Made by a program: the position numbers and the translations under genes. From Candidatus Nitrotoga sp. MKT (GTDB lineage: Bacteria > Pseudomonadota > Gammaproteobacteria > Burkholderiales > Gallionellaceae), in NCBI GenBank assembly GCA_003402345.1, contig QFXH01000012.1, forward strand, positions 1 to 64,000: DNA of 64,000 bases. The letters are read 5' to 3'. Of this stretch, positions 1 through 64,000 are shown piece by piece. Each line of letters opens with the position of its first letter. Position 1 is the stretch's first letter. Under the pieces are notes generated by a model. That model saw only the letters and a list, made by a program, of their open reading frames with translations. It had not been told where the DNA came from and did not search any database.

Positions 1-102
1 GCAGCACTGGTAATCATCGCCCGCAAAATCGCCCGCGCAGCCTGGTCTATTCATCATTACCATTCAACTTTCGACCCGGATAGGATTACAAAAAATGTTT
101 GA
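1..102 (+). mobile_element. C-terminal tail of a probable transposase (partial at window edge)
   Basis: Frame 1 is open from the window edge to a TGA at 100-102, giving 33 residues. The peptide contains IIARKIARAAWSIHHY and ends with FDPDRITKNV, which looks like the basic C-terminal tail of IS110-type transposases. That family assignment is from memory and uncertain. It faces the synthetase gene at 155-2320, with 52 bases between the two stop codons, so it may be the insertion that shortened that gene. Confidence 0.35.
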
Positions 103-154
103 CACGAACCATAGAATCTCAATGCGAACGGCTTCTTGGATAAACTGTGCCAGA

Positions 155-2320
155 TCAATAGGGATAGATGGCCATGTGCGCGTAGCGGTCGGCGCTGGGC
201 GGACGATATTCCACAATTACGCGCGCATCGGCGGCCAATGCGCCGTTCTCGTCGAGGATCAGGGGATTGATGTCCATCTCTTTGAGCAAGGGCAGTTCGC
301 AGACCATTTGCGACACGCGCAACAACACGTCCTCCAGCGCCGCCATATTGGCCGGAGCCATGTTGCGGAATGTGCCCAGCATCTTGGCGATACGGGTATT
401 CTGGATCAGCTCTCTGGCCAAGAAGCTGTTCAGCGGCGGCAATGCGATAGCGCGGTCACCCATGATTTCGACGGTAGTCCCGCCCGCGCCGAACGTGATT
501 ACCGGCCCAAACACCGGGTCGCTGGTGACGCCTATCATCAACTCGCGGCCATTCGGTTTGACGACCATCGGTTCGATGGAAATGCCGTCAATCTGCGCGC
601 CGGGGCGATTGTGCTGAACGTTATCGAGAATTTGCTGGTAGGCAGTGCGAACCTCATACGCATTATTCAAGTTGAGCAGCACGCCACCGGTATCGCTCTT
701 GTGCGTGATGTCGGGTGAATTGATTTTCATAGCCACCGGGAATCCCAGTTGCTGTGAAATCAGCAGCGCTTCGTTGGGCGAATGGGCGACTATGGTTTTT
801 GCGACGGGAATATGGAATGCGGACAGTAAGGCTTTGGATTCCACTTCAGTCAGCACCTTGCGATGTTCCTGGAGTACGCCTTCGATAATCTGCCGCGCAC
901 TTTTTATATCAGGCTCAACATGGTGCGGGAACGGGCCGGGCATCTGTATTAGCAACTTCTGATTGCGGTAGTAGCTGGATAAATACGAGAACACCTCCAC
1001 CGCTGTTTCCGGCGTGCAATAGTGTGGTGTGCGCGCTTTGGAAAATGCATTGCGTGCATCCGCGACCTGCGTCTCGCCCATCCAGCAAGCTAACAGCGGT
1101 TTGCTGTGAGCATTGGAAAGCTCAATCAGGATTTGCGCCGATTCCAGGGGCTTGGTCATCGCCTGTGGCGTGAGGATAGCCAGCACGCCGTCCACGTTTT
1201 CATCTTCCAGACAGGCTTTGACTGCATGATGGTAACGGTCTGCTTGAGCATCGCCGATGATGTCTACCGGATTGCCGTGCGGCCAACTCAGCGGTAAATG
1301 TTGGTTGAGATATTTGATTGTGGCATCCGACAAAGTGGCCATCGTGAGCCCCAAGTCGGCGGCACGATCCGCCGCCATCACAGCGGGGCCGCCACCATTG
1401 GTGACGATGGCAAGGCGGTTGCCGACCGGGCGGAAGCCGCATGACAGCGCCTTGGCGGCGGCGAACAGTTGCGTGGTGGTCTGCACCCGCACCACACCTG
1501 CCCAGCTGACTGCCGCATCAAACACATCGTCCGCGCCAACCAGCGAGGCGGTATGTGACATCGCTGCTTTTGAGCCTGACGCATGGCGACCGACCTTGAT
1601 TAGAATCACTGGCTTGATGCGCGCGGCGGCACGTAGCGCGCTCATGAAACTGCGCGCGTTGCGGATGCCTTCGATGTACATCATGATGCTGTGGGTATTG
1701 GCGTCGGATACCAGATAATCGAGAATATCGCCGAAATCAACATCGATCGCTGAGCCAGTGGATACCAAGCTGGAAAAACCCACGCCGTTACTCTGTGCCC
1801 AATCCAGGATCGCGGTGCATAGAGCGCCGGATTGGGAAACGAACGCAATGTTGCCCGTGTTTGCGCCGCCCTTGTTGAAGGTGGCATTGAGGCCGATGGA
1901 TGGGCGCATGATGCCCAGGCAATTCGGGCCGATCAGGCGAATGCCGTAGCGGCGTGCGGTTTCGAGCAATTCTTTTTCCAGTGCCCCACCTTCAGGGCCA
2001 GCTTCGCCAAATCCGGCGGTGATGATGACCGCTGCCTTTACGCCGTGGATGCCGCAACTCTCGATGATGCACGGCACAGTCTGCGGCGGCGTGGCGATTA
2101 CCACTAGTTCAACCGGTTCGCCAATATCGGCAATCGAGGCGTAGGCGCGCTTGCCTTGCACCTCTACATGTTTCGGATTAACAGGATAAAGCAAACCATC
2201 AAAACCGCTTTCCCGCATGTTCTGAAACACGACTTGACCAACTGAATCAGGCCGGTCACTCGCGCCAAACACAGCGACAGACTTAGGGGAAAATAGTGCG
2301 CTAATGTAGTGCTTGTTCAT
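155..2320 (-). CDS. NDP-forming acyl-CoA synthetase (acetate-CoA ligase family), lacking the C-terminal GNAT domain
   Basis: The 721-residue protein matches the ADP-forming acetyl-CoA synthetase layout. An N-terminal CoA-binding Rossmann domain (about 1-130, VAVFGASDRPDSVGQ) is followed by succinyl-CoA-ligase-like domains with the motif around the phospho-accepting histidine (KAAMSHTASLVG). An ATP-grasp domain lies at about 490-700 (MKINSPDITHKSDTGG). Such enzymes make acyl-CoA from acid, CoA and ATP. Many proteobacterial relatives of about 900 residues continue after a conserved RYAHMAI..PY segment into a GNAT acetyltransferase domain (Pat type). Here the stop comes directly after that segment, so the acetyltransferase half is missing. 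No Shine-Dalgarno sequence is evident before the ATG at 2320. Confidence 0.9.
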   Translation of the reverse strand: MNKHYISALFSPKSVAVFGASDRPDSVGQVVFQNMRESGFDGLLYPVNPKHVEVQGKRAYASIADIGEPVELVVIATPPQTVPCIIESCGIHGVKAAVIITAGFGEAGPEGGALEKELLETARRYGIRLIGPNCLGIMRPSIGLNATFNKGGANTGNIAFVSQSGALCTAILDWAQSNGVGFSSLVSTGSAIDVDFGDILDYLVSDANTHSIMMYIEGIRNARSFMSALRAAARIKPVILIKVGRHASGSKAAMSHTASLVGADDVFDAAVSWAGVVRVQTTTQLFAAAKALSCGFRPVGNRLAIVTNGGGPAVMAADRAADLGLTMATLSDATIKYLNQHLPLSWPHGNPVDIIGDAQADRYHHAVKACLEDENVDGVLAILTPQAMTKPLESAQILIELSNAHSKPLLACWMGETQVADARNAFSKARTPHYCTPETAVEVFSYLSSYYRNQKLLIQMPGPFPHHVEPDIKSARQIIEGVLQEHRKVLTEVESKALLSAFHIPVAKTIVAHSPNEALLISQQLGFPVAMKINSPDITHKSDTGGVLLNLNNAYEVRTAYQQILDNVQHNRPGAQIDGISIEPMVVKPNGRELMIGVTSDPVFGPVITFGAGGTTVEIMGDRAIALPPLNSFLARELIQNTRIAKMLGTFRNMAPANMAALEDVLLRVSQMVCELPLLKEMDINPLILDENGALAADARVIVEYRPPSADRYAHMAIYPY

Positions 2321-2666
2321 GATTATGTTATATATTTTTATATAAAATAGTTTTTATAAAAATACCGTACGGCTAAACCAAAGATATTTTTATAGCAGAA
2401 AATTACATCCAAACCGCGCTTGTCCAACAAACGGGCCAGATCGTGGCGTTTCATCCGCACGATCCAGCCTTATCCGTTAGCGCATTGCTTGGCAATTATT
2501 TTTTGAATTGTTTAGAATACCACCGCCCCCTACTTTGCATAAATAACGTCAATGATGGTGCGTAACATATCAGTAGGTATCGTACGAAATAAATTTTTTG
2601 CGAAATGCAACATTAATTATTAAGCAGGCAACAGTACCTAGCGTACTTAGTCTACAAGGAGACAGT
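2321..2666. other. Intergenic region, AT-rich, no gene seen
   Basis: This stretch lies between two divergent genes and should hold both promoters. It is AT-rich at both ends, with a more GC-rich core at about 2400-2470. The core's minus strand could encode a short peptide containing MKRHDLARLLDKRG, possibly a gene remnant, but nothing supports it as a functional gene. Confidence 0.4.
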
Positions 2667-3452
2667 GTGGAAAAGATTGAAAAAGATGTTGCTAAAGAAT
2701 ATTGGGAAAATCAGGCCAAAACCCATAAAGGTTCACATCTAGCATCTTGGAGCGATAACTTCATGATTGAACTTGAGATCGATGCCATAGGAGAGCATAT
2801 CTCAAGTGGGGATCATGTTCTTGATATAGGTTGTGCGAATGGATATTCCGCATTCCAACAATTGGAACGGCACAAAGATGTTGGTTCAATTACAGGTGTT
2901 GATTTTGCTGAAAACATGATTAAACAGGCCAATCTGCTGAAAAAAGCTCAGTGGGTAGGCGATATTGTAAAATTTGAAGTAGGTGACATTAATTCCTTAC
3001 AGTTCCCTGATGCTACTTTTGATGTAGCGTATGCCACACGAGTGGTTACCCTTATGCCTACTTGGGAAGAACAACAAATTGCTATCAATGAATGTCTGCG
3101 GGTTGTTAAGCCAGGCGGTAAAGTGATTTTTTCTGAGCCTTTTTTGGAGCCATTTACATTGCTCAATGCCATGAGGCAACTTAAGGATATGCCCCCATTG
3201 ATTGAGCATGACTCAAATCGGTTCTTTAAAAAAGCGGTATTAGAGGAATTTTTCACGCAAAAGGGTTTGACGTTTAAGGTAAATGATTTCTCATCAATTT
3301 ATTACTTGGGATCAAGATTTTTGAGAGAGTTAGTAACAGACCCGGCAGCATATCCAGGCTTTAATCCGATCAACCGCATTTTTTTCGATATCGAGAAAGA
3401 CTTTTCTGGCGGCGGCTTTGGCATTCAGCAAGCTTATATTGTTACTAAATAA
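2667..3452 (+). CDS. Class I SAM-dependent methyltransferase
   Basis: A 261-residue protein with the SAM-binding motif I VLDIGCANGYSA near residue 50. A motif II-like acidic strand follows (VDFAENMIKQA), then the post-motif block (FDVAYATRVVTLMP, LRVVKPGGKVIFSEP) of the Methyltransf_11/25 type. The substrate cannot be told. I start it at GTG 2667 because an AAGGAG sits five bases upstream; an in-frame TTG at 2598 has no such site. Base composition is clearly more AT-rich than fumC, which starts only 9 bases after the stop, so the gene may have been acquired. The fold is secure, the role unknown. Confidence 0.8.
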   Translation: MEKIEKDVAKEYWENQAKTHKGSHLASWSDNFMIELEIDAIGEHISSGDHVLDIGCANGYSAFQQLERHKDVGSITGVDFAENMIKQANLLKKAQWVGDIVKFEVGDINSLQFPDATFDVAYATRVVTLMPTWEEQQIAINECLRVVKPGGKVIFSEPFLEPFTLLNAMRQLKDMPPLIEHDSNRFFKKAVLEEFFTQKGLTFKVNDFSSIYYLGSRFLRELVTDPAAYPGFNPINRIFFDIEKDFSGGGFGIQQAYIVTK

Positions 3453-3461
3453 AAATATTAC

Positions 3462-4844
3462 ATGGCCCAAACCAGAATAGAGCACGACACATTCGGCCCC
3501 ATAGAGGTTGCGGCAGACCGGCTTTGGGGCGCGCAAACGCAACGTTCGCTTGAACATTTCCATATTTCCTCCGAACGCATGCCGAAGGAACTCATACTCG
3601 CACTCGCTATGGTTAAGCGCGCTTGCGCATTGGTGAACCGTGATTTAAATCTATTAAATGCCGCCAAGGCGGATGCCATTGTGCGGGCGGCGGACGAAAT
3701 ACTGGCTGGCCAGCATACGCAAGAGTTTCCACTTTCCGTTTGGCAGACGGGTTCCGGTACCCAAACCAATATGAACCTGAACGAGGTGCTCGCTAACCGT
3801 GCCTCTGAACTGCTCGGCGGAAAATGGGGCAAAGACCGGTTGGTACATCCCAATGATGACGTGAATCTCGGCCAATCATCCAATGATATTTTCCCCACTG
3901 CCATGCACGTCGCAGCCGGTCTCAGTATCACCCAATCCTTGCTTCCTGCGCTACGCAAGCTGCGCTCGACACTGGAGGCAAAATCCCGCAATTTTGACGG
4001 CATCGTCAAAATTGGGCGCACGCACTTACAGGATGCCACTCCGCTAACACTTGGACAGGAGTTTTCCGCTTACGTAGCGCAATTGGATTATGCGGAATCC
4101 ATCATTAACGCTACCTTGCCCTCGCTTTGCGAACTTGCGGCCGGGGGTACTGCAGTGGGTACCGGACTTAACACACACACCGAATTCGGGGAGCGCGTTG
4201 CTGTGGAACTGGCCCGTAGCACCAACTTGCCATTCAAAAGCGCCGCCAACAAATTTGCGGCCCTAGCCGCACATGACGCCCTAGTGGCCGCACATGGCAT
4301 GCTCAAAACACTCGCTGCCGCCCTGATGAAAATTGCCAACGACATCCGCTGGATGGCTTCGGGACCACGCTCTGGCCTTGGGGAAATAAGTATTCCTGAG
4401 AACGAACCGGGAAGCTCGATCATGCCGGGCAAAGTTAATCCGACACAGTGCGAAGCGCTTACCATGCTATGTTGCCAAGTCTTTGGCAATGACGTTGCCA
4501 TCAATATAGGTGGCGCTTCGGGAAATTTTGAGCTCAATGTTTTCAAGCCACTCATCATCCATAATTTCCAACAAAGCGTACGCTTACTTGCTGATGGCAT
4601 GGCAAGCTTCGAAGAACACTGCGTGTCCGGCATCCAAGCCAACCACGGACGTATTGCAGAACTTATGGAACGATCGCTCATGCTGGTGACCGCCTTGACC
4701 CCGCATATCGGCTACGATAAAGCCGCCGAAATCGCTAAACAAGCACACCGGGATGGCGGTACGCTAAAACAGACGGCATTAGTGCTAGGCTATGTTACGG
4801 AAGAAGAATTCGACTGCTGGGTGCAGCCAGCGAAGATGACTTGA
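3462..4844 (+). CDS. fumC: Class II fumarate hydratase
   Basis: The 460-residue protein interconverts fumarate and L-malate in the citric acid cycle in the cytoplasm. The fumarase/aspartase signature [11 protein letters not shown] lies at about 317-327 and supplies the mobile catalytic serine loop. The THLQDATP histidine motif is near 188, and the [10 protein letters not shown]-type substrate loop reads [10 protein letters not shown] near 97-104. Length and motif order fit FumC, the iron-free class II enzyme, rather than aspartase or argininosuccinate lyase. The ATG lies 9 bases after the methyltransferase stop without a visible Shine-Dalgarno sequence. It converges with def. Confidence 0.96.
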
Positions 4845-4921
4845 TCTATCTAAAACAACTTAATGTACCAAGTCATCGCACAGCTGAAAGCCTATTGTTC
4901 AATTTCACATTTCCACTTTCC

Positions 4922-5509
4922 CTACTCGTCTACCAAATGTTGGTTTGGATACAGCACATCAGTAAAGCCAAATTGGCTGAAATCGCGGATACGCATGGGA
5001 TACAGAATCCCATCCAGATGATCACATTCATGCTGTACTACGCGGGCATGAAAACCATTTACCGCGCGGTCTATTAATACGCCATATTCATCCCGTCCCT
5101 GATAATGGATGGATTGAAAACGCGGTACCAGCCCACGCAATCCCGGCACGCTCAAGCAGCCTTCCCATCCTTCCACCACATCTGGATTCAATATGGGATC
5201 TACATGCAAATCTACTACACTTGATGAACTACTTAATTTTGTTAGCGGAGTAATAACCGGATTGATCAATACCGTTTCTGGCACTATTTCAGCATCGGGA
5301 TAGCGTGGGTTGAACTGCACACCGAAAATCACTACACGCAAATTCACGCCTATCTGTGGTGCGGCCAGTCCCGCGCCGTTTAACGCCTGCATGGTATCGC
5401 GCATATCGGCCAATAACGCGTGCAGTTCCGGCGTATCGAAATCCACCACCTCTTCCGCGCAACGCAACAAGCGCGCATCGCCCATACGCAATACTTCCCT
5501 AATTGACAT
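4922..5509 (-). CDS. def: Peptide deformylase
   Basis: The 195-residue protein removes the N-formyl group from nascent proteins. All three metal-site motifs are present: [10 protein letters not shown] (45-54), WEGCLS (115-120, metal ligand Cys118) and QHECDHLDG (159-167, ligands His160 and His164, catalytic Glu161). The start at 5509 ([10 protein letters not shown]) overlaps the end of the phosphorylase gene by 11 bases; a longer reading upstream lies inside that gene. Between NPVITPL and WEGCLS there is a serine-rich stretch (SSSSS near 93-97, then about 15 residues) that looks longer than the usual connection. The gene is not next to fmt, so the housekeeping copy may be elsewhere. Confidence 0.93.
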
Positions 5510-6245
5510 CAGAATCCACCACGCATTCAAGGATGTTGCGCACGCGCGCCATAGCAGGTTGTGCCACTGCACTGATGGTTTCCAAATGCACACCATTACG
5601 GCTGCTACCGCGACCGGCAGCATGATTCACCACCACCGCGATCGCGGCGTAATTCAAGCCGAGCTCTTTGGCTAGGGCGGCTTCAGGCATACCGGTCATG
5701 CCCACCATATCGGCACCGTCCCGCTCCAAGCGATTAATCTCCGCCGCCGTATCTAGGCGCGGCCCTTGAGTAGCGGCATATACTCCGCCATCCAGACAAG
5801 GGATGTCTGCACATCTGCCAGCATTCAGAATTTGTTGGCGTAATTCCTGACTATAAGGCTGGGTAAAATCAATATGCGTTACCGAGCAATCGCGCCCATC
5901 AAAGTAGGTGAACTGGCGTCCATAGGTGTAATCAATAATCTGATCTGGCAACACAATAGCGCCGGGCAACAGGTCAGCACGGATACCCCCAACTGCCGCG
6001 ACAGAAATAATGCGTTGCGCTCCCTGTTCTTTTAACGCCCAAAGATTGGCACGATAATTCACCTCATGCGGCGGGATCGTATGGCCGTAACCATGACGGG
6101 CAATAAACATGACCTCATGCTGGCGCAAACGGCCAAAGGTAATCGCTCCGGAAGGCTCACCGTAGGGCGTGCGCATCACCTGTCGATGTGATATTTCCAG
6201 ATTGGTCAGTTGCGTCAGTCCCGTCCCACCAATAATCGCTAACAT
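5499..6245 (-). CDS. mtnP: S-methyl-5'-thioinosine / methylthioadenosine phosphorylase family protein
   Basis: A 248-residue purine nucleoside phosphorylase of the MTAP family. The opening phosphate-binding motif IIGGTGL is at residues 4-10, TPYGEPSG follows, and the [18 protein letters not shown] block and the substrate region [10 protein letters not shown] are present. The enzyme splits methylthio-nucleosides into base and 5-methylthioribose-1-phosphate for methionine salvage. The NHAAGRG segment and overall form resemble the proteobacterial methylthioinosine-specific branch, but specificity cannot be settled by eye. The hpt gene for a hypoxanthine/guanine phosphoribosyltransferase lies upstream, which suits hypoxanthine as a product. 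Its end overlaps def. Confidence 0.85.
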
Positions 6246-6388
6246 TTGTTATTACCTTTTGGAAAATATAGGACTCACTCATTCCCGAATTACCTGCACT
6301 CCATAATTCAGGCAACATAAATACAATTATTGTTTTTAATCAAAATGTAAAAATATAAATAGCATGTATTGCTTTAATGTAGCTGGAT

Positions 6389-6937
6389 CTATTTTTCCCT
6401 CGTTGCGTAAACCGCAGGGAGATTACGCCACGCGCCATGTATGTCCATGCCGAAGCCGAATACAAAGCGGTTAGGCAATTCTAGCCCGACAAAATCGGCA
6501 CGTATCGGCTTAGCCTTTCCAATCCGTTTATCAGCAAACACCGCACTGTAAAATTTGGTGGCACCCAAATCCAGCACACGCTGCTTAACTGCGGCCAGCG
6601 TCTCACCCTCGTCGAGAATATCATCCACCACCAACACCACACGGCCAGTTACATTTTCGCGCGGTTCGACTTTCCAGTGCAAGATTCCACCCTGCTGATT
6701 AGTGCCATAGCGCGATACATGCACATAATCAAAATCGAGCGGAAAAGTAAGCAGTGGCAGCAACTGCCCGGTAAACACCACCGCACCGCCCATTACCGAT
6801 AGCAATAATGGATGCATATCAGCTAATACCGTATTTATTTCCCGCGCGACACTCATTACTGCCGCCTGCACTTTTTCAGCTGAGACAATTAACTCGGCTT
6901 GACTCAAGACATCGCTCACCTGCTGATTAGAGAGCAT
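6389..6937 (-). CDS. hpt: Hypoxanthine-guanine phosphoribosyltransferase
   Basis: A 182-residue type I phosphoribosyltransferase for purine salvage, converting hypoxanthine or guanine plus PRPP to IMP or GMP. The PRPP-binding loop VVLVVDDILDEGET lies at 100-113 and the flexible-loop region YVHVSRYG at 71-78. The C-terminal base-binding part (FVGLELPNRFVFGFGMD) is of the Hpt type. The ATG shares one base with the galU stop (TAATG), so translation is probably coupled. A 143-base gap separates it from the downstream phosphorylase gene. Confidence 0.9.
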   Translation of the reverse strand: MLSNQQVSDVLSQAELIVSAEKVQAAVMSVAREINTVLADMHPLLLSVMGGAVVFTGQLLPLLTFPLDFDYVHVSRYGTNQQGGILHWKVEPRENVTGRVVLVVDDILDEGETLAAVKQRVLDLGATKFYSAVFADKRIGKAKPIRADFVGLELPNRFVFGFGMDIHGAWRNLPAVYATREK

Positions 6938-7803
6938 TACTTGATCGTTGCCAGATAAGTGGCAAACTCTTCACTTAGTTCAGGGTGTTTAAGGCCGAAT
7001 GCCACCGTTGCCTTGAGATAGCCCAGCTTGGAGCCGCAATCGTAACGAATACCGTTAAACCGGTATGCCAGCACTTTTTCTTCTTTTATCAGCGCTGAAA
7101 TCCCATCGGTCAGCTGAATTTCACCGCCCGCACCCGCCTGTAACTTCGCCAAGTGATGAAAAATACGTGGAGTCAACACATAGCGCCCCACCACCGCCAG
7201 AGTAGAAGGCGCATCTGCCGGGCTGGGCTTTTCAACGATGGCATGCACCTGCTCCACACTCTGCTCCAGATTGCTACTACTGACTATGCCATAGTGGCCC
7301 GTCTGTGAAGGGGGTACGTCCTCCACGCCGAGCACGGAACATTGATAGCGCTGGTATACGTCTATCATCTGTTTAATGATGGATCTGTCGCCAGCGATCA
7401 AGTCATCAGCCAAAATTACTGCAAACGGTTCGTTTTGCACCACCGGCTGCGCGCACAGGACTGCATGGCCGAGGCCAAGCGTTTCTGACTGACGGATGTA
7501 AATGCAATTCACATGCTTGGGGATTACTTCCTGAACTGCACGTAACAGCTCGCTTTTGCCGCGCGCGAAAAGTTCAGCTTCAATCTCATAAGCCGTATCG
7601 AAATGGTCCTCAATAGCGCGTTTGTTGCGACCAGTGATGAACACCATGTCCGTAATACCCGCCGCCACCGCCTCTTCCACCGCATACTGGATTAACGGTT
7701 TGTCGACTACCGGCATCATTTCTTTGGGACTAGCCTTGGTGGCGGGCAGGAAACGACTGCCCAATCCAGCGACCGGAAATACAGCTTTAGTAATTTTAGT
7801 CAT
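6937..7803 (-). CDS. galU: UTP-glucose-1-phosphate uridylyltransferase
   Basis: A 288-residue nucleotidyltransferase making UDP-glucose from UTP and glucose-1-phosphate. This precursor feeds lipopolysaccharide, exopolysaccharide and UDP-glucuronate, which is relevant to the arn and EPS genes later in the window. The start [18 protein letters not shown] and the [14 protein letters not shown] block are diagnostic. FAVILADD carries the metal-binding aspartates, and the C-terminal [13 protein letters not shown] is typical. I use the ATG at 7803, with GGAG eight bases upstream; an upstream in-frame ATG adds five residues without a better site. Confidence 0.95.
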
Positions 7804-7855
7804 AATATTTCTCCACAACTTCCCGGCTAAAAATTTTCAAAAAAACAATTACGAT

Positions 7856-9907
<2,052 letters not shown>

Positions 9908-9925
9908 CTAATCTAAAAGAAAAAT

Positions 9926-11002
9926 CTAGGAAAACAGCCTGCGCGCTTGGGCGCTGCCAGCAATAATGTGGCTTGCCCGCATTTCAGCCTCGACAGCAGC
10001 AATGCGCTCACGGATTAGCGTAATACTATCTTCGCTTAATGCCACATGGTTCGCATCCACTATAGCTGCGTGCAATTCACTAGCCAGTTGTCGTGCCAAA
10101 ATCACCATTTGGTCAAAACCTAGTACGGGCTGCTCCACACGTGGCACATCCAGCAGCAAAGTCAGGCCATCTACATGCAATTCACCCAACTTATGGTGTT
10201 GAAATGGGGTGTTATCTTCATTACACAGGCTGAACAAAGTTTGGCCGTGCGTATCCATTAAATGAAACGCACCATCCGCTTGCAAACGTAAATCATACTG
10301 CTCAGCCACGCGCGCGATATCATTACCAGACAGTATTTGTTTATCGCTGGGCAAAATATTAAGGCCGATCATCTGATCTACACCTGCGCAGAATTTATCC
10401 AGCTCTACCGCCTGCGCGGCGGTTTTTGCCACATCCGGCAGCACCACACTGGTATGCAATTGTGTTGCAATCATTCGCGCGAGCTCGCGAAAATCCATCA
10501 ATTTAGCTTCACTCACCGCACCGGAACGATTCACCAGTTGTAACGCCAGTTTAAACGAGGTGTAAGCCAATGGACTATCCGCAATCACTTTCTCCCATTC
10601 GCCGCTCACAGCATTCAAACCGCATACATGAACGTTTTTACCAAAATCAAAGCGTTGCTGCCACAACAACATTAGCGCATCCGCACCCGCTGGGTTTTTA
10701 GGCGAAATCACTGCAATGTAATCGGTTTTCTCATCCAGCAACGCACACATAGCATCTACCGTGTGCCCATGTTGCGGCTCATTGGGCAATATACTCATGG
10801 GCACGGCCTGTTCCATTTTCTCGACCAGCAGTTCATCTGTCTGAATTTCTTCAGCTGGGCGATACAACGCATCTTCATGCCTATGCTTGAACGCCGTACC
10901 AAACTTGCGCCGATACCGGTGTTGTTGCCACCAATTATAAATATATATTGTCAGTACCACGGCGATGCCGATACCGAGCAAGCTAATTTGTAGTTCACTC
11001 AT
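9926..11002 (-). CDS. zipA: Cell division protein ZipA
   Basis: The 358-residue protein has one N-terminal membrane span (about 5-24, LLGIGIAVVLTIYIYNWW) followed by a basic segment and a variable linker, and ends in a ZipA-type FtsZ-binding domain (about 215-345). That domain contains FSLCNEDNTPFQ, GLTLLLDVPRVE and FDQMVILARQLA. ZipA anchors the FtsZ ring to the inner membrane at the septum. The short linker and the position just before ligA fit the betaproteobacterial form. In many relatives smc lies upstream; here an unrelated arsR unit does. Confidence 0.88.
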   Translation of the reverse strand: MSELQISLLGIGIAVVLTIYIYNWWQQHRYRRKFGTAFKHRHEDALYRPAEEIQTDELLVEKMEQAVPMSILPNEPQHGHTVDAMCALLDEKTDYIAVISPKNPAGADALMLLWQQRFDFGKNVHVCGLNAVSGEWEKVIADSPLAYTSFKLALQLVNRSGAVSEAKLMDFRELARMIATQLHTSVVLPDVAKTAAQAVELDKFCAGVDQMIGLNILPSDKQILSGNDIARVAEQYDLRLQADGAFHLMDTHGQTLFSLCNEDNTPFQHHKLGELHVDGLTLLLDVPRVEQPVLGFDQMVILARQLASELHAAIVDANHVALSEDSITLIRERIAAVEAEMRASHIIAGSAQARRLFS

Positions 11003-11212
11003 AATTGGAAATATTACAGTAGATTAATTTTCTGCATACACGGCACGTTACACCATTATTGTTGAATTATCGCAAGAGCGCTGAGAAATGGCAAAGGTCA
11101 GTGAACCCCATTATCGGCAAACGCCCGTATACGGTATACACCGCACCATCAGCGGCCATTTTTCATGTACCAACCTTAATACCAGCAATTGACTATCTTA
11201 AGATTTAGCCCT

Positions 11213-11236
11213 ATAGTTAACCGATTAGTTAACTAT
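11213..11236 (+). promoter_or_regulatory. Perfect inverted repeat, probable ArsR-family operator
   Basis: The arms ATAGTTAAC and GTTAACTAT are exact reverse complements separated by six bases (CGATTA), centred about 32 bases before the arsR start. Size, symmetry and place fit the operator of an autoregulating winged-helix dimer. A third, partial copy of the half-site (GAGTTAAG) follows at about 11244-11251. Confidence 0.65.
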
Positions 11237-11256
11237 CGAATTAGAGTTAAGTGCAT

Positions 11257-11634
11257 ATGTCCACGAATATCACCGTAGACCACCTCAGCGCGACCTTCTC
11301 CGCTTTGGCCGACCCCACCCGGCGGGCGATGTTGGCGCGTCTGGCTAAGGGTGAAGCATCGGTTAACGAGCTTGCTGCGCCATTTGCGATGAGCTTGCCT
11401 GCCGTATCAAAGCACATCAAAGTGCTGGAAAAAGCTGGATTAGTCACTAAAGGGCGCGACGCGCAGTGGCGTCCCTGCCGTATTGACGCTGAACAGCTCA
11501 AAGTAGCGATGGACTGGATTGGTCAATACAAACAGTTTTGGGAAGAGCGGTTGGACCGCTTGGATACTTATTTGCTCACCCTGCAACAAAACCCTGACCC
11601 CGATATCAACCCCACCAAAGGAAAATTAAAGTGA
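11257..11634 (+). CDS. ArsR/SmtB-family transcriptional regulator
   Basis: A 125-residue winged-helix regulator. [25 protein letters not shown] followed by [19 protein letters not shown] is the typical helix-turn-helix of the subgroup found beside AHSA1/SRPBCC genes. No metal-binding ELCVC-type motif is present, so a metal sensor role is unlikely. The ATG at 11257 is preferred; an in-frame GTG at 11251 adds two residues. Its stop overlaps the start of the next gene by four bases, and the operator upstream suggests that it represses its own three-gene operon. Confidence 0.88.
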
Positions 11635-12155
11635 AAACCAAATCCAATGACATATATAGCCAATTTAACCCCAAACTTGACCTCACTTTTGAGCGCATCG
11701 TCGATGTGCCCAAAGAACTTGTTTGGCGCGCTTGGACTGAGCCGGCGCTGCTCAAACCATGGTTTTGTCCGCTGCCGTGGAAAACCATAGACGCTGAAAT
11801 TGACCTGCGCCCCGGCGGCATGTTCCGCACCACCATGCAGTCGCCAGAAGGTAAGGAATTCCCCAATACCGGCTGTTATCTGGAAGTCATCCCCAATGAA
11901 AAGCTAGTCTGGACGAATGCCTTGTTACCGGGCTTTCGCCCCAGCACACCCAGCCCAACTTGCGGAGACGAACAGGCAGATTTCAAGTTCACCGCCATAA
12001 TCGGGCTGGCAGACCACCCCAACGGCACACGCTACACCGCCACGGTGATCCACGCGGATGAAACAGGTCACAACCAACACGCTGCGATGGGCTTTGAAAG
12101 CGGCTGGGGTACAGCGCTCGACCAATTGGTCGCCATGATCAAGAAAGGCATCTGA
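11631..12155 (+). CDS. SRPBCC/AHSA1 domain protein
   Basis: A 174-residue START-like (SRPBCC) domain protein of the AHSA1 branch. [21 protein letters not shown] is the typical first strand and helix, [13 protein letters not shown] and [11 protein letters not shown] follow, and the C-terminal helix includes [16 protein letters not shown]. Such proteins hold a hydrophobic cavity and are often encoded with an ArsR regulator; the ligand is not known. Translation starts at a GTG overlapping the arsR stop. Confidence 0.85.
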
Positions 12156-12157
12156 CC

Positions 12158-12667
12158 ATGTCTGCTTTAGCCCCCGAAAAACCCAACGAGATTATCATCA
12201 CCCGTACCGTAAAAGCGCCCATCCAACGCGTCTGGCAAATGTTCACCCAGCCCGAGCACATCCAACATTGGTGGGGGCCAAACGGTTTTACCAATACGAT
12301 TTTTGAGATGGACGTGCGTGTGGGCGGACTGTGGCGCTACATCATGCACGCACCCGCCAACACAGACGGTAGCCCAGGCACAAATTACAACAACTGGATT
12401 CGCTACACCACCCTCACCGAGCCGACTTTCATGGCTTACGAACACGGCGGCGACGACCCTGACCATGCCGAGTTCAACGCCACCTTGACGCTGCAAGACT
12501 TGGGCGACCAGACGCAGGTCACACTACGAATAATCTTGGAGTCAGCAGCGCAACGCAAAGCTTTGGCTGAATTTGGCGCAATTGAGGGTGGCGAGCAAAC
12601 GCTGGCGCGGCTTGATGCCTATTTAACAGCCACTGGAAATCCGACGGAAAAATTACTTCATTTCTAA
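12158..12667 (+). CDS. SRPBCC/AHSA1 domain protein, second copy
   Basis: A 169-residue paralogue of the preceding protein, beginning two bases after its stop. ITRTVKAPIQRVWQMFTQPE and IQHWWGPNGFTN are the classic opening of this family, and VGGLWRYIMHAP matches the third strand. It ends with a helix (GGEQTLARLDAYLTAT) that closes the cavity. It differs enough from its neighbour to suggest an old duplication or a heterodimer partner. Function unknown. Confidence 0.85.
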   Translation: MSALAPEKPNEIIITRTVKAPIQRVWQMFTQPEHIQHWWGPNGFTNTIFEMDVRVGGLWRYIMHAPANTDGSPGTNYNNWIRYTTLTEPTFMAYEHGGDDPDHAEFNATLTLQDLGDQTQVTLRIILESAAQRKALAEFGAIEGGEQTLARLDAYLTATGNPTEKLLHF

Positions 12668-12811
12668 GAAAAAGTTAATCCGAAAAAACCAACCGGCGCT
12701 ATTGCAATACAATCAAACTCATTGTGCATCGATTGTGAAAATTCCGATCCGTTCCTAAATAACGTACACCGCATGCCGCTATTAGCACTGTAAATGATAA
12801 GGAGAATTTTT

Positions 12812-13012
12812 ATGGACGTGACAGGTATAGCAAATGTAGCAACAGCAATGTCGGAAACTAGCACCAACCAGGCAGTTAGCATCGCCGTACTTAAAAAAGC
12901 GATGGATCTGAGTGCGGCTGGCGCACTCGCTTTGATTGAAGCGATTCCAGATACTCAACCCATACAAAATTTGCCCCCGCATCTCGGGCAAAATATCAAT
13001 ACTATCGCTTAG
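12812..13012 (+). CDS. YjfB-like putative motility protein
   Basis: A 66-residue protein. The opening MDVTGIANVATAMSET, the central VSIAVLKKAMDLSAAGALALIEAIP and the C-terminal HLGQNINTIA agree with the small YjfB (putative motility protein) family, in which a conserved LKK-like helix precedes an LG..ID/NT tail. An AAGGAG at 12799-12804 with suitable spacing fixes this ATG. It stands alone, with no flagellar gene nearby, and ends at a strong terminator. The molecular role of this family is not known to me. Confidence 0.72.
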   Translation: MDVTGIANVATAMSETSTNQAVSIAVLKKAMDLSAAGALALIEAIPDTQPIQNLPPHLGQNINTIA

Positions 13013-13035
13013 TTTTTACATTTTCTCCGTTATGG

Positions 13036-13063
13036 CAGCGCTACTGGGTAGCGCTGTTTTTTT
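13036..13063 (+). terminator. Rho-independent terminator
   Basis: Stem CAGCGCTA / TAGCGCTG with a five-base loop, followed by seven T. It lies 23 bases after the stop of the YjfB-like gene. Confidence 0.9.
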
Positions 13064-13088
13064 ATGGGCCGAAATTTCTTCACTAATA

Positions 13089-13240
13089 GGGCGCCTCTAA
13101 AAATTCAAATTTCTAAATAAGATTATAAATAAGACAAGGCACGAATAAAAAATTTGAGCGCGGCACGTAATTGATATGTAAGCGATAATTTTTTCGGGTA
13201 ACACCGCATTATGACGAACATTGGATTTTTAAAGGTGTCC
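13089..13240. repeat. MITE-like element, copy A
   Basis: About 152 bases, bounded by imperfect terminal inverted repeats (GGGCGCCTCTAAAAATTC on the left; its near reverse complement ending AAAGGTGTCC on the right). The interior shares clear blocks with the element at 20709-20886 in reverse orientation: AAAAAATTTGAGC, TTGATATGTAAGCGATAATT and a TTATGACGA/TTGTGACGA block. It encodes no protein. Two related copies with inverted ends argue for a small non-autonomous transposon. Confidence 0.7.
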
Positions 13241-13287
13241 AACAGTGAAAAAATAATGTTGCGCTTGGGTACGGAGAAACATAAAAC

Positions 13288-14220
13288 TCATTCCCCACGG
13301 ATTGGCAATGGAATCAGCCCCGGCAAACGGTTGAAGCTGACCGTCCGCACGGTTTCCAGAAAATCCTGCATGTAGGCAGCTTGTGCAGCCTCCACATGTG
13401 TAACGGCATACAGCTCGCCGAACAATCCATCCTTGCCTAGACGCATGCTATGTACGTAGCCGGTTTTTAAATAGCTTTGCACCGCCCAGTTCGGCATGGC
13501 AGAGATACCCCGGCGGCTGGCAACCAATTGTAAAATCGCAACGGTCAGTTCGGCGGTGCGCCGTTTCGGCTCAACGCCGTGGGGCTTTAAAAAATTGCGG
13601 ATAACGTCCAGCATCTCTTCAGGTACCGGGTAGGTCACCAACGTTTCGTCGGCAAAGTCATGTGCAGTGAGGTATTCCTTTTGCGCCAATTTGTGCAAAC
13701 AAGAAACAATGCCGACGATCTCGAAACCGAACAAAGGGTGATAAGTCATTCCGTTCTTGCGGTACTCAGAGACCACGGCAAGGTCGGCGCGGTCTTCGCG
13801 CAGCAGCGCCAGCGGGTCAACATGAAAACCGGATACCAAATCCAACTCAACCTCTGGCCAATGTTCACGGAAAACATCCATCGCGGGCATTAGCCACTCG
13901 AAGCAAGTATGGCACTCCACCGCTATACGTAAACGTCCGGCCTGTCCTTCTACGATGCGCGCAATATCGCGTTCGGCTTCTGCCACCTGCGCCAGCACCG
14001 CTCCAGCCAAAACCTGCAGTCGCTGTCCGGCAGTCGTCAGCCGCAATGGCTGGGTCTTGCGCTCAAACAACGGAACGCCGTAATGATCTTCCATCTGTTT
14101 GACTTGATGTGAAATCGCAGACTGTGTCAGGTGTAAGCGTTGCGCGGCACGCGACAGATTGCCGCTCCCAACTAAGGCTTCCAGCATCCGTAAATGGCGC
14201 AATTCCAAAATGGACAGCAT
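13288..14220 (-). CDS. metR: LysR-family regulator, MetR type
   Basis: A 310-residue LysR-type activator. The start at 14220 gives MLSILELRHLRMLEAL, then the helix-turn-helix GNLSRAAQRLHLTQSAISHQVKQME and the dimerisation helix. The rest is the periplasmic-binding-like effector domain (VECHTCFEWLMPAMDVFREHWP), with the HTCF segment seen in MetR. MetR senses homocysteine and activates metE, which lies divergently 93 bases away. This context strengthens the name. A longer in-frame reading would run back over metE and is unlikely. Confidence 0.88.
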   Translation of the reverse strand: MLSILELRHLRMLEALVGSGNLSRAAQRLHLTQSAISHQVKQMEDHYGVPLFERKTQPLRLTTAGQRLQVLAGAVLAQVAEAERDIARIVEGQAGRLRIAVECHTCFEWLMPAMDVFREHWPEVELDLVSGFHVDPLALLREDRADLAVVSEYRKNGMTYHPLFGFEIVGIVSCLHKLAQKEYLTAHDFADETLVTYPVPEEMLDVIRNFLKPHGVEPKRRTAELTVAILQLVASRRGISAMPNWAVQSYLKTGYVHSMRLGKDGLFGELYAVTHVEAAQAAYMQDFLETVRTVSFNRLPGLIPLPIRGE

Positions 14221-14222
14221 TA

Positions 14223-14235
14223 TTAAATAATTTAA
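14223..14235. promoter_or_regulatory. Palindrome in the metR-metE intergenic region
   Basis: TTAAAT-A-ATTTAA is a perfect palindrome directly before metR. LysR proteins often bind such sites, but I did not find the E. coli MetR consensus (TGAA-N5-TTCA), so its role is uncertain. Confidence 0.3.
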
Positions 14236-14313
14236 TGATAAATACGAAAATAATGATTTTGCATAATAATGTGAATTTGCCGAAGATGCCATCCTTTCAA
14301 ACGAAGGATCATC

Positions 14314-16581
14314 ATGACAATTACACACAATCTTGGCTTTCCACGCATCGGCGCGCAACGCGAACTCAAAAAGGCTCTGGAATCGTATTGGAATGACCAA
14401 TTGGACGAAGCATCCCTGCTCGCCATCGGCAAAGAGTTACGGGCACGGCACTGGGCGGTGCAACGCGATGCGGGCATTGTTCTGATTCCGGTAGGGGATT
14501 TCGCATGGTACGACCAAATGTTGAATATGACCGTCCTCTTGGGTGCCGTGCCCGAACGATTCGGTTTTAAAGGGCCATCAACACTTGAGCAGTATTTCCA
14601 GGTTGCGCGCGGCAACACACAACAGCCTGCCATGGAAATGACCAAATGGTTCGACACCAACTATCACTATCTTGTCCCGGAATTCCTGAATTCCACCGAG
14701 TTCAAACTGAATAGCACATGGCTATTCGATGAAGTAGCTGAAGCGCAGGCACTGGGGATCAACGCCAAGCCGGTATTAATTAGCCCGCTCACCTACCTGT
14801 ATCTTGGTAAGGAAAAACATGCCGATCTGAATCGCCTGAATTTATTGCCAAAGCTGATTCCGGTGTACAAGCAAATTCTGGCGCACCTGAAAGCGCAAGG
14901 CGTGGAATGGGTGCAGATTGACGAACCTGTGCTGGCACTCGATTTGTCGCAGGAATGGGTGGCCGCACTCGCTCACACCTATGCCAGCCTGGCGCAGGAC
15001 GCCCCCAAAATTCTGCTCGCCACCTATTTCGATAGCGTAGAAGACCATGCCGAAGCGCTTAAATCCTTGCCGGTTGCAGGCCTGCACGTCGACTTGGTGC
15101 GCGCTCCGCAGCAAGCTGAAATCTTTATCCGTGATTTCCCGGCGGATAAAATTCTTTCTGCAGGTATCGTAGATGGACGTAATATCTGGCTCAACAACTT
15201 GCCTGCTTCGTTGTCTATCCTCGATGAGTTGCGCACAACACTGGGGGATCGACTATGGGTTGCACCCAGCTGTTCCCTGTTGCATGTGCCGGTGGATTTA
15301 GCACAAGAAACCGGACTGGATAAAACCATCAAAAGCTGGATGGCATTCGCCACACAAAAGCTCGGGGAGGTTGTCACCTTGGCGCACGGTGTATCGCACG
15401 GTAAGGAAGTCATCGCTCCTCAATTGGCCAAAACTAATGCTGCATTGGAAAGCCGGGTGTATTCGCCGCTGCGACATGACCGTGAAGTGCGTCAACGTAT
15501 TGAAGCCTTAAAACCTGCCGATGAAAAACGCGCTACGCCGTTTGCCCAGCGCATCGCTGCACAGCAAGCGCAATTCAAGCTGCCTGCTTTCCCGACCACC
15601 ACCATCGGCTCTTTCCCCCAAACCGCAGCCATCCGCAGTGCCCGCGCGAACTACAAGCAAGGCAAACTCAGTGCGGAGCAATATCGCACGGCAATGCAGG
15701 CAGAAATCCACCACGTAGTGGCCAAGCAGGAAGAACTGGGGCTGGACGTGCTGGTGCATGGTGAAGCCGAGCGCAACGACATGGTGGAATACTTCGGCGA
15801 ACAACTAAAAGGCTTTGCATTTACGCAATACGGCTGGGTTCAAAGCTACGGCTCGCGCTGCGTAAAACCCCCCATAATCTACGGTGACATTTCACGCCCG
15901 CACCCAATGACCGTCGAATGGAGTTGCTACGCGCAAAGCCTGACCGACAAACCGATGAAAGGAATGCTCACCGGACCCATCACCATTCTGCAATGGTCAT
16001 TCGTACGTAATGATATTCCTCGCGCTGCCACTGCCCTGCAAATCGCGCTGGCGATTCGCGCCGAAGTACAGGATTTAGAGCGGGCCGGCATCAGCATCAT
16101 TCAAATTGACGAAGCCGCCTTACGCGAAGGCTTGCCGATCAAACGGCAAGACTGGGCGCATTACCTCGACTGGGCGGTGCGCGCTTTCCGCATCAGTACC
16201 AGCGGCGTACGGGACACCACGCAAATTCACACGCACATGTGCTATTCAGAATTCAACGACATTTTGCCCGCCATCGCCGCGATGGATGCTGATGTGATTA
16301 CGATAGAAACATCGCGCTCGGATATGGAACTGCTGGAAGCCTTCCATGCCTTCCATTATCCGAACGATATAGGCCCCGGCGTGTACGACATCCATTCACC
16401 CCGTGTACCGAGTCAGGAAGAAATGCAGCGTCTCATGAATAAAGCATGTGCTGTTATTCCGCGCGAGCGTTTGTGGGTTAACCCGGACTGCGGATTGAAA
16501 ACGCGCGGATGGCCGGAAGTGGAAGCGGCCCTACGTAACATGGTTGCCGTAGCGCACGCACTGCGCAACATAGCAGCCTGA
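14314..16581 (+). CDS. metE: Cobalamin-independent methionine synthase
   Basis: The 755-residue enzyme transfers the methyl group of 5-methyltetrahydropteroyltri-glutamate to homocysteine, forming methionine. The N-terminal MetE domain begins [19 protein letters not shown], and the C-terminal catalytic barrel begins near 430 ([19 protein letters not shown]). The zinc ligands His641 and Cys643 (HTHMCYSEF) and Cys726 (NPDCGLKTR) fall at the E. coli positions. GAAGGA lies upstream of the ATG. The stop overlaps folB (TGATG). Expression is probably driven by the divergent MetR. Confidence 0.97.
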
Positions 16582-16922
16582 TGGCGCACACGCTCGCACA
16601 TGACGGAATTACGTTGTATACCATCATCGGCGTATACGAATGGGAACGGACAGCCTCACGTCCGCTCGTTTTCGATTTACGACTAGAAAGTGCACACCCG
16701 CTTGGCTTGACACGTGCGCACATCGAACGACAGCTTGCCGGGTGGCTTGCACCCTGTCGCTATCGATTGCTGGAAGCTTTGGCAGAACACGTCGCCCAGC
16801 GCATGTTAATGGAATGGCATTGCAGCCGGGTCGTAATCGGCATCGAAAAACCTGGTGCATTAGGCGATCTGGCGCGCGTCGGTATACGCATTATGCGGGA
16901 CGCGGAAAAGCGAGCTGCATAA
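16581..16922 (+). CDS. folB: Dihydroneopterin aldolase (FolB-like)
   Basis: A 113-residue protein of the dihydroneopterin aldolase family. It has the YTIIGVYEWER opening near 13-23, corresponding to the catalytic-glutamate region, the dimer-forming strands, and the C-terminal IEKPGALG motif with the catalytic lysine. The enzyme makes 6-hydroxymethyl-dihydropterin for folate. Its ATG shares a base with the metE stop, giving translational coupling of a folate gene to a folate-dependent methionine synthase. Sequence identity to the family looks modest, so it may be a second, specialised FolB. Confidence 0.75.
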   Translation: MAHTLAHDGITLYTIIGVYEWERTASRPLVFDLRLESAHPLGLTRAHIERQLAGWLAPCRYRLLEALAEHVAQRMLMEWHCSRVVIGIEKPGALGDLARVGIRIMRDAEKRAA

Positions 16923-17370
16923 TGCATATGAGCAATTCATCCTGCAACGCCAACGGATTGGCTACCAGATCAAACAGCGTGGGGTGATCCCGCAGCGTGC
17001 CGTGAAGAATTCCTGCTCCATAGGATGCCCCCCCCGAGACGCAGGCTTTTTAATTAACCTATTTACAATCTATGTACCGTCTACTGCTGATATAAATGGA
17101 AAATACTGACTACCGATAATCAATATTATCGGTAGTCAGTATTTTCGGCCCAAGCAGTCGCTCCTGGGAGGTCATTTTCCATCGGCTGCGAGCGTCTACT
17201 TCTTGGATATCTATGTCAGTCATCTTGTGCACAAGCACCCTAATACTGGATCAAGCAAAGAGTCCAGCTAATTTCTTAAATCTGTTAGGATTCGGCGCTA
17301 AGCAGCGCATAGACAAAGATGTATAACTAAACCCACAACTAATCGAAATGTTATAGCTAAAGAGGAAAAA
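16923..17370. other. 448-base leader of the reverse transcriptase gene; candidate non-coding RNA region
   Basis: No ORF here looks real. It contains a C8 run near 17028-17035, a long perfect hairpin (17099-17146), a CTTGTGCACAAG palindrome (17224-17235), and a short GCGCT/AGCGC hairpin near 17295-17308. A good ribosome site (AGAGG, 17361-17365) precedes the RT start. Several defence RT systems carry a structured RNA next to the RT gene, and this is where one would sit. Confidence 0.35.
17099..17146. repeat. 22-bp perfect inverted repeat (hairpin)
   Basis: Both arms are 22 bases and match without error, from GAAAATACTGACTACC inward, with a four-base loop (CAAT, 17121-17124). No T-tract of terminator type follows beyond the stem's own four T. 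It lies 225 bases before the RT start codon. Confidence 0.85.
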
Positions 17371-19014
17371 ATGCCCGAAGTTACACTTGATCATTTCCTG
17401 CGAGCAGCTGCCGACATCAGCGCACATGGTGACAACGACACACTTCCGTTTGATATTGATACACAGTTTGTTTCGCAAAAACAGGTTGAGCTTGCACGGG
17501 TGGCGTTTGCTTTTTTCGAGCAGTTGCAAAGTGATAGTGAACAAAATAGCACACGAAAAGTATCCGAACTCAGTATTTTCAGCGAACGACTTCTTGCACC
17601 AACTGGGCCGACAGGCTTTCGCGTTGTAACTAAGATTCACCCTTTCTGGAACATCTACTTCAATGGCCTCGGCATAGCTATTGCTGAAGCATTAGAAAAT
17701 ACTCGTGACGCTCGGGTTCATTCATACCGCTTCCTGCGCAACGGCGGTAACGAGCTATTCGATAGAGCATCCTCGTGGAAAGCGTTCCGTGAAATAACTG
17801 TTGCCGATGCCAAGACATCAGGTGATGAAACGATCATTGTTCAAACCGACATTTCAAGTTTCTACGAACACATTTCACATCACCATATTGAAAACTTCAT
17901 AGACGACCTGTTTCCCGATAACGGGCGTATTGGTAATCAGGTGAATACTCTCCTTAGTAAGTTCTCATCTGGCAGGTCATTTGGCCTCCCTGTCGGGGGA
18001 CAGTGCTCCAGAATTCTTGCTGAGCTTTTCCTCAATTTAGTTGACCATCGAATGACAGAGGCCAGAATTCGATGGCATAGGTATGTCGATGACTATGTTT
18101 TGGTCGCAAGCTCTCATGCTGATGCCTACAAGGCACTTGCCTTTCTTTCGCACACGCTTGCCGATTACGGACTTACACTGAATAAGACAAAGACGGTAAT
18201 GCTTACTGCTAAACATTACTCGGACTATGTGGCGGCCCAACTTGGCAGCAATGATGACGAGGCTGGAAAGCTTAGAGAGATTGATCTGCGCTTTGATCCT
18301 TACTCAGATACGTCAGTCGAAGATTATGAGTCACTGAAGCAAACCGTCGAGAGCCTTCAAGTCCATAGACTTTTAAATCGTGAGCTGGAAAAAGCACTTC
18401 CAGATACCTTCTTGGTAACGCAGATAGGTCGAACTCTAAAGCTACAGGAGCCTAATGTAGCCATTCAACTGGCGTCCACTCTCCTCAGCCAAGGCAATCT
18501 TCACGCGTTCCGCGCATCTTGGTCGACCATCATGCGAGGCATTGCAAATCTTCGCGCTTCTGAAAAGTACAGCAGCATCTTTGCCGATCTCGATCAACTT
18601 TTAGATCGTATCCCAGAGCATTCGGCACACCTACTACAGGCGGAAGCTGGTCTTCTCCATTATCTCCGTACCCTGAGGTTCGCACGAACAATTCAAAGAT
18701 CAACCTTCGTTCAGAATATTTACAATACTACTCGCTCCGATACCGTCAGGAGGTCTTGCATTGATTGTTGGCGGCAGTGGAAAGACAGAGGAGCTTTTAC
18801 ATTCCTTCGAAATCAATGGAACACCCTTAGTTTTGAGTGCCAGCGCATTGTGTGGCTTTCGGCATCGGCTTTTGGTGATCAAGGTGAAGGGTTCAAAAGA
18901 CAGATTAAACTAAGCCTAGGTCAATCATGGAAACTCGGGATTGAACGCCAAGGCGTCACTAGTTATGCTTCGATTTATCAGGAGTGGTGCGATGACGCGC
19001 AATCCTGCGAATGA
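17371..19014 (+). CDS. Reverse transcriptase, probable defence-associated (UG/Abi-like)
   Basis: A 547-residue protein with an RT core at about 80-290: the motif A block VQTDISSFYEHI (Asp160), the motif B block GLPVGGQCSRILAE (205-218) and the motif C block RYVDDYVL (YVDD 238-241). The remaining 250 residues are helical and carry no intron-maturase X, HNH or retron VTG signature. That argues against group II introns and retrons and points to the unknown-group or Abi-type RTs, several of which give phage defence. AGAGG lies just upstream of the ATG. The next gene starts inside its last 23 bases, so RT and nuclease-like protein are probably made together. Confidence 0.85.
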   Translation: MPEVTLDHFLRAAADISAHGDNDTLPFDIDTQFVSQKQVELARVAFAFFEQLQSDSEQNSTRKVSELSIFSERLLAPTGPTGFRVVTKIHPFWNIYFNGLGIAIAEALENTRDARVHSYRFLRNGGNELFDRASSWKAFREITVADAKTSGDETIIVQTDISSFYEHISHHHIENFIDDLFPDNGRIGNQVNTLLSKFSSGRSFGLPVGGQCSRILAELFLNLVDHRMTEARIRWHRYVDDYVLVASSHADAYKALAFLSHTLADYGLTLNKTKTVMLTAKHYSDYVAAQLGSNDDEAGKLREIDLRFDPYSDTSVEDYESLKQTVESLQVHRLLNRELEKALPDTFLVTQIGRTLKLQEPNVAIQLASTLLSQGNLHAFRASWSTIMRGIANLRASEKYSSIFADLDQLLDRIPEHSAHLLQAEAGLLHYLRTLRFARTIQRSTFVQNIYNTTRSDTVRRSCIDCWRQWKDRGAFTFLRNQWNTLSFECQRIVWLSASAFGDQGEGFKRQIKLSLGQSWKLGIERQGVTSYASIYQEWCDDAQSCE

Positions 19015-19726
19015 CCCAAGAACAGTCGCCCGCAACATCCCCGGCGCTTTTGACTCTTTATTTCCTCAGTTAACTCCCAGTATCGTCGCACATTTCAACC
19101 GAACAGCACAGCTATCACTGTGCGCACCTATTCCTATCGAGATGGTGCAGGAGAGTAAGCTTAATAAAGCCATGCTTTTTGAACTCGGCTTCACTGTTGG
19201 TGAAAAGCTGCTCGCGGGAAATAGCATTGACTGGGATGATTGCTTGCGGATTGCTATCGCTCGGCAGAAACGTTATTTCGACGCGCAAGTACCGAGCGAG
19301 CTTACCAAGCTTGACAAACAGGTTGCCGAAATGACCGGCAGAAACATCACAACAATGATTAAGGAGTTGGCCGCAGAACGTAACCATCCAATTAGGGCAA
19401 CTCCTGCCGTACCAGGTTTTCAGTGGATTTCGTCAGGGCATGGTGATTTTGAAATCGGCCCAACTCTTATAGAAGTAAAGTGTAGTAGTGGTAATTTTTC
19501 AGCTCCAGACTATCGGCAGATAGTTATGTATTGGCTGCTTAGCTTTGCTGCATCAGTAGAAGACAATCGCGCAGAATGGTCTGAAGGAATTTTGTTAAAT
19601 CCACGTTCAGCAAAGTATGTGGCGTTTGAACTTGACGACTTTTTACGTGTAATAAGTGGTGGGCGTACAAAAGTTGAAATTCTTCAGCTTTTCTCCTCAA
19701 TGGTTGGAACCTGCGATGTGAGATAA
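18992..19726 (+). CDS. PD-(D/E)XK nuclease-like protein partnered with the reverse transcriptase
   Basis: A 244-residue protein. The catalytic signature is visible: GHGDFEIGPTLIEVKCSS gives Asp152, Glu161 and Lys163. YRQIVMYW follows, with a QxxxY motif at 176-180 as in RecB and Cas4 nucleases. The N-terminal 100 residues are helical (FELGFTVGEKLLAG). I do not recognise a named family. The start at 18992 has GGAG seven bases upstream and overlaps the RT gene by 23 bases. Intact catalytic residues suggest an active DNase, perhaps an effector or a processor of RT product. Confidence 0.75.
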   Translation: MTRNPANDPRTVARNIPGAFDSLFPQLTPSIVAHFNRTAQLSLCAPIPIEMVQESKLNKAMLFELGFTVGEKLLAGNSIDWDDCLRIAIARQKRYFDAQVPSELTKLDKQVAEMTGRNITTMIKELAAERNHPIRATPAVPGFQWISSGHGDFEIGPTLIEVKCSSGNFSAPDYRQIVMYWLLSFAASVEDNRAEWSEGILLNPRSAKYVAFELDDFLRVISGGRTKVEILQLFSSMVGTCDVR

Positions 19727-19852
19727 ATTAATAAGTCAGGCTCAATTAATAAAGCCCCAAACACATGGACTGTCTGAAGAAGTCAAAAACAAAACCACCA
19801 ATTGAGTCTATCCCCATTGATTTTTCCAAAATCATTTGAATAAAATCGCTGG

Positions 19853-19872
19853 ATTCCCGCCTGCGCGGGAAT
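19853..19872. repeat. dRS3-like 20-bp repeat (ATTCCC-N8-GGGAAT)
   Basis: ATTCCC, GCCTGCGC, GGGAAT matches the Neisseria dRS3 pattern exactly, with the common flanks TGG and GACGAAG. Single copy in this window. It lies between the nuclease-like gene and the YebC-family gene. Confidence 0.75.
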
Positions 19873-19978
19873 GACGAAGTCATGCAATATCGGCCATTCT
19901 GGGTTGAACCACCATGCCACTTGAGGCAAGATGCGACCTCGACGATTGTTGTATCAACCATCACAAAAGAGAACAGAC

Positions 19979-20683
19979 ATGGGCGCACAGTGGAAAGCAA
20001 GACACAAAGAAGTCGCAGCGAATGCAAGGGGTAAGATTTTCGGCAAGCTGGCCAAAGAAATCATGGTGGCCGCAAAGGGCGGTGCTGACATTGGCTCAAA
20101 CTCACGTTTGCGTCTGGTGGTTGAGCAAGCCAAAAAAGCCTCTATGCCGAAAGACACCTTGGATCGTGCCATCAAAAAAGGCGCAGGTTTGTTGGATGGT
20201 CCGCTTCACATGGAGCATCTGGTGTACGAAGGTTTTGCGCCGCACCGTGTACCCGTCATCGTTGAATGTTTGTCCGATAATATCAACCGCACTAAAGCCA
20301 GTATGAATGTGTTGTTCCGCAAAGGACAGTTGGGCGCGCCCGGCTCTGTATCATGGGACTTCAACCATGTCGGCATGATCGAAGCGACACCGAATACAAA
20401 AGATGTAGATGCCGAAGTCGCCGCAATCGAAGCGGGCGCACAAGACTTTGAGCCTGCGGATGAAGGTGCGACTCTGTTCATCACCGAGTTCACCGATCTG
20501 GATGCTGTGTGCAAAGCGTTACCCGCGCAAGGCTTCACTGTCACCTCTGCAATGGTTGGCTACCGCCCAAAAAATCCCGTCACCCTCAGCAACGATGCCG
20601 AACGTGAAGAAGTCGAAGCCTTCCTCGAAGCCATCGATGCGGATGATGATGTGCAGAATGTTTATGTGGGGTTGGCTGGGTAA
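19979..20683 (+). CDS. YebC/PmpR-family protein (YeeN-like paralogue)
   Basis: A 234-residue YebC-family protein. [23 protein letters not shown] replaces the usual [14 protein letters not shown], as in the YeeN branch. The core [19 protein letters not shown] and [15 protein letters not shown] is well conserved, and the acidic C-terminus ([19 protein letters not shown]) is typical. Family members bind DNA as regulators, and recent work links YebC proteins to ribosomes at stalling motifs. The standard yebC is at 31183-31908, so this is a second copy. The start is the ATG at 19979. Confidence 0.88.
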
Positions 20684-20708
20684 CACTGAAGAACGGCCTG
20701 CGCTTATA

Positions 20709-20886
20709 GGTCACCTCTAAAAATTCAGATTTGCGGGCATCCCCTTCGGGGATTGCCTGCTTAGCCCATCTCGTCACAATACGGCGTACTCGAAAAAAAT
20801 TATCGCTTACATATCAAATATATGTCGTGCTCAAATTTTTTACTCATACCCTCTCTTGCTTAAAAACTTGAATTTTTAGAGGTGCC
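20709..20886. repeat. MITE-like element, copy B
   Basis: About 178 bases with inverted ends (GGTCACCTCTAAAAATTC on the left and its near reverse complement ending GAGGTGCC on the right), flanked by TATA on the left and TATAG on the right, a possible target duplication. The interior aligns in reverse to copy A at 13089-13240. Copy B has an additional GC-rich hairpin (GCATCCCC TTC GGGGATTGC, about 20737-20755) that copy A lacks. Confidence 0.75.
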
Positions 20887-20902
20887 TATAGCCCCTAAAT
20901 TG

Positions 20903-21673
20903 CTACTTGTCTGTCGGTTTTGCCATCTTCCGTTCTATTCGCTTACTGTGCTGTTCTAAATTATCACTTAGTTGGCTGATAATTTCCGAAGCGGCACTAA
21001 TAATTTGATTTGCGCCAAATCCTCCCCGGGCCATTTCTTTGTAAAAGGATTTTGCATATATTTTCGCCACTTGATCGGGATTGTGAAAAGGACTACCCAA
21101 CGATACGCCCATATTATTTTTGGCTTCTTGGGCCAGTGCCAGTTGGGCAAAGCGTGAATTCAGAATGCTCTGCAATTGGATTGACTGGATCGACTTACCG
21201 ATGAATAAAGCAACCACATTGAGAAGATTTAAATCAACTAGATTGAATGCACAATCGCGCATATGGCCACTTACGTTTACTACACCTACAATTTGCCCAC
21301 CAATGGTAATAGGCGAAGAAATCAGGCTTTTACAGGGTTCATTTGCACGTCGGGCCAATTTGGCAAATGCTGAGCAATTAATATCTTCAATCAGCAAAGG
21401 TTGGCCGGTTGCAATCACATGCCCAGCAATACCATCGCCCTTCCCTATCAATTCTTTATAAGCGGCAGCCGGCATTGGGCCGTAATTAGCGCAAACACTC
21501 ATCAGCAAATTATCGGCTGTGCCATCATTGAGCAGCATGATTGAACAATTTATAGCGCTCAATATTTTTGCCGTCATTTCAGCAAGTTGCGCAAGATTGT
21601 CGTCAAGATTGTCCTTCTCCAGAAAATTGGACAAATCCTGAAGCTTAATCAACGGAGTTTCTACATCGCCCAT
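20903..21673 (-). CDS. GAF-domain protein
   Basis: A 256-residue cytoplasmic protein with one GAF domain at about 25-175 (MLLNDGTADNLLMSVCANYGP, GDGIAGHVIATGQPLLIEDI, SSPITIGGQIVGVVNVSG). A helical tail (SEIISQLSDNLEQHSKRIERK) follows. GAF domains bind small ligands such as cyclic nucleotides, haem or tetrapyrroles; no output domain is attached. I place the start at 21673 because AAGGA precedes it at proper spacing; an ATG nine codons upstream has none. It may be the last gene of the HPr-rel-A operon. Confidence 0.8.
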   Translation of the reverse strand: MGDVETPLIKLQDLSNFLEKDNLDDNLAQLAEMTAKILSAINCSIMLLNDGTADNLLMSVCANYGPMPAAAYKELIGKGDGIAGHVIATGQPLLIEDINCSAFAKLARRANEPCKSLISSPITIGGQIVGVVNVSGHMRDCAFNLVDLNLLNVVALFIGKSIQSIQLQSILNSRFAQLALAQEAKNNMGVSLGSPFHNPDQVAKIYAKSFYKEMARGGFGANQIISAASEIISQLSDNLEQHSKRIERKMAKPTDK

Positions 21674-21795
21674 TATGAAATTATCCTTAACCTTCGCCAT
21701 ATTGTTAGACAGCTAAGTAACCAAATTTTTACTGATTCAAGCACAAAAGCATTAACAGTTTAACATCGCAAATAATTAACAATACCCAGAAACAG

Positions 21796-22872
21796 TCATT
21801 CAGGTTTAGGTGAAATAAAAGCCTTGTGAAAAAGATGACGCGCAAGAAGTAAGGACGGCATACGCAGCCAGGTTGCGCGTACATACAGTATCTGTCGTGC
21901 GGTACCAGTCAACCAATCGGAGCAGCTCTTGTGGGCAGGCAGGAGTGCACGCTCGAAAAGTTGATCTGTAAAAAACAAGGTTAACGGGTTGGGACGACCA
22001 TTTTGAATGGCTTCCATCATGCCTGAAGGAACGGGCGTATTCAAAAAATGTACAGCATAACGCAAGGCGTAAAAAAGTGGCCGCATCAACCCAAGCTCGT
22101 GTGCCCGCACGGATAAATCTGTCCAAAACGTTGGCAACTTACTGAAATGACGTAACAAACTATCAATATCGACCAAATCCCGCAGCCCCTGATCCAGTTG
22201 ATCGTTATGGAACAAGTGGACAGCACTGTGAAGCACCATATCGGCCGGGGCAAATATCTTCACATCATCATAGCCATCAAGTAATTGCGCCGCAGCCAAA
22301 AGCTTTGCCGAATCAGGGTGAAGCGCTGCCGTTTCCGGCAAAATCGCATGATGCACGTCGATAACGGTCTTCCGTTTAATATGCCGCATAGGCGGCAATT
22401 CATGCATCCATGTACGATAATAACGCTGGTCATAAGCATCGTGGTGCGTCGCCGCCCAACCATGAAGCATCAAAGCGGCTTCTACAACACTGAGACTATC
22501 TTTAGGCACAATGATGTCAATATCAGAGAATAGTCTTCCCTTGGCGGACGGCAGTTTTGCCATTACATAAGCAGCGCCTTTGAGGAGAACGACTGGCACA
22601 CCTACTTTTTCCAATGCCTTTCGAATTTGGGTTATTTCCCAATGAACAGCCTGGATATGCTTTTCAGAGATGACGCGTGACCACTCCAGATGTTGGCGAG
22701 GTTTTGGCGGTACCTGTTCGAGTAAGCTGCGTTCGTCTAATAAAAGGCAAATACGTGCCAACAGATTCGCGCGGCGTGCTTGGCGTATGAGCAAATCCCA
22801 GTCTAGCAGACTTAGGGAAATTAATGCTTCTGGCTCTCGGAGCGCTTGTAATATTAAGTAATTGGGGATCAC
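21796..22872 (-). CDS. Nucleotidyltransferase family protein (HPr-rel-A cluster)
   Basis: A 358-residue protein resembling the NTP_transf_5 group. VVLLKGAAYV followed by RLFSDIDIIVPKDSL (about 96-127) gives the lysine-glycine loop and the two catalytic aspartates, and several conserved histidines follow (DVHHAILPETAALH, DMVLHSAVHLFHND). Members are often encoded with HprK-like and PqqD-like proteins and are thought to modify a sugar or protein; the substrate is unknown. Translation seems to start at GTG 22872, as no ATG fits. A 130-base gap separates it from the kinase gene. Confidence 0.8.
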   Translation of the reverse strand: MIPNYLILQALREPEALISLSLLDWDLLIRQARRANLLARICLLLDERSLLEQVPPKPRQHLEWSRVISEKHIQAVHWEITQIRKALEKVGVPVVLLKGAAYVMAKLPSAKGRLFSDIDIIVPKDSLSVVEAALMLHGWAATHHDAYDQRYYRTWMHELPPMRHIKRKTVIDVHHAILPETAALHPDSAKLLAAAQLLDGYDDVKIFAPADMVLHSAVHLFHNDQLDQGLRDLVDIDSLLRHFSKLPTFWTDLSVRAHELGLMRPLFYALRYAVHFLNTPVPSGMMEAIQNGRPNPLTLFFTDQLFERALLPAHKSCSDWLTGTARQILYVRATWLRMPSLLLARHLFHKAFISPKPE

Positions 22873-23002
22873 ATTGGGTATTTATGTCAAATATAATGTG
22901 ATGAGTCGTTTTGCCACCACCCAATTCATTTTCACCAGAAGGGGCAGAAACTCGAGTCACTTTCTCTACAGAGGAGGCTGGGGCAACCTGATTGTAAATA
23001 AC

Positions 23003-23947
23003 CTACAATTCATTAGCATACATATGATTATTATTGGCAGCTTGCGGCTTTAGCGCACCAAATATTTCAATGGCATCATCCAATTTGCTGTACGTAAAAT
23101 CATAACACAGAGATGCATCAATCAATTTTGTCATGGCCTTAAAGCCCTGGAGTCCAAGAAGACTGTAATTAAAAGAATTATCTGCAACCCGCATGAACGC
23201 GCGGGATTGAGGCAATGTCTCCAAACACGCCGTAGCACCCGCCTGATATTTTGGAAAAATAACCCACGCAACCTGCACGGCCTCTGCAGCGCGGGCGATA
23301 CTATCAGCCGGTGCTTTCATGTGGGCAACCGTGCCTTTTATCGTATCCGCCACCTTACGGCTGAAAATCGCATTGGGTTCATAACGCCTGATGATCTCGA
23401 TAGATTCGTTTTTTAAACTAACGGGGCGCGGAAGCGGAATAAGCTTCCCATCACTAACACGGATCAACGCAAGCTCATCAGACAGCAATCTCCATCCGCG
23501 GTTTACCAAAGCTGCACATAAAGTGCTTTTACCCGAGCCTGGAGGAGCGGGCATAATCGCGGCAAAACCACCTTTTTCAACTACTGCCGCATGAATCATC
23601 AAACAGTGATTAACATGGGTTGATACGCACCAATTAAGTCCCCACTCCAACATGGGGAATGCCTGATCTAACGGCAGGGGTTTAAATATGGTGTTTCCGT
23701 CAAATAAAAACAACGCCTGTGGCTTAAACCATCGCCGTAGGTTACGTGGACGCGTAAGATTAACGTGGAAATCCGCAAAACAATCTTGCTCGACCAAAGG
23801 ATAATCGGCATAAAGCAAACCAATACCTTCAGCCACACTGGGAATCGTAGTTTTGAGGTGCGTAGTAAAAGAGCCAGTTTGCAAATATATCCCCGCCGTT
23901 TTAAGACGGAGCTTAAGTTCTGATGGCGTTAATGCAGAAACATTCAA
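23003..23947 (-). CDS. HprK-related kinase A
   Basis: A 314-residue protein with a P-loop of the HPr kinase/PEPCK kind: PAPPGSGKST at 133-142, then GWRLLSDELALIR, equivalent to the second acidic motif, and LPRPVSLKNESIEII. It lacks the N-terminal regulatory domain of true HprK. It matches the family named HPr-rel-A kinase, which appears with PqqD-like and nucleotidyltransferase genes in exosortase-bearing bacteria. Start is a TTG at 23947, two bases after the PqqD-like stop. The phosphorylated target is unknown. Confidence 0.82.
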   Translation of the reverse strand: MNVSALTPSELKLRLKTAGIYLQTGSFTTHLKTTIPSVAEGIGLLYADYPLVEQDCFADFHVNLTRPRNLRRWFKPQALFLFDGNTIFKPLPLDQAFPMLEWGLNWCVSTHVNHCLMIHAAVVEKGGFAAIMPAPPGSGKSTLCAALVNRGWRLLSDELALIRVSDGKLIPLPRPVSLKNESIEIIRRYEPNAIFSRKVADTIKGTVAHMKAPADSIARAAEAVQVAWVIFPKYQAGATACLETLPQSRAFMRVADNSFNYSLLGLQGFKAMTKLIDASLCYDFTYSKLDDAIEIFGALKPQAANNNHMYANEL

Positions 23948-23949
23948 AA

Positions 23950-24231
23950 TCAGCTAAATTCTATCAGTCCAAGCGTATTAAGCTCATTGAGGAGATGGTC
24001 AATTTGGAATGAAAATTCCTTGTCCGTTACATTTTCGGCTTGCAGCCGTTGGGCAAGCGCTTCGGTCAAATGTAGCGCGTTTAATGACGATTGCCGTAAT
24101 TCCAACAGCACCTGGGCAGCTGCTGAGCCAAGCAGATGGGTATCTCCCGAAAGATTATTATAAAATACCCATTCATCATCATCCCATGAGCAGTAACTAA
24201 CTGCCTGACTGGGAGTTAAGCGCCATTCCAT
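23950..24231 (-). CDS. PqqD-like protein of the HPr-rel-A system
   Basis: A 93-residue protein with the PqqD-like fold: YCSWDDDEWVFYNNLSGDTHLLG, VLLELRQSSLNALHLTEALA and a C-terminal helix pair (FSFQIDHLLNELNTLGLIE). PqqD relatives usually hold a peptide substrate for a modifying enzyme. Here no radical SAM enzyme is present; the partner is the HprK-like kinase encoded two bases downstream. The 24288-25085 product could be its client, by position. Confidence 0.78.
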   Translation of the reverse strand: MEWRLTPSQAVSYCSWDDDEWVFYNNLSGDTHLLGSAAAQVLLELRQSSLNALHLTEALAQRLQAENVTDKEFSFQIDHLLNELNTLGLIEFS

Positions 24232-24287
24232 TTTTAATTAGCATCATTAAGGGAAAAGTAAGACTGGCATAGGGTTATTGCGGCAAT

Positions 24288-25085
24288 TTAATTAGCCCCA
24301 GTTTGCTTTAAATAATCGATAATTTGTGCGGCATTCCAATCTACATTGGCAGTGGGAGAAAAAACACCACGACTCTGCCACTCATCGAACATCGATTGAA
24401 TTGTAGCTGGAGACAAATAAGGAGTATCTCCATTTCTTGCACGATACAATGCTTTTACAAGATGTTGTAATAACACCTGCGTTTGATAAGGAGGGAGATC
24501 CGGAGGTGCAACTACGGTAGTCGGGGTTGGCAGCGTTATGTTATTTGTCTTACCCTGCTTACGTGCCTGAGAATTTGAATCTGATGCAGCGCGAAACGCC
24601 GTCGTGTAGCTCCCAGCCGCTAATTTCCCCTTGGGCGGCGGCACTGGAACGTTTACATTTGCCGGTGCGCTTGGATTTACATTTACAGTCTGAGGCTCTG
24701 TCCAAACATTTGCCATTATATCTACGCAACGTCTATTGTTATATGACGTATTCGATAGGCTTGACATTGGAAACGCCTCTATAAACTTTTCATCTGGATT
24801 TATAGCGGATTTAAAGCCTGATATAACTGCGGGGGGACACTCACCATGCTGGCTGGTATTACCTGACACAAACCCAGATGGTGTCGAACAAAATGCTTCA
24901 CCTAATACGGGCCGGCTCGCAAGAGTTAAAATAATCCCTGATACCGCTAAACCAGACGCCGCAAACTGCCTCCGGGATTCGCCTGAAAACTTTATCTGAT
25001 CACCGGCATCATGAGATAACTGTTGTTTTTCCAACCCATCACTTTTATCCACATTGACGGCCATAATATAATCATCCTTTTTCAT
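24288..25085 (-). CDS. Hypothetical exported protein with internal twin-arginine signal, first gene of the HPr-rel-A operon
   Basis: A 265-residue protein, not recognised. Residues 1-36 are hydrophilic; then ESRRQFAASGLAVSGIIL fits a twin-arginine (SRRxF) signal followed by a hydrophobic stretch and a cleavage-like VLGEAF. The mature part has cysteine-containing segments (FCSTPSG, HGECPP), a proline-rich hinge (NVPVPPPKGK) and a C-terminal helical region (YLSPATIQSMFDEWQSRG). An alternative start at 25064 also has a plausible ribosome site (AAGGA). Position at the head of the operon, behind a sigma-54 promoter, suggests it is the substrate of the PqqD-like/HprK-like pair (inference). Confidence 0.7.
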   Translation of the reverse strand: MKKDDYIMAVNVDKSDGLEKQQLSHDAGDQIKFSGESRRQFAASGLAVSGIILTLASRPVLGEAFCSTPSGFVSGNTSQHGECPPAVISGFKSAINPDEKFIEAFPMSSLSNTSYNNRRCVDIMANVWTEPQTVNVNPSAPANVNVPVPPPKGKLAAGSYTTAFRAASDSNSQARKQGKTNNITLPTPTTVVAPPDLPPYQTQVLLQHLVKALYRARNGDTPYLSPATIQSMFDEWQSRGVFSPTANVDWNAAQIIDYLKQTGAN

Positions 25086-25168
25086 GTTGCACCTTGCATT
25101 TCACACATCGTCCTAATTCGATTATTTAGTACCCGGCAAATTAATATAGAACACACCAGACACATCAA

Positions 25169-25183
25169 GCAAAATACATGCCA
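25169..25183 (-). promoter_or_regulatory. Sigma-54 promoter upstream of the HPr-rel-A operon
   Basis: On the minus strand TGGCATGTATTTTGC has the -24 GG and -12 GC exactly ten bases apart and agrees with TGGCAC-N5-TTGC in all but one base. It ends 84 bases before the first start codon. Confidence 0.75.
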
Positions 25184-25623
25184 AAATCGGCATATATTTT
25201 AAAGAAATATAATAAACATGGTGCTACGCTACCCACACTCTTGCAGTTTCTTACTTTTTTAAAAGTTTTAACTAGAAATGTAAAAATTCTCGACATCCTA
25301 ACCAAGTACCCACGACTCTCGACTCTAAGTAAAATAGAACAAGCGATCAATATTCAGCTTCCCGGATAAGAATCAATCCACTCACCCGTGACACACTCTA
25401 CTGCAACCGAGCAAGCCCCGTCGGACAGCGCGTTGCTGTATAACCCCCGCATTCTCCAGCCTGGTTAGCCGATGCACTCTTCAAGAGAGTGCCCGATATA
25501 GCAACTACCGTTAGCCTAAAAAAAGAAAAATGTACACCCACTACAAATCACATAAAAACTGTACTAATTAATAGCATACCCATAACGAATATAACTATAA
25601 ATCTGAAATCCTTCACTTATGGC

Positions 25624-25637
25624 TTGATATATATCAA
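25624..25637. promoter_or_regulatory. FNR/CRP-type binding site (perfect FNR box)
   Basis: TTGATATATATCAA is an exact FNR consensus palindrome (TTGAT-N4-ATCAA), 96 bases upstream of the fnr start. It suggests autoregulation. Confidence 0.8.
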
Positions 25638-25733
25638 AATTAACATATACTTTTCACCTGCACTGCTTTCTTACCTATTATTGTTATTGCAACCCAAACA
25701 CCGCATACTAAAATACCGTAAAAATTCATAGCC

Positions 25734-26462
25734 ATGCACAAACCTGTCCCCAACAATTCACTGAAGGCTGCATGTTCGACTTGTAATCTGCGTAAACTAT
25801 GCCTGCCCGTTAGCTTGAGTAATATTGAAATGGCACGCTTAGATGATTTAATTACCCGCAAAGGTGTTTACCGTCATGGCAGCATCTTATACCGGAGCGG
25901 AGACAAATTCCAAGCGCTGTATGCGATTCGTACTGGCTTTTTCAAAACTCAAATCCTTAATGAAGACGGGCGGGAACAAGTTACCGGCTTTCAGATGGCT
26001 GGAGAAATCATCGGCATGGATGGAATTAGTAGTGATGCACACACTTGCGATGCCGTAGCACTTGAAGATAGTGAGGTATGTGAAATCCCCTTCAGTCGCC
26101 TAGAGGATCTTGGCCGGGAACTTCCCCCGCTACAGCGGCACTTACACCGCATTCTTAGTCGAGAAATCGTACGCGATCAAAACGTTATGCTGCTGCTTGG
26201 ATCAATGCGCGCGGAGGAACGCTTGGCTACCTTTCTGCTCAATCTGTCACAACGCTTTGCGGTGCGCGGTTATTCGCCCACTTCATTCCAATTACGCATG
26301 ACGCGTCACGAAATCGGCAGCTATCTCGGATTAAAACTGGAAACTGTCAGCCGCGCACTATCACACTTACAGGAAAGCAAGCTGATTAATGTACGCAATA
26401 GGTCATTGGAAATACTTTGCCTATCTGGGCTACAAGCCTGCATGGGAAAGCGTACACGCTGA
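25734..26462 (+). CDS. fnr: FNR-type oxygen-responsive regulator
   Basis: A 242-residue CRP/FNR-family regulator. Cys14, Cys17 and Cys23 (CSTCNLRKLC) with Cys105 (AHTCDAVALED) are the four ligands of the oxygen-sensitive [4Fe-4S] cluster. A cyclic-nucleotide-type beta barrel (about 30-150) leads through the dimer helix to the helix-turn-helix. TRHEIGSYLGLKLETVSRALS contains the FNR-specific E-x2-SR recognition residues, which agree with the FNR box upstream. It controls adaptation to low oxygen, activating or repressing as a dimer when the cluster is intact. Confidence 0.94.
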   Translation: MHKPVPNNSLKAACSTCNLRKLCLPVSLSNIEMARLDDLITRKGVYRHGSILYRSGDKFQALYAIRTGFFKTQILNEDGREQVTGFQMAGEIIGMDGISSDAHTCDAVALEDSEVCEIPFSRLEDLGRELPPLQRHLHRILSREIVRDQNVMLLLGSMRAEERLATFLLNLSQRFAVRGYSPTSFQLRMTRHEIGSYLGLKLETVSRALSHLQESKLINVRNRSLEILCLSGLQACMGKRTR

Positions 26463-26766
26463 CATATCAGGCAGCTACTTAAATAGCGTGCTCTGTATTG
26501 TTGCCCAATCTGGACACAAACCATACGACTTTCTTTCTAACCACCAACATCATTGTAATGAAAACCTGTTACAACTGACCGTTGTACACCCATCGTCTCT
26601 TTCATCAACTTAGGCTTACATAATTTTCACAACAAAGCTTACGACACAGCTGGCGGAACGTTATAGTTCATCAAACTCAAATAGCTATTCACACATGCAT
26701 ATACACATATTCGCAATTTTACAGTTTTTCATCGGCACAATTGCTGATTGTTGTACGGAGAAATAA
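26463..26766. other. Intergenic region before the SCO gene, no feature seen
   Basis: About 304 bases without an ORF or a hairpin I can support. It should carry the promoter of the SCO gene; ACGGAG at 26755-26760 is its ribosome site. Confidence 0.4.
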
Positions 26767-27357
26767 ATGCATAGACTGCTGTTACTGTTATTTATGACGC
26801 TGCTAATCAGTTGCGAGAAATCCAAACCGCCCACTCCATTCCAAGCCATTGATATCAGTTGGCGATATGCAAGCGAACCCGTGAACTTCCATCTCACCGA
26901 CCCCAACGGCAAAATACGCAAACTATCGGATTTCAAAGACAAGGTGGTGGTATTGTTTTTTGGTTATACCCACTGCCCCGAGATTTGCCCAACTACGCTG
27001 GCTGATCTGGCACAGGTGATGCGCTTGCTTGATAAGGATGCGGCAAAGGTACAGGTGCTATTCGTCACGTTGGATCCTGAACGCGACACGCCAAAACTAT
27101 TGGCTGAATATGTTCCCTTTTTTCACCCATCTTTCCTGGGCTTGTACGGCGATGCCCAAACTACTGCGCAGGTAGCCAAAACATTTGGCGTCAATTATGA
27201 AAAACGGGTCGAAAAAGGCAGCTATACTCTGGATCATTCCGATGGTACCTACCTAATTGGCGCAAACGGCAAACCCGTATTGCTTTCCCCCTATAACCAG
27301 CGCGCTGAATTGTTAGTGCAGGATATAAAGTTGCTACTACAAACGGCACACGACTGA
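26767..27357 (+). CDS. SCO1/SenC-family copper-binding lipoprotein
   Basis: A 196-residue lipoprotein: signal MHRLLLLLFMTLLISC with the lipobox cysteine at 16. It then has a thioredoxin-fold domain with the copper motif GYTHCPEICP (Cys70, Cys74) and the distant ligand His157 (TLDHSDGTYL). SCO proteins deliver copper to the CuA site of cytochrome c oxidase or keep thiols reduced in the periplasm. No oxidase gene is adjacent. FNR lies upstream, which fits respiratory control but proves no link. Confidence 0.92.
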   Translation: MHRLLLLLFMTLLISCEKSKPPTPFQAIDISWRYASEPVNFHLTDPNGKIRKLSDFKDKVVVLFFGYTHCPEICPTTLADLAQVMRLLDKDAAKVQVLFVTLDPERDTPKLLAEYVPFFHPSFLGLYGDAQTTAQVAKTFGVNYEKRVEKGSYTLDHSDGTYLIGANGKPVLLSPYNQRAELLVQDIKLLLQTAHD

Positions 27358-27369
27358 TGCACAAACAAT

Positions 27370-27843
27370 CTATCCACCATCGTCTGTGCCTCGTAATACC
27401 TTAAAAATCACATCCGGCATAAAACCGCGCGATTGCATAAAGCGTAGCTGCTTGGCTTTTTCCTTGGCATCCCCTGGGGCAATGCCGAATTTTCTTTGCC
27501 AGATGCCGCGCGCCGCTTCCAATTCCGTATCTTTCATTTGCGGTAACACATCGTTAATCAAATCTTCGCCTATGCCTTTCTGGCGAAGTTCATGTGCAAT
27601 GCGTTGCATGCCGAAACGATTGCGGCGTAAGCGCACGACCTGTTCGACTGCGCGGGAATCGGATAGCCAACCTCGCGCTGCCAATTCATCCAGAACCCTC
27701 TCCACATTGTCGTCTGGTGTGGCCTGTAGCAGAAGTTTGGCGTGAAGTTCGGCACGGCTGTATTCACGCCGCACCAGATATTTCATGGCGCGGGTGTGCA
27801 GACTTAACTCAGGCTTCTTGGGCACCGCTTTCAGTTCCATCAT
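27370..27843 (-). CDS. recX: Regulatory protein RecX
   Basis: A 157-residue helical-repeat protein with three three-helix modules: [42 protein letters not shown] and [18 protein letters not shown]. RecX caps or blocks RecA filament growth. The reading frame begins with two consecutive ATG codons (27843 or 27840) inside the last 35 bases of recA, so the two are co-translated. Length and position are standard for proteobacteria. Confidence 0.93.
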
Positions 27844-28840
27844 TGAGTGCAGCTACACCAGCCGCGGCGCGGATTTTGTTCTCAATTTCAATTGCCATTT
27901 CAGGATGCTCTTTCAGATATTCACGCGCATTATCTTTTCCCTGACCAATCTTCTCGCCTTTGTAACTGTACCAAGCACCCGCTTTCTCGACCAACTTGTG
28001 CAGTACACCCAACTCGACGACTTCGCCTTCACGAGAAATACCTTCACCATACAAAATATCGAATTCCGCCTGTTTGAACGGCGGCGCTACCTTGTTCTTG
28101 ACCACTTTCACGCGGGTTTCTGAACCGATCACCTCATCGCCCTTCTTGATCGCACCGACACGACGGATGTCCAGACGAACAGAAGCATAAAATTTTAAAG
28201 CATTGCCGCCGGTCGTGGTTTCCGGGCTACCAAACATCACACCGATTTTCATACGTATCTGATTAATAAAAATCACCGTTGTATTGGAGCGCTTGATGTT
28301 AGCGGTCAGCTTACGCAATGCCTGCGACATCAAGCGTGCCTGCAACCCCATTTGCGGCTCGCCCATCTCTCCTTCAATTTCTGCCTTAGGGGTCAGTGCT
28401 GCCACAGAATCAACCACCACCACATCCACAGCAGCTGAACGCACCAACATATCAGCAATCTCCAACGCTTGCTCACCGTTATCTGGTTGCGAAATGAGCA
28501 GCTCACTGACATTCACGCCCAGCTTTTGCGCGTATTGCGGGTCGAGCGCATGTTCTGCATCAATAAATGCAGCAGTTCCACCTAATTTTTGCATTTCGGC
28601 GATCACTTGCAACGTGAGCGTGGTTTTGCCGGACGATTCCGGACCGTAAATTTCAATTACACGACCACGCGGCAAGCCACCCACACCCAGCGCGATATCC
28701 AACCCTAATGATCCAGTAGAAACCACTTGAATGTCGCGCGCAATATCATGCTCGCCCAAACGCATAATAGAACCTTTGCCGAACTGCTTTTCAATCTGAC
28801 TCAGAGCCGCCGTGAGTGCCTTGCTTTTATTATCATCCAT
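27809..28840 (-). CDS. recA: Recombinase RecA
   Basis: The 343-residue ATPase forms filaments on single-stranded DNA and drives homologous recombination and LexA cleavage. Walker A GPESSGKT is at 66-73; [19 protein letters not shown] is Walker B followed by loop L1, and [18 protein letters not shown] includes loop L2. The start is ATG 28840 ([13 protein letters not shown]), with AAGGGA upstream. I see no CTGT-N8-ACAG LexA box in the 130 bases before it. recX overlaps its end. Confidence 0.98.
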
Positions 28841-28970
28841 GCAACTTTTTCCCTTCAAAAATGATACACAATTATGGCATAAGCCATCCGAGGCTAAACT
28901 AGAAAGACTCTGGCTAGATCAATTTAAAATTTCCTGATTTAAAAATGGGATGACCATAACCGGCACGATC

Positions 28971-29480
28971 TTAAACTACCTCCCTTACCTGATTCAGCAG
29001 TTCCAACACTCCTTGCAAAGCTAAGCTTACCGACTGCATACGAATTTCTGCACGGTTACCAGAAAGATGATGCAGCGATACAATACTCTGCCCCCCCTTA
29101 ATCCCCCAAGCAAACCACACTGTGCCAACAGGCTTGTCCGGTGTACCGCCTGCTGGCCCGGCAATGCCGCTGACCGCCAGTACCACCTGCGCATGGCTAT
29201 AGTACAACGCGCCTGCTACCATTTCGCGCACAACGGCCTCGCTTACCGCACCATAATGCATCAGAGTATCTTGGGCAACGCCCAACATCTCACGTTTAGC
29301 TTCATTTGAATAAGTGATAAAACCACGCTCAAACCATTCGGAACTACCTGCAATATCAGTAATGGCACTGGCCACCGCACCACCCGTGCATGACTCGGCT
29401 GTGGCCAACATAAGGCCATGTGACTTTAGCGCACTGCCAATTTGTATTGCCAAATTTTCAGGGTCATAGCTCACAAGCAT
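28971..29480 (-). CDS. pncC: Nicotinamide-nucleotide amidohydrolase PncC (CinA C-terminal domain)
   Basis: A 169-residue stand-alone CinA C-terminal domain protein. LATAESCTGGAVASAITDIAGSS is the diagnostic motif with the catalytic serine, followed by FITYSNEAKREMLGV, VLAVSGIAGPAGGTPDKPVGTVW and a C-terminal helix. It hydrolyses NMN to nicotinate mononucleotide in pyridine nucleotide salvage. The N-terminal CinA domain is absent, as in most PncC proteins. It sits upstream of recA, a frequent arrangement. Confidence 0.93.
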   Translation of the reverse strand: MLVSYDPENLAIQIGSALKSHGLMLATAESCTGGAVASAITDIAGSSEWFERGFITYSNEAKREMLGVAQDTLMHYGAVSEAVVREMVAGALYYSHAQVVLAVSGIAGPAGGTPDKPVGTVWFAWGIKGGQSIVSLHHLSGNRAEIRMQSVSLALQGVLELLNQVREVV

Positions 29481-29569
29481 AATCTCATTGTCTTGCCATG
29501 TTCACGTTTGGACTAATCGCACGGCAAGTTGACCATTAGTCAGATGGAAAAACCCAGAGATGGCAGATT

Positions 29570-30763
29570 TTATATGTACAGCCCGCGCGCCAGATCAGTC
29601 TGGATATCACTTACAGCCTCCAATCCGACCGCGATGCGTAACAAACCCTCGGTAATACCAGCCGCATCTCTGGCCTCCTGAGTTATACGGACATGCGTGG
29701 TGGTGGCTGGGTGGGTTAACGTGGTCTTGGTATCGCCCAAGTTAGCCGTGATTGAAACCATGCGCGTACTGTCGATAAGACGCCAAGCCTCCTCTCTGCC
29801 GCCCTTTATTTCGAACGATACGATACCGCCACCCGCTTTTTGCTGCTTCATCGCCAATTCATGTTGTGGATGCGATGGCAGACCCGGGTAGTACACGCGT
29901 GCCACATTATCCTGCGCCTCCAACCATCGCGCCACGGACAGCGCATTAGCGCTATGCGCGTCCATACGAATTTTTAACGTCTCCATGCCTTTCAGGAATA
30001 CCCAAGCGTTGAATGCGCTCATAGTCGGCCCCGCCGTACGCAAAAATTGATATATGGGCTCTAACACTTTCTTGCTGCCCAGCACCGCACCGCCCAGTAC
30101 ACGCCCTTGTCCATCAAGGTATTTGGTAGCGGAATGGATCACGATGTCCGCGCCTAAGTCTAGCGGGCGCTGCAACGCGGGAGTACAAAAACAATTGTCT
30201 ACTGCCAGCAACACACCATTCTGCTTCGCCACTGCCGCAATGCCCGCAATGTCAGATATTTCGGTAAGCGGATTGGACGGCGTCTCCAAGAAGAATAGCC
30301 GTGTATTAGGTCGTACCGCAACTTTCCACTCGTTCACATCGGTAGCAGAAACAAAGGTCGTGTCCACACCAAAACGTTTGAAGATGGTGCCGAACAAATT
30401 TACCGTCGAACCGAATATACTGCGCGAAGCGACGATGTGATCCCCGTTTTTCAGCAAACCCATGCAGCACGCCAAAATTGCCGACATACCCGACGCCGTC
30501 GCCACACACTGCTCCGCGCCTTCCAGTGCGGCCAAACGCTCCTCGAACATAGTAACGGTAGGGTTGGTGAAACGCGAATAGATGTTACCCGGCTCTGCGC
30601 CGATAAAGCGTGCGGCAGCTTGGGCCGCGCTATCAAACACGTAACTGGAAGTAAGAAACAGTGCCTCACTATGTTCATTAAATTGGCTACGCTTTATGCC
30701 CGCGTGTACTGCGAGTGTTTCAAGTTGATATGAATGTTCTGTTTGGCTGGAATGTTCTGACAT
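29570..30763 (-). CDS. metZ: O-succinylhomoserine sulfhydrylase
   Basis: A 397-residue PLP enzyme of the Cys/Met metabolism family that joins O-succinylhomoserine and sulfide to make homocysteine. SATKYLDGQGRVLGG holds the PLP lysine (Lys214), YSRFTNPTV and ATASGMSAILA are the cofactor and phosphate-binding parts, and THPATTTH is the usual C-terminal substrate loop. Overall form fits MetZ better than MetB or MetC. GAGGG precedes the ATG. Upstream lies a SAM-II riboswitch with a terminator, so expression falls when S-adenosylmethionine is plentiful. Confidence 0.94.
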   Translation of the reverse strand: MSEHSSQTEHSYQLETLAVHAGIKRSQFNEHSEALFLTSSYVFDSAAQAAARFIGAEPGNIYSRFTNPTVTMFEERLAALEGAEQCVATASGMSAILACCMGLLKNGDHIVASRSIFGSTVNLFGTIFKRFGVDTTFVSATDVNEWKVAVRPNTRLFFLETPSNPLTEISDIAGIAAVAKQNGVLLAVDNCFCTPALQRPLDLGADIVIHSATKYLDGQGRVLGGAVLGSKKVLEPIYQFLRTAGPTMSAFNAWVFLKGMETLKIRMDAHSANALSVARWLEAQDNVARVYYPGLPSHPQHELAMKQQKAGGGIVSFEIKGGREEAWRLIDSTRMVSITANLGDTKTTLTHPATTTHVRITQEARDAAGITEGLLRIAVGLEAVSDIQTDLARGLYI

Positions 30764-30783
30764 AACGTGCCCTCATGCTGAAT

Positions 30784-30816
30784 AAAAAAACCCGGTTAGC
30801 TTACAGCTAAACCGGG
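30784..30816 (-). terminator. Riboswitch-controlled terminator before metZ
   Basis: On the minus strand CCCGGTTTAGCT pairs with GCTAACCGGG (one bulged T) over a short GTAA loop and is followed by seven T. It lies just after the SAM-II aptamer and 21 bases before metZ. Confidence 0.9.
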
Positions 30817-30821
30817 CTTCA

Positions 30822-30876
30822 CCCGCTTTAGCTGCATTTATAAAGCGCCCGCAAGCTGTTCCTCAAATCGGCGCCT
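30822..30876 (-). ncRNA. SAM-II riboswitch aptamer
   Basis: Read on the minus strand, the order AGGCGCC-GATTTGA-(variable)-GCTTGC-GGGCGC-TTT-ATAAATG-CAGCTAAAGCGGG follows the SAM-II consensus block by block. It has the P1 stem GGCGCC/GGGCGC region, the invariant GATTTGA and ATAAATG loops, and the AGCTAAA pseudoknot strand. Placement before a methionine gene and directly before a terminator supports it. Confidence 0.9.
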
Positions 30877-30881
30877 GTATG

Positions 30882-30911
30882 AAACTAACACTTGCCGCGC
30901 CGCATTGTCAA
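30882..30911 (-). promoter_or_regulatory. Sigma-70 promoter of the metZ riboswitch transcript
   Basis: A perfect -35 TTGACA and a weak -10 TAGTTT, 18 bases apart, sit about six bases before the aptamer start, so the transcript would begin at the riboswitch itself. Confidence 0.55.
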
Positions 30912-31182
30912 CTCCAATTGCCATGATACTAGAGGGCACCGCTAAAGACATCTAGGCTGTGTAATATGAGGCAGTCAGCCTCAACATTAGTCTCGCAAAG
31001 TGCTGGAATGCAGAACATTATTTCAGGTATTCTTTAAGCAGAAGGTGCGCTACACTAAAATGGTCGATGTAACACTTTATTATCGCTGTTGCACTTCGAA
31101 TTAAAGTCCGCACTATCTCTGCATAAAGGTACAAATCCTTGCGGCGTTCGAAATGCAGGAATCAATCAACGAGGAAAATGTC

Positions 31183-31908
31183 ATGGCGGGTCACAGTAAA
31201 TGGGCAAACATTCAGCATCGCAAAGGTCGCCAAGATGAACGGCGAGGCAAGATTTTTACACGCCTGATCAAAGAAATTACCGTGGCGGCCAGGTTAGGCG
31301 ATAGCGATCCGGCCACTAACCCGCGCCTGCGATTGGCGATGGAAAAAGCCTATGACCACAATATGCCAAAAGATAACGTGGAACGCGCCATTAAACGCGG
31401 CAGCGGCGAATTGGACGGTGTCGATTATATTGAGCTTCGCTACGAAGGCTACGGGATCAATGGCGCGGCGGTGATGGTAGATTGCATGACCGACAATAAA
31501 ACACGTACCGTGGCTGATGTGCGTCATGCTTTCACAAAGTACGGCGGGAATCTCGGTACGGATGGTTCTGTGTCATTTTTATTTAAACATTGCGGACAAA
31601 TGATTTTTGCACCTGGCACCGATGAAAACGCGCTCATGGAAGTAGTGCTGGACGCGGGAGCAGAGGACGTAATGAGCAATGATGACGGCAGTATCGAAGT
31701 TATCACCGCACCCAATGATTTTATCGAGGTTAAGCAGCGCTTGGAAGCCGCTGGATTTAAGCCGGAAATGGCAGAGATAATTATGAAGCCTATTGTCGAG
31801 GTCCTATTTACGGGTGACGATGCAGTACGCATGCAAAAGCTATTGGACGCACTGGAAAATCTTGATGATGTACAAGAAGTTTATACAACGGCCGTGATTG
31901 CGGAATGA
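31183..31908 (+). CDS. yebC: YebC/PmpR-family regulatory protein
   Basis: A 241-residue protein with the classic opening [19 protein letters not shown], the central [22 protein letters not shown] and the C-terminal [23 protein letters not shown]. Members act as DNA-binding regulators and are also linked to translation. The start at 31183 has GAGGA upstream; an earlier in-frame ATG adds ten unlikely residues. It heads the yebC-ruvC-ruvA-ruvB group, the usual proteobacterial order. Confidence 0.95.
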
Positions 31909-31957
31909 ATAAAGACAAATTAGGGATAAGGGTAAAGGGTAAGTTCTCCTTACACCA

Positions 31958-32494
31958 ATGAGTCCCTCTTCTGCTAGACGCATTTTAGGTATAGATCCCG
32001 GCTTGCGCATCACCGGGTTTGGCGTGCTGGACAAAGTGGGACAGAAACTCATTTATGTCGCCAGCGGTTGTATCAAAACGCCAGGTGGCGAGTTGCCTGA
32101 GCGTCTTAAAATTATCCTTAATTCACTGCGCGAGGTGATTGAAACGCATCAACCGCAGCTGGTGGCGGTAGAAAAAGTATTCGTTAACGTCAATCCGCAA
32201 TCCACCTTGCTGCTGGGGCAGGCGCGCGGCGCGGCAATTTGCGCTGCAGTATTGGCGAGCCTGCCGGTTGTGGAATACACTGCGTTGCAAGTGAAACAGG
32301 CTGTGGTCGGCAACGGCCATGCAAAAAAGGAGCAAGTGCAAGATATGGTACAGCGATTGCTGGAATTGTCCGGCTCTCCCAGCCCAGATGCAGCAGATGC
32401 GCTGGCGTGTGCGATTTGTCATGCGCACGCTGGTATGGGATTAGGCCAGCTGGCGACCAAGGGCTTGCGCATGCGCAATGGCAGATTAAGTTAA
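31958..32494 (+). CDS. ruvC: Holliday junction resolvase RuvC
   Basis: A 178-residue RNase H-fold endonuclease that cuts Holliday junctions after RuvAB branch migration. The catalytic acidic residues are visible: Asp13 in [15 protein letters not shown], Glu in [15 protein letters not shown], and the C-terminal pair in [17 protein letters not shown]. Length is normal. It follows yebC by 49 bases and precedes ruvA by 106. Confidence 0.97.
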
Positions 32495-32600
32495 AAAACA
32501 TAACAGTTTCTCTAGCCACAGATTAAACGTAATTGTAATTTTTCTAATGCAATAATTATCGCGCCTACACGATTAGCCGAGAAAGATTAACAAGGAAGAC

Positions 32601-33179
32601 ATGATTGGGCGTTTAACAGGTAACTTGTTGGAAAAAAATCCACCACAAATTTTGTTGGATGTTCAAGGCGTGGGATATGAGGTGAATGTGCCGATGAGCA
32701 CCTTCTATAACCTGCCTGTACTGTATGAACGTGTGGTGTTATATACCCAACTTATCGTTCGTGAGGATGCGCACCTGCTCTATGGCTTTGCTTCTGAGGA
32801 GGAGCGCTCGGCATTTCGTGTCTTGTTGAAAATTAGTGGCGTGGGGCCAAAGCTGGCGCTGTCGGTGCTGTCTGGCTTGAGCTTGAACGATCTTGCCATT
32901 GCTGTGGCAAATAAGGAAGTAGGGCTATTAACCAGAATTCCAGGCGTGGGCAAAAAAACCGCCGAGCGGCTGTTGCTGGAACTGCAAGATAAATTCATCG
33001 TTTCCGTGCCGGGTGGCGCAAGCGGTGTTGTGACACCACATGGCAACGATATTACCAACGCGCTATTGGCGTTGGGGTACAGCGGGAAAGAAGCGGATTG
33101 GGCAGCCAAACAATTGGCCGCCGATGCCAATGTGGCGGACGGCATCCGCCAAGCACTTAAGCTATTATCCAAAGTATGA
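32601..33179 (+). CDS. ruvA: Holliday junction branch migration protein RuvA
   Basis: A 192-residue protein beginning [16 protein letters not shown] (OB fold). It has the tandem helix-hairpin-helix motifs [17 protein letters not shown] and [17 protein letters not shown] near 75-130, and a C-terminal three-helix domain that contacts RuvB. It binds the four-way junction as a tetramer. The stop overlaps the ruvB start (ATGA). Confidence 0.97.
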
Positions 33180-34237
33180 TCCAAAACGATAATCTGACTG
33201 CAATCGATCGCATTATTTCTCCCGCTCCCGTCTCTTTGCAGGAAGAAATGCAGGAGCGTGCATTGCGCCCTAAACATCTGGACGAATATATTGGCCAGGA
33301 AAAAATACGTGGGCAGCTGGAAATTTTCATTGAAGCGGCCCGCAAACGTAAGGAGCCGCTTGACCATGTGTTACTGTTCGGCCCGCCAGGGTTGGGCAAG
33401 ACGACTTTAGCGCATATCATCGCACGCGAGATGGGTGTCAACATGCGCCATACTTCCGGGCCGGTTTTGGAACGTGCTGGTGACCTTGCTGCCCTGTTAA
33501 CCAATCTCGAACCAAACGATGTACTGTTTATCGATGAAATCCATCGTCTGTCGCCGGTGGTGGAAGAAATCCTTTATCCCGCGCTGGAGGATTATCAGAT
33601 CGATATCATGATCGGCGAAGGCCCCGCCGCACGCTCGGTAAAACTGGATTTGCCGCCGTTTACTCTGGTTGGAGCAACCACTCGCGCCGGCATGTTGACC
33701 AACCCCCTGCGCGACCGTTTTGGTATCGTGGCGCGACTGGAGTTTTATACCACCAGTGAATTGCAGCACATCGTGACGCGCTCTTCCGGTTTACTGGAAT
33801 TACCGATCTCACCCGACGGGGCGCTAGAAATCGCAAAGCGTTCACGCGGTACACCGCGCATTGCAAATCGATTGCTACGCCGCGTACGCGATTTTGCCGA
33901 AGTAAGGGCCCAAGGCGAAGCCACGCGCCAAGTAGCAGATGCCGCGCTTACCATGCTCGACGTGGATATGCAGGGATTGGATACGATGGATAGAAAATTA
34001 TTATTGACCGTGATTGAAAAATTTACCGGTGGCCCGGTGGGCGTAGATAACCTTGCCGCTGCCATCGGCGAGGAGCGCGATACCATTGAAGATGTGCTGG
34101 AACCTTACTTAATCCAACAAGGCTACTTACAACGCACATCACGTGGAAGAGTGGCAACCATTAATGCGTACAAACATTTTGGACTAGTGCAGCCGCATAA
34201 TGCTAATAACAAAGATTTATGGGAAGAAAGCCAATAA
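33176..34237 (+). CDS. ruvB: Holliday junction branch migration ATPase RuvB
   Basis: A 353-residue AAA+ motor. Walker A GPPGLGKT is at 69-76, Walker B is LFIDEIHRL, sensor 1 is GATTRAG and sensor 2 lies in [17 protein letters not shown]. The C-terminal winged helix ends [16 protein letters not shown]. It pumps DNA through the RuvA-bound junction. Translationally coupled to ruvA. Confidence 0.98.
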
Positions 34238-34282
34238 ACTAAACATCCGAGAAATTTAATATTTATACATTCCTTTATTTAA

Positions 34283-35938
34283 TCAAAAACCATATTTCAT
34301 CTCCGCAAATAATAACGAGTTATCCCGCAATCGACCAAAGAACGTACTACTTTCTCCCCGATAAATATCCAATCCAAGCGATCCTTTAACGTTGTCTGTA
34401 AAGGCATAAACCAGCTTGGGCCTTATGAAATAATTACTACGTCCAAAAGAAGCGACAGCGGCAATTTCACCTTCCAATGTTTCATTAAGCCATTTGTTAC
34501 TGGCCCGGACACTTACCCCATGCTGAGAACGGCTAAACTGATTCCATAGCGCACTTGTTTGAATTGCGGCGAAACGCAGGAGAGGATCGGCTATCGCCTG
34601 CGGGTCGGAATAATTTGTAACATGGCGGAGGTAATATTGAAAATTGATATTAAGATAATCGAAGAAAGTTCTATCACCGCCCATCACCATATAGAGAAAT
34701 GGTTTTTTTACAAGAAAATCATTCGCACCAGTGTTAACTGTCCAAGTGTACGCAGCTTCAGCACGCAATCCATAACGCCCAATGACCGTAGCGGCATCCA
34801 TGCCCAATACGCGGATACGATTGTGGTCAAATATTAAATTTGCTCCAGATGGGGTTATCGCTCCAATCGCGATGTCGGGAGTCAAATCTGACCCATTATA
34901 ATAAGAGGCTGACCAATCCACATCACCGCCACTTCGATCAAATTTGAGCGCAATTCGGTTAGTACGGGGAATATGTTGAGTAAAAAAAACACCCGGCGTT
35001 GTAGTCACCGGAAAGACATGGGGATCCATACCAGGGAGCCATATACCAGTCAGTGAATTTTCATGCGAGTGGTACGTTGCTTTCGCTGCCAACGATCCTA
35101 TTCTCTGGTCATCCTCTTCCGGCGTTAACAGCGTAAAATTTCGTGGTGTCAGATTGTCGGTTGGATTCAAGCGGTCTGCCCGTCCCCATACTATGATCTG
35201 TCTGCCGATCCGATAATCCACATTGCCGCTACTGAATTTTATATATCCCTCCTGTAATTTTTTCGAATCTCCGTTGGCTCCAAAAATGTCGTCATTACGA
35301 ATCCATCCCTGAGCAACCAGAGTAACGTCCTCCCCTATATTTTGCGTCCCTTTAAGCCACAACGAACCGGTACCCAAATCATTTTTTCCATCCAGCTTAC
35401 GCGATGAACTGAAATATCCGGCACGAACCGAACCAGTGATATCCGGTTTTTGTAAAAAATTCATACTACCTTTTTCAGTTGACGCCGAAAAACTCTCTGC
35501 CTGCGGGAGCAAAGTGTTAGCCACTGGCTTCAATCCAAAGTTAAATTCGCGAATAGTTAAACCGTGCGGAACACAATGTGCTTTTAGCTGAAGCGTCAAC
35601 GCATGTGCACTGATTGGAGCCACTGTAGAAATTTTAATTCGCTGGTCAACATTTTTATTGCCTTCCAACTCCAATCTTGCAGTAGACAATTCCGATCCAT
35701 TTTGCCCGGGAACAATCCCTACATTAGCCAATGAAACGCAAGCAGCAGTTATTTTTTCATCAGGACTTGATGGGGATACTGAAACATACGCGAGCAACGG
35801 TTCGCCTTCCCTGCTGACAACCTCAATCTCACCTATGATCAACGCATGAGCCGCCCGTGTACCGAGCAATGCGAAAATGATTGCCAATGATAAAGCACGC
35901 CTGACACGGCATAAAATGCTAACGCACATTTGCGGCAT
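34283..35938 (-). CDS. Outer-membrane beta-barrel protein with a FimV-like N-terminal domain
   Basis: A 551-residue exported protein. After a signal peptide (about 1-32, ending RAAHA) residues 33-140 open LIIGEIEVVSREGEPLLAYVSV, which resembles the periplasmic FimV head. From about 165 alternating strands form a barrel of the DUF1302-like kind (YRIGRQIIVWGRADRLNPTDN), ending in Phe as outer-membrane barrels do. The ATG shares a base with the stop of the exporter gene (TAATG), so they are coupled. It is probably the outer-membrane partner of that exporter. The FimV-like assignment is by eye. Confidence 0.72.
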   Translation of the reverse strand: MPQMCVSILCRVRRALSLAIIFALLGTRAAHALIIGEIEVVSREGEPLLAYVSVSPSSPDEKITAACVSLANVGIVPGQNGSELSTARLELEGNKNVDQRIKISTVAPISAHALTLQLKAHCVPHGLTIREFNFGLKPVANTLLPQAESFSASTEKGSMNFLQKPDITGSVRAGYFSSSRKLDGKNDLGTGSLWLKGTQNIGEDVTLVAQGWIRNDDIFGANGDSKKLQEGYIKFSSGNVDYRIGRQIIVWGRADRLNPTDNLTPRNFTLLTPEEDDQRIGSLAAKATYHSHENSLTGIWLPGMDPHVFPVTTTPGVFFTQHIPRTNRIALKFDRSGGDVDWSASYYNGSDLTPDIAIGAITPSGANLIFDHNRIRVLGMDAATVIGRYGLRAEAAYTWTVNTGANDFLVKKPFLYMVMGGDRTFFDYLNINFQYYLRHVTNYSDPQAIADPLLRFAAIQTSALWNQFSRSQHGVSVRASNKWLNETLEGEIAAVASFGRSNYFIRPKLVYAFTDNVKGSLGLDIYRGESSTFFGRLRDNSLLFAEMKYGF

Positions 35939-38900
35939 TACTCTTTTTCCATGTACCGTGTCGTAAAGAATTCATCCTTAACCTGCTGGTTCGCCTTGAA
36001 GTTATCGTATTTAATCACCGTGCGGTGGCCGGTCTGAACGTTGCTTGCTTCAAGGCGCATGGCCTGCCACTTGCCACGCACCTTGTCTACCAGTTGAACA
36101 TCAGTAAATGTCGAGATTTTTAACAGCTGCCCTGCTTCATCCCAATACTCCATTTTTATTGCCACCAGATTATCTTTACGCAACCAGCCGATACGCTTCG
36201 AATAACCATTACTGGTTTTAACCGCGTCAGATTTTGGTAATGCCTCAATAACGTAGCAAAGCTGCCCCTCTACCGATTCCTCTTTCAACAACTTATAGTT
36301 CCATTCACCCACCTTATAACCAATCACGTCGGCATAAGAAAAATCCGTGCCCACAAAACTATCTTTTTTATTGTTGGAAACAAGACGCCGTACTTTTTTT
36401 AACGCGGGTAGATAGATCCAAATGTCATCATCCTTATCGGCGTGTTCAATCAGTAACGATACCGTACCTTTTACATCCGGTGGTGACAAGAACCGCGTCA
36501 TGCGCATGTTATCAATGCCATTTTCCTCAAGCTTGGTCGCGCCGAAAGTCTTGCGCACCCGTTCCTGACCAGTCTTGTTAATCAGGGTAAGCGTGGCATC
36601 AGCCACTGAATCAGCGACTTTAGAAACGACGAAATTTTTTTCCATGATCTGGCCCAGATTGGGTTCTGCCGCCCAGCCATTTTTGGGTTGCATTGATAGA
36701 CCAAAAACAAGAATCAACACAACAACAGAAACAGGCAATGGGTTATGTTTCACGGCAATTCTCCTGAAAATAAAATCGGGGCGGAATGTAAGGATAAGCG
36801 CGGGGATAAGCAATAGCGCAGATAGCGAACTCATGATCATGGCCTCAGCAATCAAAATAGCCAACCACTTATGAATATTATACCCAAACGATAACAACAA
36901 CACCCCGTAACCAGCTGATACCGAAATCGCAACAAATAGAATGGCTTGCCCCGCTGTTCCAATAACATTTCGGACAGCTGTGATTTCATCGGCTCCCGTC
37001 ATCAGCTCTTCGCGCAATCGGTAAATCAGATAGATCGCGTAATCTGCCCCTATGCCAACGGCCATCGCCGAAATAAGAGAAGTTGAAATATTCAGCGGGA
37101 TTCCACTCCATCCCATAAGGCCAAAGTTAGCCAAAACAGCAACCAAAAGCGGGAGAAGTACCAGCATTCCTGCTACTAATGAACGAAAAATCAAACTAGA
37201 GATAATAAAAACGACAACCGTAATTTGCAGAATATTCAGTATTTTCCCATAAACCATAACCTCATTCAGTGCCGCACCTTGAGGGACGCTGCCACCGATT
37301 CCGATATGCACACTTTTATCGAAATGCAGCGCTGTAAATGCATGAATTTTTTCGACCAGCTTTTCTATGTAGGCGCTGCTATCTGTCTTCAGAAAAACCG
37401 TCAGATTGGCGGAGCGGTAACCATAATCGACATAGGAATCAAAATCGCCCGGTTCGCCGGACATTGAGTAAAGCAATAAATATTGTGAAATCAATTCCTG
37501 ACTGTCTGGAATTTTATAATAAGCGGGGTCATCTCCATGCATAGCCTGATTCATGCGCATGATAAAGTCGGCTAGCGAAAGGGTCTTGCCGACATAAGGC
37601 TGATTTTCAAGAAAACGTTGCAGCTCCCCTACGGCCCGAAGTATTTTGGGGTCTTTAATGGCGTCATCACCTGCACCTTCAACCAGCAAATACATCGTAT
37701 TAGTACCGCCAAGGCGATCATTCAGTGCTTTATCGTCTGTTTCAAAAATCAATTCAGGAGAAAAAAAGCTCTTGGTAGAGTTATCCACAGTAACCCTGCC
37801 CATCCCTATTAGGGTAATAATGACGAAAAGCAAAACCCCACCATACACCCTGCGCCGACTGGTGCCGGTTACCCAGTTCGCTATCGCGTTGGTTACTTTG
37901 TCCCAAATCCGTTTCTTTTGTCCACGCTTTCTTTCAACATCACTTGGTGGAGCAAGTATTGAACGCAAGGCCGGGATAAAAGTCATTTCAAGAATCAATG
38001 CCGCAAGAATTCCAATACCGGTAAAAATTCCAAAAGTACGCACCGTACTTATCTTAAAAATCACCAAAGAAAAAAATCCCAAAGAAGCGACCGCTCCGGC
38101 GGCGATCATGACCGGCCCAACGCGGAGAAGAGAGGAAATAACGGCTTGATTATTTGCAGCCTTAGGCGAAAGATCCGTTGTTTCCCGTAAGCGAAAATAG
38201 TCTTCGTAATAACGCTTAAGCAACTGCACCGCATGGCCTGTTGCCACCGCCAAAATCAAAATAGGGGTCGCAGAATTAAACACATCCATTGGAATGCCAG
38301 AAGCGCCCATCACGCCGACTCCCCAAGCGACAGCCAAACCCGCTGTAACCAATGGCAAAATAAGCCCTTGCTTCGTGCGAAAGGCTTCAAAAAGAACCAG
38401 GCTCAAAACTACAATAGCAATGGGGAAAAGAAATCCAATTCGCTCTGAATAAATTTCAATGCGAGCCAGAAAACTCGGAATTCCCCCCACGTTAATTTCA
38501 ACCCGGGCATCCCGTTCATGCCCAACCACAGCCTCCACTTTATCCATGATTGCCCGGAAACCACCCGGCCCATCCTTAAACTCTACGAGAATAGCCGTTG
38601 TTTTCGCATCAGCAGACACAATTGAATTCAAATAAACAGGATTCTTCTCGACTGCCCCTCTTAGTTCAGTAAGTTGCGCGGCCGTAGCTGGAACCTTCGA
38701 CATTAACGGCTTGACTTCCAAACCTTCTGCCGTACCGGCAATATTCTTGGCACGTTTCGCGGAAAGGCTCAACAGGTTTTCTTTAACCACACCGGGCGTC
38801 TGAAGAAAAGCCGCCGTCATGCGCTGGATTTTTTCCAAAATCAGAGGCTGATAAATATCACCCTCTTTAGGAGTGACTCCCACCATGACAACATACTTCG

Positions 38901-39084
38901 ACCCAAAAACCTTTTCCACCAAATTACTCGTCGTCACATAGGGATGGGACTGGGGAAGCATGGTATTCGGATCAATAATGATATTCAGATTTTTTGCCTG
39001 AATAACCGCCGCAATGGTGACAACTAACGTCAAAGCAATGACTACAAACCGGTAACGAAGAATCCATTCTATGTAGCGTTGCAT
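35938..39084 (-). CDS. RND/MMPL-family exporter fused in frame to a LolA-like outer-membrane lipoprotein-sorting domain
   Basis: A 1048-residue reading frame. Residues 1-770 form an RND/MMPL transporter: twelve membrane spans in two sets of six, each with a large periplasmic loop (NTMLPQSHPYVTTSNLVEKV; LSLADFIMRMNQAM), with the GIGADYAIYL motif in the second half. After RPDFIFRRIA comes a signal-peptide-like segment (about 778-805, ending KNGWAAEP) and then a LolA-type domain (DDDIWIYLPALKKVRRLVSNNKKDSF) common beside such exporters. An AGGAG seven bases before GTG 36753 suggests a second, internal start. The ATG at 39084 has a GAGGT ribosome site; 13 further codons upstream are unlikely. Confidence 0.85.
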   Translation of the reverse strand: MQRYIEWILRYRFVVIALTLVVTIAAVIQAKNLNIIIDPNTMLPQSHPYVTTSNLVEKVFGSKYVVMVGVTPKEGDIYQPLILEKIQRMTAAFLQTPGVVKENLLSLSAKRAKNIAGTAEGLEVKPLMSKVPATAAQLTELRGAVEKNPVYLNSIVSADAKTTAILVEFKDGPGGFRAIMDKVEAVVGHERDARVEINVGGIPSFLARIEIYSERIGFLFPIAIVVLSLVLFEAFRTKQGLILPLVTAGLAVAWGVGVMGASGIPMDVFNSATPILILAVATGHAVQLLKRYYEDYFRLRETTDLSPKAANNQAVISSLLRVGPVMIAAGAVASLGFFSLVIFKISTVRTFGIFTGIGILAALILEMTFIPALRSILAPPSDVERKRGQKKRIWDKVTNAIANWVTGTSRRRVYGGVLLFVIITLIGMGRVTVDNSTKSFFSPELIFETDDKALNDRLGGTNTMYLLVEGAGDDAIKDPKILRAVGELQRFLENQPYVGKTLSLADFIMRMNQAMHGDDPAYYKIPDSQELISQYLLLYSMSGEPGDFDSYVDYGYRSANLTVFLKTDSSAYIEKLVEKIHAFTALHFDKSVHIGIGGSVPQGAALNEVMVYGKILNILQITVVVFIISSLIFRSLVAGMLVLLPLLVAVLANFGLMGWSGIPLNISTSLISAMAVGIGADYAIYLIYRLREELMTGADEITAVRNVIGTAGQAILFVAISVSAGYGVLLLSFGYNIHKWLAILIAEAMIMSSLSALLLIPALILTFRPDFIFRRIAVKHNPLPVSVVVLILVFGLSMQPKNGWAAEPNLGQIMEKNFVVSKVADSVADATLTLINKTGQERVRKTFGATKLEENGIDNMRMTRFLSPPDVKGTVSLLIEHADKDDDIWIYLPALKKVRRLVSNNKKDSFVGTDFSYADVIGYKVGEWNYKLLKEESVEGQLCYVIEALPKSDAVKTSNGYSKRIGWLRKDNLVAIKMEYWDEAGQLLKISTFTDVQLVDKVRGKWQAMRLEASNVQTGHRTVIKYDNFKANQQVKDEFFTTRYMEKE
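36751..36766 (-). promoter_or_regulatory. Internal ribosome site and GTG start within the exporter frame
   Basis: Minus-strand CAGGAGAATTGCCGTG: AGGAG, seven bases, GTG, followed directly by a positively charged, then hydrophobic signal-like sequence (VKHNPLPVSVVVLILVFGL). It would give a separate 271-residue LolA-like protein (35938-36753). Confidence 0.6.
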
Positions 39085-39304
39085 ATTTACCTCTTTGCTA
39101 ATCAGGTGGCCGGAGTTATTCAAGAGTTGATGCTATTGAAACCGGCATACTCGATTCAATGTCGGCTAGGAGGCATTATTATTGCCTCAGTCTGATGATT
39201 AATGAGTCAGTAGCTCATGTATATTCGGAACATGCGGATGAATCTTTAACTCATATGGCTAAACTAGTTTTAGTTGAATACCCGCCTTACTCAAGCCGTT
39301 ACGT

Positions 39305-40171
39305 TTATTTGCTGGCTTTCTCTAGCCGTTTCTTCGCTACAAAGCTTTTTAGCCGTTGCAGCGGATTACGGTTACCCAGCCACAACCGGCGGTGATGAAA
39401 ACGGTTGAGACGGGCATCCAGGTAGGTGTACCAAGGCGTCAATTTCAATTCCTGCGGATGCAACAGGGCTAACAGCGCTTGGGTGGTAATGAAGCCCGCA
39501 CACAGCTTGCAACCGGCAATTGAGCTGGGGCCCTTACGCGCCTTCAGGTTAATAGATTTCGGATCCAGATATTTAAGATGGTGCATCTCCGGGGCAAAGC
39601 CCAAAGCGAACTGAATGATCTTTTCCTCTTCGCTCATCTCCGGGGAAATGGCAAAGTAATCTTCATAAGACATGCCCTCCGGCCCAAATGCCAACACCCC
39701 TGCCCCCAACCCCAACGGTATCGCCGCCACGGTGAAAAGTCCCCGTGCCGTAGCCGAATTAATCAATAGCGGGTGCATATCCACCGCAAACACATCCATG
39801 CCATCAACGGCCAGGTCCGCCCCTGAAAGAAATGCATCAATATTATTTACATCAAGGCCTTTGTCGAAAATTTTTACACGTAATTCCGGGTTGATTTCCA
39901 GAGCATATTCCAGCATTACCTCAATTTTGCGACGACCCAATGTGCGTGTGTTAGCCCCATACTGTCGGTTGAAGTTAGCCAGCTCAAATTCATCGAACTC
40001 CGCAATGTGAAATCCACCCACCCCAGCGCGCACCAAACTAATGAGATAATCTCCACCCACACCACCCATACCAGCAATAGCTACGGTGGATCGCTGCAGG
40101 CGCGCATGCTCATCCAAACTGACGCAACCCAAGTTGCGGCTGAAAGCGCTGCCATAGTCAAATTCAGTCAT
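39305..40171 (-). CDS. ThiF/MoeB/HesA-family adenylyltransferase (E1-like)
   Basis: A 288-residue E1-like enzyme. The ATP site is VAIAGMGGVGGDYLISL (about 30-46), followed by DEFELANFNRQYG with the conserved Asn-x2-Arg for adenylation. A CKLCAG pair near 220 recalls the zinc site of this family, with only one pair obvious. Family members activate the C-terminus of ubiquitin-like or peptide substrates, or catalyse tRNA or thiamine sulfur chemistry. No ubiquitin-like partner is nearby; neighbours are the exporter and acyltransferase genes, so a role in a modified lipid or peptide is possible (inference). Confidence 0.85.
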   Translation of the reverse strand: MTEFDYGSAFSRNLGCVSLDEHARLQRSTVAIAGMGGVGGDYLISLVRAGVGGFHIAEFDEFELANFNRQYGANTRTLGRRKIEVMLEYALEINPELRVKIFDKGLDVNNIDAFLSGADLAVDGMDVFAVDMHPLLINSATARGLFTVAAIPLGLGAGVLAFGPEGMSYEDYFAISPEMSEEEKIIQFALGFAPEMHHLKYLDPKSINLKARKGPSSIAGCKLCAGFITTQALLALLHPQELKLTPWYTYLDARLNRFHHRRLWLGNRNPLQRLKSFVAKKRLEKASK

Positions 40172-40383
40172 TAAAGGCCTTTATTATAAGGAATGGGCGA
40201 GTAGGCAATATGCATATTTACGCAGTAAAGTGGAAATTGCAAGAGTCTTGACTACAACATTGGCCGGGAATAACAGCAATCTTTAACTTTATGTGAAATA
40301 CCGCGTGTCGGAAAAATTTACATTTTTAACTTTTAATCCAGAAAATAAATTTTTATTAATTAATAATCAATATTTTATATACT

Positions 40384-40398
40384 TGGCACGATATATGC
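40384..40398 (+). promoter_or_regulatory. Sigma-54 promoter of the PEP-CTERM gene
   Basis: TGGCACGATATATGC has a perfect -24 TGGCAC and a -12 GC ten bases after the GG. It ends 83 bases before the start codon. The surrounding 40172-40481 gap is AT-rich and otherwise empty. Confidence 0.8.
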
Positions 40399-40481
40399 TT
40401 TAATAAGCCTAAGGTAAATAGCCTTGAATATATGGGTTACAAAAAGCGTTAAATTACAATAATTAACATCAGGAGAACGGT

Positions 40482-41258
40482 ATGAAACTTAATAAAATTG
40501 CAGCCACAATGATTTTAGCATCGCTTGGGTTTACCAGCTTAAATGCCCAAGCCGTGACAGTTGATGGCATTACTTGGGATCCTAATAGCTTTTTCGATTT
40601 CAGTTCTACTACTAATCTTTTTGAAATTACGAGTGGCACGGCAGGCGCTGAAATTAGTGGTTACGGCAAGGTAACTTCTCTTAATGCGGAAGGAACTTTT
40701 GCTGCTGCCGGAAGGGAATTGACTTATCAATTTGGTGGTTTTATCTTAAATGCCGCCACTACTCTCAGCCCTTTTGGAAGTGGCATCAACTCAGATGGTA
40801 GCTTTTCTTTCACTGGAGGCTGGCTCAAAGTGTTTTCGGATGCATCAGCAGACTTTAATGCTCTTGTAAAAAGCACTTCTGGCGATGGTACACTTTGGCT
40901 CGACATGTTGGCCAATAATACAGCACTCTCACCTAATACCTTAACTGGAACAGTTACCGGGCAAAATAGCGTTGGCCTAACAGGCCAAGGTACTGGTTAT
41001 TTTGATGTTGTCGGCGGCTCTGCCGCTGCTTATGTAAATACCAATACTCAACCTGGATCATCTGATTTCACATATACATCCTCGTTCCAAGCTCTTAACG
41101 CTCCTGTTATTAATGGCGGGGTAATAGTGGCTAATGCTTTTGGTACGAATGAGCTTTTCGGTCAGTCAGTTAATGTTCCTGAGCCGACTAGTATTGCTCT
41201 GCTGGGTTTAGGCCTGTTGGGTCTAGGTTTTAGTCGCCGCAATAAAAAATCTGCGTAA
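40482..41258 (+). CDS. PEP-CTERM sorting-domain protein
   Basis: A 258-residue exported protein. It has a signal peptide (about 1-25, ending LNAQA), a serine/threonine/asparagine/glycine-rich body poor in cysteine, and a C-terminal tripartite sorting signal (about 231-258): VPEPTSIALLGLGLLGLG followed by FSRRNKKSA. Exosortase XrtA cuts such tails at the PEP motif after export; the proteins often become glycosylated and take part in floc or exopolysaccharide formation. AGGAGA precedes the ATG, and a sigma-54 promoter lies upstream. The body matches no named domain I know. Confidence 0.92.
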   Translation: MKLNKIAATMILASLGFTSLNAQAVTVDGITWDPNSFFDFSSTTNLFEITSGTAGAEISGYGKVTSLNAEGTFAAAGRELTYQFGGFILNAATTLSPFGSGINSDGSFSFTGGWLKVFSDASADFNALVKSTSGDGTLWLDMLANNTALSPNTLTGTVTGQNSVGLTGQGTGYFDVVGGSAAAYVNTNTQPGSSDFTYTSSFQALNAPVINGGVIVANAFGTNELFGQSVNVPEPTSIALLGLGLLGLGFSRRNKKSA

Positions 41259-41272
41259 TCTCAGCTTTATTC

Positions 41273-41306
41273 AAAAAAGCCGCACAGATATCTGTGCGGC
41301 TTTTTT
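41273..41306. terminator. Bidirectional rho-independent terminator
   Basis: A perfect stem GCCGCACAGAT/ATCTGTGCGGC flanked by A6 and T6, 14 bases after the PEP-CTERM gene. The A-tract means it could also stop transcription from the minus-strand acyltransferase gene side. Confidence 0.93.
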
Positions 41307-41448
41307 AATTCGAATAATTTCTATGCAGGCTCAACAAAACCGGACGATGGATTTCACCTTAGAGACTTTAAACTAAATTTTCATTGAAGGTCAAATAGCA
41401 AATACTACGCTTTTGGCATAAACCCGATAGAAAATTTATGTGACTTAT

Positions 41449-42162
41449 TTAACAAGTAAGCGCTGCATCCTGAAAAACACTGGGTTTGAAATGCGATAGA
41501 CAGGTATCACGGTTAGCCAGGACTGATTTAACAACATGAACACCTATGAGATAAGGTTGTCGCGGGGGTTGCACTGCGGTATTGAGAGGACCAGCCGCTT
41601 GAAATGGAAATCCGATCCGAATGAGCAACCGTGCCAAAGACGGCTCCATGGCTGCGTAACAATGAGTAAGGCCATGTTTGTTAGCCAGCTTGAATATTTC
41701 GTTATATAAACCCATAGCCACGAGCGGACCATCTTGTTTGTCCGTCACGCTCGCAGAATGCGGTCGCTGTGCTGGTGTCTGATGTAACCCGGCACTCGAG
41801 AGCTCACCTCGATTCCGACGCAATTCTTTAGCAATTGCCAAACGACCAATTTCACCAAACTGGTTAGATGAGTTGGGTATCTGGTGTGTTGTTGGGTAAC
41901 GGGATGTAATACTTAAACCTTTAGGATTGGGCAGAATTAACCGTGAACAACCAGCAGCAGCCCCCGTTTCCAATGAACGGCACAATACGTGTACACTGTG
42001 CGCGTCATATACATCACTCTCCAGCGGAACGTCACTGAAAAACCGGTTGATGCTGGGCACACGTTTCAACTCTTCACAGAAGACTTTATGTCGTAGAGCA
42101 AGATAATCCCGGTATGCTCGGGTACCTGGCGTCACGATGGAATATACAAATTTATTTTCCAC
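41449..42162 (-). CDS. PEP-CTERM/exosortase system-associated acyltransferase, copy 1
   Basis: A 237-residue GNAT-fold protein related to autoinducer synthases. YRDYLALRHKVFCEELKRVP is the characteristic opening, then the substrate strand (AAGCSRLILPNPKGL), GEIGRLAIAKELRRNRG, and VAMGLYNEIFKLANKHGLTHCYAAMEPSLARLLIRIGFPF. This matches the acyltransferase family that co-occurs with exosortases. These enzymes are thought to move an acyl chain, but the product is unknown. The start appears to be GTG 42162. A sigma-54 promoter lies 50 bases upstream. A second copy is at 42550-43317. Confidence 0.87.
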   Translation of the reverse strand: MENKFVYSIVTPGTRAYRDYLALRHKVFCEELKRVPSINRFFSDVPLESDVYDAHSVHVLCRSLETGAAAGCSRLILPNPKGLSITSRYPTTHQIPNSSNQFGEIGRLAIAKELRRNRGELSSAGLHQTPAQRPHSASVTDKQDGPLVAMGLYNEIFKLANKHGLTHCYAAMEPSLARLLIRIGFPFQAAGPLNTAVQPPRQPYLIGVHVVKSVLANRDTCLSHFKPSVFQDAALTC

Positions 42163-42549
42163 TCTACCATGATCCTTTATAAATACAGCAATACACTCTA
42201 GTATTTATAAAGCATTAATCATGCCACACATATATTTTCATTTAAAACATATCATTAAAATATGTGTACATTTACATACATGATATGTGTCGCTATATGA
42301 CGACATAAAATCATATAAATAACTAAAAATTTGAAATTAAAGTAATATTTTTGTCTCCGAAAAGAGACAAATTTAAATTATAACAAGACGCTTTAGACAT
42401 AACATATTGATTAATATGTATATATTAAAAAAATACCATGATATTGATCATTCAGATTTGGATAGAACTTAGCTATATTGTACTTACAACGTTCAATCCA
42501 GAGTTTAGAGCAGGGTTCGCGTCAGACTGATTCTATATCAATCTAAATA
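42163..42549. other. AT-rich intergenic region between the two acyltransferase genes
   Basis: About 387 bases, very AT-rich, with several short repeats of ATATGTGT/ACACATAT type around 42225-42295. Apart from the sigma-54 promoter at 42212-42226 I see no gene or stable hairpin. Confidence 0.5.
42212..42226 (-). promoter_or_regulatory. Sigma-54 promoter of acyltransferase copy 1
   Basis: On the minus strand TGGCATGATTAATGC has the -24 GG and -12 GC ten bases apart, and differs from the promoter at 40384 only in the last -24 base and the spacer. It ends 50 bases before the start codon. Confidence 0.7.
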
Positions 42550-43317
42550 TTAGAGGGGGGCGAGGGGAGGAGTATCGTTCGTATTTTGCGCTTGTAAAAA
42601 ACTAAGGATTTGCGTTCCACGCTGACTCAAGCTGCGTTCCATCTCAAATGCACTGATAAGATAGACCCGCCTGGGAGGCTGGACATTCTCATTAATGGGC
42701 CCAATTGGGACACATGGAAATCCCAATGTATTGAGAAGTCGACTAAAACGGTTATCCATAGCCGCCATACAGTATTTAATATTTTCTTGCTGGCATAGCA
42801 GATAAATTTCCCGATATATACCTAAAACCAGTTCCGGTTGGCGTCGACGGTTTTTTTCAGGTTGATAGATCATTTCGGGTTCAGGATCGCCTTGAAATGG
42901 TTTGTCTTTGTCCTCTTGCCGACGTCGAAACTCAGGAGCAATAGCCATACGGGAAATTTCGCCAATATTTGCCTCGGTCGCATCTAGGTAGGGTAAAGGA
43001 CGGTAAATGACGTATCTAGGAGTCACATTTAACCCAGTGGGGTTGGGAAGAATGACTCGGGCTGACGCTGCGGAAATACCAGTGGATTTGTGGTAGGCCA
43101 TAAAGTGGCGACTGTGTGGATCATATTGGTCAGTCTCCATGAACCGGCCATTACTAGAAAGCGGACATGAAGATGGAACAATGCGTTGAAGTTCTTTACA
43201 GAAAACCTCATATCGGAATTCGAGATAAAGTTCATAAGCAGGGGTCCCCAGCACGACCTCCTCGAAACGAAAATAGACGGTTTCCATACTAGATACCTTA
43301 GTCTGATCCGTGTTCAT
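42550..43317 (-). CDS. PEP-CTERM/exosortase system-associated acyltransferase, copy 2
   Basis: A 255-residue paralogue of the 41449-42162 product, with the same signature blocks: YELYLEFRYEVFCKELQRIV, AASARVILPNPTGLNVTPRY, GEISRMAIAPEFRRRQ, VLGIYREIYLLCQQENIKYCMAAM and FSRLLNTLGFPCVPIGP. The start has GGAG upstream and overlaps the stop of the methyltransferase gene (ATGA), so these two form one operon. Two diverged copies so close together suggest either different acyl donors or a two-subunit enzyme. Confidence 0.87.
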   Translation of the reverse strand: MNTDQTKVSSMETVYFRFEEVVLGTPAYELYLEFRYEVFCKELQRIVPSSCPLSSNGRFMETDQYDPHSRHFMAYHKSTGISAASARVILPNPTGLNVTPRYVIYRPLPYLDATEANIGEISRMAIAPEFRRRQEDKDKPFQGDPEPEMIYQPEKNRRRQPELVLGIYREIYLLCQQENIKYCMAAMDNRFSRLLNTLGFPCVPIGPINENVQPPRRVYLISAFEMERSLSQRGTQILSFLQAQNTNDTPPLAPL

Positions 43318-44108
43318 GCTTTTTCTCCGGTGATGATAAATACACCACCAGCAATTAATTGATGCCCACCCGTCACTTTCCGGGACAGGTCATCAAATAA
43401 CTGCATGATGTCAACCGTATTCCCTAACAAAGAAGCCTTGTAACCTAGCAGGATATTAAACAATACATTGAAAGGTAATTCGCTGCTGGTAAGCGCAAGG
43501 ATACGGCTCTTGACGTTAACAAACCCTGCATCGGCCATCATATGCTGCAGCTTACGGCCAATGAAGCGATCCCCCCCTTGTTCGGTTTGAGTTATCTGGG
43601 CTGTACGCAGAATTTGACTGACGCGCTGATCCTCAGGATAGAAAACGACTAAACCATCGTCGGAATCAACAGCGCAGAAGCACCCACCTGGCCGCATGAC
43701 CCGATGGATTTCCGAAATCACAGTTTCGGGCTGTGGAATGTGCTGAAGAACAAACCGGGCATACGAAAAATCGATGCTGCTATCCGGGACGGGCAATTGG
43801 GATCCGTAGGCCTGAATTGGATACAAACCACAGGCAGGTTTATTGCGAACATTGCCTTCCACCTGAGCCAGCAAAGTGCGGCTTGGCTCAACTACATATA
43901 AGCTACCCTCTGGTGCCAGTTCAGCCAGCAGGTCGGAAACAAATCCAGGGCCACAACCCAATTCAAGCACATTGTGCCCGGACTGAATGCCTGCTGAACG
44001 TAATATGCCGGCCTCCATGCCACGAACTGCTTGGGCTTGTTGACGCAACCGCTCTGCTTGGAAAGCAGTGTCATTTAACGTTTCAAAGTGGTAGGAACCT
44101 GTACTCAT
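43314..44108 (-). CDS. Class I SAM-dependent methyltransferase (UbiE-like)
   Basis: A 264-residue methyltransferase. Motif I is NVLELGCGPGFVSDLL (near 48-63), followed by LYVVEPSRTLLAQ and the DSSIDFSYARFVLQHIPQPETV and HRVMRPGGCFCAVDSDD blocks. The closest style is Methyltransf_11 with a C-terminal helical part (LPFNVLFNILLGYKASLLG). The target is unknown. I choose ATG 44108 (MSTGSYHFE); a longer TTG start is poorly supported. Translational coupling to acyltransferase copy 2 suggests they act on the same molecule. Confidence 0.82.
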   Translation of the reverse strand: MSTGSYHFETLNDTAFQAERLRQQAQAVRGMEAGILRSAGIQSGHNVLELGCGPGFVSDLLAELAPEGSLYVVEPSRTLLAQVEGNVRNKPACGLYPIQAYGSQLPVPDSSIDFSYARFVLQHIPQPETVISEIHRVMRPGGCFCAVDSDDGLVVFYPEDQRVSQILRTAQITQTEQGGDRFIGRKLQHMMADAGFVNVKSRILALTSSELPFNVLFNILLGYKASLLGNTVDIMQLFDDLSRKVTGGHQLIAGGVFIITGEKA

Positions 44109-44449
44109 GTTGTGACCATGTCGAATGCCGAGCCTGACCAATAACCAATATGGCTTGTGTCAGAATGCAATTCGTTCGTTGTTGATGTTCATGGTATCGG
44201 CAACAACGCAAAGTAACTTGATACATGAGCGGTAATTTATTTTTACTTAAAGATACAGCCCGGCATCGCACGCAAAAACAATGGGACCAGCATTTTTAGG
44301 GGGATGATGAACCCACTATTACATCACTGGTTTCTTTTTTTGTTTATCCCATGGCTACATTGCCACCTGCCCATTCTTCTGCAAACTTTCGATTACACAA
44401 CCATGCATGGTGTAACGAAGACAGCATCAAACGCCACTGTCACCACCTG
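44109..44449. other. Intergenic region between the methyltransferase and prsT, no feature seen
   Basis: About 341 bases. A short plus-strand ORF here has no family resemblance or ribosome site. No terminator or sigma-54 element was found. Confidence 0.4.
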
Positions 44450-47233
44450 CTACAACTGCTTTAGCAATGTTTTTGCTTCTTCAATCTGGGGAAAAGTTTT
44501 TCCGGTAGCCAGAATTTGCTCTAATTCTTTACGTGCCTTGACCTTGTCCCCAGATTTAACCAATCCCAACACCAGATGATAACGAATAGCGGCTGCTTCC
44601 GGCGCCACGCTGGCGGCCTTTTGTAAAAGCGGCAAGCCACGCGTTATATTGCCTTGTTCCACCAACATCCAACCTAAGGTATCAAGTATTGCCGGATTGT
44701 CAGGAGCAAGTTGGTTAGCTTTCTCGGCATACTCCAAAGCACGGGGATCTTTTTCCTGTTGGTAGAGCCAAGCAAGATTGTTCAATGCCGGAATATTTTT
44801 TGCATTTTGCTGCAACACAGCTTGGTATTGTTCGATAGCGGCTTTATTTTGCTTACTGGCAAGATAAATTCCCGCCTGATACATTCGAGCAGTGACATCG
44901 GCAGGATGCTCTTTTAACCATTGAGCCAAGCGGATATCTGCTACCTTACTTTTACCGGATTGGCCTAGGGAAGTGTGCAATTTCACCATGAGCGAACCAT
45001 TTTTGCTGACGCTAAATGCCTGTTCATAGGCCTTCACCGCTAGATCAGGTTTTTTTTGCGCCATCAGCACATCACCTTCCAACTCAAAACCTACAGTAGA
45101 TTTGAGATTTTTTTTCTGAATTTGCCGGGCAATTGTGAGAGCTTGCTCATAATTGCCTTTTTTGGCCTCCAAAGAAGCTAAAGATAATTGTGCTTCCAGA
45201 TAATCCGGTTGCAATGATAGTGATTTTTTGAGAGCGTCCGATGCCGCCGACTCGTTCTGCATTGCCATGTGTATCGTAGCGATGAAAAATTGGGCAGGGG
45301 CAGAGTCCGGTTTCATAGCGGCAAGTCTGCTGTAGGTTTCCAACGCGGCTGGCTTATCGCCGTTGGCGAATTGGGCTTGTCCCAGAATATTCAGAACTTC
45401 TGGGCTGCTGGAGTTGGAGCCTTGAAGTTTTTGGGCAAGAGTAAGTGCCTTCTGTTTTTCACCTATGCGTACATAATGAGCTGCCAGCAGCATGGCCGGT
45501 TGCAACTCATCCGGATTTTCTTTGCTGGCATTCTCTAGCCAGGTAGTCGCTTCCTTGGTCTGCCCTTGAGAGAGAGCAAGATTGGCCAGTGCGGTCATGA
45601 CTTGAGAGTTTTTCTTGTCTTTTTCAAGCATAGCCTCAAAGCGCTTTTTCGCCACTTCTGGCTTTTTGTCCCTCAAATCAAGTTGCACCAAATTCATCAC
45701 AGCAGGTAAATTGGCAGGCTGAATAGAAAGCGCTTTTTCAAAACTCACGCGTGCAGCAGCACTATCATTTTTGCCCAAATAAGCAGCGCCTTTCAGGTTG
45801 TAAACAACGGGGTTCTCAGGTTGTTCTTTTTCCAGAGCCTTTACTGCTGTGAGTGCCTTATCATATTCTTTAAGACGAAGGTGAGTCATCACCAACAAAA
45901 CACCTGCCTTAGGTGATTTAGTGTCCATTGCTGCTGCTGTTTCCATTTCAGCCACTGCACGGTCATTCTCACCTAGCGCCAATCTGCTTAAGCCTAGGGC
46001 GCTATGCAGTTCCGCCGCTTTTGGCGCAAGGGCGCTAGCCTTTGCAAAATATTCTGTCGCTTTTGTGTAATCTCCGGCTTGCATATATGATTCACCCGCA
46101 AGTGCCAGTAATTGGATATCGTCTTGTTGCACGGCTTTAAGCGCTGGCGCCAATACATCAATTGCGTTTTGTGTACGGTGGCTTTTTAGCAACGTAGATG
46201 CCATCAATTTACGCGCATAGACATTACCCGGATCCCTTTCGAGATATTTCTTCAAATGTTGTTCGGCTTGCGGCAGTGACCCAAGTGCCAACTGCACGGC
46301 TCCTGCCAGCAGAACACTAGGCATATGTTCTGGCGCTGCACGTAGAACTTTCTGCAAAGATTCCAATGCTACCGCATGCTTCCCTTGACGGAAATCAAGC
46401 AATGCTTGCGCATAGAAAATGATTAAACTATTCGGCGATGTTTTGCGTGCCGCATCAATATCTCCTTGGGCTAAATCGAATTTCCCCGCCTCAATTTCTA
46501 AAAAAGCCTTATTGGTATGGGCTGAGTTATTGTCCGGTTGCAATTTCAAAGCTTGGTCATAAGCGGCAAGGGCAAGCTCAACTTTTCCTTGGGCACGCAG
46601 AAAATCACCTTTAAAAAGGACCACATCCGTGTTTTGTGGATTTTTGGTTACAGCTTGTTCGGTGAAGCCTGTTGCGGCATCGATATTTTTCTCCGTAATC
46701 GAATGCCTAGCTAACCCGATAAGCGCGTCCGGGAAATCAGGTTTATTCTTCAGGGCCTGCTCAAACGATTCCTTGGCTTCCTGGCTTTTGCCTAAAGCTA
46801 AATAAGCATTGCCACGCGAGACTGATATTTCAGCAGATTCTTTTTCCCCTGGAACCTGCTTGATCTCATCCAAAACCGCCTGAAATTTTCCTTGCATAAG
46901 CAAAGATTTACCCAAATCAGACGACACTTTAGCGGGATTCATTCCCAAACTCAAAGCCTTACGAAGCTCTTTCTCGGCTGAAGGAAAATCTGCAGTTTCA
47001 TTGTAAATAGTACCCAAAAGATAACGGGCTTCGACATCATCTGGATTTTTTTGCAACGCATTTTTTAGTTGGATAATAGCGGCCTTATTATCGCCCTTCT
47101 GTTGATACTGTTTTGCTTCAGCAACCAGCGTCTCCGAGGTCTGCGTTTTACCGCAGGCGGTCATGCCACCCATGCACAGGATCGTCACAGAAACTATTAC
47201 AATGGTTATTTTTTGCCTGTTTATGTTTAGCAT
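44450..47233 (-). CDS. prsT: PEP-CTERM system TPR-repeat lipoprotein PrsT
   Basis: A 927-residue lipoprotein: hydrophobic signal with a lipobox ending at Cys27 (GMTACGK), then some twenty-plus tetratricopeptide repeats spanning nearly the whole chain. An example is KGDNKAAIIQLKNALQKNPD at about 46-65, and the repeats run down to NPAILDTLGWMLVEQGN. Length and layout match the PEP-CTERM TPR lipoprotein. It is thought to scaffold exopolysaccharide assembly or export in the periplasm. AAGGA lies before the ATG. It is on the opposite strand to prsK/prsR, within the same locus. Confidence 0.92.
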   Translation of the reverse strand: MLNINRQKITIVIVSVTILCMGGMTACGKTQTSETLVAEAKQYQQKGDNKAAIIQLKNALQKNPDDVEARYLLGTIYNETADFPSAEKELRKALSLGMNPAKVSSDLGKSLLMQGKFQAVLDEIKQVPGEKESAEISVSRGNAYLALGKSQEAKESFEQALKNKPDFPDALIGLARHSITEKNIDAATGFTEQAVTKNPQNTDVVLFKGDFLRAQGKVELALAAYDQALKLQPDNNSAHTNKAFLEIEAGKFDLAQGDIDAARKTSPNSLIIFYAQALLDFRQGKHAVALESLQKVLRAAPEHMPSVLLAGAVQLALGSLPQAEQHLKKYLERDPGNVYARKLMASTLLKSHRTQNAIDVLAPALKAVQQDDIQLLALAGESYMQAGDYTKATEYFAKASALAPKAAELHSALGLSRLALGENDRAVAEMETAAAMDTKSPKAGVLLVMTHLRLKEYDKALTAVKALEKEQPENPVVYNLKGAAYLGKNDSAAARVSFEKALSIQPANLPAVMNLVQLDLRDKKPEVAKKRFEAMLEKDKKNSQVMTALANLALSQGQTKEATTWLENASKENPDELQPAMLLAAHYVRIGEKQKALTLAQKLQGSNSSSPEVLNILGQAQFANGDKPAALETYSRLAAMKPDSAPAQFFIATIHMAMQNESAASDALKKSLSLQPDYLEAQLSLASLEAKKGNYEQALTIARQIQKKNLKSTVGFELEGDVLMAQKKPDLAVKAYEQAFSVSKNGSLMVKLHTSLGQSGKSKVADIRLAQWLKEHPADVTARMYQAGIYLASKQNKAAIEQYQAVLQQNAKNIPALNNLAWLYQQEKDPRALEYAEKANQLAPDNPAILDTLGWMLVEQGNITRGLPLLQKAASVAPEAAAIRYHLVLGLVKSGDKVKARKELEQILATGKTFPQIEEAKTLLKQL

Positions 47234-47393
47234 AACTTCTTTCCTTTGAATTTCGTGGTGGCTTTAAATTGATACGACAGTAACGCTAACCTAGAAACTA
47301 TGAATACAAGTAGTCAACCAACTTCATCTCCCACAAAAGAAGCATTGAACTTCCCGCAAATGACATAACTCAATCCTACCAATGAAATAAACT

Positions 47394-47420
47394 CGTTCGC
47401 CCTGAGTCTGTCGAAGGATG
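47394..47420. repeat. Dispersed proteobacterial repeat (TTCGCCCTGAG..GTCGAAGG type)
   Basis: CGTTCGCCCTGAGTCTGTCGAAGGATG matches, in two parts (CGTTCGCCCTGAG and TGTCGAAGGATG), the very common intergenic repeat with an imperfect hairpin between CGCCCTGAG-like and its mirror. Only one copy is present here. The surrounding gap 47234-47523 holds no gene. Confidence 0.55.
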
Positions 47421-47523
47421 AGCAAATTTTTAACTAACTATTTCTTGTTATTCATTTTGTACTTATTGAAATATTACGCACTATGAATCGCATAGAGGTG
47501 TCCTAGAGCCGGAATGCTTTTAT

Positions 47524-48804
47524 CTAGAGTCTCCAAACATTAAGCCCAGCCGCGCGCAAAGCTGTCTGATCAAAATGAGATTTAACATCAATAAAGCAAC
47601 CATTTGAAACAATTTTTTCTTGGAAATCAGCAAGGGGCCTGACAAGAAATTCGCGGTGTGAAACTGCGGCAATCATTGCATCTGCGCGTGGCAAATTTTC
47701 CCAAGTTACAAGTTCCAGGCCATACTCATGATGAGCATCTACAGCAGTGGTTACTGGATCATGCACATGAACTTCTACACCGTAAGACCGAAGTTCGAGA
47801 ATAATATCCATAACCTTTGAATTCCTGAGGTCAGGGCAATTTTCTTTGAATGTCAATCCAAGTACAGTTACTTTTGAGCCTTTTACATTGAGACCCGCAC
47901 GGATCATTTCTTTCACGGTTTTTTCCGCAATAAATTTTGCCATTCCGTCATTTATTCGGCGTCCCGCCAGTATCACCTGAGGGTGATAGCCAATCATATC
48001 CGCTTTGTGGGTAAGATAGTAAGGGTCTACACCAATACAATGCCCACCAACTAACCCGGGACGAAAAGGGAGGAAATTCCATTTCGTCCCGGCGGCCTGC
48101 AGTACCTGCAACGTGTCAATTTCAAGCTTATCGAAAATGATGGCCAATTCATTAATTAATGCAATATTCAGATCACGTTGAGTATTTTCGATCACTTTTG
48201 CCGCTTCTGCGACCTTAATACTGGATGCTCTATGTACACCGGCACTGATAATAGCTTCGTAAAGCTTAGCTACTTTTTCCAGCGTTTCGTTATCATCTCC
48301 TGATACAATTTTTACAATGGAAGTAAGGGTGCGTTCTTTATCACCTGGATTAATTCTTTCTGGAGAATACCCAATATGAAAATCTTTTTTCCATTCCATG
48401 CCAGAATTTTTTTCCAGAATTGGAATACATACTTCCTCAGTAGCTCCTGGGTAAACAGTTGATTCATAAATAATTATTGCGCCGCGTTTCATGTATCTTC
48501 CAACCGTTTCGCTGGCGCCAACAAGAGGAGAAAAGTCAGGCTGATGGGCGCTATCTACGGGCGTTGGAACTGCGATTACAATATAGTCGGCAAGAGATAA
48601 TTCGGAGGGGTCGGAGCTGACGGTAAGGTGGGTAGCCTCTTGCAACTTTTCAGTTGACAATTCTCCAGTTGGATCAATATGCCGCTTGTAGCTCTCTATT
48701 TTGGTAGCGGAAAGATCAAATCCGATCGTTTGCTGCTTTTTTCCAAACTCTACAGCCAGAGGTAAACCCACATATCCAAGCCCAACTACGGCAACAATGT
48801 CCAT
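47524..48804 (-). CDS. tviB: UDP-N-acetyl-sugar 6-dehydrogenase (TviB/WbpO type)
   Basis: A 426-residue nucleotide-sugar dehydrogenase: NAD site VVGLGYVGLPLAVEF (7-21), the middle domain GYSPERINPGD, and the catalytic Cys256 in GLVGGHCIGVDPYYL. A C-terminal UDP-binding domain contains GLTFKENCPDLRNSKV. The two-step oxidation yields a UDP-N-acetyl-hexosaminuronic acid, most likely galactosaminuronate, an exopolysaccharide precursor. The longer DLSATKIESYKRHIDPTGE segment fits this subgroup rather than plain UDP-glucose dehydrogenase, but specificity remains inferred. Confidence 0.88.
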   Translation of the reverse strand: MDIVAVVGLGYVGLPLAVEFGKKQQTIGFDLSATKIESYKRHIDPTGELSTEKLQEATHLTVSSDPSELSLADYIVIAVPTPVDSAHQPDFSPLVGASETVGRYMKRGAIIIYESTVYPGATEEVCIPILEKNSGMEWKKDFHIGYSPERINPGDKERTLTSIVKIVSGDDNETLEKVAKLYEAIISAGVHRASSIKVAEAAKVIENTQRDLNIALINELAIIFDKLEIDTLQVLQAAGTKWNFLPFRPGLVGGHCIGVDPYYLTHKADMIGYHPQVILAGRRINDGMAKFIAEKTVKEMIRAGLNVKGSKVTVLGLTFKENCPDLRNSKVMDIILELRSYGVEVHVHDPVTTAVDAHHEYGLELVTWENLPRADAMIAAVSHREFLVRPLADFQEKIVSNGCFIDVKSHFDQTALRAAGLNVWRL

Positions 48805-48980
48805 ACTAAACTCACTTTACTATTTATCATGATCTTTTGAATCTAGCAGATATGCTGGCAAGCTTCAATCTTATTCTCAATTTATCTTATCGGTTTACTA
48901 ACATCGCTAATGTTATTGTTACAAAAGCCGATATGATATGGGCTTAACTTAAAAATACGAGCAAATTTTGTGGAGTGAAA

Positions 48981-50381
48981 ATGCTGTTTAGAATTTCCAA
49001 TCACTATGTCTCAAAAGTAGTGTCCATTCTGCTTTTTGTTGAAATGTTTGTCTTCATAGCCTCAGTTTATCTTGGGGCAACTATTCGGTTCTTTGATAGC
49101 GGCTTCCCCTATTTTGTCCAGATGGAGAATTTTTCCCTGGCGGCAGGTACATTTACCTTAGTAATGGTTTTTAGCATGAGTGCGTTTGGCATGTATAAGC
49201 ATGACTACAAAGAAAGCATAAGGGATATCTTTCTCCGGCTCATGCCTTCTTTTGCCCTAGGATTCGGCATCATAACCTTGGTATTTTATTTAGTACCGAG
49301 TATTTATATTGGTCGCGGTATTTTAGGTCTCGTAATTATTATCGCCGCTTGTTTGATTTTATTGGTGAGGATTGTTTTTTATCAATTATTCAAATTGAAA
49401 TATCTAGAATCACGAATTATTTTTATAGGATGCGGTACGCTGGCAAAAGAATGCAGCGATCTGGCTATGCATAATATTAGCTACCATAAATATAACATCG
49501 TTGGTTTTGTTCAATTGCCGGGTGAAACGAACTGCATGCTACCGTCTACTATTTTTCCGACAGGAAACTCATTAATAGATTTAACGGCCAAATATAACGC
49601 GAATGAAGTCATCGTCGCCGCAAATAATCGACGTGGTGAAAGTTTCCCTATACAAGAGTTATTAGTTTGTAAATTAAATGGAATTAAGGTGACTGATGCG
49701 GCGTCTTTTTTTGAGCGTGAAGCATGCCAAATCAGGGTGGATTCTCTTCAACCAAGTTGGCTGGTTTTCGGCGGCGGATTTGACCAAAGTTTCCTACGGT
49801 CTTTTATTAAAAGAATTTTCGATTTATTCGCCAGCACTATTATTTTGCTTGTTTCACTTCCAGTGATATTGATTACGGCGGTATGCATTTATCTCGAAGA
49901 TCGAACTCCAATCTTTTATCAACAAGAACGGGTTGGCATGGATGGCCATACTTTTATGGTTTTGAAATTTCGTAGCATGCGAAAGGATGCCGAGCAAGGA
50001 ATGCAACCTCAATGGGCGGCCGCAAACGACGATCGTACAACAAAGGTGGGCCGTATCATTCGCAAACTGAGAATAGACGAACTTCCCCAAATTATAAATG
50101 TTGTTAAAGGAGAAATGAGCTTCGTTGGGCCACGCCCGGAAAGACCTTTTTTTGTGAGGCAACTCATTGATGAAGTTCCATATTATAACGTGCGGCACAG
50201 TATTAAACCGGGAATAACGGGCTTGGCTCAAGTACGTTACCAGTATGGCGCCTCCGTTGAGGATTCCATTCAAAAACTCCAGTACGACTTATACTACGTG
50301 AAAAACAATAGCTTGTTTTTGGACGTACTCATATTAATCGATACTTTCCAGGTTGTGATATTGGGCAAGGGCAGCAGATAA
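48981..50381 (+). CDS. XrtA/PEP-CTERM system glycosyltransferase (initiating sugar transferase)
   Basis: A 466-residue membrane protein of the polyprenyl-phosphate sugar-1-phosphate transferase type. It has four N-terminal spans (within 1-125), a cytoplasmic Rossmann-like part (RIIFIGCGTLAKECSDLA), a fifth span, and the catalytic domain (EDRTPIFYQQERVGMDGHTF, KFRSMRKDAEQG, KLRIDELPQIINVVKGEMSFVGPRPERPFFV). It loads the first sugar onto undecaprenyl phosphate for exopolysaccharide synthesis. The N-terminus RISNHYVSK is typical of the PEP-CTERM branch. I start at ATG 48981 with GGAG upstream. Confidence 0.92.
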   Translation: MLFRISNHYVSKVVSILLFVEMFVFIASVYLGATIRFFDSGFPYFVQMENFSLAAGTFTLVMVFSMSAFGMYKHDYKESIRDIFLRLMPSFALGFGIITLVFYLVPSIYIGRGILGLVIIIAACLILLVRIVFYQLFKLKYLESRIIFIGCGTLAKECSDLAMHNISYHKYNIVGFVQLPGETNCMLPSTIFPTGNSLIDLTAKYNANEVIVAANNRRGESFPIQELLVCKLNGIKVTDAASFFEREACQIRVDSLQPSWLVFGGGFDQSFLRSFIKRIFDLFASTIILLVSLPVILITAVCIYLEDRTPIFYQQERVGMDGHTFMVLKFRSMRKDAEQGMQPQWAAANDDRTTKVGRIIRKLRIDELPQIINVVKGEMSFVGPRPERPFFVRQLIDEVPYYNVRHSIKPGITGLAQVRYQYGASVEDSIQKLQYDLYYVKNNSLFLDVLILIDTFQVVILGKGSR

Positions 50382-50400
50382 CCTAATGGAACAACCTTAA

Positions 50401-52515
50401 ATGTTGACAAGCATCACTGCATATAGCTATGGCATAGCCGCTGTAGCATTTCTTATACTCACCGTTCTCTTGTTAACCAGTTGGCGTGCCCGTATTTTCG
50501 GGACAGCGCTAACGGTTGCTTGCGTGATAACGGTGTTTTGGGCAACATCAATTGTTTACCAGGCAGCTAGAGCCCCCTTATCGTTGCTGACAGACGTTCT
50601 GGAAATTTTACGAAATGCAGGGTGGTCTATCTTCCTGTTAATGTTGTTGGGACCTTTCCAACAAACAAACTCTTCACCTCCTTTTAAATTCAAACTAAAA
50701 CCTTATGTGGTTGGCATCCTAGCATTTTATTGCTTACTCTTATTTTTGAACATTTATAGCTATTGGGAACTTGAACCCTCCCAAGGAGAAACAGATTTTA
50801 TAACGGACATCGTTGGCCGTGTAGTCATGGCAGTTATGGGCATGCTCTTGGTGGAACAACTTTACCGGAATACACCCGCCAAAGGACGCTGGGGCATAAA
50901 ATTTGCCTGCTTTGGAATCGGAGGAATGTTTGTCTACGATTTTTACTTATATAGCGACGCTATGTTGTTCAAGCAAATTAATATGGAAATCTGGACTGCC
51001 CGAGGAGCGGTCAATGCCCTGATAGTTCCTCTAGTGGCAATATCGGCGGCACGGAATCCCCAATGGTCTTTGGGTATTTCGGTATCACGCCGTATTTTAT
51101 TCCACTCAGCAACATTGTTAGGCACTGCCCTGTATTTACTGGCTATGTCTGCTGCCGGCTATTACCTGCGGTTTTTCGGGGGAAGCTGGGGAGCCATCAT
51201 GCAAGTAACTTTTTTGTTCGGAGCTGTGGCCCTACTTGTTGGCATATTGTTTTCGGGCGCATTTCGTTCATGGCTTAAGGTTTTCATCAGCAAGCATTTT
51301 TATAATTACAATTACGACTATCGTGAAGAATGGTTAGGTTTTACGCGCACGCTTTCCGAGCATAGCCATGGACTGGGTGAACGCACCATCCAAGCCGTAG
51401 CGGCACTCGTGGAAAGCCCCGGGGGTGTTTTGTTCATTAACCGGGAATCAGGCAATTGCGAACCTGCAGCTCATTGGAATATGAATTTGCCGAATGAGTC
51501 TGAACCGGCAAATAGCACCTTTTGCCAGTTTCTGGAAAACAAGCAGTGGGTAATCGATCTTCAGGAATATGGTTCAAATCCTGAAAAGTACAGCGCAATT
51601 TTTATTCCTCAATGGTTACGAAGTTTCCCTAAAGGCTGGTTGATAGTTCCCTTAATTCTGCTGGGGAGGCTGTTTGGCTTTATGATACTGGCGCGACCCA
51701 GAAGTAGTAGCATCAAGTTAAATTGGGAAGTGATTGATCTACTCAAAATCGCTGGTAGCCAAGCCGCAAGCTATCTTGCCCAACAGGAATCAACTAACGC
51801 TCTCATCATTGCGCGTCAGTTTGAATCTTTCAATCGCATGTCGACTTTCATAGTTCATGATCTGAAAAATTTGGTCTCCCAGTTATCGTTATTACTTTCC
51901 AATACCGAAAAGCATAAAAACAATCCAGAATTCCAAAAAGATATGCTTGAGACACTCGATTATTCCGTCCAAAAAATGAAACTGCTTCTGCATAAATTAA
52001 GCAGAGAGTCTTCCATAGAGCATCCCTCTCCCCTTTTTATTGACAAATTATTACGGCAGACATTGGCATTAAAAGCTGCCTTTGAGCCTAAACCTGAGCT
52101 TGAGATCCTAGACCCTGATCTGATGGTGGTAGCTAATTGGGATCGTCTCGAGAGAGTGATTGGCCACATTGTTCAAAACGCTGTTGAAGCCACACCCAAA
52201 AATGGCAAAGTAACAATCCATATTTCGAAGCTCGGATTTTTTATAGTGATCGAAATAAAAGATACCGGTCAAGGTATGAGCGAAGAATTCATTCGTGAAC
52301 GGTTATTCAAGCCATTTGAATCTACAAAGTCGGCAGGTATGGGAATTGGCATGTTTGAAAGCCGTGAATATATCCATGAACTGGGTGGCCAAATTGAAGT
52401 CTCCAGCCATCAAAATACTGGTACAACTTTCCGGGTAATGTTGCCACTTCATAAACATGTTGATGATGTCAAAAATACCACGTCACAGCAAGGATACTCC
52501 CATGAACCCAGATAA
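50401..52515 (+). CDS. prsK: XrtA/PEP-CTERM system histidine kinase PrsK
   Basis: A 704-residue sensor kinase. It has eight or so membrane spans in the first 300 residues, a GAF-like domain (about 325-465), the phospho-acceptor His486 in FIVHDLKNLVSQLSLLL and an HATPase domain (NAVEATPKNGK, DTGQGMSEEF, GMGIGMFESREYIHELGGQIEVSS). It follows the glycosyltransferase by 19 bases and overlaps prsR. It is expected to phosphorylate PrsR in response to an unknown envelope signal. Confidence 0.95.
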   Translation: MLTSITAYSYGIAAVAFLILTVLLLTSWRARIFGTALTVACVITVFWATSIVYQAARAPLSLLTDVLEILRNAGWSIFLLMLLGPFQQTNSSPPFKFKLKPYVVGILAFYCLLLFLNIYSYWELEPSQGETDFITDIVGRVVMAVMGMLLVEQLYRNTPAKGRWGIKFACFGIGGMFVYDFYLYSDAMLFKQINMEIWTARGAVNALIVPLVAISAARNPQWSLGISVSRRILFHSATLLGTALYLLAMSAAGYYLRFFGGSWGAIMQVTFLFGAVALLVGILFSGAFRSWLKVFISKHFYNYNYDYREEWLGFTRTLSEHSHGLGERTIQAVAALVESPGGVLFINRESGNCEPAAHWNMNLPNESEPANSTFCQFLENKQWVIDLQEYGSNPEKYSAIFIPQWLRSFPKGWLIVPLILLGRLFGFMILARPRSSSIKLNWEVIDLLKIAGSQAASYLAQQESTNALIIARQFESFNRMSTFIVHDLKNLVSQLSLLLSNTEKHKNNPEFQKDMLETLDYSVQKMKLLLHKLSRESSIEHPSPLFIDKLLRQTLALKAAFEPKPELEILDPDLMVVANWDRLERVIGHIVQNAVEATPKNGKVTIHISKLGFFIVIEIKDTGQGMSEEFIRERLFKPFESTKSAGMGIGMFESREYIHELGGQIEVSSHQNTGTTFRVMLPLHKHVDDVKNTTSQQGYSHEPR

Positions 52516-53863
52516 AAAAAAGCTACTTGTGATTGAAGATGATCTAGGCTTGCAAAAGCAATTACGCTGGAATTTTGATGCTTATGAAGTGCTATTAGCG
52601 GGAGACCGTGAAAGCGCGCTGGCGCAAGTTAGACGGCATGAACCTGCGGTTATCACCATGGATCTTGGACTCCCTCCTGATCCCGATGGTGCTACGGAAG
52701 GATTGGCAATCCTACAACAGATTCTTGCGCTTGCCCCTGACACCAAATTAATTGTGCTTTCAGGGAATCAAGATCATGCCAATGCGGTGAAAGCGATTGG
52801 TATGGGCGCTTATGATTTTCATCAGAAACCGTTTAACCCAGAGATACTAGGGTTAGTGGTTGAACGTGCATTTTATTTGCACGCGCTACAACAGGAAAAC
52901 CGCAGAATTTTACAGATTCAGGCCGATTCTCCCTTATCTAGTATTGTCAGTCGGGATCCCGGCATGTTGAAGGTGTGCCGTAGCGTTGAAAAAGTAGCCC
53001 CCTCCTCCGCCTCGGTCATGCTGTTAGGTGACAGCGGAACGGGCAAAGAACTGTTGGCAAGAGCGCTGCACCAAATGAGCCCGCGGCACGAGAAGCGCTT
53101 CATGGCAATCAACTGTGCTGCAATCCCGGAAAATCTTCTGGAGAGCGAGTTGTTTGGCTATGAGAAGGGAGCGTTTACCGGAGCTGCAAAACAAACGTTA
53201 GGTAAAATTGAACTTGCCGATGGAGGTACTTTTTTTCTTGATGAAGTCGGGGATATGCCCATGCTTCTACAAGCGAAACTTCTCCGATTTTTGCAAGAAA
53301 GGGTCATCGAGAGAATCGGAGGGCACCAGGAAATTCCTGTTGATGTTCGAATTGTCTGCGCAACACATCGTAACCTGAAGGAACTCAGCGTTGCGGGACG
53401 TTTCCGTGAAGACCTTTATTACCGGTTAAGCGAGATTACAGTCACTATCCCCCCGTTACGGGAACGAGTGGGCGACGCCGCATTGTTGGCACACCATTTT
53501 AAGAACAAATTCAGTATTAAAGAGGGGCGTTCTTCACTAAACTTCACTCAGGAAGCACTGGCCATGATAGAAGGATACTCCTGGCCGGGTAATGTGCGCG
53601 AAATGGAAAACTGCATCAAGCGTGCCGTCATCATGGCTGAAGGCTCCCAAATAAGCGCAGAAGATATTGGTCTGTCGACTTCACCCAAGATGATAGAGTC
53701 TATCAATTTGCGCCAGGTACGTGATGACGCCGAATACAACGCCGTGGTAAAAGCGCTGGCGAGAGTAAATGGCAATATTGCCAAGGCGGCCGAATTGCTC
53801 GGTGTTAGCCGTCCAACACTCTACGATTTAATAAGCCGTCATGGTATTGTATGCAAAGCTTAA
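52502..53863 (+). CDS. prsR: PEP-CTERM system sigma-54 response regulator PrsR
   Basis: A 453-residue NtrC-type activator. The receiver domain has phospho-acceptor Asp54 (VITMDLGLPPD); the AAA+ domain has Walker A GDSGTGKE (176-183) and the sigma-54 contact loop GAFTGA (223-228). The C-terminus is a Fis-type helix-turn-helix (GNIAKAAELLGVSRPTLYDL). AAGGA precedes ATG 52502, which overlaps the last 14 bases of prsK. In other PEP-CTERM bacteria PrsR with RpoN drives PEP-CTERM protein genes, and good sigma-54 promoters occur before such genes here. Confidence 0.96.
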   Translation: MNPDKKKLLVIEDDLGLQKQLRWNFDAYEVLLAGDRESALAQVRRHEPAVITMDLGLPPDPDGATEGLAILQQILALAPDTKLIVLSGNQDHANAVKAIGMGAYDFHQKPFNPEILGLVVERAFYLHALQQENRRILQIQADSPLSSIVSRDPGMLKVCRSVEKVAPSSASVMLLGDSGTGKELLARALHQMSPRHEKRFMAINCAAIPENLLESELFGYEKGAFTGAAKQTLGKIELADGGTFFLDEVGDMPMLLQAKLLRFLQERVIERIGGHQEIPVDVRIVCATHRNLKELSVAGRFREDLYYRLSEITVTIPPLRERVGDAALLAHHFKNKFSIKEGRSSLNFTQEALAMIEGYSWPGNVREMENCIKRAVIMAEGSQISAEDIGLSTSPKMIESINLRQVRDDAEYNAVVKALARVNGNIAKAAELLGVSRPTLYDLISRHGIVCKA

Positions 53864-54212
53864 GGGGAGTTGCTGATCTAGTCGAACATTTATTTGTGGC
53901 TTGCATTTTGATGCAAAATTGATTCTCGGCAGAGAGTATATTGCCCTGGCAAACCGCTTTATAATAAGGGCAAGTATTATGAAGGTATCATCACCGTAAC
54001 TTCCCACCCCCATCTTTTTCATTGCTGGATCATTTGTTGATCAGGTAAAATTTATCTTGCTATCAAAAATCAGTAGTCCGCTTTATCTCCGCTATATCTA
54101 AGACACAAAATTGACACCCAGGTATAGTTCATTCCTTTTTTGCTTATGCATTAACAAAATAATCAACCGATAAAAACACATAAGCTCTCCCCAATAAAGA
54201 GGAATTTGATGT
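53864..54212. other. Intergenic region between prsR and the arn operon
   Basis: About 349 AT-rich bases without a convincing hairpin or terminator. It must contain the arn operon promoter. AGAGGA at 54198-54203 is a good ribosome site for the small ORF that follows. Confidence 0.45.
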
Positions 54213-54341
54213 ATGGAATTTAAGTTAATCAACAGCATACTTGAAGCAGAAATGAAAATTGGTCAATTATCCGTAGTCGCTAGCACTTATTTTTCAACCG
54301 GTAGATCACTACAATTAATGGCACGAAAGCGGATGCCTTAA
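54213..54341 (+). CDS. Small ORF (42 residues) coupled to arnT
   Basis: It starts MEFKLINSILEAEMKIGQLS and ends LMARKRMP. AGAGGA lies nine bases before the ATG, and its TAA shares a base with the arnT ATG (TAATG), the same coupling used between real genes in this window. I recognise no family and see no membrane span. It may be a real small protein or a leader peptide that sets arnT translation. Confidence 0.5.
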   Translation: MEFKLINSILEAEMKIGQLSVVASTYFSTGRSLQLMARKRMP

Positions 54342-55987
54342 TGGAAAAAATGGAGATTAAACGCTGGTGGTGGCTATTGCTAATGGTCATCGTCATTTGG
54401 TTTGGCACTTTGGAGTACCGCAAACTCATAAAGCCGGACGAAGGGCGCTACGCTGAAATTCCACGCGAAATGGTAGCGAGCGGCGACTGGGTAACACCGC
54501 GCCTGAACGGCCTGAAATATTTTGAAAAACCCCCGCTACAGTATTGGGCGACCGCAGCTACCTATACCTTGTTAGGTGAGCATCATTGGACGTCACGTTT
54601 ATGGCCTGCACTGACCGGTTTTGCCGGTTTATTATTGGTGTGGTTTGCCGGTGTACGTTTATTCGGGCGCGAAGCAGGACAGTATGCAGCCCTAATTCTT
54701 GGCAGCAGTTTATTGTATGCGGTGATTGGACATATCAATACGCTTGATATGGGTGTTACATTTTTCCTAACCCTTGGTATTGTCGGCCTGCTACTCGGTC
54801 AGCAAGCTGAAGCAGATACACGTACCCGGCGTAATTGGCTCTATTGCGCATGGATAGCATTGGGTTTGGCAGTATTAAGCAAGGGGTTAATAGGGCTGGT
54901 GCTACCAGCTGCCGCATTGATAATTTATTCTATTTTGCAGCGCGATCTGACACCATGGAAACGTCTCAATCTAGTGACTGGGCTATTACTATTTTTGCTG
55001 GTCACTACGCCATGGTTCATTCTAGTGATGAAAGCCAATCCAGAATTCTTCGAGCGTTTTTTTATTTACGAACACTACACACGATTTTCCACCAAGGATT
55101 TAGGACGCTATCAACCTTGGTACTATTTTATTCCCATCCTTCTGGCAGGCATGTTGCCATGGACTATTTTAATGTTTTATACCTTGCTACGCACTTGGAA
55201 AGGTACGGCATATATTGGCGCGGCATTTAACCCGGAACGCTTTCTGCTGATATGGGCAGTGTTTATTTATGTCTTTTTTTCGGTGTCTGGATCAAAACTA
55301 CCCTCCTATTTGCTGCCGATGTTTCCAGCTCTGGCATTATTAATGGGTAAACGGCTGGCCGAGATACACGAGCGAACATTACTGTGGCAACTCGCCCCTG
55401 TCTTGCTGGTGCCGGTGGCGACATTGGGATTCGCACCGTTTACAGATTTGTTGGCAGAAACACCGCTAAAAATAGAAATGTATCGCAATTATGCAATCTG
55501 GGCCGCGGTGGCCGCACTGATTTATCTGTTTGGATTAATTTCCGCCATGGTGTTATTGGCACGTAGAAAAAAATCTCTGGCAGTACTGATAGTGGCATTA
55601 AGCACTTTGATTGGGGCACAAATTATTTTATCTGGACATAATACTGTGGCCAGGTGGCGTTCCGCGTACCACATTGCCGAATCAATTCGCCCTTATGTCA
55701 AGCCAGATATCCCATTGTATTCCGTTGGCACCTACGATCAGACTCTGCCGTTCTACTTGAAACGCACCTTTACCTTGGTTGACTATCAGAATGAAATGGC
55801 ATTCGGTATTATGCAGGAGCCGCAGCGTTGGATACCAGACACCGCCAGCTTCGCGAAAACATGGGATAAGCAACCAGCAGCATTGGCGATTATGCCGGTT
55901 CAGTTATACCCGCAACTTAAACAGCAAGGTTTGGCAATGAAGATTATTTTCGAGGACACACAATATATCGTCGTGAGCAAACCATGA
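54341..55987 (+). CDS. arnT: ArnT-like glycosyltransferase (lipid A aminoarabinose transferase)
   Basis: A 548-residue GT39/GT83-type membrane protein. KPDEGRYAEIPREMVASGDW and TPRLNGLKYFEKPPLQYWAT (residues 33-70) form the conserved first periplasmic loop with the catalytic acidic residues. About twelve membrane spans and a C-terminal periplasmic domain follow. ArnT moves 4-amino-4-deoxy-L-arabinose from undecaprenyl phosphate to lipid A, which lowers negative charge and gives polymyxin resistance. The operon context (flippase, arnB, arnC, formyltransferase, arnD) supports this over a generic mannosyltransferase. Confidence 0.88.
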   Translation: MEKMEIKRWWWLLLMVIVIWFGTLEYRKLIKPDEGRYAEIPREMVASGDWVTPRLNGLKYFEKPPLQYWATAATYTLLGEHHWTSRLWPALTGFAGLLLVWFAGVRLFGREAGQYAALILGSSLLYAVIGHINTLDMGVTFFLTLGIVGLLLGQQAEADTRTRRNWLYCAWIALGLAVLSKGLIGLVLPAAALIIYSILQRDLTPWKRLNLVTGLLLFLLVTTPWFILVMKANPEFFERFFIYEHYTRFSTKDLGRYQPWYYFIPILLAGMLPWTILMFYTLLRTWKGTAYIGAAFNPERFLLIWAVFIYVFFSVSGSKLPSYLLPMFPALALLMGKRLAEIHERTLLWQLAPVLLVPVATLGFAPFTDLLAETPLKIEMYRNYAIWAAVAALIYLFGLISAMVLLARRKKSLAVLIVALSTLIGAQIILSGHNTVARWRSAYHIAESIRPYVKPDIPLYSVGTYDQTLPFYLKRTFTLVDYQNEMAFGIMQEPQRWIPDTASFAKTWDKQPAALAIMPVQLYPQLKQQGLAMKIIFEDTQYIVVSKP

Positions 55988-56355
55988 ACTTGATCAGCTT
56001 TGGTTTGATTTTTGCTGGCGTAATGCTTAATGTTGCTGCGCAACTCCTGATCAAAACTGGTACCAACAGCATTGGCTATTTCGAATTTAGTCGCAGCAAC
56101 GTTCTGCCAATCGGTGTGCGTCTTGCCACCGAGCCTCATATCATCGGGGCAATAGCCTGTTATGTACTTAGCGTAGTGATTTGGATATTGGCGCTATCAC
56201 GCGTGCAGGTCAGCATTGCTTATCCGCTGCTGTCCATAGGATACGTAGTAAATTTGGTGGCAGCGTGGTGGTTTTTTAACGAATCAATCAACCCGGCTAA
56301 AGTGGCCGGCATTAGCGTTATTATTTTTGGTGTCATCATTATTTCCCGAGCATGA
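55984..56355 (+). CDS. arnF: ArnE/ArnF-like flippase subunit (EamA/SMR family)
   Basis: A 123-residue protein with four membrane spans of the small multidrug resistance fold (LISFGLIFAGVMLNVAAQLL; IIGAIACYVLSVVIWILAL; VNLVAAWWFF; VAGISVIIFGVIIISRA). ArnE and ArnF together flip undecaprenyl-phosphate aminoarabinose to the periplasm. Only one subunit is present, so it may act as a homodimer or the partner lies elsewhere. Four-base overlaps (ATGA) on both sides tie it into the operon. Confidence 0.8.
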   Translation: MNLISFGLIFAGVMLNVAAQLLIKTGTNSIGYFEFSRSNVLPIGVRLATEPHIIGAIACYVLSVVIWILALSRVQVSIAYPLLSIGYVVNLVAAWWFFNESINPAKVAGISVIIFGVIIISRA

Positions 56356-57473
56356 ACGAATTTCTTCCATTTTCTCGCCCATCAATTGATGAGGCTACTA
56401 TTGCTGCTGTAGCGGAAACCTTGCGTTCCGGTTGGATTACCAGTGGCCCCAAGGTGCAGGAATTCGAAAAGCAACTCTCCGAATATTTCGGTGGGCGTCC
56501 GGTACGCACCTTCAACTCCGGCACCTGCACCATGGAAATCGCCCTGCGTATTGCGGGTATAAGCCATGGCGACGAAGTCATCACCACGCCCATTTCGTGG
56601 GTAGCTACCGCCAATGTCATACTCGAAGTCGGCGCAACCCCGGTGTTCGCTGATGTTGATCCGATCACACGTAACATTGATCTGGACAAGGTTGAGGCGG
56701 CAATCACACCACGCACTAAGGCAATCATCCCGGTTTATCTGGCGGGCAAACCGGTAGATATGGATCGTCTCTATAAGATAGCTGCCATACACAAATTGCG
56801 CGTGGTCGAAGACGCCGCGCAAGCCATCGGTTCGATATGGCGGAGTAAACCCATCGGCTCGTTCGGCGATTTCGTTTCGTTCAGCTTCCAAGCGAACAAA
56901 AATATCACTACTTCGGAAGGCGGCTGTCTGGTGCTGAATAACGCAAAGGAAGCCGCGCTCGCTGAAAAGTATCGGCTGCAAGGCGTCACACGGAGCGGCT
57001 ACGACGGCATCGAAGTGGACGTATTGGGCGGCAAATTTAACATGACTGACATCGCCGCCGCCATCGGCTTAGGCCAATTCGCTCAATTAAATGTTATCAC
57101 CGCGCAAAGACGCAAATTAGCGCAGCATTATTTCGCGACACTCGGTAAAAATTTCGAAGCGCAAACTGGCGCGCAATTACCGCCGGCTGATTTTGAAAAC
57201 ACCAACTGGCATTTGTTTCAGATAGTACTGCCGGAGCGCATCACCCGTGCTGATTTCATGGCGCGTATGAAAGACAAGAATATCGGTATCGGTTATCACT
57301 ATGCGCCTATTCATCTATTCAAGTTGTATCGAGCACTTGGTTTTAAGGAAGGCATGTTCCCAATTGCAGAGCGTGTTGGGCGTCAGATCGTTTCCTTGCC
57401 AATGTTTGCGATGATGAGTGAAAGCGATGTCGAGCGCACGTGCGTTGCGATGTGTGAAGTATTGGAAAATTAG
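56352..57473 (+). CDS. arnB: DegT/DnrJ/EryC1/StrS aminotransferase (ArnB-like)
   Basis: A 373-residue PLP sugar aminotransferase. PLP lysine is Lys183 in FSFQANKNITTSEGG; VVEDAAQAIGS and FNSGTCTMEIAL are further cofactor contacts. In the arn pathway the enzyme converts UDP-4-keto-arabinose to UDP-4-amino-4-deoxy-arabinose, using glutamate. Relatives act on other keto-sugars, so the assignment rests on context. Its start overlaps the flippase stop. Confidence 0.87.
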   Translation: MNEFLPFSRPSIDEATIAAVAETLRSGWITSGPKVQEFEKQLSEYFGGRPVRTFNSGTCTMEIALRIAGISHGDEVITTPISWVATANVILEVGATPVFADVDPITRNIDLDKVEAAITPRTKAIIPVYLAGKPVDMDRLYKIAAIHKLRVVEDAAQAIGSIWRSKPIGSFGDFVSFSFQANKNITTSEGGCLVLNNAKEAALAEKYRLQGVTRSGYDGIEVDVLGGKFNMTDIAAAIGLGQFAQLNVITAQRRKLAQHYFATLGKNFEAQTGAQLPPADFENTNWHLFQIVLPERITRADFMARMKDKNIGIGYHYAPIHLFKLYRALGFKEGMFPIAERVGRQIVSLPMFAMMSESDVERTCVAMCEVLEN

Positions 57474-57570
57474 CATGCGCATAGCGCACGCTATGCTGAC
57501 CACACCTTAATTTTGCTTGTATTTATTCCCAATTTCGCTAACCGCGCCCTCTGCGGTAAAATGCTGCGCC

Positions 57571-58509
57571 ATGAGCCTCCCCCAACTTTCCGTCGTCATT
57601 CCTGTTTATAACGAAGAAGAAGGCCTACAGACCTTGTTCGATCGTTTATATCCGATACTGGATAATCTCGGTATTAGCTACGAGATCGTGTTTATTAATG
57701 ATGGCAGCCGTGATCGCTCGGCAGCCATTCTACGTGAGCAATTCCAGCGCCGCCAAGATGTAACGCGGGTGATTCTGTTCAATGGCAATTTTGGTCAGCA
57801 TATGGCGATCACTGCGGGCTTTGAGCATGCGCGCGGTGCGCGCGTGGTAACACTGGACGCCGACCTGCAAAATCCGCCGGAAGAGATAGCCAAGCTGCTC
57901 GCCAAGATGGATGAGGGTTACGATTACATCGGTTCAATCCGTAAGCAGCGCAATGATAGCTGGTGGCGGCATGTGGGTTCACGCGCCATGAATCGGCTGC
58001 GCGAACGTATTACAAATATTAAAATGACTGATCAGGGTTGCATGTTGCGCGCGTATGACCGTCCCCTCATTGATGCGATCAATAGTTGTAAGGAGGTAAA
58101 TACTTTTGTCCCGGCTCTGGCCTATACTTTTGCGCGCAATCCCGCCGAGGTGATGGTAGAACATGAGGAACGTGCGTTGGGTGAATCAAAATATTCGTTG
58201 TACAGTCTGATTCGTCTTAATTTCGACCTGATGACCGGATTTTCTGTCGTGCCCCTGCAATGGTTCTCCATGGCTGGAATTGCAATTTCATTGATGTCAG
58301 CATTCTTCGTGGTCTTTCTACTGGTGCGTCGCCTGTTTGTCGGCCCCGAAGCGGAAGGGCTGTTCACTTTGTTCGCCATCGCTTTTTTCCTGATTGGCCT
58401 CACCCTATTCGGCATCGGTCTGCTGGGGGAATACATCGGCCGCATTTATCTGCAAGTACGCCATCGTCCGCGCTATTTGATTCAAGCTGTATTGGATAAA
58501 ACTGAATGA
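57571..58509 (+). CDS. arnC: ArnC-like undecaprenyl-phosphate glycosyltransferase
   Basis: A 312-residue GT2 transferase: LSVVIPVYNEEEGLQTLFD, the metal-binding TLDADLQNPPEEI, SIRKQRNDSWWRH, and two C-terminal membrane spans (ISLMSAFFVVFLLVRRLF; IAFFLIGLTLFGIGLLGEYI). It transfers formylated aminoarabinose from UDP to undecaprenyl phosphate. I use ATG 57571; a longer frame reading starts in the spacer. About 97 bases separate it from arnB, the only gap in the operon. Confidence 0.88.
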   Translation: MSLPQLSVVIPVYNEEEGLQTLFDRLYPILDNLGISYEIVFINDGSRDRSAAILREQFQRRQDVTRVILFNGNFGQHMAITAGFEHARGARVVTLDADLQNPPEEIAKLLAKMDEGYDYIGSIRKQRNDSWWRHVGSRAMNRLRERITNIKMTDQGCMLRAYDRPLIDAINSCKEVNTFVPALAYTFARNPAEVMVEHEERALGESKYSLYSLIRLNFDLMTGFSVVPLQWFSMAGIAISLMSAFFVVFLLVRRLFVGPEAEGLFTLFAIAFFLIGLTLFGIGLLGEYIGRIYLQVRHRPRYLIQAVLDKTE

Positions 58510-59432
58510 CGCGCGTGGTAGCTTTTGCTTACCATAACGTGGGTGTCCGTTGCCTGTCTGTATTACTGGCGCACGGCATAGAGGTGGCGCTGGTGGTTAC
58601 TCATCGCGACAATCCTAAAGAAAATATCTGGTTTGCCAGCGTGGCCGAGTTGGCTGCGCTGCATGGCATTCCGGTCATCACACCAGACAATCCCAATACG
58701 GTGGAAGTGCTTGAGCAAATTCGAGCGTTACAACCTGACTTTCTTTTTTCCTTCTATTATCGCGAAATGTTTAAGCGCGAATTGCTGGCAATTCCTAAAC
58801 AAGGTGCGCTCAATATGCATGGCTCGCTGCTACCGAAATATCGAGGCCGGGTTCCGGTAAATTGGGCCATCATTAAAGGCGAAACAGAAACTGGCGCGAC
58901 ATTGCACTACATGACTGAAAAGCCGGACAATGGCGCGGTGGTAGCGCAACAAGCTGTACCCATTTTGCCTGATGACACTGCATTCGAAGTGTTCCAAAAA
59001 GTCACCGTAGCGGCTGAAATCACGCTAAATGCTTGCTTGCCCGCTTTACTTGCAGGTACCGCAAAATCAGTGAAACAGGATTTGAACCAAGGTGCATATT
59101 TCGGTGGACGCAAACCGGAGGATGGCATTATTGACTGGTCGCAAGACGCGCGCAGCATACACAACCTGGTGCGCGCTGTGGCACCACCCTATCCAGGTGC
59201 GATTACCCAACTTTTAGGCAAATCCATGCGCATCCTGCAAACGTTGGTCACAACTTGCGCTACAACGGGCGAGACACCAGCTTTCTACATCAAAGAAGAC
59301 AAGGCATACGCTATTTGCGGACAAGGTGAACTGCGCATCGTACGTTTTGAGCTGGATGGCGTAGAGATGAGCGCCACAGAGTTTGCTACCCAGTATGGGG
59401 CGGCAAAATTTAGGTTTAGCGTGCCTCTATAA
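58506..59432 (+). CDS. arnA: UDP-aminoarabinose formyltransferase (N-terminal half of ArnA only)
   Basis: A 308-residue formyltransferase. The catalytic triad falls at Asn103, His105 and Asp141 in LNMHGSLLPKYRGRVPVNW and TEKPDNGAVV, close to ArnA positions 102, 104 and 140. It N-formylates UDP-aminoarabinose before ArnC acts. The C-terminal NAD-dependent UDP-glucuronate decarboxylase domain of the 660-residue E. coli ArnA is absent, and no separate gene for it lies in the window. The ATG overlaps the arnC stop. Confidence 0.87.
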   Translation: MTRVVAFAYHNVGVRCLSVLLAHGIEVALVVTHRDNPKENIWFASVAELAALHGIPVITPDNPNTVEVLEQIRALQPDFLFSFYYREMFKRELLAIPKQGALNMHGSLLPKYRGRVPVNWAIIKGETETGATLHYMTEKPDNGAVVAQQAVPILPDDTAFEVFQKVTVAAEITLNACLPALLAGTAKSVKQDLNQGAYFGGRKPEDGIIDWSQDARSIHNLVRAVAPPYPGAITQLLGKSMRILQTLVTTCATTGETPAFYIKEDKAYAICGQGELRIVRFELDGVEMSATEFATQYGAAKFRFSVPL

Positions 59433-59452
59433 GATTGTTAAAGAAAATTATC

Positions 59453-60349
59453 ATGCCACAGTTAGCGCTTAAAATTGATGTAGATACCTATCGCGGCACA
59501 CGCGAGGGAGTTCCGCGTTTAGTAGAAACGCTGAAGCGACATGATGTGCAAGCCACATTCTTCTTTTCTCTAGGCCCTGACCACACTGGGCGCGCTATCC
59601 GGCGTGTATTCCGTCCCGGTTTTTTAGGCAAGGTATCGCGCACCTCAGTGCTCGAACACTACGGCCTCAAGACGTTACTGTATGGCACTTTATTGCCTGG
59701 GCCGGATATTGGGCGCAGCTGTGCACAAATATTACGCTCGGTACGCGATGCAGGCTTTGAAGTCGGTATTCATTGCTACGACCATATCCGCTGGCAGGAT
59801 TATGTTGCTGGCAAAGATGCCCATTGGACAAGGCGTGAGGTGCAGCGCGCCGTGGATAGATTCATCGAAATTTTTGGCGTAGCGCCCAAGGCGCATGCTG
59901 CCGCCGGTTGGCAGATGAACCGGCATGCCCTACGCCTGATGCAACTACTAGATTTTGATTACAGCTCTGACACACGTGGTACACACCCCTTTATCCCCAC
60001 TTGGAATGCAGAAATTGTTGCCTGCCCGCAATTGCCTACCACCTTGCCTACCTTGGATGAAATCATTAATCGAGAGGGGATCACGGTGGAAAATGTGGCG
60101 CAGCACTTAATGAGACTGACTGCAAACCCTCCTGCTATGGGTCATGTATTTACACTGCATGCCGAATTGGAAGGGGGAAAGTGGATGCCAGCATTCGAAC
60201 AGCTCATTACGGGCTGGAAAGAACAAGGCTATGAGCTTGTTTCATTACGTCAGTATTTGGAAAACCTTAAAGACACTCTGCCACGAAATGAGTTGGTAAT
60301 AGGGACAGTAGATGGGCGTAGTGGGACACTGGCCATGCAGGGAAAATAG
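59453..60349 (+). CDS. arnD: ArnD-like deformylase (polysaccharide deacetylase family)
   Basis: A 298-residue NodB-type hydrolase: the metal motif KIDVDTYRGTREGVPRLVE, FEVGIHCYDHIRWQDYV with the zinc histidines, AAAGWQMNRHAL and YSSDTRGTHPFIP. This is the family's ArnD form, which removes the formyl group from undecaprenyl-phosphate formamidoarabinose so that it can be flipped. I take ATG 59453; a TTG at 59435 has no better site. It is the last gene of the operon. Confidence 0.88.
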   Translation: MPQLALKIDVDTYRGTREGVPRLVETLKRHDVQATFFFSLGPDHTGRAIRRVFRPGFLGKVSRTSVLEHYGLKTLLYGTLLPGPDIGRSCAQILRSVRDAGFEVGIHCYDHIRWQDYVAGKDAHWTRREVQRAVDRFIEIFGVAPKAHAAAGWQMNRHALRLMQLLDFDYSSDTRGTHPFIPTWNAEIVACPQLPTTLPTLDEIINREGITVENVAQHLMRLTANPPAMGHVFTLHAELEGGKWMPAFEQLITGWKEQGYELVSLRQYLENLKDTLPRNELVIGTVDGRSGTLAMQGK

Positions 60350-60459
60350 GCGCGGTGGGCTTCAGAGTTTCAGTTTAGTTGGAATTTAAGTGGCTGCTTA
60401 CAAGGGGCTAGATGTGATTGCGTGCAAACACATTATGGTTTGGCCTTCTTGTTATCACA

Positions 60460-61263
60460 TCAGTCACCAAACCGATATGAAGCCATAGCGACATTAAATA
60501 CTTTATCTACAAAAATACGGCTTCCGACATCATCACCCGCTGCGCCTACGACGACCATTAACGGAATGAGGTGGTCTTCCCGTGGATGAGCTAGCCGAGC
60601 TACTGGTGCTGTTTCCCAATTAATTAATTTCTCAGCGCGGTTAAAAGGGTTTGGATCGGAAATTGCTTCATTTAAATACTGCTCGAATTGTTCGGACACA
60701 GGTGTAGCATCGGTTTGTCCGAATCCTCGCATGTTGTGGTAGGTAAGACCACTTCCGATGATCAAAATGCCTTCATCCCGAAGGGGCTTCAAAGCTTCAC
60801 CAGCCCGAATATGCTCCAAGGGATTGTAATTCGATTTCAATGAAAGCATCACTACTGGAATACTTGCATCTGGATACATAAGGAACAAGGGAACAAAAGT
60901 TCCATGATCGAATCCTTGATGCGGATCTTCCTTGCTGCTGATTCCCGCTTGACCGAGTAGCTCACGAACGCGGCTTGCGAGCACAGGCGACCCTAGTGCC
61001 GGATATTTGATCCGGTAGGTATGTTCAGGAAAACCAGAGTAGTCATACCTCATCGGAGGATTGGTTGCAGTTGATACTGTAAATTCGCTTTCCTCCCAAT
61101 GGCCCGTAATGACCAAAATTGCTTTCGGTCTACAGGGGAGGCTTGCCGGAAGCTGACCCAATTCCCGAGCGGTTTTTGCAAATTGCTTCTTCATGTCATC
61201 AATATATGGCCAAGGACCACCACCATGCGAGATGAAAAAAGTTGGAAGTTTAGTGTTGTCCAT
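60460..61263 (-). CDS. Class III extradiol dioxygenase (DODA-type)
   Basis: A 267-residue LigB-fold protein of the DODA (YgiD) group. Metal or catalytic histidines stand in PTFFISHGGGPWPY, LVITGHWEESEF, DHGTFVPLFLMYP, GLTYHNMRGFG and LAHPREDHLIPL. Relatives open catechol rings such as L-DOPA; the substrate in bacteria is mostly unknown. It stands alone, converging on arnD. Confidence 0.9.
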   Translation of the reverse strand: MDNTKLPTFFISHGGGPWPYIDDMKKQFAKTARELGQLPASLPCRPKAILVITGHWEESEFTVSTATNPPMRYDYSGFPEHTYRIKYPALGSPVLASRVRELLGQAGISSKEDPHQGFDHGTFVPLFLMYPDASIPVVMLSLKSNYNPLEHIRAGEALKPLRDEGILIIGSGLTYHNMRGFGQTDATPVSEQFEQYLNEAISDPNPFNRAEKLINWETAPVARLAHPREDHLIPLMVVVGAAGDDVGSRIFVDKVFNVAMASYRFGD

Positions 61264-61441
61264 ATTTTTACTAGCTATTTATATAGTATGTTTTTAAATA
61301 CAATTTTTTAATTACAGCAAGGCAATAGCATTTTAGTATTCAGGCGGCTATCAATATCTGGATTGCAAGTGTTCCCAACATCCCCCAACAAGTCACCAGA
61401 ACCAAAAATCACTTAAATTCTAAGTGGAATAACTTACTGCA

Positions 61442-63082
61442 CTAAGTTGCGTAGTGAGCCCGGTTGCGGCCAGCGCGCTTTGCTTCATAGAGTGCACTGT
61501 CGGCACGGGCAAACACCGTGGTCGGTGTCTCATCATCGGATTGCTGGCACTGCACGACACCAATACTCACCGTCACAGATACTATCTGGCCATTGGCGCT
61601 GTAATGCATGTCCTTTACCTGAGAACGGATGCGCTCCGCCATTTTCAAGGCCATATCCGCTGTTGTTTCAACCATAATAATGATGAATTCATCACCACCA
61701 TAGCGCGCAGCATAATCCACACTACGTATCGATTGGCTGAGTATCTTGGCCACAGCTGCAATGACCTGATCACCCGCAATATGACCGTGGCCGTCATTAA
61801 GAGTCTTAAAATAATCAATGTCCATCATGAGCACTGCAAAAGGCCTCTGATTACGCTTGAATCGGGCAAGCTCATCTTTCAGGATCACGTCAAGTTTACT
61901 GCGATTATAGAGACCGGTAAGGCCATCGGTAATTGAGAGCGTCTCAAGTAACTGATTTTGTTGCTGCATGGCTTTATTTGTGGCCACAACTTCAGCATGG
62001 CTATGACGCAATTTGTCCGCCATCTGATTAAATATCTGGGTGAGGTGGCCGAATTCATCATTGCGTGTAACAGGCAGCCGCACATCAAGATCCCCGTCGG
62101 CGATACTGTTAGCCGCATTGATCAGATGTTGTAACGGTGTGACGATTGAACGCCCCATCCGAAAAGCCACTGCTGTCACTACCAACACTAACGTGCATAC
62201 CAGTGCCAGATACAAATTGCGCAAACCCACCCAAGCGGCGTAAACATCAGCACGATCCCGTTCGGCCACTACCGTGACCGGAAGCACGGCAGGCGTGTCT
62301 GCCAGGCCAATCACTTCACGATGCATTACCCCTTGAAAGATCATAGATTCACCAGGTCGCGCCAGTAGCTGCCGTAGTACTACCCCATCCAGCGACATTA
62401 GCTTGGTTGCATTAGCGCGACTACTGAGCAACTCCCTGCCATTCTGATCTAGCAATAATACTTCGCCCAGTGGTGACTTCGTCGAGTTTTTTAGATAGGG
62501 TTGCGCGGTACGTAGATCAAGCACGGCCACCAATGCACCCATGAATATATTGTCATACGACAACACAGGAACCGCAACGCTCAGCGTCGCGGTGGCGCGC
62601 TGCTTTTCCCAATGGGGTGGGACAATCACAATACCTTCGGTAAGTGCACTTTCCGGCCAACTTTTCGGCAAAGTTATAGCGGAAGGTACCGCCGCACTAC
62701 TGGCCACTACTTGTCCAGTAGCCCCGACCACGGTTAATTCCAATATTGTATCTAATTTTGATTGCACCGAACTGAGATAGTGCGTCAAGGCCTGCGGAGC
62801 TTTATTCATCTTGCCTGTAAGCGGGTGAGCAATCGGAGCAAGTCCATCGATAACTGCATTGGATGTAGACAATGCGCGCACTGTGTGGATGTGCTTATTG
62901 ATCCATAACTCCAACTCACGGCTGGCTTGGCTTGCCAGGGCACGCAGTTCACGGGTTACATTGTCGCTGATTTGTGCTTCATTCTGACGGAATGACAGCA
63001 GCCCTAAACCCAACGATGGGATAAGCGTAGCCATGATAGCGAAAACAAAAATTTTGCTTTTAATACTTCTCAACAATACCAT
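61442..63082 (-). CDS. Diguanylate cyclase with periplasmic sensor and HAMP domain
   Basis: A 546-residue membrane signalling protein: one span at about 8-28, a periplasmic dCACHE-like sensor (about 30-285), a second span (LYLALVCTLVLVVTAVAF), a HAMP linker and a C-terminal GGDEF domain. The active site GGDEF begins at about 462 and is intact, and an RxxD product-inhibition site (RSVD) lies five residues before it. It should make cyclic di-GMP and be feedback controlled. AAGGA lies upstream of the ATG at 63082. The neighbouring kinase may share its signal. Confidence 0.93.
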   Translation of the reverse strand: MVLLRSIKSKIFVFAIMATLIPSLGLGLLSFRQNEAQISDNVTRELRALASQASRELELWINKHIHTVRALSTSNAVIDGLAPIAHPLTGKMNKAPQALTHYLSSVQSKLDTILELTVVGATGQVVASSAAVPSAITLPKSWPESALTEGIVIVPPHWEKQRATATLSVAVPVLSYDNIFMGALVAVLDLRTAQPYLKNSTKSPLGEVLLLDQNGRELLSSRANATKLMSLDGVVLRQLLARPGESMIFQGVMHREVIGLADTPAVLPVTVVAERDRADVYAAWVGLRNLYLALVCTLVLVVTAVAFRMGRSIVTPLQHLINAANSIADGDLDVRLPVTRNDEFGHLTQIFNQMADKLRHSHAEVVATNKAMQQQNQLLETLSITDGLTGLYNRSKLDVILKDELARFKRNQRPFAVLMMDIDYFKTLNDGHGHIAGDQVIAAVAKILSQSIRSVDYAARYGGDEFIIIMVETTADMALKMAERIRSQVKDMHYSANGQIVSVTVSIGVVQCQQSDDETPTTVFARADSALYEAKRAGRNRAHYAT

Positions 63083-63172
63083 CTATATGAATTTCCTTAC
63101 TAAAATTAAAACCAGCTCTCTTCATTATTACCAGAATAAAGTCATATCGAATCGATATTACCGAATATCGTT

Positions 63173-64000
63173 TCATACAAATTCCTGATTAATATTCATC
63201 AAAATCTGCGCCAACAATATCCGCATTTGCATGACAATGTCCCGTGCGTGCTCAATATCTTCATCTCCCTGGAGCTGCTCTAACGCCTGACACAATTCGC
63301 CAAAACCCATTGCACCCACGGTTCTGGCCGATGCCTTGGTGCGATGCCCTAAAGCGCTCAGTGTTGCCATATCTCCCTGGGCCAACGCAGTTTCAATTTC
63401 AACCATTGCCTTCTGAGTCAAATCCAAAAACATCATGACATATTTACGGATTTTTTCTGGATGGTTCCCCAATATTTTGGCCAATATTGACAGATCGATG
63501 ATGCTTGGCTCGCTTGTACTTGCTACCCTAGTTTCTTTGACCACTGCGGGCTGGAGCGAGGTCGCTGCGAATGCAGGCACAACTAAACCGGGTCGGGGCA
63601 GAAGCCATTTTGCAAGTGTCGTGATAAGCAACTGAAAATCAATCGGTTTAGTTATAAAATCATTCATGCCCGCATCGAAACAACGTGTCCAATTTTCACG
63701 CCCAGCATTTGCTGTCATGGCAATAATCCGTGTAGCCATAAGCTCAGGGTTAGCCCGAATTTGACGGGTCGCTTCAAGGCCATCCATCACGGGCATCTGC
63801 ATATCCATCAAAACACAGTCAAAGTGTTCTTTAGCCAGCAGATCAAGGGCCTCCTTTCCATTATTGGCAATGACAACAACCACACCAATTTCTTCCAATA
63901 ACTCTTTGGCCACTTGTTGGTTAAAGAGATTATCTTCAACTAGCAGGATGCACGAGCCTTGGATTATATCCAGGCCGACCAATGGCGCAGCTTGAACAAC
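63173..64000 (-). CDS. C-terminal REC-Hpt part of a hybrid sensor kinase (partial)
   Basis: The frame is open to the window end, so the N-terminus is missing; 275 residues are seen. A receiver domain (CILLVEDNLFNQQVAKELL, phospho-acceptor in VLMDMQMPVMDGLEA, KPIDF) is followed by a proline/alanine linker. A histidine phosphotransfer domain comes last (ALGHRTKASARTVGAMGFGEL). This order is typical of the end of BarA-type hybrid kinases. It lies 90 bases before the diguanylate cyclase gene on the same strand, so they may form one operon. Confidence 0.85.
   Translation of the reverse strand, partial: VVQAAPLVGLDIIQGSCILLVEDNLFNQQVAKELLEEIGVVVVIANNGKEALDLLAKEHFDCVLMDMQMPVMDGLEATRQIRANPELMATRIIAMTANAGRENWTRCFDAGMNDFITKPIDFQLLITTLAKWLLPRPGLVVPAFAATSLQPAVVKETRVASTSEPSIIDLSILAKILGNHPEKIRKYVMMFLDLTQKAMVEIETALAQGDMATLSALGHRTKASARTVGAMGFGELCQALEQLQGDEDIEHARDIVMQMRILLAQILMNINQEFV

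Follow-up and report, generated by a model that had tools for sequence, protein, structure and literature searches.

A Tat-signal protein as constant partner and proposed substrate of the HPr-rel-A kinase system in a Candidatus Nitrotoga-like genome

The four-gene HPr-rel-A set of a nitrite-oxidising bacterium, which is shared with many others, seems to encode an exported protein that is recognised by its leader and given a phosphate tag, perhaps a sugar, ahead of its export. In the window analysed here, a stretch of 64,000 nucleotides from a Candidatus Nitrotoga-like genome, a Tat-signal protein (T), a PqqD-family protein (P), an HprK-related kinase (H) and a nucleotidyltransferase-fold protein (N) follow one another, with a full sigma-54 match on the 5' side of the operon. 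T belongs to the HPr-rel-A system. Beyond this, we think it probable that P binds the leader of T, that H phosphorylates and N decorates T, and that the Tat pathway exports the product within an exopolysaccharide programme. The positions and order of the genes, which a first-pass annotation had read from the sequence, are borne out by coordinates and family matches:

24288..25085, minus strand: T, Tat-signal protein and proposed substrate, 265 aa, with ESRRQF as residues 36-41
24900..25085, minus strand: T leader, residues 1-62, a variable extension followed by SRRQF, then a hydrophobic segment with TLASRPVLG at its end
24852..24899, minus strand: T residues 63-78 after the signal peptide, candidate modification site with C66, Ser70, Ser74 and Ser78
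23950..24231, minus strand: P, HPr-rel-A PqqD-family protein with a predicted RRE fold, 93 aa (TIGR04353, 48.9 bits, cut-off 35)
23003..23947, minus strand: H, HprK-related kinase A, 314 aa (TIGR04352, 407.1 bits, cut-off 200)
21796..22872, minus strand: N, NTP_transf_5 (nucleotidyltransferase-fold) protein, 358 aa (PF14907, 193.4 bits, cut-off 31.2)

By curated NCBIfam cut-offs, H and P are members of the HPr-rel-A system, while NCBIfam gave no match for the window's T or N. The operon's neighbours in the window are genes for a GAF-domain protein and an Fnr regulator; neither a protease nor a transporter gene is among its immediate neighbours.

The evidence that T is part of the system comes from its linkage to the kinase. 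After 13 of 140 kinase loci were removed, in which the last 220 residues of H repeated another locus, 127 non-identical loci remained; below-cut-off kinase matches (L017-L025) were left out of the counts, and short loci (L051-L107) were replaced by longer stretches before counting. T adjoins H or P in 115 of the 127: it is in line with H in 114, ending 206-912 nt before it, and divergent in one, and P lies between the two in 107 of the 114 in-line loci. The loci without an adjoining T comprise four interrupted by contig ends and eight other exceptions. In six of the eight exception genomes searched, a T-P pair is encoded elsewhere, the two genes staying together where H and N sit apart from them; in two loci of sufficient length (L166/G595 and L203/G721), this search did not find T. 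The A1 profile used to search for T matched two of the eight exception genomes (G903, G904) and, at E 1e-5, 38 of 49 other genomes, a partial recovery explained by its construction from class A-like T; in G542, G634, G583 and G775, T was named by reading the open reading frame before P, with its RR leader and C-x-x-S end. Within the family, strong T matches and H over the cut-off coincide in the same 16 of 158 related genomes. One Nitrotoga carries an extra T on its own (L210:6327-6977), as would be expected if recognition operates in trans. The first-pass annotation had staked its view of T on homologous operons not lacking the first gene; on checking, this challenge fails, and T proves to be a constant component. 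Two Nitrosospira-like relatives (L037, L038) had been considered as examples of loss, a candidate that was rejected when T and P were located elsewhere in their genomes.

What kind of protein is T? The window copy has no NCBIfam match and only below-cut-off Pfam matches, and among seven T proteins scanned, no Pfam or NCBIfam model scored over its cut-off. An in-frame ATG at 25064 agrees better with the relatives as its start. Its N terminus fits the Tat signal pattern, with a twin-arginine motif, a hydrophobic stretch and an A-x-A/G-like end, and tatC is present in the genome (226.6 bits). Across 113 anchored T proteins, the twin-arginine position reads RR in 96, RK in 14 and KR in 3, the anchors in L117 and L135 appearing misplaced and L041 having none. 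Conservation by position is concentrated in the twin arginines (4.15 and 3.78 bits), at the point where the signal peptide ends, and in a serine motif directly after it, while positions -12 to -2 reach 0.55-0.83 bits. The stretch of 36 residues preceding the Tat motif, which had been singled out as the distinguishing part of T, is thus poorly conserved, and we set it aside as a special element.

The motif in residues 63-78 of the window T reads C-x3-S-G-x2-S-G-N-x-S. Serines matching Ser70, Ser74 and Ser78 are nearly invariant in 19 T proteins chosen by locus rather than by motif. They are also kept in 53, 53 and 49 of 54 class A T proteins, counts that are partly built in, as 45 of 55 class A members qualified through the SGN.S motif; the classes were set by regular expressions, class A in part via the serine motif and class B via a C-terminal one. 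In class B relatives, a serine motif C-x-x-S-[FLIA] lies near the C terminus. T is under purifying selection, with dN/dS of 0.38, 0.50 and 0.38 against three Nitrotoga loci (L026, L027, L028), values of T being 3.6-5.9 times those of H and N in four pairs, and its cargo is variable among relatives. Conserved leader, variable cargo and conserved serine motif together suggest a precursor-like design. In a structural model of the relative at L034, the region of the serine motif has low confidence and is read as disordered, followed by a predicted folded domain at residues 77-213 (ten-residue means of 72-95 pLDDT from residue 81 on). For the fold of T, no PDB entry reached E 0.001 in Foldseek, and VIA-align gave no match with Z of at least 2 among 97 chains. 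The conserved serines may have a structural role or be used after export.

P was approached through its fold, since its sequence profile against the PDB ranked the RiPP enzyme TbiB1 (E 1.1) behind several proteins that were designed or are unrelated. The AlphaFold2 model (mean pLDDT 88.8) has the pattern of RRE/PqqD domains: three helices preceded by three or four beta strands, in about 90 residues. RiPP enzymes fill the first ten places among its Foldseek matches, led by TbiB1 with leader peptide (TM 0.74), and VIA superposes the two with Z 11.2 over 86 aligned residues at an rmsd of 2.4. P is therefore predicted to fold like the RiPP recognition elements, in keeping with the first-pass remark that PqqD relatives present peptide substrates. 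The fold by itself does not prove leader binding, because winged-helix domains outside the RRE group (PKMT methyltransferases, Rv2067c, MINA53) reach Z 8.3-9.1.

In the two enzymes, predicted active-site residues of kinase and transferase are intact in nearly all aligned copies. In H, a relative of HPr kinase (1jb1, E 0.0015), H119, K140, D157 and E158 are kept in 125, 125, 127 and 127 of the 127 aligned copies. N is present as a copy of at least 300 aa in 114 of 127 loci, and D117, D119 and D172 are kept in 113 of these 114, the exception being cut by a contig end. The N profile found no match among PDB sequences up to E 10. PsmN of the pseudomycoidin pathway is, we presume, likewise a PF14907 protein.

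The upstream region places the operon in a regulatory context, together with four further genes of the window:

25168..25183, minus strand: sigma-54 (-24/-12) promoter-like site TGGCATGTATTTTGCT, starting at 25183, 12/12 scored consensus positions
25279..25295, minus strand: PrsR-box-like motif TGTCGAGAATTTTTACA, with its end 95 nt ahead of the sigma-54 site
40482..41258, plus strand: PEP-CTERM protein with the other box and sigma-54 pair (box from 40306, TGG at 40384)
44450..47233, minus strand: PrsT TPR protein (TIGR02917, 982.4 bits, cut-off 312.2)
50401..52515, plus strand: PrsK histidine kinase (TIGR02916, 870.7 bits, cut-off 300)
52457..53863, plus strand: PrsR, sigma-54 response regulator and proposed activator of the operon (TIGR02915, 739.8 bits, cut-off 502.6)

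PEP-CTERM promoters have been described as a motif 1 ending in TTTACA and, 32-92 nt on, a motif 2 of the -24/-12 type (PMC1569441). The operon has both, with a spacing of 95 nt to TGG that is slightly over the published range, which was measured to a 17-nt motif 2. None of 300 shuffles scored as well as the box-like motif TGTCGAGAATTTTTACA, and within the window the box and sigma-54 pair occurs only before the operon and the one PEP-CTERM gene. Among the genome's 11 PEP-CTERM matches, only L253, L254 and L256 carry TTTACA upstream of their own sigma-54-like site, at a distance of 48-64 nt. The L258 stretch is a repeat of the L254 promoter, in L262 the motif reads TTTACG, and the remaining matches lack a TTTACA and sigma-54 pair at this distance. 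The box consensus was taken from promoters of the L253/L254/L256 type after TTTACA had already been noticed in the T promoter.

The same design recurs in the relatives. Upstream scoring took 108 of the 114 in-line loci, leaving out L036, L041, L135 and three with less than 250 nt upstream. Of the 51 class A T genes scored, 44 are preceded by a sigma-54-like site with at least 10/12 positions and the GG/GC core; the opposite strand has such a site in 1 of the 51, and from mononucleotide shuffles 0.86 would be expected. A PrsR-type box was found in 50 of the 67 loci possessing such a site, to which this count, again with mononucleotide shuffles, was restricted. The spacing between box and sigma-54 site has a period of 11.1 bp, i.e. 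helical phasing, in a test against a uniform null that used significant-box loci only and merged 15 Nitrotoga/Gallionella-type spacings into one. Of 97 HPr-rel-A genomes, 72 were covered by a search for PrsR, and 60 of these have it over the cut-off; a sigma-54-like site precedes T in 38 of 53 scored PrsR-positive genomes versus 4 of 11 PrsR-negative ones. No PrsR over the cut-off was found in ten genomes from other families of the phylum, nor in G809, G165, G103 and G064, so the link to exopolysaccharide is not universal. The link to a sigma-54 regulator proposed at first pass is strengthened by the PrsR-type box and the co-occurrence of PrsR, and in the window genome the operon seems to be turned on along with exopolysaccharide programme proteins. 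The likeness to the PEP-CTERM/exosortase regulon (PrsK-PrsR-PrsT; PMC1569441) extends from the promoter design to the window that PrsR, PrsK, PrsT and a PEP-CTERM gene share with the operon, but T differs from PEP-CTERM proteins in its Tat leader and in giving no match to their motif (PF07589, TIGR02595) up to E 1.

The first-pass statement that the system has no established biochemical function holds for HPr-rel-A itself, on which we found no paper in one collection of open-licence literature. That collection likewise yielded no paper on T as a constant part, on the PrsR box, or on this system as an RRE with kinase, nucleotidyltransferase and Tat signal. The statement is qualified by enzymes of similar kinds that act on RiPP precursors, those of paeninodin, pseudomycoidin and LPP. 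PadeK and PsmK phosphorylate a serine of the precursor and PsmN, annotated as a nucleotidyltransferase, is required for hexose addition (PMC9266682). The Nitrotoga operon has a comparable pair of kinase and nucleotidyltransferase genes, but its proposed substrate is a protein, and neither the macrolactam synthetase nor the B2 protease of lasso pathways is found in or next to the operon in the window.

By kind of gene, the operon also matches the LPP set of Bacillota, a discrete RRE with an HprK-like kinase and an NTP transferase, in which LppK phosphorylates core Ser3, directly after the leader, of a precursor with conserved N terminus and variable C terminus (PMC13381572). Deletion of lppN had no effect in the host used (PMC13381572), which leaves the role of N less certain. 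LPP clusters often adjoin capsular polysaccharide loci in Bacilli (PMC13381572); the precursor design and the polysaccharide context are thus further points of likeness, and the link to surface polysaccharide may be a general one. LPP systems also differ from the Nitrotoga operon. They include a SipW-like signal peptidase and an MsbA-like exporter, whereas no gene of either kind adjoins the operon in the window. Their precursor leaders contain YxxP, whereas YxxPxVL is missing from residues 1-62 of the window T, nor does this leader have the [Y/W]xxP sequence to which the RREs of lasso and LPP pathways bind. By analogy, HPr-rel-A would resemble the LPP/paeninodin type of tailoring in Bacillota, acting on a larger protein with a Tat leader.

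From these data, we infer the following course of events. Sigma-54 RNA polymerase, with PrsR bound at the upstream box, would transcribe the operon, and T would therefore be produced along with PEP-CTERM proteins in the exopolysaccharide programme. T would be made with its Tat leader, by which P, a putative free-standing RRE, would bind it and hand it to H. The HprK-like kinase would then use ATP to phosphorylate a conserved serine, in the window T most likely one within C-x3-S-G-x2-S-G-N-x-S after the signal peptide and in class B perhaps that of C-x-x-S-[FLIA] near the C terminus, and N would add a sugar or nucleotide onto the phosphoserine. Finally, the Tat system would export the folded, tagged T, and signal peptidase would cleave off the leader.

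Other roles can be envisaged for these genes. P and H could act as Tat chaperone and quality control, P shielding the leader until T has folded and transient phosphorylation governing release, which would suit the leader-binding type of fold predicted for P, the twin arginines, at which conservation within the aligned leader region is highest, and the T-P pairs that remain together where H and N lie elsewhere. We regard this as unlikely, as it leaves unexplained both N, with its conserved aspartates and a copy of at least 300 aa in 114 of 127 loci, and the nearly invariant serines past the cleavage site. Somewhat less likely still is that the real target is another molecule (an HPr-like protein, a carbohydrate or a nucleotide), for which P would be the adaptor, T being a co-regulated exported bystander. 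The relationship of H to HPr kinase and the place of N in a nucleotidyltransferase-fold family would agree with such a target, but a bystander should show more loss or swapping than T, which occurs with H in the same 16 of 158 genomes and is kept with P where H and N are elsewhere (six of eight genomes).

RRE, kinase and NTP transferase are also the tailoring parts of RiPP pathways, and a variable cargo would befit a T that is cut down to a small secreted peptide, an antimicrobial or a signal. This strikes us as improbable, the least credible of the readings: class A cargo is predicted, from the L034 model, to be a folded domain, the operon's neighbours in the window are the GAF-domain and Fnr genes instead of a protease or transporter, and the promoter is of the PEP-CTERM gene type. 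Modification of T as a whole protein, followed by Tat export, is the reading that we retain.

Finally, we would like to place the operon in a wider context. Of the genomes sampled, 41 of 369 from the class and 61 of 398 from the phylum encode an HprK-related kinase A that scores over the cut-off, the two samples sharing four of the kinase-positive genomes. With the present analysis, HPr-rel-A gains a missing partner in T, a regulon in PrsR/sigma-54 and candidate serines. More tentatively, and with rather more doubt than confidence, HPr-rel-A could be a widespread system of Pseudomonadota in which an RRE brings kinase and transferase to one or a few dedicated proteins by way of their Tat leader. 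These proteins would be exported with a phospho-linked sugar already in place on a conserved serine motif, and the tag would join or organise them in the exopolysaccharide matrix. If this is right, an RRE would guide the modification of full-size proteins that leave by the Tat pathway, and leader recognition of the RiPP type would be tied to Tat export and to matrix building in biofilm- and floc-forming bacteria.

The four genes of the HPr-rel-A system lie on the minus strand of the window in the order T, P, H, N (25085-21796):

24288..25085 (-), T, a Tat-signal protein and the proposed substrate
23950..24231 (-), P, a PqqD-like protein
23003..23947 (-), H, HprK-related kinase A
21796..22872 (-), N, a nucleotidyltransferase-fold protein

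By the curated NCBIfam cut-offs, P belongs to TIGR04353 and H to TIGR04352; N scores above the cut-off of PF14907. T had no NCBIfam match, and its sole Pfam match, DUF6971 at E 0.05, was far under the cut-off; six T relatives that were scanned likewise gave nothing over any cut-off. Of the named relatives found, Candidatus Nitrotoga is the nearest, with kinase identities of 97 and 96% (group names of genomes beyond kinship labels are our own reading). Comparison of dN/dS between close relatives indicates purifying selection on all four genes; with the relative L026 as comparison, the values are T 0.38, P 0.10 and, for H and N alike, 0.07. Directly downstream of N, a GAF-domain protein with weak likeness to the sensor part of NifA is encoded on the same strand (20903-21700 (-)). 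Also nearby (17371-19726 (+)), a reverse transcriptase matches Drt8 (497.4 bits) and an overlapping gene matches RTasPDDEXK (240.2 bits); by these PADLOC models, the two would form a DRT8-type anti-phage defence pair.

How firmly does T belong to P and H? Kinase loci were collected from a family search (16), named genomes (25), further stretches (98) and the window, giving 140, of which the 127 with non-identical kinases are the base of the linkage counts. With an iterated T profile, T was found upstream of H on the same strand in 114 of the 127, at a gap of 206-912 nt between the end of T and the start of H (within 450 nt in 107), and a P match lies between the two in 107 of these in-line loci. 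At L163, T and P sit upstream of H on the opposite strand. Among the other 12 loci, L050, L138, L185 and L204 start at a contig edge or near one; the genomes of the remaining eight (L037, L038, L165, L166, L172, L179, L189 and L203) were searched for T. In six of these, T sits ahead of P elsewhere in the genome, detected by the profile in G903 and G904 and by reading the ORF before P in G542, G634, G583 and G775; no T was found in G595 and G721. Together, these counts tie T to P or H in 121 of the 123 testable loci. Strong T-profile matches (E below 1e-60) occur in 16 of 158 family genomes, the same 16 that carry the kinase over its cut-off, and two further family genomes have marginal matches only (E 7e-4). 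The Nitrotoga genome G108 has a lone second T gene (L210:6327-6977 (+)); none of the ORFs around it that reach 90 aa is a P, H or N.

The leader of T carries RR at the twin-arginine position in 96 of 113 anchored sequences, RK in 14 and KR in 3. Compared by position, the residues before RR are poorly conserved; the leader end is rather conserved, for example TLASRPVLG or TLQSGAALA. By motif, 114 T divide into 55 of class A (mostly assigned by a serine motif, SGN.S), 45 of class B and 14 of neither. In 19 T taken without selection by motif, R32, S64, S68, S72, W95 and A160 are nearly invariant (numbering of the modelled relative, L034). Among class A T, C60, S64 and S68 are kept in 53/54, N70 and W95 in 50/54 and S72 in 49/54. 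The stretch from C60 to S72 follows directly behind the signal peptide; in the L034 model it has low confidence, which we read as predicted disorder, and the model is of good confidence beyond it. Class B T have a Cys near the mature N-terminus (45/45) and C-x-x-S-[FLIA] near the C-terminus, a motif that is not independent evidence because it defined the class.

The model of P adopts an RRE fold, and RiPP enzymes take the first ten places among its Foldseek matches, the top one being TbiB1, a lasso protein, with its leader peptide. The VIA list also includes MibB, MccB and PqqD, and methyltransferases and MINA53 share a similar domain with the model (VIA, Z 8.3-9.1). The active site of H is preserved across 127 aligned kinases (H119 and K140 in 125, D157 and E158 in all 127), as are D117, D119 and D172 of N in 113 of the 114 transferases that are at least 300 aa long; the exception is cut off at a contig end.

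A sigma-54-like site precedes T in 44/51 class A loci on the sense strand versus 1/51 on the antisense strand, in 12/44 of class B and in 11/13 others. Haft et al. (2006, PMC1569441) reported a PEP-CTERM promoter in which a 17-nt motif ending TTTACA is followed by a sigma-54 site, with PrsR proposed as the cognate activator. In the Nitrotoga MKT genome, 3 of 11 PEP-CTERM matches have TTTACA 48-64 nt ahead of a sigma-54-like site, and a fourth has the variant TTTACG. Of the 67 loci having a sigma-54-like site, 50 carry the same box ahead of T (shuffle p no greater than 0.01). Its spacings recur every 11.1 bp (36 spacings; R 0.63, equalled in 1/5000 draws from a uniform null). The 64 kb window holds two such pairs of box and sigma-54 site, one ahead of T and one ahead of the PEP-CTERM gene 40482-41258; a shuffled window has 0.1 on average. 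A strict pattern (spacing 46-76), which the T site itself cannot match, has two matches in the 2.7 Mb genome: that PEP-CTERM gene and C1:52737-52831. By position, the latter immediately precedes the gene of a 434-aa protein (L264:127-1431 (-)) that looks secreted and has no Pfam match.

PrsR exceeds its cut-off in 49/50 HPr-rel-A genomes of the same class and 11/11 of family f213, but in none of 10 from the phylum's other families, nor in G809; within the family set, it does so in 14/16 genomes with the kinase versus 4/142 without. Among the genomes tested, the link to exopolysaccharide is seen in the own class and in f213 but does not extend to all carriers. In seven genomes (G264, G844, G777, G824, G846, G854 and G109), PrsR and the HPr-rel-A kinase share a contig and are ~3-6 kb apart. 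In the window itself, the stretch 44450-60349 opens with a PEP-CTERM regulatory set of PrsT, EpsB2, PrsK and PrsR, at a distance of ~19-29 kb to the operon; behind this set, at 54341-60349, come genes that resemble those of Ara4N lipid-sugar enzymes, most of them under curated cut-offs. For Aquincola, PMC9850573 reports that a PEP-CTERM gene requires RpoN1 and that strains with an insertion in prsT, epsB2 or prsK no longer form flocs, although prsK could not be complemented.

By analogy, the parts of HPr-rel-A most likely fit the known tailoring logic of paeninodin and pseudomycoidin and of the linear polyphosphorylated peptides (LPP). Kinases phosphorylate a precursor Ser in the first two, and hexose addition to pseudomycoidin needs PsmN, a host enzyme not being excluded (PMC9266682). 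LPP clusters combine an RRE, an HprK-like kinase and an NTP transferase, and their precursors have conserved N-termini, variable C-termini and phosphorylation at Ser3, just after the leader (PMC13381572). In contrast to these peptides, the putative precursor T is a protein of larger size that carries a Tat leader, and that leader is without the [Y/W]xxP motif of the known cases; a putative leader contact must therefore differ from theirs. PsmN and LppN are presumably PF14907 members, like N.

Binding of T by P, phosphorylation, transfer by N, PrsR binding and export are the most likely functions that we propose from the sequences. ATP-dependent tagging of T would necessarily be cytoplasmic, and Tat, which is able to export folded, finished proteins, would then export T folded and finished. 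Together, these two properties would explain the choice of Tat for T.
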